Assembly: GCF_018069875.1 (NCBI RefSeq)
Contig: NZ_JAGQDF010000003.1
Location: 372,001 to 436,000 of the forward strand
Direction of reading: 5' to 3'
Length of the DNA stretch: 64,000 nt
Source: Ideonella alba
GTDB lineage: Bacteria; Pseudomonadota; Gammaproteobacteria; Burkholderiales; Burkholderiaceae_C
Position numbers and translations under genes: made by a program. Below are positions 1 through 64,000 of this stretch, piece by piece; within the stretch, counting starts at the first letter, position 1, and every line of letters begins with the position of its first letter. The notes beneath the pieces were generated by a model, which saw only the letters and a list, made by a program, of their open reading frames with translations, did no database searches and had not been told where the DNA came from.

Positions 1-781
1 CCTCGGCACGCTTGCGGGCGGTGACGTCGATCACCACGCCGGCGTACTCGCTGCGCTGCGGCGTCAGATGGACCGGCGTGGAGCGCACGTGCAGCCACTT
101 CTCTGAGCCGTCGGCCAGCAGCACGCGATGTTCGATCGACAGCGTGCGGCCGCTGGCCCGCGCGGCCTCGCTGGCGGCGGCCACGCGGGCGGCATCGGCC
201 GGGTGCCACAGGCGGCGGATCGCGTTGCCGTCGGCCATCACCTGCTCGGGCGTCAGGCCCAGCAGCTCGCGCACACCGCGGCTGACGTAGGAAAAGATCC
301 GCGTGCCGTCGGGCTGCATCACGGTGCGGAAGACCATGCCCGAGACCTGGTCGGCGATGCGGTCCACCTGGTCGCGGCTGTGTTCGAGGTCGCTGATGTC
401 CTCGACCGTACCTTCGTAGCAGCGCACGCGGCCCTCGGCGTCGCGCAGTGCATGGGCGTGTTCGCGCACCCAGATGCGTTCGCGCGTGCGGTGGCGGTGG
501 ATTTCGGAAACGAAGCCCTGCACCTGGCCGTCGCGCGCCAGCAGCCGCATGAACTCACGTCGCCGTCCGGGCTGCACGTACCACTCGCTGCCGATGTCGC
601 GCACTGCGTGCAGCAGTTCGGCCTCGGTGCTGTAGCCATTGATGCGTACCAGCGCCGGATTGGCGCGCAGCATCGTGCCATCGGGGTGCGAGCGGTAGGC
701 TCCGATGGGCAGGAAATCGAAGAAGCTGGAGAAGTCGTCGTGCACGACGGGCCTGACGCGCGGTGGCGTGACCCCTGCCAC
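1..781 (-). CDS. PAS-domain sensory protein, N-terminal part (3' end beyond window)
   Basis: The minus-strand frame read leftwards from 781 stays open to the window edge and gives about 260 residues with two PAS-like repeats. The first runs through FLPIGAYRSHPDGTML and the second through RIFSYVSRGVRELLGLTPEQ. Each ends in a PAC-like strand such as VRCYEGTVEDISDLEHSR or the text around GVVIDVTARKRAE. PAS domains sense ligands or redox state and pass the signal to a C-terminal output domain (GGDEF, kinase or similar), which lies outside the window and cannot be named. The start is taken as the GTG at 781, because a TAA in frame lies only 15 bases further upstream. No signal peptide or membrane segment is visible, so it is probably cytoplasmic. 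It follows benE by 23 bases. Confidence 0.75.
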   Translation of the reverse strand, partial: MAGVTPPRVRPVVHDDFSSFFDFLPIGAYRSHPDGTMLRANPALVRINGYSTEAELLHAVRDIGSEWYVQPGRRREFMRLLARDGQVQGFVSEIHRHRTRERIWVREHAHALRDAEGRVRCYEGTVEDISDLEHSRDQVDRIADQVSGMVFRTVMQPDGTRIFSYVSRGVRELLGLTPEQVMADGNAIRRLWHPADAARVAAASEAARASGRTLSIEHRVLLADGSEKWLHVRSTPVHLTPQRSEYAGVVIDVTARKRAE

Positions 782-804
782 GCTCAGCCAGCGAGCTTAG
801 CGCA

Positions 805-1953
805 TCAGCGCGGCCGCAGCAGCAGTGCGGCTGCTCCTGCCACCACGCCCCAGAAGGCCGAGCCGATGCCCAGCAGGCTCACGCCCGAGAGCGTGACCAG
901 GAAGGTCAGCAACGCGGCATCGCGGCGCGACTCGTCCTTAAGCGCGCCGTGCAGGCCACCGGCGATCGTGCCCAGCAGCGCCAGGCCGGCCAGCGTCACC
1001 ACCAGGCTGCGCGGCAGCGCGCTGAACAAGGCCACCACCGCACCGCCGGCCAGGCCGGTGGCCAGGTAGAACACGCCGGCCGAGGCGGAGGCCCAGTAGC
1101 GGCGGCGCGGGTCGTCGTGCGCCTCGGGGCTCATGCACAGCGCCGCGGTGATCGCGGCCAGGTTGATCGCGTAGCCGCCCAGGGGCGCCAGCAGCAGGCT
1201 GACCAGGCCGGTGGTGCCCACCACCGGCGAGACCGGGGTGTCGTAGCCGGCAGCGCGCTGCGCGGCCACGCCCGGCAGGTTCTGCGAGGCCATGGTGACG
1301 ATGAACAGCGGCAGGCCCAGGCTGATGATCGCTGCCGGCGCGAACACGGGCGTGGTCCAGACCGGTTGGGTCCAGGCCAGTGTCACGCCGCCCAGGGCCA
1401 GCCGACCGCCCACGGCAGCCACCGCCAGCCCGCACAGCAGCACGCCCGGCACCGCGTAGCGCGGCCACCAGCGCCGCCCGGCCAGGAAGGCCGCCAGCAT
1501 CGCCAGCACCAGCGGCGGGTCCACCGCAGTGGCCAGCGCCGCATCCAGTGCAAAGCGCACCAGGATGCCGGCCAGCAGCGCCTGGGCGATCGCCGCGGGG
1601 ATGCGCTCCATCAGCCGCTCGAACAGGCCGCTGTAGCCCGCCAGCGCGATCAGCAACGCGCAGACGATGAAGGCGCCGGTGGCCTCGGGCAGGGCCAGGC
1701 CGTGGCTGGCGGCGATCAGCGCGGCGCCGGGCGTGGACCAGGCCGTCAGCACCGGGCGCCGGTACCACAGCGACAGGCCGGTGCTGGTGACCGCCATGCC
1801 CAGACCCAGGGCCCACAGCCACGAGGCCGTCTGGTTGGGCGTGGCGCCCAGCGCCTGCGCGGCGGCGAAGACGATGGCCACCGAACTGGTGTAGCCCACC
1901 AGCACGGCGATGAAGCCGGCGACGATGGCCGGCAGGGACAGGTCCTTCAGCAC
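805..1953 (-). CDS. benE: BenE-family benzoate/H+ symporter-like transporter
   Basis: This 382-residue, very hydrophobic protein has about 11–12 predicted membrane segments from residue 7 to the C-terminus. The opening (LPAIVAGFIAVLVGYTSSVAIV), the internal QNLPGVAAQRAAGY stretch and the PLGGYAINLAAITAALCMSPEAH stretch are typical of the BenE family. Those proteins import benzoate or related aromatic acids with protons across the inner membrane. No benzoate catabolic genes lie nearby, so the substrate is uncertain. It starts 12 bases after the kup stop and may be co-transcribed with kup. Family assignment is firm; substrate is inferred from the family only. Confidence 0.9.
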   Translation of the reverse strand: MLKDLSLPAIVAGFIAVLVGYTSSVAIVFAAAQALGATPNQTASWLWALGLGMAVTSTGLSLWYRRPVLTAWSTPGAALIAASHGLALPEATGAFIVCALLIALAGYSGLFERLMERIPAAIAQALLAGILVRFALDAALATAVDPPLVLAMLAAFLAGRRWWPRYAVPGVLLCGLAVAAVGGRLALGGVTLAWTQPVWTTPVFAPAAIISLGLPLFIVTMASQNLPGVAAQRAAGYDTPVSPVVGTTGLVSLLLAPLGGYAINLAAITAALCMSPEAHDDPRRRYWASASAGVFYLATGLAGGAVVALFSALPRSLVVTLAGLALLGTIAGGLHGALKDESRRDAALLTFLVTLSGVSLLGIGSAFWGVVAGAAALLLRPR

Positions 1954-1965
1954 CGAGGAAGGCCC

Positions 1966-3852
1966 TCAAATCTCCACTTTCGCACCGAGCTCCACGATGC
2001 GGTTGGACGGCAGGTTCAGGAAGTCGGCCATGTCGGCGGCGTTGCGGTGCATGCTGGCGAAGAGCTTTTCGCGCCACATGGCCATGCCGGCGCCGAAGGT
2101 GGGGATCACCGTGTCGCGGCTGAGGAAGTAGCTGGTGTCCATGTCGTCCAGCGGCACGCCGCGGTCCTTGAGCTGCTGCAGCGCCTCGGGCACGTCGGGG
2201 TCGTTCTTGAAGCCGAAGTTCAGCGTCACCTGCCAGCAGTCATGGCCCAGCGATTCCAGCTGCAGGCGCTTGTCGAAGCCGATCCAGGGCACCTCGTGGT
2301 GGCGCACGGTGACGAACAGGTTGTACTCGTGCAGCACCTTGTTGTGCTTGAGGTTGTGCATCAGCGCGTTGGGCGTGAGGCCCTGCTCGGCCACCAGGAA
2401 GACCGCGGTGCCGGGCACCCGCACCGGCGGGCTGACGAAGATGGCCTCGAGGAAGCCGGCCAGGTCGATCGCCTCGTCGCGCACACGGTCGCGCATCAGG
2501 CGCCGGCCCTGCTTCCAGGTCAGCATCAGCAGGAACATGCCGGCGCCGATCAGCAGCGGGAACCAGCCGCCCGCCACCAGCTTGAGCATGTTCGACAGGA
2601 AGAAGGTGATGTCGATCGTGAAGAAGAACACCGTGACCAGGATCGACAGGCCCAGCGGGTACTTCCAGCCGTAGCGGATCACGAAGAAGGTCATCACCGT
2701 GGTGATCGACATGTCCAGCGTCACCGCGATGCCGTAGGCCGAGGCCAGGTTGGACGAGTTCTTGAACAGCGCCACCGCCAGCACGATGAAGACGTACAGG
2801 CTCCAGTTGATGAAGGGCACGTAGATCTGGCCGGTGTCCTTGACCGAGGTGTGCTTGACCGCCATGCGCGGCAGGATGCCCAGCTGGATGGCCTGCTTGG
2901 TCACCGAGAAGGCCGCCGAGATCAGCGCCTGCGAGGCGATCACCGTGGCCGCGGTGGCCAGGAAAACCAGCGGCAGCTGGGCCCAGTCGGGCGCCATGTG
3001 GAAGAAGGGGTTGGCCACCGCCTCGGGTTCCTTGAGCAGCATCGCCCCCTGGCCGAAGTAGTTGACCACCAGCGCCGGCATCACGAAGCCATACCAGGCG
3101 ATGCGGATCGGCCGCTTGCCGAAGTGACCCATGTCGGCGTAGAGCGCTTCGCCGCCGGTGACGCACAGCACCACCGCGCCCAGCGCGATGAAGGCCACCA
3201 GCGGCTGGGCGATGAAGAAGCCCGCCGCATGCACCGGGTTCAGCGCCACCAGCACCGCCGGGTTGTCCAGGATGTGCGGGATGCCCAGCAGCACCAGCAC
3301 GATGAACCAGACCAGCGTGATCGGGCCGAAGAACTTGCCGATGCCGCCGGTGCCGAAGCGCTGCACCGCGAACAGGCCGGTCAGCACCAGCAGCGTGATC
3401 GGGATGATCCAGCTGTGCAGTGCCGGCGCGGCCACCTCCAGGCCCTCGACGGCCGACAGCACCGAGATGGCGGGCGTGATCACGCCGTCGCCGTAGAAGA
3501 TCGCGGTGCCGAACAGGCCCACCACCATCAGCACCCGGCGCAGCGCCGGCTTGTCCTTCACGGCGGTGGTGGCCAGGGCCAGCATGGCGATCAGGCCGCC
3601 TTCGCCGTTGTTGTCGGCGCGCAGGATCAGCAGCACGTACTTCAGCGAGACGATGATGGTCATCGTCCAGAAGATCAGGCTGAGCACGCCCAGGATGTTG
3701 CCGGGCGAGGCCTCGACATGCCCGGCGTGGAAGACTTCCTTCAGCGCGTAGAGCGGGCTGGTGCCGATGTCGCCATAGACCACGCCCAGCGCGGCCAGCG
3801 TCAGGGCGGCCAGGGCGGGCAGGGAGCGGTTGTCTTGCGAGGAGGCGCTCAA
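1966..3852 (-). CDS. kup: Low-affinity potassium transporter Kup
   Basis: The protein has 628 residues, the usual Kup length. It begins with a short cytosolic leader followed by the family motif [17 protein letters not shown] (about residues 19–35). About twelve membrane helices run to residue 455, followed by a hydrophilic cytosolic domain. Internal hallmarks include [21 protein letters not shown] and FGPITLVWF. Kup is a K+/H+ symporter of the inner membrane and matters most at low pH. The gene stands apart from the surface-glycan genes and probably heads a kup–benE unit. Confidence 0.97.
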
Positions 3853-3958
3853 AGGATCGGGTGCGGTACGGCGAAGCGCCTATTGTGCGCTGCAGCCCCC
3901 CCTGCCGTGGACGCCCGGGCGTGGCGCCACCGCCACAACCGGGCCTTGCATCCGGCGA

Positions 3959-5254
3959 TCAGTCGTAGGTTTCGGCGTTCGGGTCGGTGGCTTCCAGCTC
4001 GTAGGCCGCGGCCAGCATCGCCAGGCGACCGATGACGCCGTACATGTAGAAGCGGTTGGGCGCGCTGACGCCCGGCTTCTCGCCCGGGCGGGGCAGCTGG
4101 TTGCTCTTCTCGAAGGCCAGCGGCACGAAGCTGGCGCCAGGGGCATTGAGGTTCTCGTCGATGCCGCGCTCGGCATGCACGCGGTAGAAGCCGCCCACCA
4201 CGTAGCGGTCGATCATGTAGACCACCGGCTCGGCCACCGCCTCGTTGACCCGCTCGTAGGTGGGCACGCCTTCCTGGATGATCACCTGGGTCACGCGCTG
4301 GCCGTCCTTGACGACGTCCATCTTGTTGCGCGTGCGGCGGTTGACCTCGTCCAGGTCCTTGGCGTCGCGCACCGTCATGATGCCCATGCCGTAGGTGCCG
4401 TTGTCGGCCTTGACGACGACAAAGGGCTTCTCGCCGATGCCGTATTCCTTGTGCTTGCGGCGGATCTTGGTGAGCAGCGCATCGACCTGGGTCTGCACGC
4501 ACTCCAGGCCGGTGCCGGCCTGCCAGTCGACCTCGCCGCAGTGGGCGTACATCGGGTTGATCAGCCAGGGGTCCATGCCCAGCAGCTTGGCGAACTTCTT
4601 GGCCACTTCCTCATAGGCCTCGAAGTGGCGGGTCTTGCGCCGCACCGCCCAGCCGGCGTGCAGTGGCGGCAGCAGGTACTGCTCGTGCAGGCCCTCCAGC
4701 ACCGCGGGAATGCCGGCCGAGAGGTCGTTGTTGAGCAGGATGGTGCAGGGGTCGAAGTTCTTCAGCCCCAGGCGGCGCTGGGTGCGCAGCAGCGGCTCCA
4801 GCGTCAGGCTGGTGCCGTCGGGCAGCTCGATCGGGGTGGGCTCGGTGATCGCCTCGTCCAGCGTGCCCAGGCGCACGTTCAGGCCGGCGTTGGTGAAGAT
4901 GCGCACCAGCCGCTGCACGTTCATCAGGTAGAACATGTTGCGGGTGTGGCGCTCGGGCACCAGCAGCAGGTTGCGCGCCTCGGGGCAGATCTTCTCGATC
5001 GCCGCCATCGCCGCCTGCACCGCCAGCGGCATCATCTCGTCGGTCAGGTTGTTGAAGCCGCCCGGGAACAGGTTGGTGTCCACCGGGGCCAGCTTGTAGC
5101 CGGCGTTGCGCACGTCCACCGAGGTGTAGAAGGGCGGGGTGTGCTCCATCCATTCCAGGCGGAACCAGCGCTCGATCGCCGGCATCGACTCGAGGATGCG
5201 CTGCTCCAGCTCGTTGATCGGGCCGGTGAGTGCGGTGACAAGGTGGGGGACCAT
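3959..5254 (-). CDS. gshA: Glutamate–cysteine ligase (proteobacterial short type)
   Basis: The 431-residue soluble protein matches the glutamate–cysteine ligase family found in many beta- and gammaproteobacteria other than E. coli, sometimes called the Acidithiobacillus-like type. Recognisable stretches are YTSVDVRNAGYKLAPVDTN near residue 45, FPGGFNNL directly after it, and KADNGTYGMGIMTVRDAKDL near residue 295. The enzyme joins glutamate and cysteine with ATP, the first step of glutathione synthesis in the cytosol. The start used is the first ATG of the frame, and the N-terminus fits the family. It is a single gene with gaps of 106 and 154 bases to its neighbours. gshB is not in the window. 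Confidence 0.93.
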   Translation of the reverse strand: MVPHLVTALTGPINELEQRILESMPAIERWFRLEWMEHTPPFYTSVDVRNAGYKLAPVDTNLFPGGFNNLTDEMMPLAVQAAMAAIEKICPEARNLLLVPERHTRNMFYLMNVQRLVRIFTNAGLNVRLGTLDEAITEPTPIELPDGTSLTLEPLLRTQRRLGLKNFDPCTILLNNDLSAGIPAVLEGLHEQYLLPPLHAGWAVRRKTRHFEAYEEVAKKFAKLLGMDPWLINPMYAHCGEVDWQAGTGLECVQTQVDALLTKIRRKHKEYGIGEKPFVVVKADNGTYGMGIMTVRDAKDLDEVNRRTRNKMDVVKDGQRVTQVIIQEGVPTYERVNEAVAEPVVYMIDRYVVGGFYRVHAERGIDENLNAPGASFVPLAFEKSNQLPRPGEKPGVSAPNRFYMYGVIGRLAMLAAAYELEATDPNAETYD

Positions 5255-5336
5255 GGCGGCGGGCAGCGGGGGTGCGGTGGGCGATTGATTCTAGGCAGAT
5301 GGGGCCCGCCGGGGGGATTTCCAGCCACCCGGTCCC

Positions 5337-5363
5337 AAAAAGTGGCCGCACCCCGGCGGTGCG
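5337..5363 (-). terminator. Possible rho-independent terminator after the sulfotransferase operon
   Basis: On the minus strand a CGCACC/GGTGCG stem (5358–5363 with 5347–5352, five-base loop) is followed within six bases by a run of five T (5337–5341). It lies 46 bases past the stop of the last gene of the nine-gene minus-strand operon. The stem is short, so this is a moderate call. Confidence 0.4.
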
Positions 5364-5408
5364 CCCGGGGAAGACGCCGCCCGCCGAACCAGCAGGCGCC
5401 GTGCCGCC

Positions 5409-6170
5409 TCAGGTGCGGGCGCGCAGCCGGGCCAGGGCCTGTTCGTGCAGGCGCAGGTCGTCGGCGTTGTGGGTCAGCAAGGCGGTGTAGCAGGCCTCGC
5501 CCACCTCGGCGCGCAGGCGCTCGAGGCGTTCCTCCAGCGGCGCGCTGGTGTCGCGGCTGACGTTGGCATGCACGCTGCGGGCGACGAACTCGGGCAGATC
5601 CTGCTGCACCAGCGACTGCAGCAGCGCCATCGAGCGGTCGAACTCCTCGACCACCCCCACGAAAGGCAGGGTCTCCACCGCCCGGCTGGCGCGCTCGAAT
5701 TCGGTGCCCTCGGCCGGCGGGAACATCGGCGCGAAGCGGCTGACGTGGAAGTTGCGGCACTGCCGGTCGCGCCCCATCGACAGGCGCACCTCGATGTAGC
5801 CGGCCAGCGTGGTGTGGCGGGCCAGCACGCTGCCAAAGCCGTCACCGCCCTGCTTGCGCTCGAAGGCGTAGGCCGAGGCGATGCGGTCGATCGGGTGGCG
5901 GATGAAGATCACCGGCAGGATGTCGACCTGACCCATGTCGGGCGGCGGCAGCTCGACGGTGTGCGACGAGAAGGCCACCGCCTCGGGGTGCTCGCGGATC
6001 CATTCGGCCACTTCGCGCCGGTGCGGCGCAGGGTTGGCGCGGGCCGCGAATTCGCGCGTCACCCAGCGGCTGCCGAAGCAGGCCCGCAGCAGTTCATCCA
6101 CCGAGGTGCCGGCGTTCTTGAACAGGTGGTGGTGCAGGATGACCTTGCGGCGCGGGCGGGGTGGCGTCAT
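5409..6170 (-). CDS. Sulfotransferase-family protein (Sulfotransfer_2 type)
   Basis: The 253-residue protein opens with KVILHHHLFKNAGTSVDELL, where KNAGTS is the 5'-phosphosulfate-binding loop of PAPS-dependent sulfotransferases. Further on, VIFIRHPIDRIASAYAFER matches the 3'-phosphate-binding signature (R, then S eight residues later). Such enzymes move sulfate from PAPS to a hydroxyl group, here most plausibly on a glycan, given the glycosyltransferase immediately upstream. It is the last gene of the nine-gene operon and overlaps the preceding gene by four bases (ATGA). No PAPS-making cys genes are in the window. Family is clear; substrate is inferred from context. Confidence 0.82.
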   Translation of the reverse strand: MTPPRPRRKVILHHHLFKNAGTSVDELLRACFGSRWVTREFAARANPAPHRREVAEWIREHPEAVAFSSHTVELPPPDMGQVDILPVIFIRHPIDRIASAYAFERKQGGDGFGSVLARHTTLAGYIEVRLSMGRDRQCRNFHVSRFAPMFPPAEGTEFERASRAVETLPFVGVVEEFDRSMALLQSLVQQDLPEFVARSVHANVSRDTSAPLEERLERLRAEVGEACYTALLTHNADDLRLHEQALARLRART

Positions 6171-8818
6171 GCGGTGCTGGCCGGGCTGGCGTCGATGGCC
6201 GCGGCGATCGCGGCATCCACCACCTCGGCGGAACAGTGGTCGGCGATCATCGCCAGGCCGGCCTGGGCCAGGCGCTCGGCCAGCGCGCGGTCGGCGTGCA
6301 GGGCCAGGATCTTCGCGGCGAAGGCGGCCGGGTCCTCGGCGACCAGTTCACCCAGCGGCCCGTTCACGGGAATGCCCTCGGCGGCGCAGGGCGTCATCAC
6401 GCAGGGCAGGCCGGCGGCCAGCGCCTCCAGCACCTTGCCCTTGACCCCGGCGCCGTAGCGCAGCGGCGCCACGCTGAGCAGGCTGCGCTCATAGACCTCA
6501 TGCACGTCGGGCACGTAGCCCAGCGCACGCACGCGGGCGCTGCCCAGGCGGCGCACCTCGTCGGTCATGTAGCTGCCCACCAGCGTGACGGTGATGTCCG
6601 GGGCGGTCTGCCAGACCAGCGGCATGATCTGCTCGACCAGCCAGCGCGCGGCGTCGACATTGGGCGTGTGGCGGAAGCCGCCGACGAAGACCACGCCCTG
6701 GCGCTGGCGGGCCTCGGTCTTGACCGGGCGCAGCGCATAGGTCCAGGGCACGACGTGCACGCGCGAGCGCGGCGTGGCCTCGGCCAGCAGGGCCTGCTCG
6801 ACGCTGGAGTGCACGATGGTGGCGTCCACCGACTGGATCACCGACAACTCGACCTGGCGCACCTCGGCGGCACGCTGGGCCAGCGCGGCGTTGTCGGTGT
6901 GACGGGCCTCGCGCTCCATGCGCAGGTGGTGCAGGTCGGCCACGTTGTAGAGGATGCGCGCCTGCGGCTGGTGGCGGCGCAGCATGCCGGCGTACTTGGT
7001 GCCGTTGGTGAAGCGGTGCAGGTAGACCACGTCGATCGACCACGGGCACTTGCGCAGGTACTCCTCCACGCTCCAGTAGAACGGGTGGTAGATGCATTCC
7101 ACGCCCAGGGCCTGCAGCGCCTCGGTGTAGGGGCTGATCCGGGCCATGTTGTCGGCCGGGATGAAGGTGACCTTGTAGCCCAGCCGGATCAGCGAGCGGA
7201 TGTGCTGCATCGCGGCGTTGCTGCCGGCGTCCTGGTCGGGCGTGGGCACCACGTCGTCGATGAACAGGGCCCGCTTGGTCACGCCGCGCTCGGCCTCCAG
7301 ATCGGGCTGACCGGTGTTGAAGCTGTGGCGACCCAGCACGTCCTTCCAGCGCTCGTAGAACTTGCGGTGGTTGACGGCCTGGTACTGCTTCATGCCGCTG
7401 CCGGTGACGCTGGTGCCGCTGGTCACGCCCTCCAGGTGCACCACCACCGACTGCGGCTGCACCACCACCCGCCAGCCCGCCTGGCGCACGCGGAAGCACA
7501 GGTCGGTGTCCTCGTAATAGGCGGGGGCGAAGTGCAGGTCGAAGCCACCCAGTTCATCGAACAGGGCCTTGCGGATCATCAGCGCGGCGCCGGAGACATA
7601 GTCGACATCGCGCAGGTGGCTGTAGCGCGGCTCGGCCGGGTTGCCGTGGCGGCCCCAGTTCCAGGCGTCACCCATGCGCCAGACGATGCCGCCCACCTCC
7701 TGCAGCGAGCCGTCGCCGAACAGCAGCTTGGAGCCGGCCACGCCCACGCGCGGCACCTGCTCGAAGGTCTTGACCAGCTCGTCCACCCAGCCCGGACGCA
7801 CCAGGGTGTCGTTGTTCAGGAAGAACAGGTACTCGCCGCGCGCCAGCGAGGCGCCGCGGTTGCAGCTCTTGACGAAGCCCAGGTTGACGTCATTACGCAC
7901 CACCCGCACCGTGCCGCCGAAGACCAGCGGCGCCAGCAGGGTCTCGTCGGCCGAGCAGTCATCGACCAGGATCAGCTCGATCGGTGCCTCGGGCAGCGCC
8001 TTGGCGATCGCGTCGATGCAGTCGTAGGTCAGCTGGAACTTGCCATACACCGGGATCACCACCGACACCAGCGGCGCCTCGGCCAGCGGCAGGCGCAGCG
8101 GGCGGTAGCGGGTGGACAGCGCCACACTGGCGCCCTGCACCCATTGCGCCGGCGTGGCGGCGTCGATCAGCTCGCTCAGTGGGCCCAGGTCGGGCAGGGC
8201 CGGCGCGGCGGTGAGCTCGGCGCGGCGGCGCATCAGCAGGCCCAGCTGGTCCACCAGGAAGGCCAGCGGCGGGTCCAGGTCGGCGGCGCGGCGCGCGGTG
8301 TCGGCCTGGTTGCGGCACAGCATGGCCAGGTGGCGCTGCGCGGCCAGGTCCAGGCCGCCGTCCTCGCGCACCAGCTCGCGCGGCGAGCCCATCAGATCGA
8401 CGCCATCGCGCAGCCGGCGCACGGTGATGCGGTGGCGCGAGCGCGGCAGCAGCGAGGGGCTGAAGCTCAGCACGAAGCCGCAGTAGCCGTTGCCCAGGCC
8501 AGCGTCGCGCACATCGGGGCGGAACAGGTTGGCCTCGATCGTGGCCAGGCGCTCGCCGCCGTCCAGGATCTCCACGATCGCCGGCTGGTCGGGCGTCTCG
8601 GGGTCCCAGGCCCAGCCCGAGATCTGGGTGGCCGAGACCTCGTCGACGTGGCCGCTGCCGAAGCGGGCCACCAGCTCGTGCGCGGAGGGTGTGCTCATGG
8701 AGGAGATTGTCTGCGCAGCGCCAGGGGCCGAAGGCGCCACAGGTGCCGGGCCGCTGCGGCGCTGCCGGAACCAGGCGCCCCAGCCGTCGGGTGCGGGGGG
8801 AGGGGAAGGCGCGGTCAT
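6167..8818 (-). CDS. Two-module glycosyltransferase (beta-sandwich + GT2 + GT4)
   Basis: This 883-residue protein has three parts. Residues about 60–150 form a small beta-rich domain (ISGWAWDPETPDQPAIVEI, then RPDVRDAGLGNGYCGFVLS) of a kind found at the front of other polysaccharide glycosyltransferases. Residues about 250–480 are a GT-A/GT2 catalytic domain with VSVVIPVYG and the metal-binding FLNNDT. Residues about 540–870 are a GT-B/GT4-like domain with GVVFVGGFRHTPNVDAARWL and a C-terminal sugar-nucleotide site (YGAGVKGKVLEALAAGLPCV). One chain could therefore add two different sugars. The ORF start at 8818 is used; an internal ATG at 8698 (MSTPSAHEL) is a real alternative. No strong ribosome-binding site decides between them. 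It overlaps the downstream sulfotransferase by four bases. Confidence 0.85.
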   Translation of the reverse strand: MTAPSPPPAPDGWGAWFRQRRSGPAPVAPSAPGAAQTISSMSTPSAHELVARFGSGHVDEVSATQISGWAWDPETPDQPAIVEILDGGERLATIEANLFRPDVRDAGLGNGYCGFVLSFSPSLLPRSRHRITVRRLRDGVDLMGSPRELVREDGGLDLAAQRHLAMLCRNQADTARRAADLDPPLAFLVDQLGLLMRRRAELTAAPALPDLGPLSELIDAATPAQWVQGASVALSTRYRPLRLPLAEAPLVSVVIPVYGKFQLTYDCIDAIAKALPEAPIELILVDDCSADETLLAPLVFGGTVRVVRNDVNLGFVKSCNRGASLARGEYLFFLNNDTLVRPGWVDELVKTFEQVPRVGVAGSKLLFGDGSLQEVGGIVWRMGDAWNWGRHGNPAEPRYSHLRDVDYVSGAALMIRKALFDELGGFDLHFAPAYYEDTDLCFRVRQAGWRVVVQPQSVVVHLEGVTSGTSVTGSGMKQYQAVNHRKFYERWKDVLGRHSFNTGQPDLEAERGVTKRALFIDDVVPTPDQDAGSNAAMQHIRSLIRLGYKVTFIPADNMARISPYTEALQALGVECIYHPFYWSVEEYLRKCPWSIDVVYLHRFTNGTKYAGMLRRHQPQARILYNVADLHHLRMEREARHTDNAALAQRAAEVRQVELSVIQSVDATIVHSSVEQALLAEATPRSRVHVVPWTYALRPVKTEARQRQGVVFVGGFRHTPNVDAARWLVEQIMPLVWQTAPDITVTLVGSYMTDEVRRLGSARVRALGYVPDVHEVYERSLLSVAPLRYGAGVKGKVLEALAAGLPCVMTPCAAEGIPVNGPLGELVAEDPAAFAAKILALHADRALAERLAQAGLAMIADHCSAEVVDAAIAAAIDASPASTA

Positions 8819-8840
8819 CGCGGCGGCGATCGGGGCCGGT

Positions 8841-9965
8841 TCAGTCGCCCCGTTGGGCCGCGCGCTTCTCGCGGCGCTCGGCCTTCTCGGGGTCTTCCAC
8901 CGCGAAGTGGCGTCGGGTCTGGCGCAGGATGGCCGCGTCCTCGGCCTGGGCGGCCACCTGCAGCTTCTCGGTCATGGCGGCGCCGATGTCGGCCGACTGC
9001 GCCGGCACGCCCAGCACATCCACCGCCCAGCGCCGGGTTTCCTCGTCCAGGTCCAGCACCTGCCGCAGCTCGGTCAGACCATCCGGCGCCGGCTTGCGGT
9101 TCAGATGGCCCAGCGGGCAGCCCAGGCGCGATTCCATCCAGGCGATGTCCCCGGCGGTGCCGCTGGCGGCCTCGAGCAGCAGCTCGTTGCTCAGGCGCAG
9201 CTTGGGGCCGGGCAGCTGCGAGGCCAGGCGGGTGATCCAGCGCGTGGCCTTCAGGTCGCGGCTGTGGGTGCGGCTGGCCAGCTGGTGGTTGAAGTTGGCG
9301 ATCACGGTCACGCCGCGGCGCGACAGGCCCTCGTTCTTGCGCACGATCGAGGATTCGGGCAGGTCCAGCCCGGTGGTGGCGATGAAGTCGCTGACCACGT
9401 CGCCGTTGCGCAGCTTGGCGCTGTTGAAGTGGCGGTAGATGACCTTGTCGGCGCCGAAGACCTCTTCCACCTCGCTGAACCAGGCCTGGTAGGGCGGGCT
9501 CATGCGCGCCAGCTTGACGAAGTCGACCGAGCGCTTCTTCAGCTGTTCCTGGAACAGGCTCTCGATGTAGCCGTAGGGCTCGCGGACGTAGAGCACCACC
9601 TGCATCTCGTCGACCTTGCGCGCGAACCAGTCGCGCATCATGGTCAGGCTGGCGGTGCCGAAGGCCGAGCCGATCATCTCGGAGGAGATCACGAAGATCG
9701 ATTTCGGGCGTTCGAGGAATTTCTCGATCCGGTCGCCGAAGTTGTGCAGGCCCGCGACGCGACCCTTGCCCTTCTCGTGGACGTTGCCGGTGAAGCTGGC
9801 GTCGAACATCGAGCGCAGGTAGTAGCCCGAGTTGCCGTTCTCTCGGTAGAGGAACTGGTAGTTCGGCGTGGTCGGCGTCTCGCTGAGCGTCACCTGGATC
9901 GAGGTGCTGCCCGTCTTCTGCATGCCGCCGTGGATGAACAGGGTCTTGCGCGGGGAAGAGGTCAT
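8841..9965 (-). CDS. Sulfotransferase-fold protein
   Basis: The 374-residue product begins MTSSPRKTLFIHGGMQKTGS, then TSIQ. KTGSTSIQ is the 5'-PAPS loop, and VVLYVREPYGYIESLFQEQL near residue 140 carries the R…S 3'-phosphate motif. The frame could extend upstream to 10037, but the ATG at 9965 fits the homologous neighbours and avoids overlapping the previous gene. It shares the KTGST-x-IQ loop with the two genes directly upstream in the operon but lacks their C-terminal beta-sandwich. Its long basic, charged C-terminal tail (RRHFAVEDPEKAERREKRAA) is unusual. Probably a glycan sulfotransferase; substrate unknown. Confidence 0.78.
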   Translation of the reverse strand: MTSSPRKTLFIHGGMQKTGSTSIQVTLSETPTTPNYQFLYRENGNSGYYLRSMFDASFTGNVHEKGKGRVAGLHNFGDRIEKFLERPKSIFVISSEMIGSAFGTASLTMMRDWFARKVDEMQVVLYVREPYGYIESLFQEQLKKRSVDFVKLARMSPPYQAWFSEVEEVFGADKVIYRHFNSAKLRNGDVVSDFIATTGLDLPESSIVRKNEGLSRRGVTVIANFNHQLASRTHSRDLKATRWITRLASQLPGPKLRLSNELLLEAASGTAGDIAWMESRLGCPLGHLNRKPAPDGLTELRQVLDLDEETRRWAVDVLGVPAQSADIGAAMTEKLQVAAQAEDAAILRQTRRHFAVEDPEKAERREKRAAQRGD

Positions 9966-9979
9966 GGCGTGTTCGCAGT

Positions 9980-11365
9980 CTAGGTCACGTGCACCGGACA
10001 CTCGAGCGGGGTGAAGCCCTTCTGCTCGAACCAGCACCAGCCCTCCTGCAGGCCGGTGACCTGCAGGATGTAGCGTCCGGGCTCGGCGGGCGCCAGCACC
10101 TCAATCTCGGCCGGGACCCGCTGCCCGGGGGCCAGGACCTGCACCGGCAGCGGCGTGCGTCGGCCCTCGAAATGGGCCATCTGGCGGTCTTCGTGGAGCC
10201 AGTGGTAGCACAGGCGCAGCGGCAGCTCGGGCGTGCCGCGCCACCAGTGGCAGCTCTGCTGCTGCAGCGTCAGCGGCAGGCGCACCGTCTCGGAGGCCCG
10301 CATCGTCGTCGGCGCCGTGTCCCAGACCAGGTGGCCCTGGGCGCATTCCAGGCGCTGCGGGCCCAGCGAGGCTTCCATGTAGAGCAGCGCAGCCTCGTTG
10401 GCGAAGCGGGTGGCGTCGGCGTCCTGGTCGTCGTCGGCGCGCAGGAAGCGCTCGGGCGCCTCGTCGAACTCGATGCCGAACTCCCGGCGCAGCACCTCGG
10501 CATGGGGCTGGAACTCGGTCTGGATGAGCTCGATCTGCTCGGCGCTGAGCTTGATCGGCGCGCCGGTGATGCGGTTGAGCTGGCTGCCGTGGCGGTTGTT
10601 GAAGTCGGCCTGCGACAGGCGGATGTCCAGCGCCGCCAGGTGCTCGCGCAACGCCATGCCGAAGGCCAGGCCGCGCGCACTGAGGCTCTCGTTGGCGCTG
10701 CGCTGCAGCTTGGACAGCGCGCGCGCCTGTTCCAGGTCCAGGCCCAGGGCGCTGAAGAAGTCGATCACCACATCGCCTTCGGTCAGGGCCTGGCGGGTGA
10801 ACACCCGCACCTCCAGGGCGTTGCGGCCGAAGGCCGAAGCCAGGCGCTTGAAGCGCTCCTTGAAGCGGTAGACCGGGCGTTCCTCGTCGGGCGCCCAGGC
10901 CGGGCGGCCCATCTTGACGCGCTGACTCATCGCGCTGACCGCATAGGACAGCGGTGGCCGCACGTAGAGCAGCACCTTGACCCGCTCGGCGAAGTTCTCG
11001 CAATGGGTGCGCAGCGCGATCAGGTCGGGCAGGTTCAGGCTGATGAAGCCCTCGTACGAGAACAGCAGCTGACGGGCCCGCGGCTGGGCCCGGATCCAGG
11101 CGCTCTGCTCCTGCAGGTAGCGCCTGTCCGCGGCGCGGATCGCGGTCTCGTCGGTGCGGCCGTTCTCGACGTTGAGGACATAGCGCGCCGGGTGGCTGGA
11201 GAAGCACGAGCCCAGCTGGGCGTGCCAGCTGCCCGGCGGGTAGACGATCGAGCAACGCGATGCCAACTCGGCCCGAGCCTGGTCGCACACATCCTGGATG
11301 GCGGTGGAGCCGGTCTTGTCGAGGCCGAAGTGCAGGATCGCGGTGTCGAAAGGCTTGTCGGTCAT
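9980..11365 (-). CDS. Sulfotransferase-like protein with C-terminal beta-sandwich (paralogue A)
   Basis: The 461-residue protein has an N-terminal sulfotransferase-like domain (FDTAILHFGLDKTGSTAIQD; 3'-phosphate motif VLLYVRPPLSYAVSAMSQRV near residue 130). A roughly 125-residue C-terminal domain follows, of the form L-Y-H-W … RRTPLPVQVLAPGQ … APAEPGRYILQVTGLQEGWCWFEQKGF. This looks like an immunoglobulin-like sandwich and may bind carbohydrate (inference). It is plainly a paralogue of the next gene upstream: both have D-KTGST-x-IQ, Y-x-V-S-A-M, SLSARGLAFG/MTSRAMMFG and the same tail domain. The product is soluble with no signal peptide. It is the sixth gene of the operon, separated from its neighbours by 14 and 31 bases. 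Confidence 0.75.
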   Translation of the reverse strand: MTDKPFDTAILHFGLDKTGSTAIQDVCDQARAELASRCSIVYPPGSWHAQLGSCFSSHPARYVLNVENGRTDETAIRAADRRYLQEQSAWIRAQPRARQLLFSYEGFISLNLPDLIALRTHCENFAERVKVLLYVRPPLSYAVSAMSQRVKMGRPAWAPDEERPVYRFKERFKRLASAFGRNALEVRVFTRQALTEGDVVIDFFSALGLDLEQARALSKLQRSANESLSARGLAFGMALREHLAALDIRLSQADFNNRHGSQLNRITGAPIKLSAEQIELIQTEFQPHAEVLRREFGIEFDEAPERFLRADDDQDADATRFANEAALLYMEASLGPQRLECAQGHLVWDTAPTTMRASETVRLPLTLQQQSCHWWRGTPELPLRLCYHWLHEDRQMAHFEGRRTPLPVQVLAPGQRVPAEIEVLAPAEPGRYILQVTGLQEGWCWFEQKGFTPLECPVHVT

Positions 11366-11396
11366 CAGTCGAAGTCTGCCTCAAAGGCAGCGTGCG

Positions 11397-12761
11397 TCAC
11401 GCCACGCTGAGTTTGGCCGAGAATTTCGTGAAACCCTTCTGGTCCAGCCAGGCGTGCTGCTCCTGCACCACGCTGATCTCCATGGTGTAGTCGCCCGGGG
11501 CCTTGGGCGCCTTCACCTTGAGTTCCAGCTTGCACTTGTCGCGCGCGCGCAGCCGGGCGTGGGGCAGCGCGGTGCGGCCACCGCCGCCGATCAGCTTGCC
11601 GTCGGCACCGCGGTAGCGGTAGCCGATGTTGATCGGGTTGGGATTGGTCGACTGCCACAGCACGCTGGACTCGTTGAACAGCGTGACGCCCAGCTTCAGC
11701 TCGGCCCCGGCCTTCATCTGCGCGGGCAGGTTGTCGACCTCGATGTGGCCGAAGGCGTTCTCGAGCAGGCACTGCTTGAGCACCATGCCGGTGACGACGC
11801 CGGCGATGTCGCGCAGGATCTCCTCGGAGGCGGTGTCGGCCGGCGCGATGTACTTCTCGGGCGGGTCCTTGAAGACGATGCCGAACTCGCTGCGCAGGTA
11901 GTCCAGGCCGGTGCGGCTGGTCTGGGCGACCACCTCGGCCTGTTCCGGCGTCAGCTTGATCGAGGGGCCGGGCAGGTCGGCGATCAGGCCGCCGTACTTG
12001 CGCTGGTACTCGGCCGACGGCAGCTTGATGCCGGCGTCCAGCAGCGCCTTGGCGAAGGCGCCACCGAACATCATGGCCCGCGAGGTCATGCGCTGGTTGG
12101 CGCGCTCAGGCGTGACGTAGTCCGGCGAATCGATGATGTCCGCGGCGCCGACGATGTGCAGGAAGTCGATCACCGCGTCCTTGCCGGTCAGCTGGTCGGA
12201 CTCGAAGGAGCGCACCATCACCGAATCACGTCCGAAGAGCTTGACCAGGCGGCCGATCTTCTCGGGGAAGTTGTGGATCGGGATGCGGCCGTTGGGGCAG
12301 GGCTCCTTGCCCATGCGCACGTTCTGGCCCATGGCGCTGACCGCGTAGGAATGCGGCTCGCGCACGTACATCACCGCGATCACCGAGTCGGCGTAGCGGC
12401 GCGCCCACTTGTACATGCCCTCCAGCGCCTCGTCCGGCAGGTGCATGAAGCCTTCGTAGGAGGCCACCAGGGTCTCGCAGTTCTGCGCCGACTTGATGAA
12501 GTCCTCGACCTCGACCAGGTACTGCTTGTCGCGGGCCTGGATCTTGGCGCGGTCGGCGATGCCGACATTGCGGTTGAAGACGTAGCTTTCAGGTTCGGCG
12601 CAGAAGGCCGAGCCGAGCATCGGGTGCACATCGCCAGGCAGGTAGGCCGCCAGACCGCGGCTGCGCAGCGGCTCGCGCATGGTGCCGAAGGCCTTCTGGA
12701 TCGAGGTGCTGCCGGTCTTGTCTGTCCCAACGTGAATGATGACTTGTTTGAACTGCTTCAT
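11397..12761 (-). CDS. Sulfotransferase-like protein with C-terminal beta-sandwich (paralogue B)
   Basis: The 454-residue protein is homologous over its full length to the following gene. The PAPS-binding loop is TDKTGSTSIQKAF at residues about 13–25, and the 3'-phosphate motif VMYVREPHSYAVSAMGQNV is near residue 130. The C-terminal sandwich includes GYRYRGADGKLIGGGGRTAL and KAPGDYTMEISVVQEQHAWL. The gene starts with ATG inside an ATGA overlap with the preceding gene, which suggests translational coupling. Tandem duplication followed by divergence is the simplest origin of the pair. Sulfate transfer is inferred from the motifs. The catalytic base cannot be confirmed by eye, so a non-catalytic role is possible. 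Confidence 0.75.
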   Translation of the reverse strand: MKQFKQVIIHVGTDKTGSTSIQKAFGTMREPLRSRGLAAYLPGDVHPMLGSAFCAEPESYVFNRNVGIADRAKIQARDKQYLVEVEDFIKSAQNCETLVASYEGFMHLPDEALEGMYKWARRYADSVIAVMYVREPHSYAVSAMGQNVRMGKEPCPNGRIPIHNFPEKIGRLVKLFGRDSVMVRSFESDQLTGKDAVIDFLHIVGAADIIDSPDYVTPERANQRMTSRAMMFGGAFAKALLDAGIKLPSAEYQRKYGGLIADLPGPSIKLTPEQAEVVAQTSRTGLDYLRSEFGIVFKDPPEKYIAPADTASEEILRDIAGVVTGMVLKQCLLENAFGHIEVDNLPAQMKAGAELKLGVTLFNESSVLWQSTNPNPINIGYRYRGADGKLIGGGGRTALPHARLRARDKCKLELKVKAPKAPGDYTMEISVVQEQHAWLDQKGFTKFSAKLSVA

Positions 12762-13801
12762 GGAGAACTCCTGGGGGGTTCAGGGGTGCCGAGCGTGCCT
12801 TGTGGGCTGCTCTGCAACTGCGACTCAACGAGAACGAAACCAAGGCTGCGCGCATCCCCGTTGCGGGTCGGGAAGGCGGGCAGTTCCAGCTCCACGTGGT
12901 AGCGGGCCGGTGCGTTCATGGTGAACACGACTTCGAACATATCGCCGTCGTATTGCACCTGGGTGTCGCTGGTGTCGGTGCGGATGCGCAAGGCATGCAG
13001 CGCGCCGCTGATGCCCTCGCGCCAGCCTTTCAGGCGCAGACAGGCACCAGGCCGCTGGGTGGTGCAGCGCAGACGCAGCGTGCTGCTGATCCAGTCGTCG
13101 TCGTAGCGATGGCCGTCGTGGATGTGCACCGCGGCACCGAGCGCTTCATCGCTCAGCATCAGGCGGCTCGGGTCGGGGTCGCCCAGGTCGAGCTGCTGCG
13201 GCGGCGCCTGCACGCGCAGGATGTGGATCACGTCCTCGAGCAGGCGCGGCAGGTTGGCGTCGGACAGCAGCGAGTAGCGCGGCCGCATGGCCTTGAGCTT
13301 GTCGCTGAACTCCTGGGCACCCAGGATGCCGCTGCGCACGCCGTTGAGGCGGTCGATGTGGGGCGCGTGGTGGCGCGCGAACTCCTCCAGGTCACCGCCT
13401 GAGGGCATGCGCGAGAGCAGCGTCAGGTAGGCATACACCGCCATCCGGTCGGCGTCCTTGAGCAGCAGCGGCACATGCGCGTCCAGGCGCTCCAGCGCGG
13501 GCAGCAGCAGGTCTTCACGGATCTGCGTGCGAAAGCGCTGGTCGGCCGCATCCCAGGTGGCGCGCAGCGCCGCCAGCGGCAGGTCCAGCAGCGTGAAGGC
13601 CACGAAGGCCAGCGGCATGTCCTGGCTCAGCGGCCAGCGCAGCTGGTACAGGCCACCGGCATCAGGCGCGGCCGGTCGCAGCACCTGCACCGGGTCACCG
13701 CGGAACCAGACGATGACCAGTGGGTGCAGGCCATGCGACCCCAGGCTGCCGCACTCGATGTGGCAGTGGTCAGCCTCGACACGGACCAGCAGGGAGCTCA
13801 T
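12758..13801 (-). CDS. Uncharacterised protein of the sulfotransferase operon
   Basis: The 347-residue soluble protein is not recognised. The first 100 residues are beta-rich (LLVRVEADHCHIECG, PLVIVWFRG). The middle is helical (about 105–215, including MAVYAYLTLLSRMPSGGDLEEF and YSLLSDANLPRLLEDVIHIL). The last 110 residues look beta-rich again (WISSTLRLRCT, ARYHVELELPAFP). It has no signal peptide, no membrane segment and no obvious catalytic motif. It overlaps its neighbours by four bases on both sides (ATGA), so it is almost certainly made together with the GT4 enzyme before it and the sulfotransferase-like protein after it. An adaptor or carbohydrate-binding role is speculation. Confidence 0.65.
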   Translation of the reverse strand: MSSLLVRVEADHCHIECGSLGSHGLHPLVIVWFRGDPVQVLRPAAPDAGGLYQLRWPLSQDMPLAFVAFTLLDLPLAALRATWDAADQRFRTQIREDLLLPALERLDAHVPLLLKDADRMAVYAYLTLLSRMPSGGDLEEFARHHAPHIDRLNGVRSGILGAQEFSDKLKAMRPRYSLLSDANLPRLLEDVIHILRVQAPPQQLDLGDPDPSRLMLSDEALGAAVHIHDGHRYDDDWISSTLRLRCTTQRPGACLRLKGWREGISGALHALRIRTDTSDTQVQYDGDMFEVVFTMNAPARYHVELELPAFPTRNGDARSLGFVLVESQLQSSPQGTLGTPEPPRSSP

Positions 13802-14874
13802 CGCAGCAGCGCCGACTTGACGGTCTCATAGGAGCTGTCCCAGTGGCTTTCGGCGATCGCCTGGCCACGCGTGTCCGCCGCGTTGGCGGTGAAGCGGGCC
13901 GCCAGGGCCTCGAACTGGCGGCCGAAATCGCCGCGCTTGAAGGGAGAGAAGTAATGCACGTGACTGGGCGCCACCTCGGGGATGGAGCTGGATCGGGTGG
14001 TCAGCACCGGCGCGCCGCAGACGAAGGCCTCGCGCACCGGCATGCCGTAGCCCTCGAAGACCGACGGGTAGATCAGCAGGTGCGAGCGGCGGATCAGGTC
14101 GAGCTTGGCTTCTTCCGAGATGTAGCCCGGGAACTGGATCGTGCCGGCCTCGACCTGCGGCTCCAGGCCCAGGCGCTCGATCAGGCGGTGCATGGACTCG
14201 CCCCAGCCGAACTTGCCCGGCAGGATGAAGGCGAAGCGCGAGGCGAAGGTGGGGCTCTCGGCGATGTACTCCAGCACCTGGCGGATGTTCTTGCGCGGCT
14301 CCAGCGTGCCCAGCACGGTGACGATCGGCCGCTCGTCATGGAACGAGGGCATCGAGAAATCGGCCACCACCGCCCCGGGGTTGCAGATCACCCGGCGCTT
14401 CTTCATGGACTGCGGGAAGTACAGCTCCAGGTCGCGCAGCGTGGCCTGCGAGACGGCGAAGATCACGTCCGAGGTCTCGATGTCGCGCGCCACCGTCGTG
14501 CGGTGGTGGCGGATGGTCTCCTTGGAGTGGAACTGCGGCGTGGTGACCGTGCTCAGGTCGTGGACGATGAAGCCCTCGGTGCTGAAGACGCCGCGGATCG
14601 ACTTGTAGTTCGGGAAGAAGCCGATGCTGCCCGGTGCCGGGGCGATCTGGCGCAGTGGCATGCGGGCCATGTCGGCCAGGCGGGCGCCGCTGGCGTCGTC
14701 GATGGCCAGGCGGACGAAGGACTGCGGGATCTCGTGCCAGTTGATGAAGAACCGGGTCTCCAGCGTGTCGGCGTCGGCCAGGAAACGGCGCGCCAGTTCC
14801 TTGGCGACGTTGGGGATGCCGCTGAAGTTTCGCTCGAAGAGCGGCGACACCTCGAAATACACGACGGGTTTCAT
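13798..14874 (-). CDS. GT4-family glycosyltransferase
   Basis: This 358-residue GT-B enzyme begins MKPVVYFEVSPLFERNFSGI, the usual acceptor-side opening of GT4 enzymes. Donor-domain marks near residue 200 onward are PIVTVLGTLEPRKNIRQVLEY, FPGYISEEAKLDLIRRSHLL and PSVFEGYGMPVREAFVCGAP, with the conserved E-x-F-G/Y-x-P-x-x-E pattern. It would add a sugar from a nucleotide donor to a lipid-linked or growing glycan on the cytosolic side. The frame extends to 14907, but the ATG at 14874 overlaps the stop of the preceding gene by ATGA, the rule in this operon, so it is preferred. Donor and acceptor are unknown. Confidence 0.85.
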   Translation of the reverse strand: MKPVVYFEVSPLFERNFSGIPNVAKELARRFLADADTLETRFFINWHEIPQSFVRLAIDDASGARLADMARMPLRQIAPAPGSIGFFPNYKSIRGVFSTEGFIVHDLSTVTTPQFHSKETIRHHRTTVARDIETSDVIFAVSQATLRDLELYFPQSMKKRRVICNPGAVVADFSMPSFHDERPIVTVLGTLEPRKNIRQVLEYIAESPTFASRFAFILPGKFGWGESMHRLIERLGLEPQVEAGTIQFPGYISEEAKLDLIRRSHLLIYPSVFEGYGMPVREAFVCGAPVLTTRSSSIPEVAPSHVHYFSPFKRGDFGRQFEALAARFTANAADTRGQAIAESHWDSSYETVKSALLR

Positions 14875-15845
14875 GCGAGCAACTGGTCCAGGCGAAGGCG
14901 GCGCCACAGCGGCTGGCGATCGGGCTCGTAGGTGCCGTCGAAGTCCTGCGTGGCGACCCGCAGGCCGATCAGCTGGGACAAGGCGTTCTCGAACAGGTGG
15001 CGGCTGCGGTAGCCGGTGCTGAACAGCTCGAAGTCCAGGTCGCGCAGCGCGGCCATCAGGCCAAGCTCGATGTCGATGGTCTGCAGCAGCACCACGCCGC
15101 TGTGCCGTTGCGCCAGGCGCTCCAGCGCCTCGGCCACTGGGTCGTCGTGGCCGTCCTCGGTGCTGAAGACGATCATCAGGTTCAGCACCACGTCCAGGCG
15201 ACGGGCGGCCAGGTCCAGCGCAAAACCCAGGCGGGTGATCTCGTCCAGGTCAGGCTGGACCACCAGCAGGTTGCGCGCGCGGATCTCGTCGGAGCGCTGC
15301 TGCAGCAGCCGGATGTGCAGCTTGGACATCGCCAGCTTGTGCTTGATCGGCAGCCGCACATGGCTGGGATCCAGCGGAAACACGGGCGGCGTGGGGCAAT
15401 GCTGCACGAAGCGCTGCAGCAGGTCGTCGCCGGCCAGGTTGGCGGTGGGCAGGCTGGCGCCCAGCGCGTGGTCGCCCACGTAGTCGCCCTGGATGTCGAC
15501 GTAGTAGCCGATATCGGCGCCCTTGAGGTAGCGGTGGTCCTCGGGGGCGCGCAGGCTGAAGAAGACGATGGGCGTGTCGTCGTCGACCTCGAACTCGGAC
15601 AGCAGCTCGGCGCGGCTGGCGAAGTACTCGGGCAGCGCCAGATGCGCCGCCTTGGGCAGGCCGTGGCGCTGGGCCGTTTCCACCAGGATGCGGGCCAGCG
15701 CGAAGGACAGGTCGGCCACCTCGTCGGCGGCCGGTCGCCGGCCGTAGACGTGCGAGGTGGCGAACAGCAGCAGCGGCGGGCGACCCGACGCCAGCCGGGC
15801 TTCGGCCGCCGGAGCCGGGGTCACCTGTACTGCCGAGGGGTTCAT
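14871..15845 (-). CDS. Uncharacterised protein of the sulfotransferase operon (second)
   Basis: The 324-residue soluble protein is not recognised. It shows alternating strands and helices (PPLLLFATSHVYGRRP, TPIVFFSLRAPEDHRYL, VVLNLMIVFSTEDGHDD, VVLLQTIDIELGLMAALRDL) that resemble a Rossmann-like or GT-B-like half fold. No nucleotide-binding signature can be identified with confidence. The segment YLKGADIGYYVDIQGDYVGDHALG is distinctive and could seed a search. It is the second gene of the operon, overlapping the HU-like gene before it and the GT4 gene after it by four bases each. That placement suggests work on the same glycan. No function is claimed. Confidence 0.65.
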   Translation of the reverse strand: MNPSAVQVTPAPAAEARLASGRPPLLLFATSHVYGRRPAADEVADLSFALARILVETAQRHGLPKAAHLALPEYFASRAELLSEFEVDDDTPIVFFSLRAPEDHRYLKGADIGYYVDIQGDYVGDHALGASLPTANLAGDDLLQRFVQHCPTPPVFPLDPSHVRLPIKHKLAMSKLHIRLLQQRSDEIRARNLLVVQPDLDEITRLGFALDLAARRLDVVLNLMIVFSTEDGHDDPVAEALERLAQRHSGVVLLQTIDIELGLMAALRDLDFELFSTGYRSRHLFENALSQLIGLRVATQDFDGTYEPDRQPLWRRLRLDQLLA

Positions 15846-16156
15846 TCGACCGACGAATCCTGCAGATCGGCGGCGCCGTCGTCGGCCTTGTCACCGGCCG
15901 GCTTGAGCTGCACGAAGACCGTGCGCATCACCGGCTTGCCGGCCGACGGGCCTTCCTTGGCGGTGACCGACTTCGAGCGGAACACGCCCAGGCGGGGAAT
16001 GCGGGTGTCGCCCTCGCCAGCGTCGCGGATCTCGGCAGTGATCACGCCGAAGGCGGTCTCCAGCGCCGCAGCCAGCGTGGCGTTGGGCAGCGCCCGGACG
16101 TCGGGACCGCCCTCGTCCTTGACGCGCTTCATGAAGTCAGAGAAGGTCATGTTCAT
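15842..16156 (-). CDS. HU/IHF-like DNA-binding protein heading the glycan operon
   Basis: The 104-residue protein has the HU/IHF plan. A helical N-terminus (MTFSDFMKRVKDEGGPDVRA, with ALPNATLAAALETAFGVITA) is followed by the strand–turn–strand RIPRLGVFRSKSVTAKEG, equivalent to the G-F-G-x-F-x-x-R segment of HU, and a beta arm (GKPVMRTVFVQLKPAG). The tail is acidic. HU-family proteins bend DNA, and this one could regulate its own operon or act elsewhere on the chromosome (inference). A GGGGGAGG ribosome-binding site lies upstream of the ATG at 16156; a second ATG six bases on is possible. It is the first gene of the nine-gene operon and overlaps the next gene by four bases. A second HU-like gene heads another sulfotransferase unit at 36,360. 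Confidence 0.7.
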   Translation of the reverse strand: MNMTFSDFMKRVKDEGGPDVRALPNATLAAALETAFGVITAEIRDAGEGDTRIPRLGVFRSKSVTAKEGPSAGKPVMRTVFVQLKPAGDKADDGAADLQDSSVE

Positions 16157-16159
16157 GGC

Positions 16160-16249
16160 TCAGGCCTCCCCCAGACCGGCGGCGCGGTGGCTGGCCGCGA
16201 GGGAGGCAGCCGGGCGAGTGCCCGACCGGAAAGCGAATTGCATCTGCAT
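16160..16249 (-). CDS. Possible 29-residue leader peptide ahead of the HU-like gene
   Basis: An ATG frame of 29 codons begins MQMQFAFRSGTRPA and ends with TGA three bases before the ATG of the HU-like gene. The putative product is short, basic and alanine-rich. Termination this close to the next start would suit translational coupling or a leader peptide. The 322-base interval from 16157 to the terminator at 16479 must also hold the operon promoter, which could not be placed by eye. The ribosome-binding site for this small frame is weak, so it may be chance. Confidence 0.3.
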   Translation of the reverse strand: MQMQFAFRSGTRPAASLAASHRAAGLGEA

Positions 16250-16478
16250 GGTGGCTACCTGAAGTTTGTAAGACCTGTGAGCATGCGCGAACGGCGCCAA
16301 ATCTGCCAGGGACGACTGCACGGATTGTCTTTGCTCTTTCGGTAGCCAGGCGCCGAACTATAGGCGTAGCGTTGATGTCACCCACCCCACTGATCGCGCG
16401 CTTGCGCAGCGCCGGAAATGTTGCTAGGCGCGGCTGAGCGGGCGTTTGGCCTGGGTGGCTCCTGAGGGTGAACGCAGG

Positions 16479-16510
16479 AAAAAAAACGGGGCCACGTCAC
16501 CGTGGCCCCG
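16479..16510 (-). terminator. Rho-independent terminator after amtB
   Basis: A perfect ten-base stem (CGGGGCCACG at 16487–16496, its complement at 16501–16510) with loop TCAC is followed on the minus strand by a run of eight T (16479–16486). It sits 64 bases past the amtB stop and ends the porin–glnK–amtB transcript. Confidence 0.93.
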
Positions 16511-16573
16511 AACTCGCTCCGAACTTTTAGGGGGGTGGGGCGCACCCGCAGGTGCCGCCCCGACCCGCTCAAC

Positions 16574-18109
16574 TCACTTGTTGTAGGCGGTTTCGCCGTG
16601 GGTCGTGATGTCCAGACCCTCGCGTTCCTCTTCCTCGGTCACGCGCAGGCCGATCACCATGTCGACCACCTTGTAGGCGATCAGCGACACCACGCCCGAC
16701 CAGACCACCGTGATCGCCACGGCCTTGGCCTGCACCCAGACCTGGCTGGCGATGCTGTAGGCGTCCGGGGCGATCATGCCCGCGGTGACCCAGTCGCCGA
16801 CGGCGCTCGGGCCGCCCAGGTTGGGCGAGTTGAACACGCCGGTCAGCAGCGCACCCAGGATGCCGCAGACACCGTGCACGCCGAACACGTCCAGCGAGTC
16901 GTCGGCGCCCAGCATCTTCTTCAGGCCCGACACGCCCCACAGGCCGGCGAAGCCCGAGACCGCACCGATCACCAGCGCACCGCCGATGCCGACGTTGCCG
17001 GCGGCCGGGGTGATGGCCACCAGGCCAGCCACCGCACCGGAGGCGGCACCCAGCATCGAGGCCTTGCCCTTGTGCAGCGCTTCACCCACGCTCCAGCCCA
17101 GCACCGCAGCCGCCGTGGCGACGAAGGTGTTGATGAAGGCCAGGGCGGCGAAACCGTTGGCTTCCAGGGCGGAGCCGGCGTTGAAGCCGAACCAGCCCAC
17201 CCACAGCAGCGAGGCACCGACCATGGTCAGCGTCAGGCTGTGAGGCGCCATCGATTCCTTGCCGTAGCCCACGCGCTTGCCGATCATGTAGGCGCCCACC
17301 AGGCCTGCCACGGCGGCGTTGATGTGCACCACGGTGCCGCCGGCGAAGTCCAGCGCGCCCATCTGCCACACGAAGCCCGCCTTGGCGTTCATCGCGTCGA
17401 CCACTTCAGCGCCGGTGTAGGCGTCCGGGCCCATCCAGTACCAGACCATGTGGGCGATCGGGGCGTAGCTGAAGGTGAACCAGATCACCATGAACAGCAG
17501 CACGGCCGAGAACTTGGCGCGTTCGGCGAAGGCACCGACGATCAGCGCGCAGGTGATGCCCGCGAAGGTGGCCTGGAAGGCGGCAAAGACGATCTCGGGG
17601 ATGTAGACGCCCTTGCTGAACGTGGCCGCCGGCGCGAAGGTGCCGCCCACGTTGTCCCAGATGCCCTTCATGAACAGCCGGTCGAAGCCGCCGAAGAAGG
17701 CGTTGCCCTCGGTGAAGGCCAGGCTGTAGCCGTAGATGGCCCACAGCACGACGATCAGCGAGAAGGTCACCAGCACCTGCATCAGCACCGACAGCATGTT
17801 CTTGCTGCGCACCAGGCCGCCGTAGAACAGCGCCAGGCCGGGCACGGTCATCAGGATGACCAGCAGGGTGGAGACCATCATCCAGGCGGTGTCGCCCTTG
17901 TTGATGACGGGGGCCGCGGCGGCCGAGGCGGCTTCCGCAGGGGCCGAGGCGGCGTCAGCGGCCGGAGCCGCCGCGGAAGCGGCGTCGGCCACCGCCGCTG
18001 CCACGGAGGCGGCGGCGGCGGGCGCGGAGGCAGCGTCCTGGGCCAGGACGGCGCCCGCGAAGCCCCAGGCCGCGAGGCCCAGGGCGAGGGAGGCAATCAA
18101 CTTCTTCAT
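16574..18109 (-). CDS. amtB: Ammonium transporter AmtB
   Basis: The 511-residue protein has a signal peptide (MKKLIASLALGLAAWGFAGAVLAQ). A long alanine/serine-rich periplasmic linker (residues about 25–68) is followed by eleven expected membrane helices starting at WMMVSTLLVILMTVPGLALFYGG. The pore histidines are present in VHINAAVAGLV and FGVHGVCGILGALLTGVF, and the conserved FYGGLVRSKN is intact. AmtB conducts ammonia/ammonium across the inner membrane and is blocked by GlnK when nitrogen is plentiful. It follows glnK by 31 bases and ends at a strong terminator. The extended Ala-rich linker is longer than in E. coli AmtB. Expression is probably NtrC-controlled through the promoter upstream of the porin gene. 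Confidence 0.97.
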   Translation of the reverse strand: MKKLIASLALGLAAWGFAGAVLAQDAASAPAAAASVAAAVADAASAAAPAADAASAPAEAASAAAAPVINKGDTAWMMVSTLLVILMTVPGLALFYGGLVRSKNMLSVLMQVLVTFSLIVVLWAIYGYSLAFTEGNAFFGGFDRLFMKGIWDNVGGTFAPAATFSKGVYIPEIVFAAFQATFAGITCALIVGAFAERAKFSAVLLFMVIWFTFSYAPIAHMVWYWMGPDAYTGAEVVDAMNAKAGFVWQMGALDFAGGTVVHINAAVAGLVGAYMIGKRVGYGKESMAPHSLTLTMVGASLLWVGWFGFNAGSALEANGFAALAFINTFVATAAAVLGWSVGEALHKGKASMLGAASGAVAGLVAITPAAGNVGIGGALVIGAVSGFAGLWGVSGLKKMLGADDSLDVFGVHGVCGILGALLTGVFNSPNLGGPSAVGDWVTAGMIAPDAYSIASQVWVQAKAVAITVVWSGVVSLIAYKVVDMVIGLRVTEEEEREGLDITTHGETAYNK

Positions 18110-18140
18110 GATGTGCGTGTCTCTGGTGGGTCTTGCGGTG

Positions 18141-18491
<351 letters not shown>

Positions 18492-18504
18492 TCAGACTGC
18501 GGGA

Positions 18505-19227
18505 TCAGAAGGCGGCCTTGATGGCCAGGACCAGACCAGCCTTGCCCAGGTCCTTGTTGTTGACCGGCGAGACGTAGACGTCGGTGTCGGTGCCCACCAC
18601 GGCGATCGACGGCGTCCAGATGCCGAAGGTCTTGCTCAGGGTCAGCGAGTAGTCGGTGTAGCTGGCGGCGCTCAGGTGCGAGACCTTCTGGTAGCCCACG
18701 TGCGGGGCCAGCATCAGGCCGTCGCCCAGGTCGAACGAGGCGCTCAGGTCCAGGTAGCCGCTGTTCTTGCTGTCGGGGAAGCCGAACAGGTTGGTCACGC
18801 TGTGCGAGTACTTCAGCGTGGCCGGGCCGTAGCTCAGCGCGCCGTAGATTTCAGTGGTGTTGGCGCTGGGGCTGAGCTTGTTGCTCGGGTAGACATAGGT
18901 CAGCACGCCGACATCCAGGGTCAGGTCCTTGGAGACCTCGCCCTTCCAGCCGCCGTAGACGTCGATCTCGACGTTGGCGTCGCCACCACCGTCCTTGACC
19001 CACTTGATGGTCGAGGCCCAGGTGCCCAGGTACAGGCCGTTGGGGCCGGCGAAGTCCATGCCGCCTTGCAGCGCGGGCTTCACGCGGGTCTGCGAGATGC
19101 CGCGGTAGCGGTAATCGCTGGTCAGGCTGACGTTGAACGACAGCGGGCTGGCTTCCTCGGCCTGGCTGACGGTGGGCAGGGCGGTCAGCAGCAGGCTGGC
19201 GGCGAGGGCGATGAGCGACTTGTTCAT
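18505..19227 (-). CDS. TorF-family putative outer-membrane porin
   Basis: The 240-residue protein has a clear signal peptide (MNKSLIALAASLLLTALPTVSQA) followed by amphipathic beta strands. It opens with the family mark FNVSLTSDYRYRGISQTRVKPALQGG and ends in an aromatic residue (VLAIKAAF), as expected for an outer-membrane barrel. Members of this family often precede glnK–amtB in betaproteobacteria, suggesting a role in taking up small nitrogen compounds (inference). The frame runs upstream to 19326, but the ATG at 19227 gives a proper signal peptide, and the sigma54 promoter lies inside the longer version, so 19227 is used. Confidence 0.85.
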   Translation of the reverse strand: MNKSLIALAASLLLTALPTVSQAEEASPLSFNVSLTSDYRYRGISQTRVKPALQGGMDFAGPNGLYLGTWASTIKWVKDGGGDANVEIDVYGGWKGEVSKDLTLDVGVLTYVYPSNKLSPSANTTEIYGALSYGPATLKYSHSVTNLFGFPDSKNSGYLDLSASFDLGDGLMLAPHVGYQKVSHLSAASYTDYSLTLSKTFGIWTPSIAVVGTDTDVYVSPVNNKDLGKAGLVLAIKAAF

Positions 19228-19281
19228 GTGGGAGTGACTCCAGGTGTGGGATGGAAAGATCCGTGCGATCGGCGGTCTTTC

Positions 19282-19297
19282 TGCAGCTTCCGTGCCA
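19282..19297 (-). promoter_or_regulatory. Sigma54 (RpoN) promoter for the porin–glnK–amtB operon
   Basis: The minus strand reads TGGCAC-GGAAG-CTGCA, against the RpoN consensus TGGCAC-N5-TTGCA. One base differs, and the GG and GC doublets sit at the right spacing. It ends 54 bases before the porin ATG, leaving room for a normal leader. Confidence 0.8.
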
Positions 19298-19338
19298 TGA
19301 GCCTCCCAGGGGTGTGGCGCGGTCATGCCCTGGATTGG

Positions 19339-19355
19339 TGCACCGTCTTGGTGCG
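19339..19355. promoter_or_regulatory. NtrC-like binding site
   Basis: The plus strand reads TGCACC-GTCTT-GGTGCG, a near-perfect dyad matching the NtrC consensus TGCACC-N5-GGTGCA with one mismatch. An overlapping GGTGCACC palindrome starts two bases earlier. Its centre is about 57 bases upstream of the sigma54 element, rather close for an enhancer but workable with DNA bending. Confidence 0.72.
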
Positions 19356-19472
19356 CGGGGCTTCAGTCCAGCGCGGCGACGCGGCACAATGGGGCGCATC
19401 CGCCGGCGATGTACCGGCTTTGCCCATCGATGGGGCGCACGGGGCCGTCAGGTCCCCAGGGGAGGTCCTGGA

Positions 19473-20999
19473 ATGTCATTGGCAGTGGTGGTCAGCCGCG
19501 CGCTGGACGGCTTGCGCGCGCCCGAAGTGCGGGTCGAGGTGCACCTGGCCAACGGCCTGCCCAGCTTCACGCTGGTCGGCCTGGCCGATACCGAGGTCAA
19601 AGAGGCGCGCGAGCGCGTGCGCGCCGCGCTGCAGCAGTGCGGCTATGACTTCCCGCACAACCGCCGCGTCACCGTCAACCTGGCGCCAGCCGACCTGCCC
19701 AAGGAGTCGGGCCGCTTCGACCTGCCGATCGCCATCGGCCTGCTGGCCGCCCAGGGGCTGCTGGACGAGGCCCGGCTGGCGCGGCTGGAGCTGGCGGGTG
19801 AGCTGTCGCTGGCGGGCGAGCTGCGCCCGGTGCGCGGCGCACTGGCGCTGGCCCTGGCGGCGCAGCGCGACGGCGAGGGCCGCACCCTGGTGCTGCCGGC
19901 CGACAGCGCGGCCGAGGCGGCGCTGGTCGACGGCCTGGACGTGCGCGCCGCGCGCCACCTGTCGGAAGTGGTGGCGGCGCTGCTGCCCCAGGCGGCCGAG
20001 GCCTTGCCGGCGGCCCAGCCGCGCGCGCCCGCGCCGCCGGCCGCCGCCCCCGACCTGGCCGAGGTGCGCGGCCAGGCGGCGGCACGGCGGGCGCTGGAGA
20101 TCGCGGCCGCTGGCGGCCACAGCCTGCTGCTGGTGGGGCCGCCCGGCACCGGCAAGTCGATGCTCGCGCAGCGCCTGCCCGGGCTGCTGCCGCCGATGAC
20201 CCGCGCCGAGGCGCTGGACAGCGCCGCGCTGCAAGGCCTGGCGGCCAGTGGCTTCGACGCCGCCGGCTGGCGCCAGCGGCCCTGGCGCGCGCCGCACCAC
20301 TCGGCCAGCGCGGTGGCGCTGGTGGGCGGCGGCAGCCCGCCGCGGCCGGGTGAGATCTCGCTGGCCCATGGCGGCGTGCTGTTCCTGGACGAGCTGCCTG
20401 AATTCCCGCGCAGCGCGCTCGAAGCGCTGCGCGAGCCGCTGGAGAACGGCCACATCACCATCTCGCGGGCGGCGCGCCAGGCGCGCTTTCCGGCGCGCTT
20501 CCAGCTGGTCGCGGCGATGAACCCCTGCCCCTGCGGCTGGCTGGGCACGCCCGATGGCGGCCCGATGGCCTGCCGCTGCACGCCCGAGGCCGTGGCGCGC
20601 TACCAGCGCCGGCTGTCGGGCCCGCTGCTGGACCGCATCGACATGCAGGTCGAGGTGCCCGCACTGACCCCGGCCGAGCTGCTGGCCGCCACGCCTGGCG
20701 AGCCCAGCGCCACCGTGGCCCAGCGCGTGGCCGCCGCCGCGGCCCGCGCCCAGGCGCGCCAGGGCGAGCTGCCCAACGCCTGGCTGGCCGGTCCGCGCCT
20801 GCAGGCCCACGCGCCGCTGGTGCCGGCGGCGCGCACGCTGCTGGAATCGGCCGCCAGCCGCCTGGGCTGGTCGGGCCGCGGCCTGCACCGGGTGCTGCGC
20901 GTGGCGCGCACCATCGCCGACCTGGCCGACCAGGCCCAGATCGACGTGCCCGCGGTGGCCGAGGCCATCCAGTACCGCCGGGCCCTGCCCGATACTTGA
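19473..20999 (+). CDS. comM: ComM/YifB-family Mg-chelatase-like AAA+ ATPase
   Basis: The 508-residue protein starts MSLAVVVSRALDGLRAPEVR. It has an N-terminal Lon-like beta/alpha domain (FTLVGLADTEVKEARERVRAAL and PADLPKESGRFDLPIAIGLL). The AAA+ core carries Walker A LLVGPPGTGKSMLAQRLPGL (about residues 216–235), Walker B GGVLFLDELPEF and the cysteine-containing AAMNPCPCGWLG loop. ComM is a hexameric helicase that drives branch migration of incoming DNA during natural transformation. The ATG at 19473 follows a GGGGAGG ribosome-binding site and is preferred over longer frames from 19251. It diverges from the porin operon, so the 245-base gap holds both promoters. Confidence 0.93.
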   Translation: MSLAVVVSRALDGLRAPEVRVEVHLANGLPSFTLVGLADTEVKEARERVRAALQQCGYDFPHNRRVTVNLAPADLPKESGRFDLPIAIGLLAAQGLLDEARLARLELAGELSLAGELRPVRGALALALAAQRDGEGRTLVLPADSAAEAALVDGLDVRAARHLSEVVAALLPQAAEALPAAQPRAPAPPAAAPDLAEVRGQAAARRALEIAAAGGHSLLLVGPPGTGKSMLAQRLPGLLPPMTRAEALDSAALQGLAASGFDAAGWRQRPWRAPHHSASAVALVGGGSPPRPGEISLAHGGVLFLDELPEFPRSALEALREPLENGHITISRAARQARFPARFQLVAAMNPCPCGWLGTPDGGPMACRCTPEAVARYQRRLSGPLLDRIDMQVEVPALTPAELLAATPGEPSATVAQRVAAAAARAQARQGELPNAWLAGPRLQAHAPLVPAARTLLESAASRLGWSGRGLHRVLRVARTIADLADQAQIDVPAVAEAIQYRRALPDT

Positions 21000-21002
21000 G
21001 GG

Positions 21003-22106
21003 GTGACGCCTACCCCCGCCGCCCGCCCTGCGCCTGCCCGACCCTGGTCGCTGGCCTTCCTGGCGGTGGGGGGCGAGCGCGCCCGCACCGTGGACGACGG
21101 CTCCTGGCGCTACCGCATGGCCCACCTGGCGCAGGCGCTGCAGGCGCGCGGCCACCGGGTGCACCTGGGACACGGCCTGGCGCCGCTGCCCTGGCGACCC
21201 GACCTGGTGCTGCTGCACCGCCCGGCCGACGGCTTCTGGCTGCGTCGGCGCCTGGCCGCGTGGCGCCGCGCCGGCGTGCCGGTGCTGGCCGACTTTGACG
21301 ACCTGGTGTTCGAGCCCGCGCTGGCACCCGAGAGCCCCGCGGTGCTCAACCGCCGCCTGCCCGAGGCCGAGATGGCGCGCCGCTACCAGGCCCACCGCGC
21401 GGTGCTGGCCCAGGTGGACGGTTTCACCGTGGCCACCCAGGCGCTGGCCGAGGAGCTGCACACCGTGCTCGCCCGCGACGGCCTGGCGCGCCCGGTGGCC
21501 TGCGTCCCCAACGCCGTGCCGCCGGCCTGGCGCGGCCTGCCGGCCACGCCCTGGCCGGCCGACCCGGCGGGGCCGGCGATCGGCTACTTCAGCGGTACCC
21601 ACAGCCACGACCGCGACCTGGCTGAAGCCGCCCCCGGCCTGGCCCAGGCGCTGCGCGGCCAGCCCGGCTGGCGGCTGCAACTGGTGGGCCGCGGCGACTT
21701 CGCGGTGGACGTGGACCCCGCGCGCCTGCGCCGACTGCCGCGCCTGCCCTTCGACAACGGCTACACCGACGCGCTGCGCCAGGTGGCGCTGGCCCTGCTG
21801 CCGCTGCAGCCCACGCGCTTCAACCGCTGCAAGTCGGCGCTCAAGCTGATCGAGGCAGGCTGGTGGAACGTGCCGGTGCTGGCCTCGCCGCTGCCCGATG
21901 CACGGCGCTTTGCCGGTCCCGGCCTGGTCACGGTCGAGCGGCCGCAGGACTGGGCCGACGCGCTGCAGGCGCTGATGGCCGATCCCGCGCGCCTGGCCGC
22001 CGCGTCGAGCGGCCTGCGCGAGCGTGTACTGGCGCAGGCCGACGGCCAGCGCATCGCCGCCGACTGGCGCCGCTTCGTGGTCAGCGCGCTGGGGGTGGGG
22101 CGGTGA
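21003..22106 (+). CDS. GT4-like glycosyltransferase
   Basis: The 367-residue protein begins with GTG three bases after the comM stop. Its N-terminal half (AFLAVGGERARTVDDGSWRY, then VLADFDDLVFEPA) resembles the opening of GT4 enzymes that act in surface-glycan synthesis. The C-terminal half has IGYFSGTHSHDRDLAEAAPG, RLPFDNGYTDALRQVALALL and the donor-site stretch CKSALKLIEAGWWNVPVLAS. It lacks the usual E-G-F-G-x-P donor loop, having instead a K-x-x-L-K-x-x-E variant seen in related families. It overlaps the following GT29-like gene by four bases (GTGA), so the two products probably act on the same glycan. Confidence 0.8.
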   Translation: MTPTPAARPAPARPWSLAFLAVGGERARTVDDGSWRYRMAHLAQALQARGHRVHLGHGLAPLPWRPDLVLLHRPADGFWLRRRLAAWRRAGVPVLADFDDLVFEPALAPESPAVLNRRLPEAEMARRYQAHRAVLAQVDGFTVATQALAEELHTVLARDGLARPVACVPNAVPPAWRGLPATPWPADPAGPAIGYFSGTHSHDRDLAEAAPGLAQALRGQPGWRLQLVGRGDFAVDVDPARLRRLPRLPFDNGYTDALRQVALALLPLQPTRFNRCKSALKLIEAGWWNVPVLASPLPDARRFAGPGLVTVERPQDWADALQALMADPARLAAASSGLRERVLAQADGQRIAADWRRFVVSALGVGR

Positions 22107-23041
22107 CGGCCTGGCTGCAACGCTGGCTGGCCGCCTGGCGCCGGCGCCAGGGCCATTACGACCGGCGCCTGCTGGCTGCTGCCCACGCCCAGCCGCTGGG
22201 CTCGGCCGCCGGGCTGTTGGTGGCGGCCCAGTGGCGGCGCGACCTGGGCCGTCCGTTGCCCCGCCGCTGGGTGGTGCCGCTGCGCCAGGGCCTGGCGCAG
22301 CTGTCCGCCGCGCAGCGCAGCCGGGCGCTGGGCCTGCTGGCCGAGGTGGCGCCCCGCTCGCTCGATGGCTTGCCCGAAGACTGGCTTGTGCAAGCTGCGC
22401 AGCTGCCCGGCGTGGCCGAATGGCTGGGCCGGCCGTCCGCGCTGGCCAGCCTGGCGCAACGGGCCCAATTCGAACAGTGGGTGCTGGCTCACTGCGCCCA
22501 GGGCCACTGTCTGGTGGGCAACGCCGCGGCGCTGGCCGGGTGCGGCCTGGGCGTGCAGATCGACCGTGCCGGCGCCGTCTGGCGCTTCAACCAGTGGCAG
22601 GGCGGCCAGGCCGCGCCGGCCGATGTCGGCACGCGCTGCGATGTCTGGGTGTTGTCACCGGCGCTGCAGGACGCGCCGCTGCCGCCGGGCCTGCGCTGGG
22701 CCGTGGTCAGCGGGCCGGACATGCGCTTCCAGGGGCGGCACTGGCCACTGGCGCAGCGGCTGCAGGCGGCTGGCGTGGCGGTGCTGACGGTGCCGCTGCC
22801 GGCCTGGCGCGCGGCGGTCGAGGCGCTGCAGGCGCCGCCCAGCGCCGGCGTGCTGGCGCTGGCCTGGCTGTCGCAGCTGGGCGGGGGCTGGCAGGGCCTG
22901 CGCGCGCTGGGCATCGGCCAGGGACTGGCCACGCCCGGCAGCTACCACCTGGCGCGTCCCGGCGCGCGGCCGGGCAGCCGCCACGATTGGGCGGCCGAAG
23001 CGGCGCTGGTGGCGCGCTGGCGCGCCCAGGGCCTGGGCTGA
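22103..23041 (+). CDS. GT29 (sialyltransferase-fold) glycosyltransferase homologue
   Basis: The 312-residue protein carries a pattern very like the sialylmotifs of family GT29. Residues about 136–180 read CLVGNAAALAGCGLGVQIDR … VWRFNQW … ADVGTRCD (compare VGNS…G…ID…V.R.N…DVG.K). Residues 245–255 read PSAGVLALAWL, comparable to the S motif PS.G..AL. HDWAAE at 294–299 fits the VS motif H-x4-E. GT29 enzymes transfer sialic acid from CMP-sialate in animals; bacterial relatives exist and their donors are mostly unknown. No CMP-sialate synthesis genes are in the window, so the donor is open. The GTG start overlaps the previous stop. The N-terminal 120 residues are helical and unrecognised. Confidence 0.7.
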   Translation: MTAWLQRWLAAWRRRQGHYDRRLLAAAHAQPLGSAAGLLVAAQWRRDLGRPLPRRWVVPLRQGLAQLSAAQRSRALGLLAEVAPRSLDGLPEDWLVQAAQLPGVAEWLGRPSALASLAQRAQFEQWVLAHCAQGHCLVGNAAALAGCGLGVQIDRAGAVWRFNQWQGGQAAPADVGTRCDVWVLSPALQDAPLPPGLRWAVVSGPDMRFQGRHWPLAQRLQAAGVAVLTVPLPAWRAAVEALQAPPSAGVLALAWLSQLGGGWQGLRALGIGQGLATPGSYHLARPGARPGSRHDWAAEAALVARWRAQGLG

Positions 23042-23042
23042 G

Positions 23043-24269
23043 TCAGCCGCAGACCTGTGCGATCACCTGCTGCCACCGCGGCAGGCAGACGCTGCGCAGG
23101 TCACAGCGCTCGACCACCGTGCGGCGCGCGGCGGCGCGCAGCGCGGCGTCGGCCTGCGGCGGGGCCAGCAGCACGCGCGCCGCGGCGTCGGCCAGACCCT
23201 CGGTGTCGAAGAAGTCGACCAGGCTGCCGTTCACGCCGTCCTCGATGAAGTCCTGCACCGGCGCGGTCCGGCTGCCGATCACATGGCCGCCCACGCTCAT
23301 CGCCTCCAGGCAGCTCCAGCTCAGCACGAAGGGATAGGTCAGGTAGACATGGGCGCGCGCCACCTGCAGCAGCCGGCTCAGCGCGGCGCGCGGCAGCAGG
23401 CCGGTGAAATGCACCCGCGACAGGTCCAGCTGGTCCTGCACCTCGGCCAGGAAGTGCTGCTTCCAGGTGCTGCCGGCGGGCGCCGCGGCGCCGTAGCTGA
23501 CGCCGTCGCCACCCACGATCACCACCTGCGCGTCGGGCACCAGGCGCTGCAGCCGGGGCAGGGCGCGCATGAAGCGGTGGTAGCCGCGGTAGGGCTCCAG
23601 GTTGCGGTTGACGAAGCTCAGCACCCGGTCGCCCGGGCCCAGGTCCAGCCCCAGGGCGGGCCATTGGAAGCGGGCCTGCGGGTCGGGCGCGATGGCCTGG
23701 GTGTCAATGCCGTCAAAGACCACGCTCAGCTTGGACGCGAACGCCGCCGGCATCCGGCTGGCCTGCCAGGCGGTGGGCACCACACCGTGGTCCATCTGCA
23801 ACAGTGCTTCGCTCAAGGCGGTGTTGCGCATCCGCAGCTTGACCCGCTCGTCTATGCCCACGCGGTCGAATTCGGGGTCGAAGCCCACGTCGGCGCCGTC
23901 GCTGCCGTAGAAGAACTCCATCAGGCAGATCAGCCGGGCGCGCGGGAAGATGTCCTTGACGAACAGCGCCTCGCCCCAGCCGGGGTGGGCGATGACCATG
24001 TCGGGCACCCGGCCGGCGCGCGAGAGCGCCAGCATCGCCCGGGCGCAGGCCTCGCCGCGCAGCACCTTGGTCTCGGCGTCGCGCAGCAGGATGTGGGGCA
24101 GCGGCAGGCCCTCAGGCCGACTCACCTGGTAACGGTGGATCTGCACGCCGGGCAGCGGCTCGCAGGGGTGCACGCACAGCGCATGCACCTCGTGTCCGGC
24201 CGCCGCCAGCGTGGGCGCCAGGTGGCGAAATTGGCCCGGAAAGTTCTGGTGGATGAACAGAATCCGCAT
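23043..24269 (-). CDS. GT4-family glycosyltransferase
   Basis: This 408-residue GT-B enzyme starts MRILFIHQNFPGQFRHLAPT, the exact opening of a large family of capsule and exopolysaccharide GT4 enzymes. The donor half shows SFVNRNLEPYRGYHRFMRAL, VVIVGGDGVSYG, HFTGLLPRAALSRLLQVARA and YPFVLSWSCLEAMSVGGHVI, with E as the donor-binding residue. The frame extends to a GTG at 24302, but the ATG at 24269 is the family start. It is convergent with the GT29-like gene, with one base between the stop codons, and diverges from the capsule block. Acceptor unknown. Confidence 0.88.
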   Translation of the reverse strand: MRILFIHQNFPGQFRHLAPTLAAAGHEVHALCVHPCEPLPGVQIHRYQVSRPEGLPLPHILLRDAETKVLRGEACARAMLALSRAGRVPDMVIAHPGWGEALFVKDIFPRARLICLMEFFYGSDGADVGFDPEFDRVGIDERVKLRMRNTALSEALLQMDHGVVPTAWQASRMPAAFASKLSVVFDGIDTQAIAPDPQARFQWPALGLDLGPGDRVLSFVNRNLEPYRGYHRFMRALPRLQRLVPDAQVVIVGGDGVSYGAAAPAGSTWKQHFLAEVQDQLDLSRVHFTGLLPRAALSRLLQVARAHVYLTYPFVLSWSCLEAMSVGGHVIGSRTAPVQDFIEDGVNGSLVDFFDTEGLADAAARVLLAPPQADAALRAAARRTVVERCDLRSVCLPRWQQVIAQVCG

Positions 24270-24509
24270 CGAAAGCAGGAATAGTGGCGCCTGTCCACCC
24301 ACTTTAGGGGGAGTCTAAACAGGCCGCTTTGCTACATTCCCCGGACTCAGGGAGACCCATAGGGTACCGGGGCCGCTGTTCGCGGCAGATGATGAGCACC
24401 CCCCAAGGGCCGGGCCAGGCCCCGCCCACTCCCGACAAGGGGCTGGACGACATGGGGCGGCCCGGCGATTTCTTCAGAGGTATCAGTTGAGCGGCTGGCG
24501 GGGTGAGCG
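24270..24509. other. Divergent intergenic region before the capsule block
   Basis: These 240 bases separate the minus-strand GT4 gene from the plus-strand capsule genes and should hold promoters for both. No convincing -35/-10 pair, operator or terminator was found by eye. The stretch 24390–24430 is extremely G/C-rich and contains short GGGCC/GGCCC repeats. Confidence 0.5.
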
Positions 24510-27173
24510 TTGATCGAGGTGCCCAAGCGCGCCTTGGACGCGCGGGTGATGTTGCAAAGCATCCGCCTGCTGCGTTCGCTCGGCCGTGCGGTGGGCCGCT
24601 CGAATGCGCTGGTGCGCTTCGAGGCCGAGCTGACCCGGGGCATGGGCCTGTTCGACACGCCGTTCTACCTGTCCCAGGTCGACGCCGCCGAACTCGACGG
24701 CATGAAGCCGCTGCGCCACTACGTGCTGCGCGGCGACGCCGCCGGCCTGTCGCCCAGCCCGCTGCTCGATGTGCGCCACTACGATGCCCAGTGCAGTGAC
24801 CGCCAGGGCATCAACCGCCTGCTGCACTACGGCCTGATCGGCCGCTTCCAGGGCCTGTCGCCCTCGCCCTTGTTCGACGCCGAGTACTACCTGCGTTGCA
24901 ACCCGGACGTCGCGCAGTCGGGCGTCGAGCCGCTGCGCCATTTCGTGCGCTGGGGCTGGCGCGAGGGCCGCAACCCGCTGCCCGGCGTCGACATCCGCCG
25001 CCTGCTGGCCAGTCAGCCCGAGCTGAGGGTGGTCAAGGGCAATGCACTGGCGCTGTTCGCCACCGACGCGATCGCCCGCCATGTGCAGGCCAATGCGCAG
25101 GAGCGCGCCGGCCGGGTGCCGGCGCCGGTGCCGGTGCGCCGCACCGACAGCCCGCTGGAGCGCGACATGCTCGACCCCGAGCTGTGGCAGGGCGTGCAGC
25201 CGCGCCAGTGGCCGGCGGAACCGCAGGTGGACGTGCTGATCCCGGTCTACGGCGGTCTGCAGGAGACCCTGCGCTGCCTCTACACCGTGCTGACCACGCC
25301 GGTGCGCACGCCGCACGAGGTGGTGGTGGTCAACGACGCCAGCCCGCTGCCCGAGCTGTCAGCGATGCTGCGCACGCTGGCGGGCCGCGGCCTGATCACG
25401 CTCGAGGTCAACCGCGCCAACCTGGGCTTTGTCGGCACCGTCAACAAGGGCCTGCGCATGCATAGGCAGCGCGACGTGGTCATCCTCAACAGCGACACCG
25501 AGGTCTACAACGACTGGCTCGACCGCCTGCTGGCCCACGCCCGCGCCTACCCGCGCCTGGGCAGCATCACACCGCTGTCGAACAACGCCACGATCTGCAG
25601 CTACCCCGAGACCCTGGGCGACAACCGCCTGCCGCTGGAGCTGCCGCACGACGAGATCGACCGCCTCGCCGCCGAGGTCAACCGCCTGCGCCATGTCACC
25701 GCGCCCACCGGCGTGGGCTTTTGCATGTACCTGCGCCGCGCGGCGCTGCGCGACGTCGGCCTGCTGGATGAGCGCCGCTTCGGCCGCGGCTATGGCGAAG
25801 AGAACGACCTGTGCCAGCGCATGCTGCAGCGCGGCTGGACCAACGCCATCGCCTGCGACATCTATGTGCGCCATGTGGGCTCGGTCAGCTTCAAGGGCGA
25901 AGCCGCGCAGCGCACTGCCCGCGCGATCCGCACGCTGGAGCGGCTCTACCCCGACTACAACCAGCAGGTCGCCCGCCACATCGCCGCCGACCCTGCGCTG
26001 CCCTACCGCGCGCGCCTGGACCTGGCGCGGCTCAAGCGCCTGCGGCGCGAGCGCAACGTGCTGCTGGTCTGCCACAGCCGCGGCGGCGGCACCGAACGCC
26101 ACCTGCTGGAAGAGTCCCAGCGCTTGCTGGCCGAGGGATCGGGCGTGTTCGAGCTGCGCCCCTCGCCGCAGGCCGATGCGGTGGCCCTGGTCCACCCCGG
26201 CCTGTACGGCCTGCACAACCTGGCGGCGCTGTCGCTGGCGCCCGGCGGCCTGTTCGACGAGGCGGTCGAGGAACTCGGGCTCAACGAGATCCACGTCCAC
26301 CATCTGATCGACTTCGCGCCGCGAACCGCCGAGCGCCTGACCGAGATCGCTGCCGCCCGCTCGCTGGCACTGCGCGTGGCGGTGCACGACTACTACAGCG
26401 TCTGCCCGCGGGTGAACCTGATCAATGCCGAAGGCCGCTACTGCGGCGACGCCGACGGCGAGACCTGCAACCGCTGTCTGAGCGCCGACCAGATGATCAG
26501 CCAGACCGGCCCGATCGAGGCCTGGCGCAGCCGCCATGCCAAGCTGCTGTCGGTGGCCGACCAACTGGTGGTGCCCTCCGAGGACGTCGCGCGCCGCATG
26601 GTGCGCCTGATGCCGGGCCTGAAGCCCGAGGTCGAGCCGCACGAGGACGAGCCGCCGCCGCGCATCTCGGCCTCGCCGCTGGTGCCGGCCGGTCAGGCGG
26701 TGCGGGTGATGGTGATCGGCGCGATCAGCCGCATCAAGGGCTTCGACGTGGTGCTGGGCCTGGCCCGGGCCGCGCGCGAGGCCCAGCTGCCGCTGGAGCT
26801 GTCGCTGCTGGGCTACTCGATGAACGACGGCGAGCTCGGCAGCCACGGTGTGCGCCTGCTGGGCCGCTACTTCGACAACGAGCTGGGCGAGCGCATCCAC
26901 CAGGCCGACCCGCACCTGATCCTGGTGCCCTCGGTCTGGCCCGAGACCTACTGCTACGTGCTCTCCGGCGCGCTGCACAGCGGCCGCCGGGTGGCGGTGT
27001 TCGATCTGGGCGCCCAGGCCGACCGCGCCCGCCAGCACGACCCGCACCACCTGGTGCTGCCCCTGGCGCTGGCCGACCGCCACGAGGAACTGGCGCGGCT
27101 GCTGGTGGGCTCGGCGCGCGCGCCCGAGCTGGCCAGCGGCGCCGAGCCGGTGCGTGCGCAGGGGGGGGCATGA
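24510..27173 (+). CDS. Large capsule glycosyltransferase (repeats + GT2 + GT4-like)
   Basis: The 887-residue protein has four regions. Residues about 47–165 are three degenerate repeats of the form F-D-x-x-Y-Y-L … PLRHYVLRG … GLSPSPLFD (best copy FDAEYYLRCNPDVAQSGVEP). Residues 240–490 are a GT2 domain starting VDVLIPVYGG, with NLGFVGTVNKGLRM and metal motif LNSDTEVYNDW. Residues about 515–870 are a GT4-like domain (VLLVCHSRGGGTERHLLEES, VMVIGAISRIKGFDVVLGLA, PSVWPETYCYVLSGAL). Two catalytic modules suggest assembly of a disaccharide repeat. The frame opens with TTG at 24510; the ATG at 24549 (MLQSIRLL) is an alternative start, and neither has a strong ribosome-binding site. It lies 100 bases before kpsM. 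Confidence 0.85.
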   Translation: MIEVPKRALDARVMLQSIRLLRSLGRAVGRSNALVRFEAELTRGMGLFDTPFYLSQVDAAELDGMKPLRHYVLRGDAAGLSPSPLLDVRHYDAQCSDRQGINRLLHYGLIGRFQGLSPSPLFDAEYYLRCNPDVAQSGVEPLRHFVRWGWREGRNPLPGVDIRRLLASQPELRVVKGNALALFATDAIARHVQANAQERAGRVPAPVPVRRTDSPLERDMLDPELWQGVQPRQWPAEPQVDVLIPVYGGLQETLRCLYTVLTTPVRTPHEVVVVNDASPLPELSAMLRTLAGRGLITLEVNRANLGFVGTVNKGLRMHRQRDVVILNSDTEVYNDWLDRLLAHARAYPRLGSITPLSNNATICSYPETLGDNRLPLELPHDEIDRLAAEVNRLRHVTAPTGVGFCMYLRRAALRDVGLLDERRFGRGYGEENDLCQRMLQRGWTNAIACDIYVRHVGSVSFKGEAAQRTARAIRTLERLYPDYNQQVARHIAADPALPYRARLDLARLKRLRRERNVLLVCHSRGGGTERHLLEESQRLLAEGSGVFELRPSPQADAVALVHPGLYGLHNLAALSLAPGGLFDEAVEELGLNEIHVHHLIDFAPRTAERLTEIAAARSLALRVAVHDYYSVCPRVNLINAEGRYCGDADGETCNRCLSADQMISQTGPIEAWRSRHAKLLSVADQLVVPSEDVARRMVRLMPGLKPEVEPHEDEPPPRISASPLVPAGQAVRVMVIGAISRIKGFDVVLGLARAAREAQLPLELSLLGYSMNDGELGSHGVRLLGRYFDNELGERIHQADPHLILVPSVWPETYCYVLSGALHSGRRVAVFDLGAQADRARQHDPHHLVLPLALADRHEELARLLVGSARAPELASGAEPVRAQGGA

Positions 27174-27273
27174 TGCAGTGCAACAGCCGCCCCCACTACA
27201 CTAGGCGGGTGATCGTCGTTCCGTACCTGGCCGCCCGCCGCGCCCGCCTCGTCCTGCACCGGGGGGCCATCGC

Positions 27274-28089
27274 ATGAGCCTGTCGGCGGTCAACCAGGTC
27301 CTGAAGCGGCGCACGCCCTGGCAGATCCAGAAGGCCGTGGTCTTCGCGCTGGTGATGCGCGAGCTCAAGACCCGCTTCGGCGGTCACTGGACCGGCGTGT
27401 TCTGGATGTTCGCCGAGCCGATCGCCGAGCTGATGATGTTCCTGTGGATGAACACCGCCATCCGCGGCCGCATCTCGCGCGACGGCTACGACTTCATCAT
27501 CTTCCTGCTCGCCGGCGCCACCGGCTTCCGGATGTTCCGCGCACTGTGGGGCCGGCTCAGCCACGCGGCCGCGGCCAACCGGGGCCTGTTCGGCTTCAAG
27601 CAGGTCAAGCCGATGGATGCCTTCGTCGCCCGCACCCTGCTGTACGTGGCCATGGAGGTTGCGATCTTCCTGATGACCGCCCTGCTGCTGGCGCGCATGG
27701 GCTACGGCCCCTTGATTCCCCGGGACATCCTGGCCTTCATGGGCGTGCTGATCCTGTTCGTGCTGCAGGGGTTGTCACTGGGCATCATGTTTGCGGTGCT
27801 GCTGGACCTGGCGCCGCGCCTGGACCTGGTCACCTCGGTGCTGACGATGCCGCTGATGGTCATCTCCGGCGTGATCTTCCAGCTGCATGACCTGCCGCCC
27901 GCAGTCATCCAGTGGCTGCTCTACAACCCGCTGCTGCACCTGGTCGAGATGTCGCGGCTGGCCTACCTGCCCACCTACCGGCCGCTGCAGGGCGCGAACA
28001 TCTACTACCCGATGATGTGGGTGATCGTGACCACCACGCTGGCCCTGATGCTGTACCGCTGGCGCCATCGTCAGCTGATCGCCTCGTGA
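27274..28089 (+). CDS. kpsM: Capsule export ABC transporter permease
   Basis: The 271-residue inner-membrane protein has about six hydrophobic segments from residue 38 onward. It shows the ABC-2 permease features of KpsM/Wzm: an N-terminal amphipathic stretch (IQKAVVFALVMRELKTRFGG), then FWMFAEPIAELMMFLWMNTA, and a late IYYPMMWVIVTTTLALMLYR. It forms the membrane channel that passes the lipid-linked capsule polymer out of the cytoplasm, driven by the ATPase encoded next. A GGGGGG purine run about seven bases before the ATG serves as ribosome-binding site. It is followed seven bases later by kpsT. Confidence 0.93.
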   Translation: MSLSAVNQVLKRRTPWQIQKAVVFALVMRELKTRFGGHWTGVFWMFAEPIAELMMFLWMNTAIRGRISRDGYDFIIFLLAGATGFRMFRALWGRLSHAAAANRGLFGFKQVKPMDAFVARTLLYVAMEVAIFLMTALLLARMGYGPLIPRDILAFMGVLILFVLQGLSLGIMFAVLLDLAPRLDLVTSVLTMPLMVISGVIFQLHDLPPAVIQWLLYNPLLHLVEMSRLAYLPTYRPLQGANIYYPMMWVIVTTTLALMLYRWRHRQLIAS

Positions 28090-28096
28090 GCGTCGG

Positions 28097-28777
28097 ATGA
28101 TCGAGCTCGTCAACCTCACCAAGTACTACCCCACCCCGCAGGGGCGCTACTACGTCTTCCGCGACCTGAATTTCACCTTCCCGGACGGCGTCAGCATCGG
28201 CCTGATGGGGCGCAACGGCGCCGGCAAGTCGACCCTGATGCGCATGATGGGCGGGCTGGATTCGCCCGACAGCGGCGAGGTCCGCACCAACAACAGCATC
28301 TCCTGGCCGGTGGGCTTCGGCTCGGGCTTCCAGGGCTCGCTCAGCGCCCGTGACAACGTGCGCTTCGTCTGCCGCGTCTACGGCGCCCATGGCGAGGCGA
28401 TGCGCGAGCGCGTGCGCTTCGTCGAGGAGTTCGCCGAGATCGGCCGCTTCTTCGACATGCCACTCAAGACCCTGTCCTCCGGCATGCGAGGACGGGTCAG
28501 CTTCGGGCTGAGCATGGCCTTCGCCTTCGACTACTACCTGGTCGACGAGGGCATGGCCGCGGGCGACCCGATCTTCCGCAAGAAGGCCCATGCCGCCTTC
28601 AAGGAGCGCGTCAGCCGGGCCAACCTGATCCTGGTGTCGCACAACATCAAGGACATCCAGGACCTGTGTGACGTCGTCGTCATCCTCGAGGGCGGTGCCG
28701 TCACGCTCTATGAAGACGTCGCCGAAGGCCTGAAGGTCTACCAGAACATGAAATCGCCTGCGGCGACACCTCGCTGA
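28097..28777 (+). CDS. kpsT: Capsule export ABC transporter ATPase
   Basis: The 226-residue ATPase has Walker A GLMGRNGAGKSTLMRMMGG near residues 37–55, the signature LSSGMRGRVSFGLSMAFAF, Walker B YYLVDEGMAAGD and the switch histidine in LILVSHN. This is KpsT/Wzt-like without the extra C-terminal polymer-binding domain, as in group 2 capsule systems. It powers KpsM. Its stop overlaps the start of the next gene by one base. Confidence 0.95.
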   Translation: MIELVNLTKYYPTPQGRYYVFRDLNFTFPDGVSIGLMGRNGAGKSTLMRMMGGLDSPDSGEVRTNNSISWPVGFGSGFQGSLSARDNVRFVCRVYGAHGEAMRERVRFVEEFAEIGRFFDMPLKTLSSGMRGRVSFGLSMAFAFDYYLVDEGMAAGDPIFRKKAHAAFKERVSRANLILVSHNIKDIQDLCDVVVILEGGAVTLYEDVAEGLKVYQNMKSPAATPR

Positions 28778-29904
28778 TGAACATCCTCAAGATCCTCAAC
28801 CCGCGCGTCGTCGCCCTGCTGACGCTGGTGCTGCCGACGGCGCTGGGCACCGTCTACTACGCCGGCCTGGCCGCCGACCGCTACGTCAGCCACGCCGTGG
28901 TCGGCGTCAAGGACACCAGCGACGGCGGCTCCTCCGGCGGCAGCGGGGGCCTGGCCGGCGCTGCGTCCATGCTGCTGGGCGGCGGCGGCTCACCCACCTC
29001 GCTGGGCGACACCTTCTATCTGCAGAACTACATCCTGTCGATGGATCTGCTGAACAAGCTGGACGCCCGCCTGAAGCTGCGCGAGCACTACAGCCACTCC
29101 GGCCTGGACCCGATCTACCGCGTCTGGAGCTGGACCACCCAGGAGTCCTTCCTGGACTTCTACCGCAATCGGGTGGAGATCACGCGCGACGACTACTCCG
29201 GCCTGCTGACCATTGACGTGCAGGGTTTCGAGCCACGCTTCGCCCAGGCCCTGGCCCAGGGCATCCTGCAGGAGAGCGAAGCCTTCATCAACGAGTACTC
29301 GCACCGCATCGCGCGCGAGAAGATGCGCTTCGCCGAGGGCGAGCTGCAGGACACGCGCAAGCGCCTGGAGAAGGCCAAGCAGGAGGTGGCCACCTTCCAG
29401 ACCACCTACAAGCTGCTCGACCCCGGCTCGCAGGCCGCCGCCGCCAGCTCCCTGACGGCCGGCCTGCAGGCCCGGCTGGCGCAGCAGGAAGCCGACCTGC
29501 GCGCCGCGCTGGCCATCATGCAGGACGACTCCTTCCAGGTGCGCACGCTGCGCGCCCAGCTGGCCGCCACCCGCGCCCAGCTCGAGTCCGAGCGCCTGCG
29601 CACCACCGGGGCCAGCGTCGACAGCGCCCAGCTGCCGGCCCTGAACATCAAGTTCCAGGAGCTGCTGGCCACGGCCGTCTTCGCCGAGGAGACCCACAAG
29701 GCCTCGCTGATGGCCTACGAGCACGCGCGCCTCGAGGCCTCGCGCAAGCTCAAGACGGTGGTCGTCATCGAACCCCCCACGCTGCCCCAGGAAGCGCTCT
29801 ACCCGCGCCGCATCTACAACCTGCTGACCGTGATCGCCCTGGCCGTCATGGCCTACCTGATCATGCGCCTGACCCTGGCCACGATCCGCGAGCACCAGGA
29901 CTGA
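28777..29904 (+). CDS. kpsE: Capsule export inner-membrane protein, polysaccharide co-polymerase type
   Basis: The 375-residue protein has one membrane helix near the N-terminus (VVALLTLVLPTALGTVYYAG) and one at the C-terminus (YNLLTVIALAVMAYLIMRLT). Between them is a long periplasmic domain with coiled-coil character at about residues 180–300 (KMRFAEGELQDTRKRLEKAK). This is the KpsE/BexC plan. KpsE bridges the ABC transporter and the outer-membrane KpsD. A Gly/Ser-rich insert (DGGSSGGSGGLAGAA, about residues 49–63) is unusual for the family. It is followed three bases later by kpsD. Confidence 0.92.
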   Translation: MNILKILNPRVVALLTLVLPTALGTVYYAGLAADRYVSHAVVGVKDTSDGGSSGGSGGLAGAASMLLGGGGSPTSLGDTFYLQNYILSMDLLNKLDARLKLREHYSHSGLDPIYRVWSWTTQESFLDFYRNRVEITRDDYSGLLTIDVQGFEPRFAQALAQGILQESEAFINEYSHRIAREKMRFAEGELQDTRKRLEKAKQEVATFQTTYKLLDPGSQAAAASSLTAGLQARLAQQEADLRAALAIMQDDSFQVRTLRAQLAATRAQLESERLRTTGASVDSAQLPALNIKFQELLATAVFAEETHKASLMAYEHARLEASRKLKTVVVIEPPTLPQEALYPRRIYNLLTVIALAVMAYLIMRLTLATIREHQD

Positions 29905-29907
29905 CCC

Positions 29908-31623
29908 ATGAAGAACCGTCTCCACATCGCCCTGTCGCTGCCGCTGGTCCTGCTGGCCCTGCTGGGTCAGCCCCTGGCGCAGGCCCAGGCGCCCGCGGCG
30001 GCGTCTGCGTCTGCGCCGGCGCCGACCGCCCCCGCACCGTCCCTGGTCATCGTGCCGCCGACGACCGCACCGGCGCCGGCCACGCCGGCCACCACCGCCA
30101 CCGTGCCGCTGGCGCCGCTGCCCATCGATCCGGCCACCAGCCTCAAGCCGGTGGTCTTCGGCTCGCAGATGTTCACCGGCCGCTTCGCCCAGCAGACCTT
30201 CAGCGGTTTCAACCCCGACTACCAGATCGCCGTGGGCGACCGGCTGATGGTGCGCATGTGGGGCGCGCAGGTCTACGAGGCCTACCAGACCGTTGACCCG
30301 CAGGGCAACATCTTCGTGCCCAATGTCGGCCCGGTGGCCGTGCTGGGCGTGCGCAACACTGACCTCAACCGCCAGGTCGAGGAAGCGGTCAAGCGCGTCT
30401 TCCGCTCCAATGTCGGCACCTACGCGACGCTGGATTCGGCCCAGCCGGTCAAGCTCTTCGTTACCGGCTTCGTGCGCGCGCCGGGCCTGTATGCCGGCCT
30501 GTCGTCCGACTCGGTGCTGGCCTACCTCGATCGCGCCGGCGGCATCGACCCCGAGCGCGGCAGCTACCTCAACGTGCAGGTGCTGCGCGCCGGGCGCACC
30601 CGGGCGACGATCGACCTCTACCGCTTCCTGCTCGACGGCGTGATCGAGCGCCCGCAGCTGCAGGACGGCGACACCATCGTCGTGCAGCCGCGCCGCCACA
30701 CCGTCACCGTCACCGGCGAGGCGCAGAACCCCTACCTGTTCGAGATCCGCCAAAGCACCATCCCCGCCACCGACCTGCTGCGCTACGCCGTGCCCAAGCC
30801 CTCGGCCACCCACCTCAGCGTGGTGCGCAACACCGGCGTCGAGCTGAAGAGCGAATACCACGCGATCGGCAAGGCCGAACAGGTGATGGTGCAGTCGGGT
30901 GACCTGGTCACGCTGACCGCCGACAAGTACCCCACCACGCTGCTGGTGCGTGTGGAAGGCGCGCAGCGCGGCGAGCGCTCGATCGTGCTGCCCAACGGGG
31001 CCTCGCTGAAGGACCTGATCGCCCGGCTGAACCCCTCGCCGCAGGCCAACATGGCCGGGCTGCAGCTCTACCGCAAGTCGGTGCAGGCGCGCCAGAAGCA
31101 GACGCTGGAGGTGGCGCTGCGCAACCTCGAGACCTCGGCCCTGACGGCACGCTCCACCACCGCCGAGGAAGCCGCGCTGCGCAAGACCGAGGCCGACCTG
31201 ATGCTGGCCTTCGTCGAGCGCGCCCGCAACGTGCAGCCGCTGGGTCAGGTGGTGCTGGCCGACCGTGAATCGGCCGACACGCTGCTGCTGGAAGACGGCG
31301 ACGTGGTCAACGTGCCCGAGTCCAAGAACCTGGTGCTGGTCAGCGGCGAGGTGCTGTTCCCCAACGCCCTGGTCTACAGCCAGAAGGCCTCGGTCACCGA
31401 CTATGTCGACCTGGCCGGCGGCTTCACTCAGAAGGCCGACACCTCCAAGGTGCTGGTGCTGCGCGCCAACGGCAGCGTGGCGCCGTCCGGCAGCACCCCG
31501 GGCCCGGGCGACGAGATCATGGTCCTGCCCAAGATCGACTCGAAGAACGTCGAGGTGGCCCGCGGCCTCACGCAGATCATTTACCAGATCGCCATCGCGG
31601 CGAAGGTGGCGCTGGGCCTGTAA
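29908..31623 (+). CDS. kpsD: Capsule polysaccharide export outer-membrane protein
   Basis: The 571-residue precursor has a signal peptide (ALSLPLVLLALLGQPLAQAQ) and an Ala/Pro-rich linker (residues about 27–75). A poly_export domain begins NPDYQIAVGDRLMVRMWGAQ, followed by SLBB-like repeats (VKLFVTGFVRAPGLYAGLSS, NLVLVSGEVLFPNALVYSQK). KpsD forms the outer-membrane gate of ABC-dependent capsule export with KpsE. No lipobox cysteine follows the signal peptide, consistent with KpsD rather than Wza. It is the last gene of the kps unit, with a strong terminator 30 bases beyond the stop. Confidence 0.93.
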   Translation: MKNRLHIALSLPLVLLALLGQPLAQAQAPAAASASAPAPTAPAPSLVIVPPTTAPAPATPATTATVPLAPLPIDPATSLKPVVFGSQMFTGRFAQQTFSGFNPDYQIAVGDRLMVRMWGAQVYEAYQTVDPQGNIFVPNVGPVAVLGVRNTDLNRQVEEAVKRVFRSNVGTYATLDSAQPVKLFVTGFVRAPGLYAGLSSDSVLAYLDRAGGIDPERGSYLNVQVLRAGRTRATIDLYRFLLDGVIERPQLQDGDTIVVQPRRHTVTVTGEAQNPYLFEIRQSTIPATDLLRYAVPKPSATHLSVVRNTGVELKSEYHAIGKAEQVMVQSGDLVTLTADKYPTTLLVRVEGAQRGERSIVLPNGASLKDLIARLNPSPQANMAGLQLYRKSVQARQKQTLEVALRNLETSALTARSTTAEEAALRKTEADLMLAFVERARNVQPLGQVVLADRESADTLLLEDGDVVNVPESKNLVLVSGEVLFPNALVYSQKASVTDYVDLAGGFTQKADTSKVLVLRANGSVAPSGSTPGPGDEIMVLPKIDSKNVEVARGLTQIIYQIAIAAKVALGL

Positions 31624-31652
31624 GCCGCGCCCTCCCAGACCCCCGCCTGACC

Positions 31653-31688
31653 AGGGCGCCGGACGCGAGTCCGGCGCCCTTTGTCTTT
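31653..31688 (+). terminator. Rho-independent terminator after kpsD
   Basis: A perfect twelve-base stem (AGGGCGCCGGAC at 31653–31664, complement at 31669–31680) with loop GCGA is followed by TTGTCTTT. It closes the glycosyltransferase–kpsMTED transcript. Confidence 0.93.
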
Positions 31689-31889
31689 GGATCAGCCCCT
31701 TGGCAGGGGCGCATTCCCCCGATTCAGTCGCTGCTGCTGTTGTCGTGATCGGCGGCAGCGCTGCGAACTTGAGCGGCAACAGCGCCAGAAAGGTCCCCCA
31801 CACACGCCTCAACGGCGAAGCCCAGCCCTCCGAAACCCAGGCCATGCGCCGCGCAGCACGCGCCGCGCGCCACCAGCCGAGGTTTCGCG

Positions 31890-33284
31890 ATGTCTGTCTC
31901 CGTCACTCCTGTCCGCGGTGCCCTGCCGGCCCGTCCCCTTCATGCCCTCAGTCTGCTGGCCATGGCCGCAGCCCTCAGCGCCTGCGGCGGCGGCGGTGGT
32001 GGCAGCAGCACCGACACCGGCGGCAACGTCGACCAGCCTCAGGGCGGCGGCGGCGGCACCACCACGATCGACGCGCTGTCCAGCGGCACCGGCGTGTTCC
32101 ACTTCAAGGTGGGCGCCACGCTGGCCACCGACACCGGCCTGAAGGGCGCCACCGGTGGCAGCACCTACGCGGCCTGGAACCCGGCGAGCAGCAACAAGCT
32201 GCTGTCGGCCGGCCTGAAGGTCACCTTCTTCGGCAAGGCCAGCGGCTGCCCCACGACGCGTGACGGCCCGGTCGGCGCCGGCGAGGCGCGCGACCTGGGC
32301 GTGGCGGCGGCGGCGGCGGCGATCAGCAGCAGCGCCTCGACGCTGTGGCGCTGGGCCCCCTCCGGCCAGTCCAGCGGCTGCAACAGCGCCTCCAAGGTGC
32401 TCAGCGGGCCGTCGATCACCTACCTGAACCCCACCGACACCACCGGCGGCCTGGCCATGTACACGCATGCCGGCCCGCGCAGCGACGGCAGCAACGGCCT
32501 GGTCGACGCCTATGGCTCCGACGGCCAGGACGGCAAGGGCAGCAACGCCCACATCATCGGCACCTTCTCGTCCTTCCGGCAGAACTGGAGCAGCAGCTCG
32601 GCCATCAAGCCCTGGGTGGGCCTGAAGTCCACCGCGCAGCAGGCCGCCGCGCGGGTGGTGGCCACGCTGGGCGTGGGCGCCGCCGACCTGGGCGCCGACG
32701 TGACCGGCCAGACCATCCAGGCCAAGCAGCAGATCGACGTCAGCTTCATCAACACCCAGTGCATGGCCGAGGGCTACAGCGCCAAGCGCCCGTGCCAGCT
32801 GCAGTACCTGTTCAACACCGCGATCTACCGCTACGGCGTGACCGACTGGTCCAGCGTCGGCTGGTTCCAGGAAGGCAGCGTCTGGTTCGACCCGGCGCAG
32901 GGCGGCGTGCCGGTGATCGACGGTCCGGTCAAGGCCTCGGGCCAGACCGTGGTGGACGGCACCAGCGGCCTGGCGCTGTTCAGCTCCAAGGGCGACGCCA
33001 CGCAGCACGGCAGCTTCAGCGGCAAGACCTTCGACCTGCGCATCAGCTTCACCCAGCTGCAGAACGTGCTGCGGGTGATCTCGGGTCGCAAGGCCGGCGT
33101 GGCGCCGGCCGATGTCAGCGACGACCTGCTCGCCGCCGACTGGGGCACGCGCTGGAACGATCCGAGCGCCTGGGCGCTGCTCAGCACGGCCGTGGGTCAG
33201 GAGATCTACAACCCCGAGTCGCAGCAGCGCACCGTCAGCATCGGCGGCAACCTCAAGCAGCTCTACGTGGCGCCGCAGTCCTGA
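31890..33284 (+). CDS. Secreted lipoprotein of unknown function (paralogue 1)
   Basis: The 464-residue protein has a lipoprotein signal ending LLAMAAALSACGGG (lipobox LSAC, Cys at about residue 32) and then a Gly/Ser/Thr-rich linker to about 60. The mature domain is beta-rich with conserved-looking stretches LKVTFFGKASGCPT, WRWAPSGQSSGCNS, QLQYLFNTAIYRYGVTDWSS and WFQEGSVWFDPAQGGVPVID. It is homologous to the protein encoded head-on at 33,285–34,544. No known catalytic family is recognised. The position just after kpsD suggests a surface protein that meets the capsule, but this is inference. A GAGG ribosome-binding site precedes the ATG. The terminator upstream implies its own promoter in 31,689–31,889, which was not located. 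Confidence 0.75.
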   Translation: MSVSVTPVRGALPARPLHALSLLAMAAALSACGGGGGGSSTDTGGNVDQPQGGGGGTTTIDALSSGTGVFHFKVGATLATDTGLKGATGGSTYAAWNPASSNKLLSAGLKVTFFGKASGCPTTRDGPVGAGEARDLGVAAAAAAISSSASTLWRWAPSGQSSGCNSASKVLSGPSITYLNPTDTTGGLAMYTHAGPRSDGSNGLVDAYGSDGQDGKGSNAHIIGTFSSFRQNWSSSSAIKPWVGLKSTAQQAAARVVATLGVGAADLGADVTGQTIQAKQQIDVSFINTQCMAEGYSAKRPCQLQYLFNTAIYRYGVTDWSSVGWFQEGSVWFDPAQGGVPVIDGPVKASGQTVVDGTSGLALFSSKGDATQHGSFSGKTFDLRISFTQLQNVLRVISGRKAGVAPADVSDDLLAADWGTRWNDPSAWALLSTAVGQEIYNPESQQRTVSIGGNLKQLYVAPQS

Positions 33285-34544
33285 TCAGCGCGGCAGGCTG
33301 CTGATCTCCAGCAGCCGCAGCTGGCCACCGATCGCGGCGGTCTCGCGGCCGCCGCGGTTGTAGGCCTCCTGGCCGACGTTCACATCCAGCAGCACCCAGG
33401 CCTCGGGGCGGTTCCAGTCGGGGCCGAACTCGGCCTCCAGCTCCTCGGCGCGCAGGTTCTCGGGCGCGCGCCGCAGCTGACGCCCGACAATCACCCGCTG
33501 CGCCGCCAGCAGGTCGCGAAAGCGCACCCGCAGGTCGAACAGCCGATCGGCGAAGGGCTGGTGCTGTGACGCCGCGCCCTCCGAGCGGTACAGCGGCAGC
33601 TGGCTGCCGGCGTCCAGTGCCACGCGCCCCGCCTCGCCCACCGGACCGTGCACCACCGGCATCGCGCCCTGGGCCGGGTCACCCATCACCGAGGCCTGCT
33701 GGAACCAGGCCACGCGCGACCAGTCACTCACGCCGCTGCGGTAGACCGCGGTGTTGAACAGGTACTGGATCTGGCACAGGCGCCGCTGGCCGGGGCGGTT
33801 CTCGCGCAGGCAGCGCGGGTTGATGACGGTCATCCCCAGCTGCTGCTTGACCTGCACCTCGCCTTCGGGCGTGCGCGCCGAGCCGGCCTGCACCTGGGCC
33901 ACGCCCTGGCGCGAGCGCAGCTGCAGCGTCGATTCGGAGCCGCCGGCCCAGGGGCGGAACGGGTCCGGCCCGTTCCAGGCCTGGCGGAAGTGCACGAAGC
34001 TGCCCTGGATGTAGGCGTTCGCGCCGGTGCGACCCTGGCCGCCGGGGCCGTAGGCCTTGAAGCGGGTCTGCGGGCCGCTGGTGCTGTACAGCCCCAGGCC
34101 GCCCTCGTCGGGGTCGGTGTTGAGCTGCGCGAAGGCCAGCTCGCCCGGCGCGTCATCCGCCGCGCTGCCGCGGCACAGCCGCGGCTCAGGCGCCGGCGCC
34201 CAGCGGTGGCGCTGGCCCTGGCGGCCCGGCGGCAGGCCGGTCAGCTCTGCCAGCTGGCGCCAGCGGGCGCCGTCAAAGGATTCCTGCAGCGGCCCGCCCT
34301 GCGGCGCCTCGGTGCCACCGGGGCAGCCGTCCAGCTCACCGAAGAACATCAGCTTCAGGCCCGGGCGCAGGATCGCGTCGGTCGGACCGCCGTTCCACGA
34401 GCGCCAGACGTCCGAGGTGGCCAGCCGCTGGTAATTGCCCGGCCCGAACAGCTGCAGCGTGGCGCCGGGGCGCTCCTGCGCCGCAGCGGCGCCGCACAGC
34501 GCCAGGCTGACGGTCAGGGCCAGCGGGCGCCGGGTGGGGGTCAT
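33285..34544 (-). CDS. Secreted protein of unknown function (paralogue 2)
   Basis: The 419-residue protein has a signal peptide (LALTVSLALCGAAAAQ) without a clear lipobox. The mature part parallels the convergent lipoprotein: LKLMFFGELDGCPGG, HRWAPAPEPRLCRG, AYIQGSFVHFRQAWNGPDPF, QIQYLFNTAVYRSGVSDWSR and WFQQASVMGDPAQGAMPVVH. The order and spacing of these blocks agree, so the pair arose by duplication. The start at 34544 overlaps the stop of the sulfotransferase gene by ATGA. A longer in-frame reading to 35342 is the shadow of that gene. Its stop codon abuts that of paralogue 1 (TGA|TCA). Function unknown; it is the last gene of the second HU-headed operon. Confidence 0.75.
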   Translation of the reverse strand: MTPTRRPLALTVSLALCGAAAAQERPGATLQLFGPGNYQRLATSDVWRSWNGGPTDAILRPGLKLMFFGELDGCPGGTEAPQGGPLQESFDGARWRQLAELTGLPPGRQGQRHRWAPAPEPRLCRGSAADDAPGELAFAQLNTDPDEGGLGLYSTSGPQTRFKAYGPGGQGRTGANAYIQGSFVHFRQAWNGPDPFRPWAGGSESTLQLRSRQGVAQVQAGSARTPEGEVQVKQQLGMTVINPRCLRENRPGQRRLCQIQYLFNTAVYRSGVSDWSRVAWFQQASVMGDPAQGAMPVVHGPVGEAGRVALDAGSQLPLYRSEGAASQHQPFADRLFDLRVRFRDLLAAQRVIVGRQLRRAPENLRAEELEAEFGPDWNRPEAWVLLDVNVGQEAYNRGGRETAAIGGQLRLLEISSLPR

Positions 34545-35332
34545 GCGGCGGGGCCGCCCAGGCGCTGGCGGTAGAGCGCGTAGAGCTCGTTGTCCATCTC
34601 GCACCAGGAGGCGATGCAGGCCATGGTCTCGTCCGAGGCGCCCAGCTCGCGCAGGCGCTGCACGCGCGAGGCCACCGGCAGGCCGTCGTTGACGTTGTTG
34701 CGGAACTCGCGCTCGGGCACGCTGCGCCCGGGCATGGCCAGGTCGCGGATGGTCTGGAACACGGCGGGCATCTCGTCCACCGTGAACACCCGGTCCAATT
34801 CGGCCAGGTTGGCGCGGGCCATGTCCATCAGCTGGGTGCGGCTGATCAGGCCACGGTTCTGCAGCCCGATCAGGCCGGTGCGTCCGCGGTAGGTGCGGCC
34901 GGCGAAGTAGTAGGTGTAGAAGTTGTCGTAGTGGTCGTTCAGGAAGTTGCGCAGGTGCGGCGGCCCGGCGAGGAAGTACTCGTTGGGCGACATCTCGGCC
35001 GCGGCGCGCATGCCGGTGTGCTGCGGCTTGGCGCGTTCCTGCGGCGACAGCGCCTCGCCCTGCTTGCGCAGGAAGAAGTAGAACGACAGGATGCGCTCCA
35101 TCGGATCGCGCAGGATCGTGAAGCGGTAGCTGGGCCCCTTCAGGCAGTCCAGCAGGCACCAGTCGAAGTGGCCCGAGAACACCTGGTAGCGGTTCAGCTC
35201 GGCGATGCTCATCGGCCGCAGCTGGTCGTTGACGCGGGCCGGGCAGATCACCGAGGGCTCGAACGCCGCCTCCAGGGCGGCATGCACCGACTGGCCGGCG
35301 GTCTTGGGAATGTGGAGAAAGACGACGCGCAT
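34541..35332 (-). CDS. Sulfotransferase-family protein
   Basis: The 263-residue protein opens MRVVFLHIPKTAGQSVHAAL, where PKTAGQS is the PAPS-binding loop. It continues with the 3'-phosphate motif YRFTILRDPMERILSFYFF near residue 75. It looks like the Sulfotransfer_2 group that modifies polysaccharides. It lies 47 bases after the acetyltransferase gene and overlaps the secreted-protein gene by four bases, so sulfation and acetylation of the same glycan are plausible. Five sulfotransferase-fold genes occur in this window. Confidence 0.83.
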   Translation of the reverse strand: MRVVFLHIPKTAGQSVHAALEAAFEPSVICPARVNDQLRPMSIAELNRYQVFSGHFDWCLLDCLKGPSYRFTILRDPMERILSFYFFLRKQGEALSPQERAKPQHTGMRAAAEMSPNEYFLAGPPHLRNFLNDHYDNFYTYYFAGRTYRGRTGLIGLQNRGLISRTQLMDMARANLAELDRVFTVDEMPAVFQTIRDLAMPGRSVPEREFRNNVNDGLPVASRVQRLRELGASDETMACIASWCEMDNELYALYRQRLGGPAA

Positions 35333-35379
35333 GGATCACCAAGCCGGCGGCCGACAGGGCCGCTCGGCGCAGAGGCCGA

Positions 35380-36111
35380 TCAGGTCAGCGAGGACAGCTG
35401 GATCTTCTCGGGCTGGTAGGTCTGCTTGCCATCGGCACGCAGCTGTTCGACGAAGTCGAGGAAGGCCGGGAACTGGTCGACCGGCGCGCCCTTGAGGTCC
35501 CAGGGCGCGAACTCCCACCAGCGGCTGCGCAGCATGCGCTCGACCCGCTTGTCGCGGAAGCGGTACTTCTTGACCACCGCCGGGCTGCCGGCCACCACCG
35601 CGTAGGGCGGCACGTCCTTGGTGACCACCGACATCGCCGCGATCACCGCGCCGTCGCCGATCGTCACGCCCGGCAGGATGAAGGCACCGTGGCCGATCCA
35701 GACATCGTTGCCGATGGTGGTGAGCTTGGCGGTCACCGGCGGCGCGGTGCGCGGGAAGTCCTTGCCCGGCTGCATCGTGTGGCCGTCGGGCGGCGGCATG
35801 TCCAGCACGCTCTTGAAGTCCTGGTAGAAGAACGGCGAGGTGCTGAACCAGTGCATCGGGTGCGGATGGCGGCCGATCTGCACGTTCTCGCCGAAGGAGC
35901 AGTAGCGGCCGATGCGGCAACCGAAGTAAAAGCCGCTGACCGCGTAGCTGAAGGCGCCCAGGTGCAGCGAGTGCGCCACCTGCATCCACTTCAGGCTGCA
36001 GGGCGGCTCGAAGACCACGTTGTCCGGCAGCGTCGCGCCGGGGGACAGCAGGGTCGACACGCCGCGAGCGGCCATCTTGTCGATGAGTCCCGAGGTGAGT
36101 TTGATCGGCAT
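35380..36111 (-). CDS. Hexapeptide-repeat acetyltransferase (CatB/Vat-like)
   Basis: The 243-residue protein has left-handed-helix hexapeptide repeats ([14 protein letters not shown] near residue 68; [20 protein letters not shown], then [15 protein letters not shown] near 135–170). It carries the typical [17 protein letters not shown] block, and the long loop with [16 protein letters not shown] contains the catalytic-type histidine. Such trimeric enzymes move acetyl from acetyl-CoA to sugars or, in the xenobiotic branch, to antibiotics. Context beside a sulfotransferase favours a sugar. A small hairpin (36,130–36,146) and a palindrome array precede it. Confidence 0.85.
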
Positions 36112-36155
36112 GCGCGGACGGCAATGAGACGACGGCAGGGCCGTCGAGAAAGCAC

Positions 36156-36307
36156 AAGGCCCGAGCGCGGGGCACTCGGGCCGTCAAGGCCCGATCATGT
36201 TGAGTCGGGCCATCAGGGCCCGATCAAACTGACTCAGGCCATCAGGGCCCGATCAAACCGACTCGGGCCATCAGGGCCCGATCGTGTTGATTCGGGCCGT
36301 CAGGGCC
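36156..36307. repeat. Tandem array of 29-base palindromic units
   Basis: Five contiguous units (36156–36185, 36186–36214, 36215–36243, 36244–36272, 36273–36301) and a decayed sixth follow one another with no spacer. Each has GGCCCGA near its left and TCGGGCC near its right, so each can fold into a seven-base stem (unit 3 has one mismatch), and the loops vary. The array fills the gap between the HU-like gene and the acetyltransferase. There is no unique spacer and no cas gene, so it is not CRISPR. Confidence 0.85.
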
Positions 36308-36328
36308 AACCAGCCCGGGCAGGGCAGG

Positions 36329-36379
36329 TCGATCAGGCCGGCTTGGCGGCCTGGCTCGATCAGGCCGGCTTGGCGGCCT
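36329..36379. repeat. 24-base direct repeat duplicating the 3' end of the HU-like gene
   Basis: The 24 bases at 36356–36379, which encode the last residues and the stop of the HU-like protein, recur perfectly at 36329–36352 with a 27-base period. The period is a multiple of three, so loss of the first stop would extend the K/A-rich tail in frame. Confidence 0.8.
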
Positions 36380-36740
36380 TGGCGGCCTGCTTGGCGCCCT
36401 TGCCGGCCTGGCGGGCGGCCTTCTTCTCGGCGCGTGCAGCGACGCGCTCGGGGCCCACGGTCTTCTTGCCGGCGGCGCGCTCGGCCTTGGCTTCGGCGTC
36501 CTTGGCCTTGGCCAGCTTCAGCACGACGCGGCGCTTGGCTTCGCCACCTTCCTCGCCCTTGGCGGGCTTGGTCACCACCTGGAAGTTGCCCAGCGGTGCC
36601 ATCTTGATCGCGCCATCGGGGGCGCTGCCGAGTTCTTCGGACAGGGCGGTCAGCGCGGTGCGCAGCACCTTGTTGATCTGCGGCGCGGCGATCTCGGGGT
36701 GAGCGGCGGCGACTTTGGCGGCCAGTTCCTTGATACCCAT
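36360..36740 (-). CDS. HU-like DNA-binding protein with basic Lys/Ala tail
   Basis: The 126-residue protein has an HU-like N-terminal half (MGIKELAAKVAAAHPEIAAP, QINKVLRTALTALSEEL) and strand pair (AIKMAPLGNFQVVTKPAKGE, KRRVVLKLAK). The G-x-F turn is kept as PLGNFQV. Residues 80–126 are a Lys/Ala-rich, histone-H1-like tail (AEKKAARQAGKGAKQAAKAA) that would bind DNA without sequence preference. A GGAAAG ribosome-binding site precedes the ATG. It heads the second sulfotransferase/acetyltransferase unit, as another HU-like gene heads the first. A palindrome 76 bases upstream may be its operator. The simple, repetitive tail is prone to slippage, and its end is duplicated. Confidence 0.75.
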   Translation of the reverse strand: MGIKELAAKVAAAHPEIAAPQINKVLRTALTALSEELGSAPDGAIKMAPLGNFQVVTKPAKGEEGGEAKRRVVLKLAKAKDAEAKAERAAGKKTVGPERVAARAEKKAARQAGKGAKQAAKAAKPA

Positions 36741-36815
36741 GTCGATACTTTCCTTGTGTCAGCTTTCGGAGGGTGCAGGCGGGACGACGAGCCTGCCACT
36801 GCACGCGGTGAATTA

Positions 36816-36836
36816 TGCGACCAATCATTGGACGCA
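36816..36836. promoter_or_regulatory. 21-base near-perfect palindrome upstream of the HU-like gene
   Basis: The core CCAATCATTGG is flanked by TGCG and CGCA arms. Only the A/A pair between core and arm breaks the symmetry. It lies in the 159-base gap between glf and the HU-like gene and could be an operator or a binding site of the HU-like protein itself. Confidence 0.5.
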
Positions 36837-36899
36837 CAGGTGCACAAACTGGGGGCTTTGCTCAGCGCGCGCGGCCCGGGCCGGGACATTTGCACGCTC

Positions 36900-38072
<1,173 letters not shown>

Positions 38073-38158
38073 TCAGCCCAAAAGCGCCCGTCCGCGCCTG
38101 CTTTTCCGCACCCCGCGGGCGGGGCGGGCCGGGCAGGGCCCGGCCGGGGCCGTTCCTG

Positions 38159-39607
38159 TCAGCTGGTGCGGCCGTAGGTGTCCTCGAAGCGGACGATGTC
38201 GTCCTCGCCCAGGTAGCTGCCCGACTGCACCTCGACGATTTCCAGGTCCACCTTGCCCGGGTTGGCCAGGCGGTGCACCTGGCCCAGCGGGATGTAGGTG
38301 CTCTGGTTCTCGGTCAGCAGCAGGGTCTTGTCGCCGTTGGTGATCTCGGCGGTGCCGCTGACCACGATCCAGTGCTCGGCGCGGTGGTGGTGCATCTGCA
38401 GGCTCAAGCTGGCACCCGGCTTGACCATGATGCGCTTGACCTGGAAGCGCGGGCCCATGTCGATGCTGTCGTACCAGCCCCAGGGGCGGTGCACCTTGCG
38501 GTGCAGCAGCTGCTCGCTGCGGCCACCGGCGGCCAGTCGGTTGACGATGTGCTTGACGTCCTGGCTGCGGCTGCGGTCGGCCACCATCACCGAGTCGGAG
38601 GTCTCCACCACCACCAGATCGCGTACGCCCACCGTGGTCACCAGGCGGCTGCTGGCGTGCACCAGGGTGCGCTCGGTGTCGTGCAGCATCACGTCGCCGG
38701 CGGCCACGTTGCCGGCCTCGTCCTGCGCGCCCACCTGCCACACGGCGTCCCAGGCGCCCAGGTCGTTCCAGCCGGCGGCCAGCGGCACCACGCGGATGTC
38801 GAAGGCGCTGCCGGGGCAGCGCTCCATCACCGCGTAGTCCACCGATTCGGAGGGCACGGCCTCGAAGGCGGCCTTGTCCGGGCGCACGAAGCGGCCGTCG
38901 GCCTGGCGGCCGGCCCAGGCGGCTTCGCAGGCGCGCAGGATGTCGGGGCGGAACTGCGCCAGCGCGGCCAGCCACACCGAGGCGCGCAGCACGAACATGC
39001 CCGAGTTCCAGGTGTAGCCGCCCTCGGCCAGGTAGGCCGCGGCGGTGGCGGCGTCGGGCTTCTCGACGAAGCGCGCCACCTTGGCGGGGCTGCCGCTGCC
39101 GGCCTCGGCGCGGATGTAGCCGTAGCCGGTCTCGGGCTTGTCGGGCGTGACGCCCAGGATCACGATGCTGCCCTGCGCCGCCTGGGCCACGGCCTGGCGC
39201 AGCGCGGCGTTGAACGCGGCGCCATCGGCCACGGTCTGGTCGGCCGGGGTGACCACCATCACCGGGTCGGCGCCGTCGGCGCGGGCCTGCAGCGCGGCCA
39301 GCGTGAGCGCCGGCGCGGTGTTGCGGCCGGCCGGCTCCAGCAGCACGGCGGCGGGTTCCTGGCGGATCTCGCGCAGCTGCTCCAGCGTCAGGAAGCGGTG
39401 CTCGGCATTGCCCACCACCACCAGCGGCTGCACCGCCAGGTCAGGGCCGGCCAGGTCGGCCAGGCGCTGCGCGGCCTGCTGGAACAGGCTGCTGTCGCCC
39501 GACAGCACCAGGAACTGCTTGGGGAAGCCGGCGCGCGACAGCGGCCACAGCCGGGTGCCGCTGCCACCGGCCATGATCACGGGAACGACGGAGGTCTTGT
39601 CAGTCAT
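38159..39607 (-). CDS. manC: Mannose-1-phosphate guanylyltransferase / mannose-6-phosphate isomerase
   Basis: The 482-residue bifunctional enzyme has an N-terminal nucleotidyltransferase domain (PVIMAGGSGTRLWPLSRAGF, then FVEKPDAATA). Its C-terminal cupin isomerase domain includes VHRPWGWYDSIDMGPRFQVK and the metal-binding LQMHHHRAEHWIVVSGTAEI. It makes GDP-mannose, the precursor used by Gmd and Fcl for GDP-fucose, and thus links this block to the exopolysaccharide locus 15–25 kb away. It follows rfbC by 61 bases. Confidence 0.96.
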   Translation of the reverse strand: MTDKTSVVPVIMAGGSGTRLWPLSRAGFPKQFLVLSGDSSLFQQAAQRLADLAGPDLAVQPLVVVGNAEHRFLTLEQLREIRQEPAAVLLEPAGRNTAPALTLAALQARADGADPVMVVTPADQTVADGAAFNAALRQAVAQAAQGSIVILGVTPDKPETGYGYIRAEAGSGSPAKVARFVEKPDAATAAAYLAEGGYTWNSGMFVLRASVWLAALAQFRPDILRACEAAWAGRQADGRFVRPDKAAFEAVPSESVDYAVMERCPGSAFDIRVVPLAAGWNDLGAWDAVWQVGAQDEAGNVAAGDVMLHDTERTLVHASSRLVTTVGVRDLVVVETSDSVMVADRSRSQDVKHIVNRLAAGGRSEQLLHRKVHRPWGWYDSIDMGPRFQVKRIMVKPGASLSLQMHHHRAEHWIVVSGTAEITNGDKTLLLTENQSTYIPLGQVHRLANPGKVDLEIVEVQSGSYLGEDDIVRFEDTYGRTS

Positions 39608-39668
39608 TGCAGGGTCTCGGTCAATGAAGGAGATGGAAGACAGACGCAGGATCCGCGCCCGCCAGGGG

Positions 39669-40208
39669 TCAGGTCGGGTTCAGGCGCGGGGCTGCGGCGT
39701 CCTTGGGCGACAGCAGCGGCGCCATGCCCACATCGGGCCAGGCGATCGCCAGGTCGGGGTCGTCCCAGCGGATCGCGCCCTCGGCCTGCGGGGCATAGTA
39801 GTCGGTGGTCTTGTAGAGGAAATCGGCGCTGTCGCTGAGCACCAGAAAGCCATGCGCCAGGCCGGGCGGGATCCACAGCTGGCGCTGGTTGTCGGCGCTC
39901 AGCTCCAGCCCCACCCAGCGGCCGAAGGTGGTGCTGCCGGGGCGGATGTCCACCGCCACGTCGAACACCGCGCCGGCCGCCACCCGCACCAGCTTGCCCT
40001 GGGCATGCGGCGCGTTCTGGAAGTGCAGGCCGCGCAGCACGCCCTTGGCCGAGCGCGAGTGGTTGTCCTGCACGAAGGCCGTGGGCTGCCCCACCGCCTC
40101 GTCGAAGACGCGCTGGTTGAAGCTCTCCATGAAGAAGCCCCGGTCGTCGCCGAATCGCTTGGGCGTGAAGATCAGGACCCCCTCCAGGGCAGTGGGCTCG
40201 ACGTGCAT
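39669..40208 (-). CDS. rfbC: dTDP-4-dehydrorhamnose 3,5-epimerase
   Basis: The 179-residue cupin protein has LEGVLIFTPKRFGDDRGFFM at the front, the catalytic-histidine segment KGVLRGLHFQ near residue 60, VFDVAVDIRPGSTTFGRWVG, and the aromatic AHGFLVLSDSADFLYKTTDYY. It performs the third step of dTDP-L-rhamnose synthesis. The ATG at 40208 fits the family; the longer frame to 40247 would overlap the DUF1501 gene. The usual partners rfbA, rfbB and rfbD are not in this window, so the gene is separated from them or redundant. Confidence 0.93.
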   Translation of the reverse strand: MHVEPTALEGVLIFTPKRFGDDRGFFMESFNQRVFDEAVGQPTAFVQDNHSRSAKGVLRGLHFQNAPHAQGKLVRVAAGAVFDVAVDIRPGSTTFGRWVGLELSADNQRQLWIPPGLAHGFLVLSDSADFLYKTTDYYAPQAEGAIRWDDPDLAIAWPDVGMAPLLSPKDAAAPRLNPT

Positions 40209-40243
40209 GGCCCGCGCAGTATCGCCTGATTGCCCGGCGCGGC

Positions 40244-41761
40244 TCACCCCAAGAAAGCGAGTCGGCGCGCGGTGGTGGGCCAGTTGCCCAGCGCCGGCAG
40301 CAGGGCCAGCAGCTCGCTGTCGCTCAGGCCGAACCAGCGGCCCAGCGTGGCGGCGTAGCTGGCCAGACCGGTGCTGGGCAGCAGCGCGCCGCGCTGGATC
40401 TGGTCGGTGCTGTCGAACTCGCCGTTGCCGATCGCCGGGCCATAGGTGGGCAGGCTGCCGTAAAGCTCGCCGCCGCGCACCGCGCCGCCCATCACGAAGT
40501 GGTGGCCGCCCCAGCCGTGGTCGGTGCCGTCGCCGTTGCTGACGAAGCTGCGCCCGAAGTCGCTGGCCGTGAAGGTGGTGACCGACTGGTCCACGCCCAT
40601 CTGCGACAGCGTGCGGTCGAAATAGCCCAGCCCGTGCGACAGCTGCGCCAGCAGCCGCGCATGGCGCGAGGGCTGGTCATCGTGGGTGTCCCAGCCGCTG
40701 AGGCTGACGAAGAACACCTGCCGCCCCATGCCCAGCGCGCTGCGCGCCGCGATCACCCGGGCCACCGCCTGCAACTGGCCGGCCAGCGGGTTGAAGGCGG
40801 CGGCGCCGCTCAGCGGATCGGTGCATTGCAGCAGCGGGTCGGCGGCCTGGGTCTTGGCGCCCGCGCTGCTCCAGGGGCCGGCTGCCAGGCCCGGCAGCGC
40901 GGCCGAGAGCAGCGCCTCGCTGCCCACCGAGCGCTGGGTCAGCGCCGCCAGGTCGCCTTCGAGCACGCCGTTGCCGCGCTGGCGGCCGGCCACGGCCAGC
41001 AGCGCCTGGCGCGTGGCGGCGCTGCCCAGCAGCGTCTCGCCCGCACCGCCCAGGCGCACCGGGCCGGTGCCGGCGATCTGGCCGCCGGGCAGACCGGCCA
41101 CGCTGGTCCACACCGCGCTGCCGTTGACACCAATCGCCGCCAGCCCCGGGTGGGCGTTCGAGGCCCCGGCGCGCGCCGCGAAGGCGCCGCCCCAGCCTTG
41201 GGTGCTGCCTTCGTTGCCGAAGGACTGCCAGTAGGCCTGCTGGTCGTTGTGCGAGAACAGCCGCCCGGGCCGGCTGCCGCGGCCGGCGGTCCAGTCGGCC
41301 TTGGTCAGCGGCTGCGACAGCGCCCCCACGTTGGACACCACGGCCAGCCGGCGCGCCGCGAACAGGTCGCGCACCGTGCCCAGCACCGGGTGCAGCGCCA
41401 TCTGGCGGCCGCCCGGCAGCGCGGTCACCGGCTCCAGCGGCAGCACGCCGCCCAGGCGCGCGTTCACCGAGGACGCACCGGGCCGGGCCGGCGTGCCCGG
41501 CGCGGCCAGCGCCACCGGGTCGCTGCCGCCGCCACGGGCGGCCTCATAGGCGGCCCAGGACGCGGCGTCCAGCGGCAGCACGGTGTTGCAGGCGTCGTTG
41601 CCGCCGAACAGGAACACGCAGACCAGGGCCTTGTAGCCGCTGGTGCTGGCTGCGGCGGCCTGCTGCATGGCCAGCAGGTTCAGCGCCATCGGGCTGGCGG
41701 TGTACAGGGCGGCCTGGCGCAACCAGGCGCGGCGGGACAGGGAAGGGCTCACGGGGCTCAC
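40244..41761 (-). CDS. DUF1501-family secreted protein
   Basis: The 505-residue protein has an N-terminal twin-Arg-like signal (SLSRRAWLRQAALYTASPMA) and the DUF1501 hallmarks LVCVFLFGGNDACNTVLPLD, FVSLSGWDTHDDQ and FTASDFGRSFVSNGDGTDHG-W-GGHH. The family resembles sulfatase/alkaline-phosphatase-fold proteins, but no reaction is established. It almost always pairs with a DUF1800 protein, as here. The GTG start overlaps the DUF1800 stop by four bases. A periplasmic or envelope location is inferred from the signal. Confidence 0.9.
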   Translation of the reverse strand: MSPVSPSLSRRAWLRQAALYTASPMALNLLAMQQAAAASTSGYKALVCVFLFGGNDACNTVLPLDAASWAAYEAARGGGSDPVALAAPGTPARPGASSVNARLGGVLPLEPVTALPGGRQMALHPVLGTVRDLFAARRLAVVSNVGALSQPLTKADWTAGRGSRPGRLFSHNDQQAYWQSFGNEGSTQGWGGAFAARAGASNAHPGLAAIGVNGSAVWTSVAGLPGGQIAGTGPVRLGGAGETLLGSAATRQALLAVAGRQRGNGVLEGDLAALTQRSVGSEALLSAALPGLAAGPWSSAGAKTQAADPLLQCTDPLSGAAAFNPLAGQLQAVARVIAARSALGMGRQVFFVSLSGWDTHDDQPSRHARLLAQLSHGLGYFDRTLSQMGVDQSVTTFTASDFGRSFVSNGDGTDHGWGGHHFVMGGAVRGGELYGSLPTYGPAIGNGEFDSTDQIQRGALLPSTGLASYAATLGRWFGLSDSELLALLPALGNWPTTARRLAFLG

Positions 41762-43647
41762 CTCTGGACGATGAATTCGGGGCTGGCAGCGGTGATCAGC
41801 ACCGCGGCCTGGACACGACGCAGCCGGGCGTCATCGACCTTGGCGCGGTTGCTGCCATCGGCCTTCAGCGCGGGCACGGCGATGCCGGTGACGCCCTGCA
41901 CCACCAGGGTCTTCAGCGCCGCAGGCGCCGTCGGGCCCAGCAGGCGCGCGGTGGTGGCCTCCACCAGTTGGGTGGGCGAGTCGGCCAGTGGCAGCAGGCT
42001 GCTCAGGTCGGGGTGCAGGTCGGGGCGGGTGCCCAGGCTGGTGCGATTGTGGGTGCCCACGCCCAGGGTGACCAGTTTGGCCATGTGGTTCACATAGCCG
42101 GCCACGCTGACCTCGGTGGTGGTCTGCCACTCGGGCACGGTCATGCCCAGCGCGCCGGCCTGGCCCTCCAGCGGCACATGGCCGGGGCGGAAGAAGTTGA
42201 ACACCGTGGGCGAGCGCAGCGGCGTCTGGCCCAGGCCGCTGGCGGGGTCGTCATCCACCTCCATCAGCACCTGGCCCGAGTCGGACTTCGGCCCCAGCGC
42301 GCGCAGCAGCGCGGTCTGGCGCAGCACCGGCTCGCGCAGCTTGCCGAAGCCGGGGCTGGCGGCGGCGGTGGCGCTGCGCGCTTCCGGGTCCAGCAGGATG
42401 GCGCGCACCACGGCGCGCAGGTCGCCGCGCACCCCGGCGCCGTTGTTCGCCCACACCGCCGAGATGCGTGCCACATAGGCCGGGCTGGGGTGGCTGGTCA
42501 CCAGGCGCTGGATCAGCTGGCGGCCGATGAACGGCCCCACCGACGCGTGGTTGGCCAGCGTGTCCAGCGCCACCCGCAGGCTCAGCGAGGGCTGCGCCGT
42601 GGATTGCGCCGCCACCGTGGTGCCCAGGAAGCTCTTGGCCTGGGTCTCGTGGAAGGCCGGGTAGCCCTGCATCGGCCGCCACACAGCGTCGCCCGCGGCC
42701 AGGAAGGGCGTGGCGAAGCGCGCGGTGCTGGTGTCGGGGCCGGCCCAGGAGAAGCCGGTCATCACCTGCGACAGGCCCTCCACATCGGCCGGGCCATAGT
42801 TCTCCACCGGCAGCCCGCCCACCAGGCGCGGGGTGCCGTCGGGGTTCAGCGCCACCAGGCCGATGCTGAACAGCTGCATCAGCTCGCGGGCGAAGTTCTG
42901 GTCGGGCTCGCGGCCGCCCACCGGGTCGGCCTTGCGGTTGCGCAGGTGCGACAGGTACATGCCCATCGCCGGGTGCAGCGCCACCTGCTCGATCAGCTGG
43001 CGGTAGTTGCCCAGCGCGTTGGCGCGCAGCATGTCCAGGTACGAGGCCGCCGACACCGCCTTGCGGCCCGACAGGTCGTTGGTGGAGACCACCATGATCT
43101 CTGACAGCGCAAAGGCCACTCGCTGGCGCAGTTGGTCCGCGCCGAACAGCGCCTGCTGGTGGAACGACGAACTCACCGACGCCGCCCCCGCCGACAGGCT
43201 GGGGTTGCGCGCGCGCACCGCGGCGTCATCGGCCAGCCAGCGCGACAGGTGCGAGCCCTGCGGCGCCAGCGCCATCTGGGCATCGATCCAGGCCGCCGGG
43301 CCGATGGCCATGACGCGCTGGATCTCGGCCTCGGTGGGCCCGAAGCTGGCCTGGGTCAGCAGCCGGAAGGCGTCGGCCCGGGTGGTGGGCGTGGCCGGGG
43401 TGGTGGCCTGCGCCACCTCAAATGTGCTGACGGTGCCCGTGGTGGTGCTGGCCGTGCCGGTCTGACTGGTGCTGACCTGGCCTGTGGTGTCGGCCGCCTG
43501 GGCTGCTTCGGCGGTGGTATCTGTAGCGGCCGGGTCACCTCCGCCGCAGCCTGCCAGCAGCACCAGCGCGCTGGCCCCTACCCACCCTTGCCACCGCCGG
43601 GACCACGGTCCCGGCCTGGCGCCACCGCGCCGATTCGTCTGCCGCAT
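41758..43647 (-). CDS. DUF1800-family lipoprotein
   Basis: The 629-residue protein (from the ATG at 43647; a GTG three codons earlier is possible) has a lipoprotein-type signal ending ALVLLAGCGGG. A Thr/Ser-rich linker follows to about residue 90, then the DUF1800 domain: ADAFRLLTQASFGPTEAEIQ, QLRQRVAFALSEIMVVS, NFARELMQLFSIGLVALNPD and the late PTVFNFFRPGHVP. Function is unknown. Such pairs are common in environmental bacteria and may act on extracellular polymers. It is the first gene of a two-gene operon with the DUF1501 gene. Confidence 0.9.
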   Translation of the reverse strand: MRQTNRRGGARPGPWSRRWQGWVGASALVLLAGCGGGDPAATDTTAEAAQAADTTGQVSTSQTGTASTTTGTVSTFEVAQATTPATPTTRADAFRLLTQASFGPTEAEIQRVMAIGPAAWIDAQMALAPQGSHLSRWLADDAAVRARNPSLSAGAASVSSSFHQQALFGADQLRQRVAFALSEIMVVSTNDLSGRKAVSAASYLDMLRANALGNYRQLIEQVALHPAMGMYLSHLRNRKADPVGGREPDQNFARELMQLFSIGLVALNPDGTPRLVGGLPVENYGPADVEGLSQVMTGFSWAGPDTSTARFATPFLAAGDAVWRPMQGYPAFHETQAKSFLGTTVAAQSTAQPSLSLRVALDTLANHASVGPFIGRQLIQRLVTSHPSPAYVARISAVWANNGAGVRGDLRAVVRAILLDPEARSATAAASPGFGKLREPVLRQTALLRALGPKSDSGQVLMEVDDDPASGLGQTPLRSPTVFNFFRPGHVPLEGQAGALGMTVPEWQTTTEVSVAGYVNHMAKLVTLGVGTHNRTSLGTRPDLHPDLSSLLPLADSPTQLVEATTARLLGPTAPAALKTLVVQGVTGIAVPALKADGSNRAKVDDARLRRVQAAVLITAASPEFIVQR

Positions 43648-43825
43648 TGCTGCCACCCACCATCCGGGCGCGCCTCCGGAGCGAGACGCGCATCAGACCC
43701 GGTACTTCGGCAGGTGGGCGGGGGCCTTGAGCGGCAGGGGGTGGTGGAATGCACAGAACCGGTCAACCCGGCGCTGGCACAAGCGGAATCAGCGGATGTT
43801 CAACCACTGCCAACGGGTGGCCAAC

Positions 43826-44713
43826 TCAAGCCACTCGGGCACCTAGGGCCTGTTCACACTGCCGGAACGGTTGCGAAGGCCCGCCAAATCGGGCCAATCT
43901 AGGCGCAGCGCGCCGCCCGCACTGATGTGCGGGCAAGCGGTGCAACGACGAGTGGCCCGATTTGGCGGGCCTTCCCGAGGGGTTGAAGCCCAGAAAGGCC
44001 GCAGGCGGCGTTGCACATCCTCGCCGGGTATCCAACCCGGCTACGGTGTGCGCCTTGCCTGCGGCCTTTCTGGGCATCAACGCAATCCCTTCCGGTAGTG
44101 TGAACAGGCCCTGGTCCAGCGATCTCATCTCGTCGATCGTGATGCTGACCCGCGCCGCCATGGCAGGGAGGTCGGCTTCAAATCGCCGAAGACGCTGGCT
44201 GATGTCCGCATCACCACGCGGACGGTGCGCTTCGGGCCACAACTCCTTGGTTTTGGCCGCCAGGAACTTTCTCACGGCCTTGACCAGCAGATCCGGCTGG
44301 TGGTCGTGGTACGAAGCATCCTGGCCGGCCAGATCACTCAGCGTCTGCTTGTCCTGAAACCGCTCGGCCGCCAGCAGCAGGAAGTCTCGTTGTCCGCGGC
44401 GGGTCGAGCCAAACCGGCTGGCCCCCACGGCCAGGCCGCATTCAAAGGGCATGTTGAAGCGCGGCAGGTTCTGCTCGGCCGACCACTCGACGCGGCAAAT
44501 GTCATGGATCGAGAAGCGTGACTCGCCAATGATGCGGACGATCTTGGCCAGCCGGGTCTCGCCGGAGCCGTTGGCTTCCAGGGCTGACCTGGCCACGAAG
44601 CCGCAGTCATGGATAGTGAACAGGCAGGCGTGGAGCAGCGGCAGGTACGCCGCGTCAAACGGGCAGTTCACGAACACAGAACGGTCGAAGACTTCCGACC
44701 GATGCCGTCCCAC
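43826..44713 (-). CDS. VFVNCPFD-family protein of unknown function, C-terminus rewritten by an inserted element
   Basis: The 295-residue frame starts with GTG. Residues 1–200 form a recognisable but uncharacterised family: FDRSVFVNCPFDAAYLPLLH, CGFVARSALEANGSGETRLA, RFSIHDICRVE and LPRFNMPFECGLAVGA. The alternating strand/helix pattern and acidic residues recall TIR-like or nucleotide-binding Rossmann folds (inference only). Residues about 201–290 are read through a 268-base palindromic element (43,845–44,112), so the natural C-terminus has been replaced. The start lies two bases after the stop of the preceding small gene, so the two are co-translated. Function unknown; a defence or toxin role is a guess from domain style. 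Confidence 0.65.
   Translation of the reverse strand: MGRHRSEVFDRSVFVNCPFDAAYLPLLHACLFTIHDCGFVARSALEANGSGETRLAKIVRIIGESRFSIHDICRVEWSAEQNLPRFNMPFECGLAVGASRFGSTRRGQRDFLLLAAERFQDKQTLSDLAGQDASYHDHQPDLLVKAVRKFLAAKTKELWPEAHRPRGDADISQRLRRFEADLPAMAARVSITIDEMRSLDQGLFTLPEGIALMPRKAAGKAHTVAGLDTRRGCATPPAAFLGFNPSGRPAKSGHSSLHRLPAHQCGRRAAPRLARFGGPSQPFRQCEQALGARVA
43845..44112. mobile_element. MITE-like nested-palindrome element
   Basis: The 268-base element is bounded by 23-base inverted repeats (43845–43867 and 44090–44112; outer ends begin AGGGCCTGTTCA; one mismatch). Inside are two further perfect inverted pairs: 22 bases (43875–43896 with 43953–43974) and 19 bases (43988–44006 with 44057–44075). The first encloses an eight-base GCCCGCAC/GTGCGGGC hairpin. 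It contains no transposase, and no target-site duplication is evident. It lies in the 3' part of the VFVNCPFD gene and supplies about 90 codons to it. Confidence 0.75.
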
Positions 44714-44715
44714 CG

Positions 44716-45033
44716 CTAAACCACGCTCAGTACCGCAGCGTCCAGGTCATCGGGATCGATACGGCAGGAGCGCATGGCAGGTGCGAGCACCACATGCCTG
44801 CGATGCGGGGAAGGGGCCGCGCGCTTGACCTTGCCGTGGGTCACCACACCAACCAAGCGGGCAGTGCTGGCCGGCACCGCGCCTGGACGGGCCTTCCCCG
44901 CCTGCGCCACGCCCAGTGGCTCTGACCACTTGGCGCGCAACGACACTGTGTCGCCGGTCATGGGCTGTGACCGCGCCGACGCTCTCGCACGTGCGGTCGC
45001 GCTCGCGGTCTTGTGAGGTCCCTTGCTGGCCAT
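44716..45033 (-). CDS. Small basic protein preceding the VFVNCPFD gene
   Basis: The 105-residue, Ala/Arg/Ser-rich protein has a disordered-looking start (MASKGPHKTASATARARASA) and a possible beta core (TARLVGVVTHGKVKRA). Its C-terminus is acidic and defined (MRSCRIDPDDLDAAVLSVV). It has no recognised domain. Its TAG stop lies two bases before the GTG of the next gene, the spacing of a coupled pair such as a small regulator or partner protein with an effector. No ribosome-binding site is obvious. The frame could be spurious, but its fit with the next start supports it. Confidence 0.5.
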   Translation of the reverse strand: MASKGPHKTASATARARASARSQPMTGDTVSLRAKWSEPLGVAQAGKARPGAVPASTARLVGVVTHGKVKRAAPSPHRRHVVLAPAMRSCRIDPDDLDAAVLSVV

Positions 45034-45107
45034 GTCGCGAGTCTAAGCCCAGCACGCTTGAGCCGTCACGCCGCGCTGGGTACAGCCGGCGTCGCGCCTT
45101 GAGCCGC

Positions 45108-45284
45108 TCAGCGCTTGAGCCGCCGCACCATCAGCCCCACCGCCAGCACGCCCGCGGCCAGGCCGGCCAGCAGGGTGTCCAGGTCCGAGGTGTCGGGGAG
45201 GGCTCCATCGGCTGCCATGCTGCTGTGCATCATGACCAGACCCGTCAGCAGCACCGGCAGCTGACCCCATGGGAAGCGCTTCAT
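45108..45284 (-). CDS. 58-residue secreted peptide with C-terminal sorting-like tail
   Basis: From the ATG at 45284, preceded by a GAAAGGACC ribosome-binding site, the peptide has a signal sequence (FPWGQLPVLLTGLVMMHSSM, then AA). A mature stretch of about 12 residues (DGALPDTSDLDT) is followed by a hydrophobic segment (LLAGLAAGVLAVGLM) and the basic end VRRLKR. This three-part tail is the layout of PEP-CTERM and similar sorting signals, but the PEP motif is replaced by LPDTSD. No exosortase is in the window. It may be a minimal sorted peptide or a small membrane anchor. A TTG/ATG extension to 45299 is less likely. Confidence 0.5.
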   Translation of the reverse strand: MKRFPWGQLPVLLTGLVMMHSSMAADGALPDTSDLDTLLAGLAAGVLAVGLMVRRLKR

Positions 45285-45385
45285 TGCAGGTCCTTTCAAT
45301 GCGAGGGTTGTTGCAATGCAGCATAAAGATGGAGGCGGGCGTCCGTCGCCCCCTAAGCCTAGGGGTTTCTACCAACTTTCTCACG

Positions 45386-46804
45386 CTAGCGGGGGATCAG
45401 GACCTCGGTGCCGGGGTAGCGCTGGCGCAGCAGGCCGGCGAGCATGGCCTTGGCCGTGGCGTCGCCGTGCACCAGTCGCAGCTGGCGCGGCGGCCGGGGC
45501 AGGCCGGCCACCCAGGCCAGCAGACCCGCCTGGTCGGCGTGGGCCGAGTAGCCGCCCAGCAGGTGCACATGGGCACGGATGGGCACGGTCTGGCCGTCCA
45601 GGTCGACGCTGGCGCTGGGGTCGGGCGCGCGGCCGGCCTGTTCCTGCAGGCGCCGCCCCGGCGTGCCCACCGCCTGGTAGCCGCACAGCAGCACGTCGTG
45701 CCGGGCGTCGGGCAGCAGCGCCTTCAGGTAGTTCACGATGCGCCCGCCCGCGCACATGCCGCTGGCCGCGATGACGATGGCCGGCTCGCCGCTGCGCGCC
45801 AGGTGGTTCACCACCCGCAGGTGCTGCTCGTGCGGCCCCACCGTCTGCAGCTGCGAGAAATCCAGCGGGTGCCGCCCCGCCGCCAGCTGGGCCCGCGCTT
45901 CGTCGTCCCAGTAGGCCTTCAGGCGGGCGTAGCCGCGGGTGAAATCGGCCGCCAGCGGGGAGTCGACCACCACGGTCAGATCGCCCCAGGCCAGGCCGGG
46001 CGCCGCCGGCTGCTGGCGCTGGGTGTGGACGATGTCTTCCAGCTCGTAGAGCAGCTCCTGCGTGCGGCCGATGCTGAAGGCCGGGATCAGCACCGTGCCG
46101 TGGTTGGCCAGCGCGCGTTCGATGACGGCCTGCAGGCGCAGCCGGCGCTGGCGCCGGTCGTCGTGCAGGCGGTTGCCGTAGGTGCTCTCCAGCACCAGCA
46201 CGTCGGCCCCGCCGCGCGGCAGCGCGGGGTCGGGCAGCAGCGGGGTGTCGGTGGCGCCCAGGTCGCCCGAGAAGACGATGCGCTGCGGCGTGCTGCCCGC
46301 CTCGCGCAGGTCCAGCTCGACGAAGGCCGAGCCCAGGATGTGACCGGCCGGCTGCAGCCGCAGCATCAGCTGGCCGCGCTCGTCGTCCCACAGCGTGTGC
46401 CACTGGCCGTAGTGCAGCGGCACCAGGCGCTGGCGCAGCCGCGCCAGCAGCGGCGCCACCAGGTGGCGCTCGGCCGCGAAGCCGATCTCCATGGCGTCTT
46501 CCAGCACCAGCGGCAGCAGCTCGGCCGAGGCCTGGCTGCACAGGATGGGTCCGTCAAAGCCCGCCGCCACCAACTGCGGCACGCGCCCGACGTGGTCGAT
46601 GTGGACATGCGTGATCACCAGCGCCTGCACGCCCTGCAGCGCCAAGCCCACGTCCAGCCGGCCCGCGCCGGCACCGCCATCGGACGAGGTTTCCGCGCCC
46701 TGAAACAGCCCGCAGTCCACCAGCACCGAGCGGCCGCACGCCGCCTGCAGCTGATGACACGAGCCGGTGACGCCGCGCGTGGCGCCGTGGTGAAAGATCT
46801 GCAT
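45386..46804 (-). CDS. Beta-CASP metallo-beta-lactamase-fold RNase-like protein
   Basis: The 472-residue protein starts MQIFHHGATRGVTGSCHQLQ. It has the zinc-site motifs THVHIDHVGRVP (HxHxDH, about residue 55), GHILGSAFVEL and FSGDLGATDTPLL. The beta-CASP region carries VLESTYGNRLHDD, VVIAASGMCAGGRIVNYLKA and the final HLLGGYSAHADQAGLLAW. Relatives are RNA endo/exonucleases of the CPSF73-like bacterial group (YSH1-type). The ATG at 46804 aligns with family starts; the longer frame to 46909 does not. It is a single gene divergent from the Uma2 gene, with a 138-base gap. Confidence 0.9.
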   Translation of the reverse strand: MQIFHHGATRGVTGSCHQLQAACGRSVLVDCGLFQGAETSSDGGAGAGRLDVGLALQGVQALVITHVHIDHVGRVPQLVAAGFDGPILCSQASAELLPLVLEDAMEIGFAAERHLVAPLLARLRQRLVPLHYGQWHTLWDDERGQLMLRLQPAGHILGSAFVELDLREAGSTPQRIVFSGDLGATDTPLLPDPALPRGGADVLVLESTYGNRLHDDRRQRRLRLQAVIERALANHGTVLIPAFSIGRTQELLYELEDIVHTQRQQPAAPGLAWGDLTVVVDSPLAADFTRGYARLKAYWDDEARAQLAAGRHPLDFSQLQTVGPHEQHLRVVNHLARSGEPAIVIAASGMCAGGRIVNYLKALLPDARHDVLLCGYQAVGTPGRRLQEQAGRAPDPSASVDLDGQTVPIRAHVHLLGGYSAHADQAGLLAWVAGLPRPPRQLRLVHGDATAKAMLAGLLRQRYPGTEVLIPR

Positions 46805-46942
46805 GCCGCCCTGCTGCCAGTGATGAGTGCAAGCCAGTCTGGCGCAGGCCGCGGGGCGGGGCGATCCCCCTGAAGAGGGAGTGAAGAGAGGCACCGCTTC
46901 GCTGAGCATGGCGGCCTATCATTCACGGCCAGCGACCTGCCC

Positions 46943-47503
46943 ATGGGACACGCCTTGCAACGCGACCGCCTCGAGATCGACGCCTACCTCGCCTGGGACC
47001 ACACCCAGACCGAGCGCAGCCAGCTGGTGGACGGCGAGATCTTCGCCATGACCGGCGCCGAAGACCGACATGTCACGGTGGCCGGCAATGTCTACATCGC
47101 CCTGCGCGAACACCTGCGCGACAGCCCCTGCCGCGTCTACATGAGTGACATGAAGCTGCGCGTCGATGCCGCGCGGAGCGTCTTCTACCCCGACGTGATG
47201 GTCACCTGCGACCCGCGCGACCACGACAGCCGCCTGCTCAAGCAGCACCCCTGTCTGGTGGTGGAAGTGCTGTCGCCCAGCACCGCCGCCTTCGACCGCG
47301 GCGACAAGTTCGCCCATTACCGCCAGCTGCCCAGCCTGGCCGAGTACCTGCTGATCGACCTGGACACCCGCCGCTGCGACCTCTACCGCAAAGGCGCTGA
47401 CGGCCTGTGGGTGCTGCACCCCACCGAGCCCGGCCAGGCGCTGTCGCTGGCCAGCGTGGACCTGAGCCTCAGCGCCCAGCGGCTGTTCGAGCAGGTGGAC
47501 TGA
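46943..47503 (+). CDS. Uma2-family (DUF820) PD-(D/E)XK nuclease-like protein
   Basis: The 186-residue protein has the DUF820/Uma2 layout. The opening is YLAWDHTQTERSQLVDGEIF-AMTGA. A catalytic-type region follows: VYMSDMKLRVDAARSVFYPD, VTCDPRD, CLVVEVLSPSTAAFDRGDKF and YLLIDLDTRRCDLYRK. The PD … E-V-x pattern is a restriction-endonuclease-like core. Biological role is unknown; many copies occur in cyanobacteria and scattered proteobacteria, often as mobile or accessory genes. It is a single gene, 38 bases from the convergent 700-residue gene. Confidence 0.88.
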   Translation: MGHALQRDRLEIDAYLAWDHTQTERSQLVDGEIFAMTGAEDRHVTVAGNVYIALREHLRDSPCRVYMSDMKLRVDAARSVFYPDVMVTCDPRDHDSRLLKQHPCLVVEVLSPSTAAFDRGDKFAHYRQLPSLAEYLLIDLDTRRCDLYRKGADGLWVLHPTEPGQALSLASVDLSLSAQRLFEQVD

Positions 47504-47541
47504 CCCGTCAGGGCCCGCCCACCCCCGTCATTCCGCCCCGG

Positions 47542-49644
47542 TCAATCCGCACCCACCAGATCCTCTGTCTGCGGCACCCCCACCAGCCTCATCAGGGCCC
47601 GCCGATGGCGTGCGCGCAAGCCGCGGTGCGTGCTGCTTGACGCGGCGGGGCCGGTGCTGACCACCTGCAGGCCCATCGGGCCGTGCCAGACCTCGCGGCC
47701 CAGGCTGCCCAGCTGGCGCTCGATGCGTTCGCGTATCACGGCCCAGCCGTCGGGGTATCCAAGCGTGACCGGGGGCAGGCCGCGGGCCAGGTCGGTGCGC
47801 AGCATGTAGCCGTCCTGGCCGGCGGCCAGGCCGGAGCGGCGCTCCAGCACGGTGATGTGGCCGCCCTCGGTGATCGCCAGTTGCAGCGCCATGCTGACTG
47901 CCGCCTGCGGGTGCTGCGCCAGGTGCAGCTGGCGCGCCCGCAGGGCCTGCGGGTGCCACACGAAGCCTGGGGTGGCCCAGATCATCCACGGGGTGGTGAC
48001 CGAGTCGATGGCCTCGTCGGTGCGGCCGGACACCTCCAGGTCGGGGTCCACGCGCACTTCCTGGACAGCCCGGCTGCCCGGCGGCAGGTCGGCGTCGGTC
48101 AGCGGTCGGTCGGTCACCACCAGGATCTGCAGGTCGGGCGCGTCCTGCATCAGCAGGCTGCGCAGCGTCAGGCGTGCGTCGTCCTCGGCGCCGGGCTGGG
48201 TATCGCCCATGCCGGGCCACAGCATCACGGCGGTCACCGGCATCGGCAGCGGCCAGGGCTGGGCGGCGGGCCAGGACGTGGCGGCGGCCGCGTCCAGCAG
48301 GGCCTGCGGCGAGAACGCGGTGCCCGTGGCCAGTGGGGTCAGGCCCAGGGTCTGCCACCAGTCGTTCAGCGTCTGCCAGGCGCGGGTGGTTTGCTGCTGG
48401 TGGATGGCCAGCGTGATCTGGCTGACCGCCAGCCAGGCCCGGTCGCTGGCCGACCCCGACGCGGCCAGGCTGTCGCGCCAGTCGGCCAGCAGCGCCTCGG
48501 CCTGCGACTCGCGGCCCGACAGGCACAGGGCGGCCACGGCGTCGTGGCCTTCCACGCCCGGCGCCAGTTCCGGGGCGCCATAGCGTTCGCACCAGTCAAA
48601 CCAGCGCTGCAGGCCGCCCGGCTGGCGCAGGCACTCGCGCAGCGCGCGCGCCGACCACCACGAGCGCAGCTCCTCCAGCGGCGCCCGGGCTTCCAGCCAA
48701 TCCAGCAGGTGCGCGCCGTCCACATCGTTGTCCAGCAGCCAGCTCAGCTCGATCTGCGCCGTGGTGCGCAGCGCCGCCTGGCGGGGCCAGTGCCGCGCCA
48801 GCGCCTGCTCCATGGTCTCCAGCCAGGGCTGGCGCAGCACCTGGGTCTGCTCGGCCTGCAGCGCCAGTCGCGCCAGCGCCTGGCGCTGGACGGCCTTGGG
48901 CCAGGCGTTCAGCACCGAGTCCGGCCAGTTCAGCCACGCCGACCACAGGCCATTGCCCGCGCGCCAGTGCGCCACCCGCTCGGCCTGTTCCAGCCAGTCG
49001 GCCCAGGCCCCGGCGGGCACCCGCGCGCGCCAGGCCGCGATGACACCCGCATGGCCGCCCTGCACCCAGTGCTCCAGGCGGCTGAAGGCGCCCGGGTCAG
49101 GAGTGAAGTTGCTGTGCGCATCGCCGGCCGTCAGCCAGCGGCTGTCCAGGTGACGCATCCAGGTGGCCACAAAGGCCTCGTCGCCTTCGCCGGCCCACAG
49201 GGCCAGCACCTGAGGCCACCAGTTGCCGGTGTTGTCGGCCTGGTCCACCCGCGCCATCAGCGCACGGGCGCCGGTGGGGCGGCGCAGCGCCACGCCGCGC
49301 TGCACCTGTTCCTTGCGCCAGGCTGGCTTGCCGGGGGTGTCTTCGGACACGCGCTGCCACAGCGGGGCGAGTTCACGGTCCCATGGCGTGGTCCAGAGCC
49401 ATTCCACCAGCGCCTGGCGCAGGGCCGGCTGCTGCGCCGCCTGGTCCCAGCCGCTTTGCCAGCGCTGCAGCACGGCCGGCAGATCGGCTCGCGCCGCGGC
49501 CAGCTCGCAACCCAGCATCCACCAGCGGGTGGGCGGCGTCACTTGCATGGGACGGGTCAGGTACAGCGCCTCGGCGGCGTCCACGCCCTGGTCGCGCCAT
49601 GTTTGCCGCACCCTGTCGATGCCCACCACCTGTTGATCTGCCAT
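47542..49644 (-). CDS. Large protein with helical repeats and a degenerate GT2-like C-terminus
   Basis: The 700-residue protein begins [20 protein letters not shown]. Residues 1–440 are almost all helical and tryptophan-rich ([38 protein letters not shown]-like segments) and look like TPR or similar alpha repeats. Residues about 480–660 resemble a GT-A fold: [53 protein letters not shown], and a final basic segment. The D-x-D metal site cannot be found where expected, so it may be an inactive relative or a very divergent glycosyltransferase. The ATG at 49644 is chosen over the longer frame to 49776. It is divergent from ugd at the edge of the exopolysaccharide locus. Confidence 0.7.
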
Positions 49645-49895
49645 TGCGTCCCAGCCTTGCTTGCGAAAACCGGCGCGGATTTTCGCTGTGCGATGGCGAA
49701 CACAGGCATCAGGTCCGGCCCGCGGGCGTGACGGATGTCCGGCGACTGCCCACCAACTGTGGCGCGGGCCGCGCACACCCTGCCCCGGAAGTGCTGGCCC
49801 TCATCACTTTGTGTGATCGACAATCCGCAGCCATTGCAGTAACGCGCTGCCCCATTGGCCGAACCGGATCGACCGGCCCAACCCCCACACTGCGC
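49645..49895. other. Divergent promoter region between the 700-residue gene and ugd
   Basis: The 251 bases contain a 15-base dyad ATCAC-N5-GTGAT at 49803–49817, about 80 bases before the ugd ATG. This could be an operator, but it does not match a complete CRP site. No sigma70 promoter could be placed with confidence. Confidence 0.4.
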
Positions 49896-51065
49896 ATGAC
49901 CCACATCGCCATCGCCGGCACCGGCTACGTCGGCCTGTCCAACGCCATCCTGCTGGCCCAGCACAACACCGTGGTGGCGCTGGACATCGACCCCGCCAAG
50001 GTGGCCCTGCTCAACCAGCGCCGCAGCCCAATTGCCGATGCCGAGATCGAGCACTACCTGGCCCACCAGCCGCTGGACCTGCAGTTCACGCTGGACAAGC
50101 AGCAGGCCTACGCCAACGCCGATTACGTGGTGATTGCCACCCCCACCGACTACGACCCCGACACCAACTACTTCAACACCCGCAGCGTGGAGGCCGTGGT
50201 CAAGGACGTGATGGCCATCAACCCGAACGCGGTGATGGTGATCAAAAGCACCGTGCCCGTGGGCTACACCGCCAAGCTGGCGCAGGAGCTGGGCACGCCC
50301 AACCTGATCTTCTCGCCCGAGTTCCTGCGCGAGGGCAAGGCCCTGTACGACAACCTGCACCCCTCACGCATCGTGGTGGGCGAGCGCAGCGACCGCGCCC
50401 AGCGCTTTGCCGGCCTGCTGCAGCAAGGCGCCATCAAGGCGGACATCCCCGTGCTGCTGACCCACAGCACCGAGGCCGAGGCCATCAAGCTCTTCGCCAA
50501 CACCTACCTGGCCATGCGCGTGGCCTACTTCAACGAGCTGGACACCTACGCCGCCAGCCACGGCCTGGACACCCGCCAGATCATCGACGGCGTGTGCCTG
50601 GACCCGCGCATTGGCAGCCACTACAACAACCCCAGCTTCGGCTACGGCGGCTACTGCCTGCCAAAGGACACCAAGCAGCTGCTGGCCAACTACCGCGATG
50701 TGCCGCAGAACCTGATCCACGCCATCGTCGAGTCCAACACCACCCGCAAGGACTTCGTGGCCTTTGACATCCTGGCGCGCCAGCCCAAGGTGGTGGGCAT
50801 CTACCGCCTGATCATGAAGGCTGGTTCTGACAACTTCCGCGCCAGCAGCATCCAGGGCATCATGAAGCGGCTGAAGGCCAAGGGCGTGGAAGTCATCGTC
50901 TACGAGCCCGCACTGGCCGACAACAGCTTCTTCAATTCCCACGTGGAACGCGACCTGGCCGCCTTCAAGGCCCAGGCCGACCTGATCGTGGCCAACCGCA
51001 GCGTGCCTGAGCTGGACGACGTGCAGGCCAAGGTCTACACCCGTGACCTGTTCGGCGGCGACTGA
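49896..51065 (+). CDS. ugd: UDP-glucose 6-dehydrogenase
   Basis: The 389-residue enzyme is the short E. coli-like type. It begins [20 protein letters not shown], an NAD-binding GxGxxG. The central domain has [36 protein letters not shown] and [20 protein letters not shown]. The catalytic cysteine is in [16 protein letters not shown] (about residue 250). It oxidises UDP-glucose to UDP-glucuronate. The frame is open much further upstream, but the ATG at 49896 is the family start. It is the first plus-strand gene of the exopolysaccharide locus. Confidence 0.96.
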
Positions 51066-51090
51066 CGCCGCCAGCCGCCTGGGTGCACGC

Positions 51091-51107
51091 TGATGTGCAC
51101 TACATCA
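51091..51107. promoter_or_regulatory. TGATGT-N5-ACATCA palindrome after ugd
   Basis: A perfect six-base dyad lies 25 bases past the ugd stop and upstream of the small secreted peptide gene. GCACGC and GCGTGC sit outside it as a second, slightly off-centre pair. Its left half, TGATGTGCACT, recurs at 51432–51442 upstream of the wzc-like gene. No T run follows, so it is more likely an operator than a terminator. Confidence 0.45.
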
Positions 51108-51236
51108 CACGCGTGCGCCGACCCGTGCGGCGGCCTCATCCTTTCGTGCGATGCGGGCGTGGCCTGACAATTGCTGACGTCTGTCAGCGGTGCACAGGTT
51201 CGTCCCTGCACCGCGCAGCACAGAGGGAAGCACAAC

Positions 51237-51362
51237 ATGAGAAACGTCAAACTGGCCCTGGTGGCCGTTCTGGCACTGGGCCTGTTGAGCCTGGTGCGTG
51301 TTCAGGCCGAACCGGCCGCACCCCTTCAGGGCGCTGCCCCCGCCGTGAGGTCGGCCACCTGA
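51237..51362 (+). CDS. 41-residue secreted or membrane peptide
   Basis: A strong GAGGGAAG ribosome-binding site precedes the ATG at 51237. The peptide has a signal-like start (MRNVKLALVAVLALGLLSLV, RVQA) and only about 17 residues after it (EPAAPLQGAAPAVRSAT). It matches no known family. The good translation signal and its place at the head of the wzc–fcl stretch argue that it is real, but it could be the remnant of a longer gene. Confidence 0.45.
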   Translation: MRNVKLALVAVLALGLLSLVRVQAEPAAPLQGAAPAVRSAT

Positions 51363-51642
51363 GCTCCCGCAATCCCTGACTGTCATGCCACGGCGGGTGG
51401 CGCGCATGCGATGATTCAGGGTTTACGAGCGTGATGTGCACTTCCGTGGTGCGTAGTCGTTGCGCCGTCCGTGGCCCGGCATCGTGCTGCGGCCTGCTCC
51501 TCAGCACCCATTGGGCTGATGGGCGCAGGCGCGGCGTGGTGCTGGCCTGGTTGACCCGTTCAGCCCTGGCCCTGCGCGCCGTGCCGCAGGTTCTGGGCGC
51601 CGCTGCCTGAAGTACCAGGGTGGCGGAGCCGAAGTTGCCCCC
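51363..51642. other. Leader region of the wzc-like gene
   Basis: These 280 bases hold no convincing gene. The 11-base sequence TGATGTGCACT at 51432–51442 repeats the left half of the palindrome at 51091. The remainder is G/C-rich with several short inverted repeats (for example GCCCATTGGG-like at 51507–51516) and probably forms a structured mRNA leader. Confidence 0.4.
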
Positions 51643-53901
51643 ATGACCCTGCCCAGCCTTCCGCCCACCCCTGCCCGCACCGCCGTGGCCGACCCGGCCG
51701 CCTTCCAGCCCATCAGTTTCCAGCTCAGCGACGAGCACAAGCTGGAACTGCTGGAGCACTGGCGCAGCATCAAGAAGCGCAAGTGGCCCATCTTGGGTCT
51801 GGCCGCAGCGGCTGCCGTTGTGGCCGCAGCGGTGTCGCTGGCCATGACGCCCATCTACCAGGCGACGGCCATGGTGCAGATCGAGGCCAGCCCCGGCAAG
51901 CTGGTGTCCATCCAGGACATCTACAGCGCCAGTGCCCAGGTCAAAGAGCACTACCAGACCCAGGTGGAAATTCTCAAGTCGCGCGAGGTGGCCGAGCGCA
52001 CCGTGCGCGCCCTGAAACTGTGGGACCACCCCGAATACGACCCGCGCCACCATGGCAACGGCGTGCTGGACAGCATCAAGGACGCCCTGGGCATGGGTAC
52101 GGACGCTGGCAAGGACGAAGCCGCCCTGGCCGCCACGGCCACCAAGCGGCTGATGGACAACGTCAGTATCGAGCCGGTCCGCCTGAGTCAACTGGTCAAG
52201 GTGAACGTGGAGAGCGCTGACCCGGCGCTGGCCGCGCGCCTGGCCAACGCCCTGGCAGAGAACTACATCCTCAATGACCGCGAGGCTCGTTTCAAGGTCA
52301 GCCAGCAGGCCAGCGGCTTTCTGCAAGACCGGTTGGGTGATCTGCGCGCCGCGCTGAGCAAGAGCGAACAGGCCCTGCAGGACTACCGCCAAAGCAAGGG
52401 CATCGTCAGCCTGGACGGCTCGGCCCAGACCCTGGCGGGCCAGCAGGTGGGCGGCACCAACGCCCAGTTGGTGGAGGCCCGCGCCCGCCGGCTGCAGCTG
52501 GAATCGGCCTACCAACAGGTGCAGGCCTCCCCCAAGGGTGATTTCTCCGGCGTGCCCTGGGTGGCACGTGAAGCCGGCGTGGCCCTGGCCCAAGGCAGGG
52601 TGAATGAAGTGCTGCAACGCCAGGCCCAGCTGTCTGAAACCCAGGGCGCCAAGAGCCCCCTGCTGCTGCAGGTGCAGGCCGAGCTGGAATCAGCCAAGGC
52701 CACGCTGCGCAGCCAGCAGGCCGCGGCTGTAGACGCCCTTACCCGCGAATACCAGGCCGCCCGCGCCACAGAGCAAAGCCTGGAGCGCGCCCTGGGCGCC
52801 GCCCGCAGTGGCGTGGCCGAGGTCAACAAAGAGGAATTCCAGCTGGCCGTGCTGGAGCGCGAGGTGCAATCCAACCGCGAGCTCTACAACATGTTTGTCA
52901 GCCGAGCCAAGGAAACCGACATCGCCGGTGAAGTGCAAGCCGCCATCGCCCGGGTGGTGGACACGGCGGTAGCCCCCACCAAGCCCGTGCGGCCCAAGAA
53001 GCTGCAACTGGTGGCCGTGGCCCTGGTGTTGTCGCTGCTGCTGGCATCGCTGGTGTCGGTATTGCTGGACAAGCTGGACAACACGCTGAAGGGTGGCGAT
53101 GACGCCGAACTGCGCCTGCGCCTGCCCATGCTCACCGTGCTGCCCAGCCTGCAGGCGCACGACCACACAGCCATGGCGCAGCTGTTCATCCATGAGCCCA
53201 ACTCGGCGCATGCCGAGGCCATCCGCACCGCCCGCACCGGCGTGCTGCTCAGCAACATCGACCAGCCCCACAAGAGCCTGCTGGTGACCAGCACCATCCC
53301 GGGTGAGGGCAAGACCACTGTCTCCATCAACCTGGCGCTGGCCCACGCCCAAACGCGCCGCACCCTGCTGATTGACGCCGACATGCGCCGCCCCCAGGTG
53401 GCACGCCGCCTGGACCTGGCGCCGGGCCTGAAGGGCCTGTCCAACCTGGTGGCTGGCGACGCCACCTTGCAGGAATGCCTGCACACCGTGGCCGACACCA
53501 CCCTGCTGGTCATGCCCGTGGGCGACCTGCCGCCCAACCCGCTGGAGCTGCTGCTGTCTGAGCGCTTCAAGGCCGTGCTGGCCCAACTGACCGAGCAGTT
53601 CGAGATTGTGGTGATCGACTCACCACCGGTGGAGCTGGTGTCTGAAGCGCTGGTGCTGGCCCCGCTGGCGACCAGCACCATCCTGGTGGCCAAGGCCATG
53701 AGCACGCCCACACCCATGGTGCGCAAGAGCATCACCCGCCTGCAACGCGCCGGCGCCAAGATGCTGGGCGTGGTGCTCAACCAGCTGGACATGAGCAAGG
53801 CCGGCAGCTACCACAGCCAGTACCACGCCGACTATGGCTACAACTACGCCGGTGCCGGCTATGCCGCCAAGGATGGTGCGGTGGATTCGGACCGGTCCTG
53901 A
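51643..53901 (+). CDS. wzc: Wzc-like polysaccharide co-polymerase / BY-type tyrosine kinase
   Basis: The 752-residue protein has two membrane helices ([20 protein letters not shown] near residue 50; [20 protein letters not shown] near 460) around a periplasmic Wzz domain with coiled coils. A cytosolic kinase follows, with Walker [21 protein letters not shown] (about residues 548–567), A' [11 protein letters not shown] and [12 protein letters not shown]. The C-terminus is a tyrosine cluster ([20 protein letters not shown]) for autophosphorylation. It controls polymer length and export in Wzx/Wzy-dependent pathways together with an outer-membrane Wza and a phosphatase Wzb, neither of which is in the window. 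It is followed 23 bases later by fcl. Confidence 0.94.
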
Positions 53902-53924
53902 GTTCTCATTTTTCTTGCCACGCA

Positions 53925-54875
53925 ATGACTGCTACGTTCACAACTGAAAAGGCCGCCCCCATTCTGGTGGCCGGCGCCCGCGGTATGGTGGGCAGCGCCC
54001 TGGTGCGCCGCCTGCAAGCGGGCGGTTACACCCACATCCTGGCGCCGGCACGTGCGGAGCTGGACCTGATGGACACGGCCGCCGTGCATGCCTACCTGGC
54101 TCAGCACCAGCCCGCGTACATCTTCATCGCCGCGGCCAAGGTGGGCGGCATCCATGCCAACAACACCTACCGCGCCGAGTTCCTTTACAACAACCTGCTC
54201 ATCCAGAACAACCTGATCCACGGCGCGCACCTGGCCGGCGTGCAGCGGCTGATGTTCCTGGGCAGCAGCTGCATCTACCCCAAGCTGGCACCCCAGCCGC
54301 TGAAGGAAGACTACCTGTTGACCGGGCCGCTGGAGCCCACCAACGAGCCCTACGCGATCGCCAAGATCGCCGGCATCAAGATGTGCGAGGCCTACAACGC
54401 CCAGTACGGCCGCCAGTACATCAGCGTGATGCCCACCAACCTTTACGGCCCCAACGACAACTACGACCTAGCCAACAGCCATGTATTGCCCGCGCTCATC
54501 CGCAAGGCGCACGAGGCGAAGCTGCGAGGCGACAAGCAGTTAATGGTATGGGGTAGTGGCAAGCCAATGCGAGAGTTTCTGTATGTTGACGATTTGGCCG
54601 ATGCGTGCGTCCATCTGATGGAGATTGGTTACGATGGCCCCCTTGTTAACATTGGTACTGGCACCGACATCACTATTCGTGAACTCGCGCAGATCGTGAT
54701 GGAAGTCGTGGGTTTCAATGGCGCAATTGTATTCGACGCCAGCAAACCCGATGGCACACCGCGCAAGCTTATGGACGTTAGCCGGCTCGCAGCGCTCAAT
54801 TGGAAGGCGCACACTACCCTAAAGGAGGGTATCGGTCGAGCCTATGCATCCGCCGCCTTTGGTGATCAGAAATAG
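53925..54875 (+). CDS. fcl: GDP-L-fucose synthase
   Basis: The 316-residue short-chain dehydrogenase has the NADP site [20 protein letters not shown], the LGSSCIYPK segment, catalytic YAIAK ([20 protein letters not shown]) and [20 protein letters not shown]. It converts GDP-4-keto-6-deoxymannose to GDP-L-fucose. Composition changes abruptly near 54,470–54,545. Upstream codons are strongly G/C-ending as in the chromosome; downstream codons are mixed and A/T-rich (TTAATGGTATGGGGTAGTGG). The gene therefore looks like a hybrid formed by homologous recombination, yet its frame is intact. Confidence 0.95.
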
Positions 54876-55530
54876 ATCGCTCCAATGATATGTAGAGGGC
54901 CAAAATCCTTATACATGTATAGGCGCCATAAGAGCCAAAGAAAGAATTTCGGGCTATTGGGCTTCTATGCAATTGGATGGGCCAATCTAACGTCGGCACT
55001 GTCGTGCTGAACAGGCAGCGCACTAGTCGTCCAAACGTGCCGTATGTACGTCGCGAACGAGGGATCAACTCGGGGGGCGTTACGTACTCCCTATTGATGA
55101 AAGCGAGTCGGATCGATTGCTGAAGGCACTTTTCCCAAGGATCTCCGCTGCCCACAGTAATCTCGACAATTCCACCGCCTTACGGTCGGGGCAACTTAAG
55201 TGTAATCGGAAACAATCGCCTAGCAATTGTTGATTTTGCGCATCAGCGCAGTCGCACAAAGAATCGGCTAGACCATGGCTCTACGAGAATCAACAGGCCG
55301 AGTACGCCTTCATGCGCGAACATGCCTTGCGACCACGCACTTCCTAGAGTAACAACTTCATCAAATGGGACAGTGCCCACAGATGAACGCAACCCGAACG
55401 CATCGCTGGAGCGAAGAAAACAGATAACTATAGAGACTGAACGGGTAGGGCCATAGACTCCTGCGCACCTAGCTAAACCAGTAAATCTGGATTGACCGAG
55501 TATTAGCTAAGTTAGAGCCATTTAGAGGGC
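54876..55530. other. Gene-free, possibly decayed interval inside the low-GC cassette
   Basis: About 655 bases lie between convergent fcl and the wcaF-like gene. No frame looks like a real gene. Around 55,190–55,250 one plus frame reads LSVIGNNRLAIVDFAHQ, which faintly resembles the N-terminal glutaminase segment of asparagine synthetases (…RLAIVDLS…). It is open for about 110 codons without other family features, so a decayed remnant is possible but unproven. No terminator was recognised. Confidence 0.4.
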
Positions 55531-56106
55531 TCAGTCGCTATCTGCAACTGCTGCAGTACGTTCCTTAACGAAACGGCAGGGGTTGCCAGCGTAAACCCCA
55601 GCCCGGAGAACGGATTTGGTGACTACGCTCCCGGCCCCAATCACGGCGCCTGAACAAATATTCACGCCAGGACAAACGAAAACTCTAGCCCCAATCCATA
55701 CTCCCGATTCAATAGCTATCGGCCTGATCCTTATGGGGAAGTTGGTCTTAGTGTAATCGTGATCCGCCGCGCAAATATAACTGCCCTGAGAAACAATGGT
55801 ATTCGAGCGAATCGTAATCTCACCTAGTGTATAGAGCGTAACGTTATCGCCGATCCATACATCATCCTCGATAATCAACTTCCAAGGGTAGGTTACCGTC
55901 ACATTTGGGCGGATCACGACGCGTTTTCCGACCCTCGCTCCAAAAAGCCTAAGCAAGACGACCCGAAATCCGTACATGAACTGCGGAGAAGTCTTGAATA
56001 GCAGTGCTTCACAGAGCCACCACAGCTGTACGCCGAACGCGCTCCTTCCCCTAAATCCTTCAGGCATTCGAAAGGCCTCAAGCGAGAACCAACTGCGCTC
56101 ATTCAT
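55531..56106 (-). CDS. wcaF: WcaF-like hexapeptide acetyltransferase
   Basis: The 191-residue protein has left-handed beta-helix repeats (KRVVIRPNVTVTYPWKLIIE, DDVWIGDNVTLYTLGEITI, GVWIGARVFVCPGVNICSGA). The catalytic histidine is in YICAADHDYTKTNFP, and the end VYAGNPCRFVKER is typical of the colanic-acid WcaF group. It probably O-acetylates a sugar of the repeat unit, using acetyl-CoA in the cytosol. It is the last gene of the minus-strand cassette and follows the GT2 gene by nine bases. Codon use is low-GC like its neighbours. Confidence 0.87.
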   Translation of the reverse strand: MNERSWFSLEAFRMPEGFRGRSAFGVQLWWLCEALLFKTSPQFMYGFRVVLLRLFGARVGKRVVIRPNVTVTYPWKLIIEDDVWIGDNVTLYTLGEITIRSNTIVSQGSYICAADHDYTKTNFPIRIRPIAIESGVWIGARVFVCPGVNICSGAVIGAGSVVTKSVLRAGVYAGNPCRFVKERTAAVADSD

Positions 56107-56115
56107 CCAATATGC

Positions 56116-56886
56116 TCACTTTCGACTACTCAAAATGAAACTGAGATATGTTGCAGATGCAGTGCAAATCCGTAAGAAGAAGGAAGCGGCCCGAAGAGGC
56201 GCAGACTGTCGGAGAATTTTTGCTTGCACGGTCCAAGCCTCTCGACACAAATCCAAGATTTTGGTGGTTGAGGCGCCTCCAAGCTCGAAAACCGAAATTA
56301 CTCTGTTGACTGTGCGTTCCTTGGCACCAGCCTTGTGCAATAGGCAGGCAACTGCGTAATCGCCGCAAATTCTGAAGTCTCTAGGGATTCCAATGTTCAG
56401 CAAGGCAGAACGCCTATATACAGTGGCCTGTTGGTTGCCTGGCACGCTGTGCCAAATGGACAGACGCGGACTCCGAGGTGCTCGTACTCGTCTGTATGAT
56501 TGCCCGCTGCGAAACTCGGCAGCGAAATAGCAAACATCAGAATCCCCCAACTCTCTCACGGCATCAGATAATGAACCGTCATCGAGAAATGTGTCGCCAG
56601 AGTTCATGAAAATTACGAACTCCGTTCGACTTCTGAGCAATCCTTTGGCCATAGCATCGTATATCCCCTCGTCCTTCTCGGCGATTGCTGAATAAACGCG
56701 CTGCTCTTCCCTTAGCAACGGCACATCGATGCTGTCAGGGTCGCCATCGACCACGATCCAATCTAAGCGTTCATCCTGCGAAAGAACAGAGGCATGCGTT
56801 CTGCGTAATCCCTCTCGATCTTTGTAGGTAATGGTGATAACAGAGATCCTCGGGATATCGCTATTGAGAAGCGGTTCGAGCGACAT
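56116..56886 (-). CDS. GT2-family glycosyltransferase (WcaE-like)
   Basis: The 256-residue enzyme starts RISVITITYKDREGLRRTHA. It has IVVDGDPDSIDVPLL and AEKDEGIYDAMAKGLLRS, a pattern shared with WcaE and other colanic-acid GT2 enzymes, and the acceptor-side FVIFMNSGDTFLDDG where NSGD replaces the usual D-x-D. It adds one sugar to the lipid-linked repeat unit. Its 5' end overlaps the polymerase gene by 26 bases. Low-GC codon use. Confidence 0.87.
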   Translation of the reverse strand: MSLEPLLNSDIPRISVITITYKDREGLRRTHASVLSQDERLDWIVVDGDPDSIDVPLLREEQRVYSAIAEKDEGIYDAMAKGLLRSRTEFVIFMNSGDTFLDDGSLSDAVRELGDSDVCYFAAEFRSGQSYRRVRAPRSPRLSIWHSVPGNQQATVYRRSALLNIGIPRDFRICGDYAVACLLHKAGAKERTVNRVISVFELGGASTTKILDLCREAWTVQAKILRQSAPLRAASFFLRICTASATYLSFILSSRK

Positions 56887-58054
56887 AAATTATATAGGTG
56901 GTTAATAGAGCAAACTCAGGCAGCATAATGCCGCCATTGAAAAAACTCCCTAGAAGCACGACCAATAAGCATAACGCAAGCTTTGCTTGACCCCGATACC
57001 ACAGTCCAAAGAACTTATAAATCAGGAGAAAGACTGCAATTAGGCCAATCCAGCCGAAGTAAAAGATAAGCAAGTACAGGCCGTTATCAATCGATTCGCC
57101 GTAGCCGTTACCGTGAGGAATCAAATACTTGGGAACAATTTCTCTCACTCGGCCAAGTGCATATCCGAAAGGGTACTCGATAAGCGTGTCGCTAAGAACA
57201 GGGAGCAGGCCAACAACTCTGTAGTAAGTTGAGGAACCGACCTCATCCACCTGAGCAGTTCTACTGGCAACATAATCAGCATAAAAGAACCAAACCAAGA
57301 AAATGAAAGGTCCTGCCGCCAGAAGTGCCGCCGTGACCGCGCGAGCATTAATGGTTCTTTGTGAACGCTGTTGGGTGGCAGTGTAAAACAGAAGGATCAC
57401 GCCAAATGCGATCAGGCCTGTTAGCGACTGAATAAAGAGTATCGAGATGACTCCAAGTGCTATGGAGACGCCGCGGTGACGGTCCTGAAGCAAACATATC
57501 GCTGTTAGATTGGTGATCACATATGCACAAAATGACGGTTCAAGATAGAACCCTGGCGGACGAAGGCGATCGTCGGTGGCCAGAGTTTCGAGTTCGATCT
57601 CGCCGAAGTACTGATGCGAACCAAAAAAATTGAAAAAAGTACGATCCCCATTTTGAGACGTTATGGCTTGCAGCGCGACGCAAATTGTTATCGCTAGCAA
57701 CGCTGCAAGCGCCGGCGTTGCTATGTCTGCCTTTACAGAAGCAGGGGCCAAACTAGCCGCCAAAATGCTCATCGCGGCAGTGCACCAAAGTGCATAAGTT
57801 CGGAGGAACTGAATCCCATCTGCGCCATCATAACCAATTTGAAGAGCGCCCAACATTGGAAGCGCCAGCACTAATGTTATGAGACTGATCGCCCGAAGGT
57901 CTGAAAGTAAGCCGGAAAGACGGTAAGTGCCGGAGAGAAAAAAAACAAGAGCGAATGGAGCTAAAGTAAGCGGAAAATTTAATGGCCGAACCAGGACGAA
58001 ATGCAAAAAGACAATAGACGCGAAAATTGCGAGATGCTGAACGAATAATGGCAT
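56861..58054 (-). CDS. wzy: Wzy-type polysaccharide polymerase (membrane protein)
   Basis: The 397-residue protein has about 10–11 hydrophobic segments. A large periplasmic loop near residues 285–325 (EYPFGYALGRVREIVPKYLI, PHGNGYGESIDNGLYLLIF) fits O-antigen polymerases of the Wzy/WcaD type. Sequence identity among such proteins is low, so topology and context carry the call. It polymerises repeat units on the periplasmic face after Wzx flipping. Its start shares one base with the stop of the preceding serine-acetyltransferase-like gene. Confidence 0.78.
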   Translation of the reverse strand: MPLFVQHLAIFASIVFLHFVLVRPLNFPLTLAPFALVFFLSGTYRLSGLLSDLRAISLITLVLALPMLGALQIGYDGADGIQFLRTYALWCTAAMSILAASLAPASVKADIATPALAALLAITICVALQAITSQNGDRTFFNFFGSHQYFGEIELETLATDDRLRPPGFYLEPSFCAYVITNLTAICLLQDRHRGVSIALGVISILFIQSLTGLIAFGVILLFYTATQQRSQRTINARAVTAALLAAGPFIFLVWFFYADYVASRTAQVDEVGSSTYYRVVGLLPVLSDTLIEYPFGYALGRVREIVPKYLIPHGNGYGESIDNGLYLLIFYFGWIGLIAVFLLIYKFFGLWYRGQAKLALCLLVVLLGSFFNGGIMLPEFALLTTYIIYVARTASQ

Positions 58055-58560
58055 TATGGGCTTTCTTCGCGAGCAATGAAGGTGGCTGCCCTGCCCCGCA
58101 CGACAGAATTCGAAGGAACGCTCTTGGTGACGATGGCCCCGGCGCCAATCAGTACGTTGTCGCCAATCTCAATATCACCGATTATAAGAGCTCCTGCACC
58201 AATATCGACATTGCTCCCTATGCGCGGTGATGGGCCCTGAGTTCCATCGGCCAGCGTCTTACACCCTATGGTTACGCTGTGCTTTATTCGGCAGTTATTC
58301 CCAATTCTGCAATGCTTATTGATGACGATCCCGAAGCCGTGGTCAATCTGAAGATTATTCCCAATCTGAGTTGCGGCCGGAATCTCGTACGACCAAACTA
58401 GTTCGCAAAATATCCGATAAATTATTAGAACAGGAACCGCCCATACTGCGTGAAGCGGTGCCTTCTTCCTGCACCTCGAGGCGACGTTAGCAACTCGATA
58501 CAGCGAGACCATTATCGCCCCGCGGGGGCGATCGGCGAAATCTTGAAGAAGCGGCCACAT
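58054..58560 (-). CDS. Serine-acetyltransferase-like (WcaB/EpsC-type) acetyltransferase
   Basis: The 168-residue protein has a membrane-like N-terminal helix (HAVWAVPVLIIYRIFCELVW), unlike true CysE. Hexapeptide repeats follow (IPAATQIGNNLQIDHGFGIV, INKHCRIGNNCRIKHSVTIG, IGSNVDIGAGALIIGDIEIG) and then the usual SNSVVRGRAATF end. The DHGFGIVIN histidine is conserved. It fits WcaB, which acetylates colanic-acid repeat units. It starts at ATG 58560, two bases after the GT4 stop. Confidence 0.83.
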   Translation of the reverse strand: MWPLLQDFADRPRGAIMVSLYRVANVASRCRKKAPLHAVWAVPVLIIYRIFCELVWSYEIPAATQIGNNLQIDHGFGIVINKHCRIGNNCRIKHSVTIGCKTLADGTQGPSPRIGSNVDIGAGALIIGDIEIGDNVLIGAGAIVTKSVPSNSVVRGRAATFIAREESP

Positions 58561-58562
58561 AT

Positions 58563-59789
58563 TTAACCCAACAAGCGACTATAGAGGTCTTGGTAGGCGC
58601 TCACCATTGCTTTCGATGAAAAAGCGTTGCGTGCTGTCGAAGCAAGACTCTGTCTGTCACTGTAGGCTGTAATTTCTCGCGTCCAGGTGCTATTCTGAAT
58701 GCATCGAACAAAGGCTTCTTCGGAGAGACTTGCCGCTCCAACGTAGTTCAACACTTCGCCAGCTGCAGGGCTGTCTGTCGCAAGTACGGGCAGCCCACAG
58801 CAAAGAGCCTCACAGATCGTTAAGGGGAAATTGTCGACCTTTGAGGTAAAGAGTAATGCATCGGCCTTGGTGTACTCATCGACGAGGCGCGAACGATCGT
58901 GAAGTTCACCTAGATTCAGTACGTTTGGCCCCGTGAATGGTGAGTTCTTTCCAATGGTGGTTAACTTGACGCCCGAAAATCTAATAACTCTCTCTATCAG
59001 CGCGTGGTTTGTCTTCCCTGCATAAGCTAGGTCATGAGCAACAACAAGCAAATGTATCGGAGTAGTGGTGTCGTCGCGAATACACCCGCTAGCGGCTAAG
59101 TCGGAAATCGGCTTGAGCCTCTCCTCTATCGACGAAGAGATGGAATTGGGAATGCGCGCGCACTTACAATTTGGAAAGACACTGCGGAAATCATTTAGTA
59201 AGTGCTCCGAAGGCGAAACGTATGTGCACTGCGATGAAATATTAGTGAGCTCGGATTGGCGAGTTGCACGCTCTCTTCGTGAGAAGTCAAGAATTGAGGG
59301 TGGATAGTTCTCGCCCGATTTGCATCTACCACAGCCATCCTTCCAAGAATCGCAGCCATCCAAAAACGCACACCTACCTGTAACCGCCCAATGATCATGT
59401 AAGGTCCAGACAATGGGTTTCCCCAATCGTTCCAATGCGGTTAGAAACTGACGGTATTGAAGAAAATAGCTGTGGATGACGTGTAGATGAACGAGATCAG
59501 AATGCTCGGCCAATGATTTCAGGCGCGAAAGGCTGGGAGTATTAGGAAATGAAGGGTCGCTGCCTATCAGTCTATTCTGGGCGAAGAGGAACGCCGTAGA
59601 AAACCGGTCACCGACCATAACCACGTTCCGAAAAGCACCCTCAGATACATGGCGCTTGACACCTTTCGAATAGCCGTATGCGAAAGTGCTATTGAATCGG
59701 TCTCGGTCAAGACCTTGATGTAGCGCTAGCGCTACCTGCGCCGCGCCTCCTTCAGTCAGTCGAACATTGACCTGGAGAATCTTCTTCAT
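58563..59789 (-). CDS. GT4-family glycosyltransferase (WcaC-like)
   Basis: The 408-residue enzyme begins MKKILQVNVRLTEGGAAQVA, as in WcaC. It has the acceptor-side VHLHVIHSYFLQYRQFLTAL, a cysteine-rich insert CAFLDGCDSWKDGCGRCKSG typical of this subgroup, and a donor-site DALLFTSKVDNFPLTICEAL. The frame extends to 60050, but the ATG at 59789 fits the family and overlaps the flippase stop by four bases. It builds the same lipid-linked unit as its neighbours. Confidence 0.88.
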   Translation of the reverse strand: MKKILQVNVRLTEGGAAQVALALHQGLDRDRFNSTFAYGYSKGVKRHVSEGAFRNVVMVGDRFSTAFLFAQNRLIGSDPSFPNTPSLSRLKSLAEHSDLVHLHVIHSYFLQYRQFLTALERLGKPIVWTLHDHWAVTGRCAFLDGCDSWKDGCGRCKSGENYPPSILDFSRRERATRQSELTNISSQCTYVSPSEHLLNDFRSVFPNCKCARIPNSISSSIEERLKPISDLAASGCIRDDTTTPIHLLVVAHDLAYAGKTNHALIERVIRFSGVKLTTIGKNSPFTGPNVLNLGELHDRSRLVDEYTKADALLFTSKVDNFPLTICEALCCGLPVLATDSPAAGEVLNYVGAASLSEEAFVRCIQNSTWTREITAYSDRQSLASTARNAFSSKAMVSAYQDLYSRLLG

Positions 59790-61018
59790 TTGGCAGTTAA
59801 GGTTGCTGCAGGCAAGTGTAGGAATAGCATGGCGACAACAAGGGTTTCCCAGATTGCCATTGCTAGGACAGCGTAATGAAGACCGAGGACATCCATAAGG
59901 GGCACTGAGAGAAGACCAACTGCTGCCGTGCAGCACCAAATTGCCAACGTAAGCCGTCGCCCGCGAACTACATCGGGGGACAATATACTCATGGCATAAG
60001 CCAGAATTATTGCAGGGACCGCTCCGATAGATCCAAGTCGCCAACACCAAATAGCAGTGTCTGACAGTGGGTAGTTTGCGAGCTCAAGTATCTGCTGTGT
60101 AGCGAGAAACGATGGTAGAAGGACGGTGCTAGCCACTATGCTCAAGATGATGAAGACGAATCTTCTCTTTACCCTATAAACTGATGCCAGCCTTGCTGAC
60201 TCCTCCACAGAAAAATGATAGGCGGCAAAGGCGGCGAGGACGGGGTTTATTATTTGCCAAACGACTGTTCTGATCTTGTCTATCAGCGAGTATAGTGCGA
60301 TTAGTGCTTTATCATCATGGCCGGCTAAAAGCGACGGTATGACCACGGTTATTGGCACTGAAGCTGCTCGCCTAGACAGCTGCGCAAGCCCCATGCGCCA
60401 AAGATCGATAAGACCGTTGCGGGTTGATCCTGAACTGCGGCAGATGGCGTCGTTGCTGAAACAGTACCGTCGATACAAGAAAAGAGAGGAGCAGAGTGAG
60501 ATTGCGGCGTTAGATAGGAAATATATCCAAGCATCAGATTCAACCCTAACAAACAGCAAAACTGTGAAAAGGTGTATGCCTCTACTTGCGATGCCTAGCA
60601 GGCCGTATGTTAGCTGCCCGCCCCTGTGAATGATCAAATATGCAGGTGGTAGGAATGCGGCTAGAACCGCGAGCTGCGATAGGCCGTAGAGATGGAATCT
60701 TTCACTCGATACTGCTGTAAGCCATACAAAGCCAAGGAGGCTTGCAACCACCCACATTAGAAAATGCAGAAGCAACAATCTGCGGGGTAGTGCGCAATCG
60801 CCGTCTGACTTCCGCGCCTCAGCAAGAATTTTTGGGCCAACAGTTGAAAGTCCGCAATCTACTACGATTAAGGTCGTGAAAGAAATTATCTGAATTAGCG
60901 CGAGATCGCCGTATTCATTAGGGCCAAGTGTCTTTAGTAGATGTGGAATCATCAGGATCGGCACTAGCGCGGATGCCGCGTTATATGCCCAATGTACGAA
61001 TACACCGCTCTTGTTCAT
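59786..61018 (-). CDS. wzx: Wzx-type oligosaccharide flippase
   Basis: The 410-residue protein has about 12 hydrophobic segments. The typical opening of the MATE-like polysaccharide flippase family is present: VHWAYNAASALVPILMIPHL, LKTLGPNEYGDLALIQ. Further segments are ALYSLIDKIRTVVWQIINPV and the C-terminal VPLMDVLGLHYAVLAMAIWE. It moves the undecaprenyl-linked repeat unit across the inner membrane. ATGA overlaps on both sides place it firmly in the cassette operon. Confidence 0.88.
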   Translation of the reverse strand: MNKSGVFVHWAYNAASALVPILMIPHLLKTLGPNEYGDLALIQIISFTTLIVVDCGLSTVGPKILAEARKSDGDCALPRRLLLLHFLMWVVASLLGFVWLTAVSSERFHLYGLSQLAVLAAFLPPAYLIIHRGGQLTYGLLGIASRGIHLFTVLLFVRVESDAWIYFLSNAAISLCSSLFLYRRYCFSNDAICRSSGSTRNGLIDLWRMGLAQLSRRAASVPITVVIPSLLAGHDDKALIALYSLIDKIRTVVWQIINPVLAAFAAYHFSVEESARLASVYRVKRRFVFIILSIVASTVLLPSFLATQQILELANYPLSDTAIWCWRLGSIGAVPAIILAYAMSILSPDVVRGRRLTLAIWCCTAAVGLLSVPLMDVLGLHYAVLAMAIWETLVVAMLFLHLPAATLTAK

Positions 61019-61899
61019 TGGAGTGCGGTTCTTCGTCTCTTGAGGGACCGGTAGAAATCTGAGGCGGCGAAAAATAGTTTTGCGGAGAACGCTCTCGTAA
61101 GCAAGCGGATATCCATAAGCCCCACGAGCGAATGGAGCGAACTCAATGATGCATGTCGAAGTCGAATCCGATAAGCTTCGCGAGCTTGAAGTGTGGCTCT
61201 GCGTATACCAATTGATTCCGCCTCTCGAACATACTCAACCAAGATATCAGGTATATTCCTTACTGACTCTGGATTGGCTAAATGGAGGCGATATAGCATA
61301 TCATAGTCAACTGACGCTCTTATATTTGGATTGTACGAAATATTGAAACTGGTGAAGAGCGCTAGTCGAAATGTCGCGGTCGGGTGGGCGAATGGGTAGC
61401 CCCTGCGAAAAGCAATGTGAATATCCCTGGCGGTTATTGGTGCGGCAAACTCGGTTTGAACCTTGCCATCAAGGCCAATTATTCGCATGCTTCCGCCAAG
61501 TACAGCCACTTGCGGATTGATCCTTAGAAATTCCAGTTGACGGTCAAGTCGATCGGGGGTTGGTAAGTCCCCCGCGTCGACAAGCGCGGCAAAGTCGAAC
61601 TTTAGTGCCGAAGCTTCGCTTATCAACCGATTCAGGCCGACCGAGATTCCCTTATTGACGTCGTGTCTAAATACATGGCAGATCTCACTGAATTCCGTTC
61701 CTGCCAAGTCTATAGGTTCTTTACTGCCGTCGTCGACGATCAGTATCTTATTGGGCTTGGTCCTGGAGTTCGCAATAGCGCCTAGCGTCCTCAGCAAGCC
61801 AGCCTTGTTGTTGTATACGGGAATGATGTAGCAAACTTTGGATTCGTGTTGCGTATTACCTGAGGCTGCCATTTTTCTAACTTCGGGAATACTTTCCAT
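61015..61899 (-). CDS. GT2-family glycosyltransferase
   Basis: The 294-residue enzyme has KVCYIIPVYNNKAGLLRTLG, ILIVDDGSKEPIDL, HDVNKGISVGLNRLISEA and LVDAGDLPTPDRLDRQLEFL, in which D-A-G-D stands for the D-x-D metal site. The C-terminal part includes YPFAHPTATFR and RASVDYDMLYRL, typical of EpsE/WcaA-like GT2 enzymes. An internal ATG at 61872 is an alternative start. Low-GC codon use; overlaps wzx by four bases. Confidence 0.87.
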   Translation of the reverse strand: MESIPEVRKMAASGNTQHESKVCYIIPVYNNKAGLLRTLGAIANSRTKPNKILIVDDGSKEPIDLAGTEFSEICHVFRHDVNKGISVGLNRLISEASALKFDFAALVDAGDLPTPDRLDRQLEFLRINPQVAVLGGSMRIIGLDGKVQTEFAAPITARDIHIAFRRGYPFAHPTATFRLALFTSFNISYNPNIRASVDYDMLYRLHLANPESVRNIPDILVEYVREAESIGIRRATLQAREAYRIRLRHASLSSLHSLVGLMDIRLLTRAFSAKLFFAASDFYRSLKRRRTALQ

Positions 61900-61953
61900 G
61901 GTTGCTATCTTTGGTCAGGCCGGAAAGGTCAATTCTCGATCATGGTTGATTGC

Positions 61954-63099
61954 TCATTCATGATGGTCATATGCTTGAAATCCGGCTAGTTTGACGAGGC
62001 TATCTTTGCGAGCTGTAAGATAATCGGCTTCAACCATCTCCTTGACTAGTTCAGCCAAACTTGTGCGGGGAGACCAGCCAAGCTTTTCTTTGGCTTTTTT
62101 CGGGTCGCCAAGCAGTGTCTCAACTTCGGTGGGGCGGTAATACCGCGGGTCGACCTTAACGATCACGTCGCCGGGTTTGCATTTGGCTTTGATCTCACCG
62201 CCCACCGGCTGTACAGCTTGCACAATGCCTACTTCCATTTCCGCCTCGCCTTCGAAAGCGAGCGTGATGCCAAGTTCTTTCGCCGCAAAGTCGACAAACT
62301 GCCTCACGCTGTACTGCACACCAGTGGCAATCACGAAGTCCTCTGCTTGCTGCTGTTGAAGCATCAGCCACTGCATCTCGATGTAGTCGCGCGCGTGGCC
62401 CCAGTCCCGTAGAGCGCTCAGGTTGCCCAGATACAGGCAATCTTGAAGACCTAGTGCAATTCGGCTGATAGCGCGAGTGATCTTGCGGGTGACGAATGTT
62501 TCGCCTCGCAGCGGGCTTTCGTGGTTGAAGAGAATGCCGTTGCAGGCGTAGATGCCGTAGGCCTCTCGGTAGTTGACGGTGATCCAGTAGGCGTACATCT
62601 TCGCCACCGCGTAGGGGCTGCGCGGGTAGAAGGGTGTGGTTTCCTTTTGGGGGATCTCCTGCACCAGACCGTAGAGCTCACTGGTGCTGGCCTGGTAGAA
62701 GCGGGTCTTCTTGGTCAGGCCCAGGATGCGAATGGCCTCCAGGATGCGCAGCGCGCCAATGCCGTCGGCGTTCGCGGTGTACTCGGGCTCTTCGAACGAG
62801 ACCGCCACATGGCTCTGCGCTGCCAGGTTGTAGATCTCGTCGGGTTGCACCTTCTGGATGATCCGCACCAGGCTGGTGGAGTCGGTCAGATCGCCGTAGT
62901 GCAGGATGAACTTGCGGCCGTCCACATGCGGGTCCTGGTACAGGTGGTCGATGCGGTCGGTGTTGAACAGGCTGCTGCGGCGCTTGATGCCGTGCACTTC
63001 ATAGCCCTTCTTCAGCAGGAACTCTGCAAGGTAGGCGCCGTCTTGGCCAGTCACGCCGGTGATCAGGGCAATCTTCTTGGAGGGGGTTTCAGTGGTCAT
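61954..63099 (-). CDS. gmd: GDP-mannose 4,6-dehydratase
   Basis: The 381-residue enzyme has the NADP site [20 protein letters not shown], the [19 protein letters not shown] segment, catalytic YAVAK in [16 protein letters not shown], and [20 protein letters not shown]. It makes GDP-4-keto-6-deoxymannose, the substrate of Fcl. Composition shifts across the gene. The 5' half (62,600–63,099) is G/C-rich like the chromosome, and the 3' part (61,954 to about 62,150–62,500) is A/T-richer like the cassette. This mirrors the break in fcl. Confidence 0.96.
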
Positions 63100-63146
63100 G
63101 GGTTCTCGTTCAGAAAACTATTGGGATGAGTGATGGCTATGGAGGG

Positions 63147-64000
63147 CTATGCGCTTTCGGCGGTCAGCTGATCCGGAAGCGGGGCGCCGGCAATGCTGGC
63201 CCTGCACTGGGCGACAAACTGGTTCAGGACTTCCTGTGTGCCAAGGCGAGCCACGGCGTAGGCCCGTGCGGCCTGGCCCAGAAGTGCGCGCTCGGTTGGC
63301 TGGTGGGCTAGACGGACAATGCCCGTGGCCAGGTCTTCTGCGCTTCCCGGTTCACACAGAACGCCACAGCGAGCCACCACGTAGGCCACTTCGGAATCCG
63401 GGCGCGCAGTCGTCACCACGGGCCGTCCGCTGGACAGCATGGCGGTCAACTTGGAAGGCATCACGAGGTCGGCCACTTCGGGGTCTTGTGGCAGCAGGTG
63501 AATGTCCGCCATGCCCAGCAGTTCGGGCACGCGTTCCTTGGGTTGCAGCGGCAACATGCGAACGTTGGGCAACCCTGCGCAGGCGGACTCAAGCGCGGGC
63601 TTGGTGACCCCGTCACCACAGATCACGACCACCACGTTCGGTGCGTCGGTTTGCAGCAGGCGGGCGGCCTCGGGCAGCAGGTGCAGGCCCTGCTTGGCGC
63701 CCAAGGTGCCGCTGAACAAGGCCACCACCTGATCGTCGCTGATGCCCAGTTTCTTCCGGTAGGGGCTGGTACCTTGCCAAGGCGTCACGGCATCCACATC
63801 CACCCAGTTGGGGAAGAAGGCAATGCGCTCCTTGGCCACGCCTTTCTCGGCGGCGCGTTGCAGCATGCGTTGCGAGATGGTGGACACCACGTCAAAGCGC
63901 CGCATCAACCAGCGCTCGATGCCGGTGACCAGGCGGCGCACCCAGCGGCCCTTCAGCAGGCCCATGTCGAACGCCACATCCACCTCGTAGTCCTGGATAT
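63147..64000 (-). CDS. wcaI: WcaI-like GT4 glycosyltransferase (5' end beyond window)
   Basis: The visible 284 or so codons include IQDYEVDVAFDMGLLKG at the window edge, then FPNWVDVDAVTPWQ, VVALFSGTLGAKQGLHLLPE, LLPQDPEVADLVMPSKLTAM and SGRPVVTTARPDSEVAYVVA. These are marks of the colanic-acid WcaI group. Its start lies past 64000. It is the upstream gene of the minus-strand cassette operon, 47 bases before gmd, and has normal high-GC codon use, so it lies outside the exchanged block. Confidence 0.9.
   Translation of the reverse strand, partial: IQDYEVDVAFDMGLLKGRWVRRLVTGIERWLMRRFDVVSTISQRMLQRAAEKGVAKERIAFFPNWVDVDAVTPWQGTSPYRKKLGISDDQVVALFSGTLGAKQGLHLLPEAARLLQTDAPNVVVVICGDGVTKPALESACAGLPNVRMLPLQPKERVPELLGMADIHLLPQDPEVADLVMPSKLTAMLSSGRPVVTTARPDSEVAYVVARCGVLCEPGSAEDLATGIVRLAHQPTERALLGQAARAYAVARLGTQEVLNQFVAQCRASIAGAPLPDQLTAESA

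What the first reader, a model, noticed from the sequence alone, without database searches (positions are those of the whole stretch)
5409..16249. Nine-gene operon headed by an HU-like protein, with four sulfotransferase-fold genes and two unknown proteins
The genes from 16156 down to 5409 overlap by four bases or lie within about 30 bases of each other and end at a likely terminator. The order is HU-like, unknown, GT4, unknown, three consecutive KTGST-x-IQ sulfotransferase-like proteins, a GT2+GT4 fusion, and a Sulfotransfer_2 protein. A chromosome-architecture protein as first gene of a glycan-sulfation operon does not match any system I know. Neither unknown protein is recognised. This is the best candidate in the window for an undescribed system.
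Basis: partly seen in the sequence, partly recalled or inferred. Interest (0 to 1): 0.8.

Follow-up and report, generated by a model that had tools for sequence, protein, structure and literature searches.

The report
Sulfotransferase operon with repurposed HU-like protein
This bacterium carries an inserted set of nine genes that probably builds and sulfates a surface sugar coat, led by a small relative of a DNA-packaging protein that, in related species, is repeatedly found beside or joined to sulfate-adding enzymes, so it probably serves those enzymes rather than the chromosome.

Summary
The nine-gene operon is real. It has five ATGA overlaps and gaps of 31, 14 and 22 bp, and Ideonella aquatica has all nine genes at 82-98% protein identity. 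It is an island of about 11 kb between the amtB terminator and the gshA promoter. In the 12 other Ideonella genomes where I read that junction, the two genes are 128-282 bp apart.

The main result is the HU-like gene. It belongs to a divergent HU/IHF-related family that I found, in the genomes sampled, only in Ideonella (18 copies in 12 of 16 genomes). None of 17 aligned domains has the RNPxTG DNA-binding arm. Of 18 copies, 14 have a sulfotransferase (ST) fused or within 1.5 kb, 2 head this operon and 2 have none. Five are single proteins: HU-like+Sulfotransfer_2 in four genomes, and ST+HU-like in one. I therefore read it as an accessory domain of glycan sulfotransferases, not a nucleoid protein. 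The operon probably extends and sulfates the polysaccharide exported by the KpsMTED system 11 kb away; a second HU-like gene and an ST lie beyond that.

The two unknown proteins stay unresolved.

The parts
15842..16156 (-). HU-like protein (HU1), 104 aa, first gene
   Evidence: Pfam PF00216 E=0.013, below cut-off; family profile hits HU/IHF structures; orthologue in G014 86% identical
14871..15845 (-). Unknown protein P2, 324 aa
   Evidence: No Pfam/NCBIfam/PHROGs/PADLOC match; the one orthologue found is in I. aquatica, 93%; AF2 model poor, pLDDT 37.8
13798..14874 (-). GT4 glycosyltransferase, 358 aa from the ATG (369 from GTG 14907)
   Evidence: PF00534 E=1.6e-16; ATGA overlap with P2
12758..13801 (-). 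Unknown protein P4, 347 aa; poor model with beta-rich ends and a helical middle
   Evidence: No family; AF2 pLDDT 44.0; the one orthologue found is in G014, 86%
11397..12761 (-). Sulfotransferase-like STa, 454 aa, DKTGSTSIQ and REPHSYAVSAM
   Evidence: No Pfam match; 34% identical to STb, 25% to STc; relatives at 32% identity or less in polysaccharide clusters on Rhodobacterales plasmids
9980..11365 (-). Sulfotransferase-like STb, 461 aa, DKTGSTAIQ
   Evidence: only a weak Ig-like C-terminal match in Pfam (PF16158 E=0.098)
8841..9965 (-). Sulfotransferase-like STc, 374 aa, QKTGSTSIQ
   Evidence: no sulfotransferase match in Pfam; 29% identical to the ST part of the G002 ST-HU fusion, E=5e-39
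6167..8818 (-). GT2+GT4 fusion glycosyltransferase, 883 aa
   Evidence: PF00535 and PF13692; 69% identical homologue next but one to an HU-like gene in G012; the six plasmid relatives listed of 418 are 40-43% identical
5409..6170 (-). Sulfotransfer_2-type sulfotransferase, 253 aa, last gene
   Evidence: PF03567 E=3.7e-4, 21.2 against cut-off 22 bits; 69% identical homologue, itself over the cut-off (22.7), next to an HU-like gene in G012
5329..16479 (.). Inserted segment of about 11.15 kb between the amtB terminator T-run and the gshA promoter region
   Evidence: Comparison with 12 Ideonella genomes lacking it
16160..16249 (-). 29-codon leader ORF just before HU1; same length but different sequence in G014
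36360..36740 (-). Second HU-like protein (HU2), 126 aa, Lys/Ala-rich tail
   Evidence: same family in alignment A7
35380..36111 (-). Hexapeptide acyltransferase following HU2
   Evidence: PF00132 E=9.8e-17
34541..35332 (-). Sulfotransfer_2 protein following the acyltransferase, 263 aa
   Evidence: PF03567 36.5 bits, over the cut-off of 22
36900..38021 (-). glf, UDP-galactopyranose mutase, directly before HU2
   Evidence: PF03275 E=3e-74
38159..39607 (-). manC-type mannose-1-phosphate guanylyltransferase/isomerase
   Evidence: PF00483, PF01050, PF22640
27274..31623 (+). KpsMTED-type polysaccharide export genes (four ORFs)
   Evidence: PF01061, PF00005 and PF02563/SLBB for three of the four; the KpsE label is by position only

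Best explanation
The nine genes form one operon, probably gained by the common ancestor of two Ideonella species, that extends and sulfates a surface polysaccharide. The polysaccharide is most likely the one exported by the KpsMTED system 11 kb away. The GT4 and GT2+GT4 enzymes add sugars, and the four P-loop sulfotransferases transfer sulfate from PAPS. The HU-like protein is an accessory domain of the sulfotransferases: it works in cis where fused and in trans where it is a separate gene. The likeliest mode is that the HU fold, which pairs into dimers, holds sulfotransferases together or holds the anionic glycan chain for them. Shown: operon anatomy, island boundaries, recurrence next to and fused with sulfotransferases, and absence of the DNA-binding arm. 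Inferred: the reaction, the link to this exporter, and how the HU-like domain acts.
For: Operon structure and conservation in I. aquatica. Family assignments. HU-like copies in the genus: 18 in 12 of 16 genomes, after one chance row (G004) was dropped. ST fused or within 1.5 kb in 14 of 18, against 2 of 38 control loci, both of which are the gshA loci beside this very operon; the ST queries there came from the test loci, and leaving out those of the same genome 12 of 18 are still found. Fusions: HU-like+Sulfotransfer_2 in G001, G006, G012, G013, with PF03567 over the cut-off in the three scanned, G006, G012 and G013; ST+HU-like in G002, whose ST part has no Pfam match and is assigned by motif and by similarity to STc, E=5e-39. 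The free-standing neighbours over a Pfam cut-off belong to PF03567 (G000 HU2, G012:C11), PF09037 (G005, G008:C4) and PF00685 (G008:C4). In G012, at another place, homologues of this operon's last two genes (69% each) are followed by an HU-like gene. In G002 the ST-HU fusion lies on the same strand between manC (91%) and glf (92%). No RNPxTG in 17 of 17 domains, present in 3 of 3 canonical HU/IHF of this genome. Relatives of STa sit in exporter clusters on Phaeobacter and Rhodobacter plasmids. Precedent that an HU domain can bind a sulfated glycan: mycobacterial Hlp binds heparan sulfate through residues 31-60 and its Lys-rich tail (PMC2409343, abstract read).
Against: Two of 18 HU-like copies have no ST detected nearby: G015:C180 on a 10-kb contig, and G008:C2 with none in 19 kb. 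HU1 itself lies 3.1 kb from the nearest ST. The net charge of the domains is low (-1 to +3, against +5 to +14 for the canonical ones) and whole HU1 is acidic (pI 5.15), which speaks against simple electrostatic glycan binding. Within the operon, Sulfotransfer_2 is just under its cut-off and the three KTGST proteins have no sulfotransferase match. Of the partner STs elsewhere, those of G002, G010 (three proteins), G011 and the KTGTSSLQ proteins of G012 are under or without a Pfam threshold. No structure of the HU-like domain or of a complex was predicted (both jobs went to P2 and P4). PAPS supply and Kps linker genes were not looked for.
Confidence: 0.6

Rival explanations
1. The HU-like protein is a local DNA-binding regulator or nucleoid protein that controls expression of the glycan cluster.
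For: Related to HU/IHF by profile (IHF E=2.1e-4, HU 2.6e-4 in PDB sequences; hhalign probability 84). Free-standing first gene. HU2 has a Lys/Ala-rich tail.
Against: The RNPxTG arm is missing in 17 of 17 domains. Fusion to enzymes in both orders is odd for a regulator. HU1 as a whole is acidic. Two conserved leader blocks were not found elsewhere in the window, and shared 12-14-mers were few and GC-rich.
Confidence: 0.17
2. The HU-like genes merely hitch-hike in variable glycan islands and have no functional tie to sulfotransferases.
For: The islands are variable, and two copies sit elsewhere (G015, G008:C2). In G015 the HU-like gene has the same glyoxalase-family neighbour as in G011 but no ST (PF13669 for the G011 gene).
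Against: Two kinds of fusion. Several ST families are involved. STs are sparse in other fetched sequence: 3 in 254 kb of 16 loci, one of them a fusion.
Confidence: 0.13
3. The sulfotransferases modify something other than the Kps-exported polysaccharide, for example lipopolysaccharide, a glycoprotein or a lipid.
For: The island is a separate operon on the other strand. A lower-GC region with what look like glycosyltransferase genes at about 54-62 kb may be a second glycan locus.
Against: Nearness to KpsMTED, glf and manC. G002, the closest of the 12 non-carriers by gshA (97%), has its ST-HU fusion between manC and glf. Exporter clusters with ST relatives on Rhodobacterales plasmids.
Confidence: 0.25

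Closest known systems
Canonical HU/IHF (PF00216)
   Same: Core of two helices and strands with the LG.F turn; profile match to solved HU and IHF
   Different: No RNPxTG arm; below Pfam cut-off; separate clade; fused or adjacent to sulfotransferases. The C-terminal helix also looks absent in the alignment (by eye)
Sulfated capsule cluster of Vibrio sp. KMM 8419 (PMC11641403, passages found by term)
   Same: Glycosyltransferases, KpsDMET-type export, sulfotransferases, acyltransferase
   Different: 'DNA-binding' does not occur in its main text; its PAPS genes lie in the cluster, whereas PAPS genes were not looked for here
Phaeobacter inhibens pPGA1_65 and Rhodobacter sp. CZR27 polysaccharide clusters
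   Same: KTGST-type ST relative with ABC exporter and sugar transporter genes in both; glf, mannose-1-phosphate guanylyltransferase and sulfotransferase family 2 in pPGA1_65
   Different: About 24-32% identity to STa; no HU-like gene annotated in the regions shown
Mycobacterial Hlp (PMC2409343, abstract read)
   Same: HU-type protein with a Lys-rich tail, like HU2, that binds a sulfated glycan
   Different: Described there as a histone-like adhesin; no sulfotransferase link mentioned in the abstract

Membership tests
HU/IHF DNA-binding proteins (PF00216) | Pfam gathering score 22.4 bits | tested here: not met
   HU1 16.2 bits, E=0.013; HU2 no match at E<=0.1
HU/IHF DNA-binding proteins (PF00216) | Sequence relationship to HU/IHF | tested here: met
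   Profile of 17 domains: IHF 2.1e-4, HU 2.6e-4; hhalign probability 84
HU/IHF DNA-binding proteins (PF00216) | Beta-arm with RNPxTG (motif recalled as the DNA-binding arm) | tested here: not met
   0 of 17 HU-like domains, 3 of 3 canonical ones in this genome
HU/IHF DNA-binding proteins (PF00216) | DNA binding | not testable with these tools
   Needs gel shift or ChIP
PAPS-dependent sulfotransferases | P-loop sulfate-donor motif and a second R..S motif | tested here: met
   STa, STb, STc: KTGST and a later R.P.....S stretch; ST2: FKNAGTS read (the pattern did not catch it) and RHPIDRIASAY; motif meaning recalled
PAPS-dependent sulfotransferases | Pfam sulfotransferase match above cut-off for the operon's four proteins | tested here: not met
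   ST2 21.2 against 22 bits; STa, STb, STc no sulfotransferase match. The protein at 34541-35332 does meet it, 36.5 bits
ABC-transporter-dependent capsule system | KpsM, KpsT, KpsE, KpsD-type exporter nearby | tested here: met
   27274-31623: ABC2_membrane, ABC_tran, Poly_export/SLBB; the KpsE-position ORF has no Pfam match
ABC-transporter-dependent capsule system | Exporter in the same operon as the nine genes | tested here: not met
   Exporter is 11 kb away on the other strand
ABC-transporter-dependent capsule system | KpsC/KpsS linker enzymes | not tested
   Not searched
Anti-phage defence systems | PADLOC profile match | tested here: not met
   0 of 9 proteins at E<=0.001

The most novel reading that the evidence does not exclude
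In Ideonella the HU/IHF fold has been turned from a DNA-bending protein into a glycan-sulfotransferase module. It lost the DNA-gripping arm and became a mobile partner domain that joins unrelated sulfotransferase families, in cis on either end or in trans, to hold enzymes or the sulfated chain.
Probability: 0.5. Interest if true: 0.75.

Novelty: new variant of a known kind. Interest (0 to 1): 0.6.

Why it matters
[quoted passage not shown] A small domain that travels with several sulfotransferase families would be a handle for finding sulfated-glycan clusters and perhaps for making these enzymes work together. It would also be a clear case of a nucleoid-protein fold leaving the nucleoid for carbohydrate chemistry, which can be tested directly on the natural fusion proteins.

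Tried and rejected
Relatives of P2 and P4. Single-protein searches of 120 genomes found each in the window genome and G014 only. A two-row profile of P2 in 399 order-level genomes gave 12 further genomes at E 0.007-0.048, short partial matches that I treat as chance. A genome-contig scan with P2, which used two short peptide patterns, gave 1 locus, I. aquatica. Plasmids: none for P2 or P4. Structure models of both were poor (pLDDT 37.8 and 44.0), so no fold search was run. P2 as a Rossmann-like enzyme and P4 as a beta-sandwich protein are impressions only.

HU-like copies outside Ideonella. The first profile (4 rows) in 199 genomes gave 12 genomes: 9 Ideonella and three weak others. G084 and G192 are canonical HU with GRNPxTG; G093 was not examined. 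The 13-row profile in 399 order-level genomes gave two others, both canonical HU. The 17-row profile in 399 family-level genomes gave one other, G051, a 58-residue match that I read as chance opposite another gene. The samples overlap and include Ideonella. No plasmid match for one HU-like protein; the G013 fusion matched plasmids in its ST part only. Rows used to build a profile match it by construction. Copies found by a profile that did not contain them: G002, G005, G008:C2, G010 (two), G012 (three), G013 and G014 HU2 with the first profile, and G001, G006, G011, G008:C4 with the second.

Chance row dropped: G004 (E=0.039), a 36-residue match inside a long frame that looks like a methylmalonyl-CoA mutase gene.

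Weak points in the count. The ST of G010:C774 and one of the two of G010:C578 have no sulfotransferase match in Pfam, the other is under the cut-off. The 38 control loci come partly from other genera, where detection by homology is less sensitive, and 15 of them are gshA loci.

An error of mine, mended: the table of window genes used to label loci took the wrong strand for some genes (among them the GT2+GT4, Sulfotransfer_2, HU2, glf and manC genes), so some labels and strands printed there are of antisense frames. One search repeats the comparison with the right strands, and the identities given in this report come from it or from calls that named strands themselves (25, 39, 89, 96).

Defence, RNA-family and shared-promoter ideas gave nothing. 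Literature: no paper with 'HU family DNA-binding' + sulfotransferase + polysaccharide, 'DNA-binding protein HU' + sulfotransferase or Ideonella + exopolysaccharide + sulfotransferase. The 15 papers listed for 'HU-like domain' with two other terms do not hold that phrase. The 2017 paper on new HU/IHF clades (recalled) is not held, so it could not be checked for this family.
Full report
Observation. The families are as described: HU-like, unknown P2, GT4, unknown P4, three KTGST-type sulfotransferase-like proteins, a GT2+GT4 fusion and a Sulfotransfer_2-like protein. The last is just under Pfam's cut-off (21.2 against 22 bits) and the three KTGST proteins have no sulfotransferase match; they are assigned by motif and by mutual similarity (34% and about 25%). 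A weak terminator-like site follows the last gene, but such sites are not above chance in the region.

Island. The window lies in an Ideonella genome: the genome G014 of the same genus holds the same sequence as I. aquatica 4Y11 over the P2-P4 stretch. G014 carries the whole operon in the same place. dN/dS for the nine genes is 0.05-0.31, so all look to be under purifying selection, including HU1 (0.25), P2 (0.14) and P4 (0.28). P2 and P4 were not found in the other 14 of 16 genus genomes, two of which are under 90% complete. In the 12 genomes where I read amtB and gshA together they are 128-282 bp apart; of the other two, G008 gave no gshA match and G009 has the gene split over contig ends. 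The amtB terminator and the gshA promoter region are both kept on either side in the window, so about 11.15 kb was inserted between 16479 and 5329. G002, whose gshA protein is 97% identical to that of the window, lacks it. I did not test for target duplications or search for an integrase. The leader of about 320 bp has strongly conserved blocks in G014 and a 29-codon reading frame whose length but not sequence is kept.

Surroundings. Eleven kb away, on the plus strand, is a KpsMTED-type exporter (27274-31623), also present in G014 (86-98%) and at lower identity (47-77%) in G005. Beyond it, on the minus strand, lie manC, glf, a second HU-like gene (36360-36740), a hexapeptide acyltransferase and a Sulfotransfer_2 protein, in that order of transcription. 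A profile of the HU-like family found only these two copies in the whole genome. The three canonical HU/IHF genes are on other contigs.

The HU-like family. With a 13-row profile there were 19 rows in 13 of 16 Ideonella genomes; one row (G004, E=0.039) is a chance match, leaving 18 copies in 12 genomes. Their contexts are as follows. G000 and G014 HU1: head of this operon. G000 and G014 HU2: HU-like, acyltransferase, Sulfotransfer_2. G005: HU-like, acyltransferase, Stf0 sulfotransferase. G010:C578: two KTGTSSIQ proteins, then HU-like. G010:C774: KTAGTS protein, then HU-like cut by the contig end. G012:C16: fusion HU-like+Sulfotransfer_2, a free HU-like gene, then a KTGTSSLQ protein. G012:C11: homologues of this operon's last two genes (69% each), then HU-like. 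G001, G006, G013: fusion HU-like+Sulfotransfer_2. G002: KTGSSSIQ sulfotransferase fused to a C-terminal HU-like domain, between manC and glf with glycosyltransferases, another KTGTSSIQ protein and an acyltransferase. G011: KTGTSSLQ protein overlapping HU-like. G008:C4: HU-like among sulfotransferases of several families. G015:C180 and G008:C2: no sulfotransferase detected.

Is that more than chance? Within 1.5 kb, 14 of 18 HU-like loci have a sulfotransferase, against 2 of 38 control loci, both of them the gshA loci beside this same operon. The queries came from the test loci; leaving out those of the same genome, 12 of 18 are still found. Among 16 other fetched loci (254 kb, three of them holding an HU-like gene) there were 3, one being a fusion. 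Orthologues inflate the 18: counting HU1, HU2 and the HU-like+Sulfotransfer_2 fusion once each leaves about 12 loci, about 10 with a sulfotransferase (my grouping, by eye). The fusions, in both orders and with two kinds of sulfotransferase, are the strongest evidence of a functional tie; for the G002 fusion the sulfotransferase part rests on motif and similarity to STc (E=5e-39), not on Pfam.

What the HU-like domain is. The family profile finds IHF and HU among solved structures (best E=2.1e-4 and 2.6e-4) and aligns with this genome's canonical HU/IHF over 56 columns. That alignment stops before the DNA-binding arm: RNPxTG is absent in 17 of 17 and present in 3 of 3 canonical proteins. A tree separates the 17 from 6 canonical proteins with 100/100 support. 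Outside Ideonella only canonical HU or chance matches were seen in samples of 199, 399 and 399 genomes, with one weak match (G093) not examined.

How it most likely works. The glycosyltransferases extend a polysaccharide and the sulfotransferases decorate it; the HU-like protein supports the sulfotransferases. Two modes fit: a dimerising scaffold, or a chain-holding module. The second has a precedent in mycobacterial Hlp, whose HU domain and Lys-rich tail bind heparan sulfate (PMC2409343, abstract). HU2 has a similar tail, but HU1 is acidic overall (pI 5.15) and the domains carry little net charge, so for HU1 the scaffold is the better guess. None of this is shown biochemically.

Known systems. 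Sulfated capsules with KpsDMET export and sulfotransferases are known, for example in Vibrio sp. KMM 8419 (PMC11641403, passages). KTGST-type relatives occur in exporter clusters on Rhodobacterales plasmids, and the GT2+GT4 protein has relatives on 418 plasmid records. The operon is thus a variant of a known kind. The tie between an HU-derived domain and sulfotransferases is the new part; the paper searches I ran found no description of it, and one relevant recalled paper was not available.

Noticed in passing
window 54000-62000: GC falls from about 70% to 49-55%, with what look by eye like glycosyltransferase genes: a possible recently acquired surface-glycan island.
   Followed up: no
window 31890-34540: Two related secreted proteins of unknown function, 464 aa on the plus strand and one of about 417 aa on the minus strand (33285 to about 34540), beside the exporter; relatives beside kpsD in G005 and in G014.
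   Followed up: partly
window 21863-23041: Weak match to sialyltransferase family GT29 (PF00777 E=2e-4, under cut-off) beside the capsule locus.
   Followed up: no
window 6167-8818 N-terminus; L061:1728-2558; L067:10215-12740; L114:4385-6949: A domain of about 100 residues (ISGWAWDP...RPDV) recurs in proteins of Ideonella glycan clusters (tblastn with the window protein, 27-69% identity); it has no Pfam name in the window protein.
   Followed up: partly
L113:2715-3505 and L010:7510-8337: Same glyoxalase-family gene beside the HU-like gene in G011 and G015, with a sulfotransferase only in G011: a possible before/after pair for gain or loss of the partner.
   Followed up: partly
window 16160-16249: 29-codon frame directly before the HU-like gene, same length but different sequence in G014.
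   Followed up: partly
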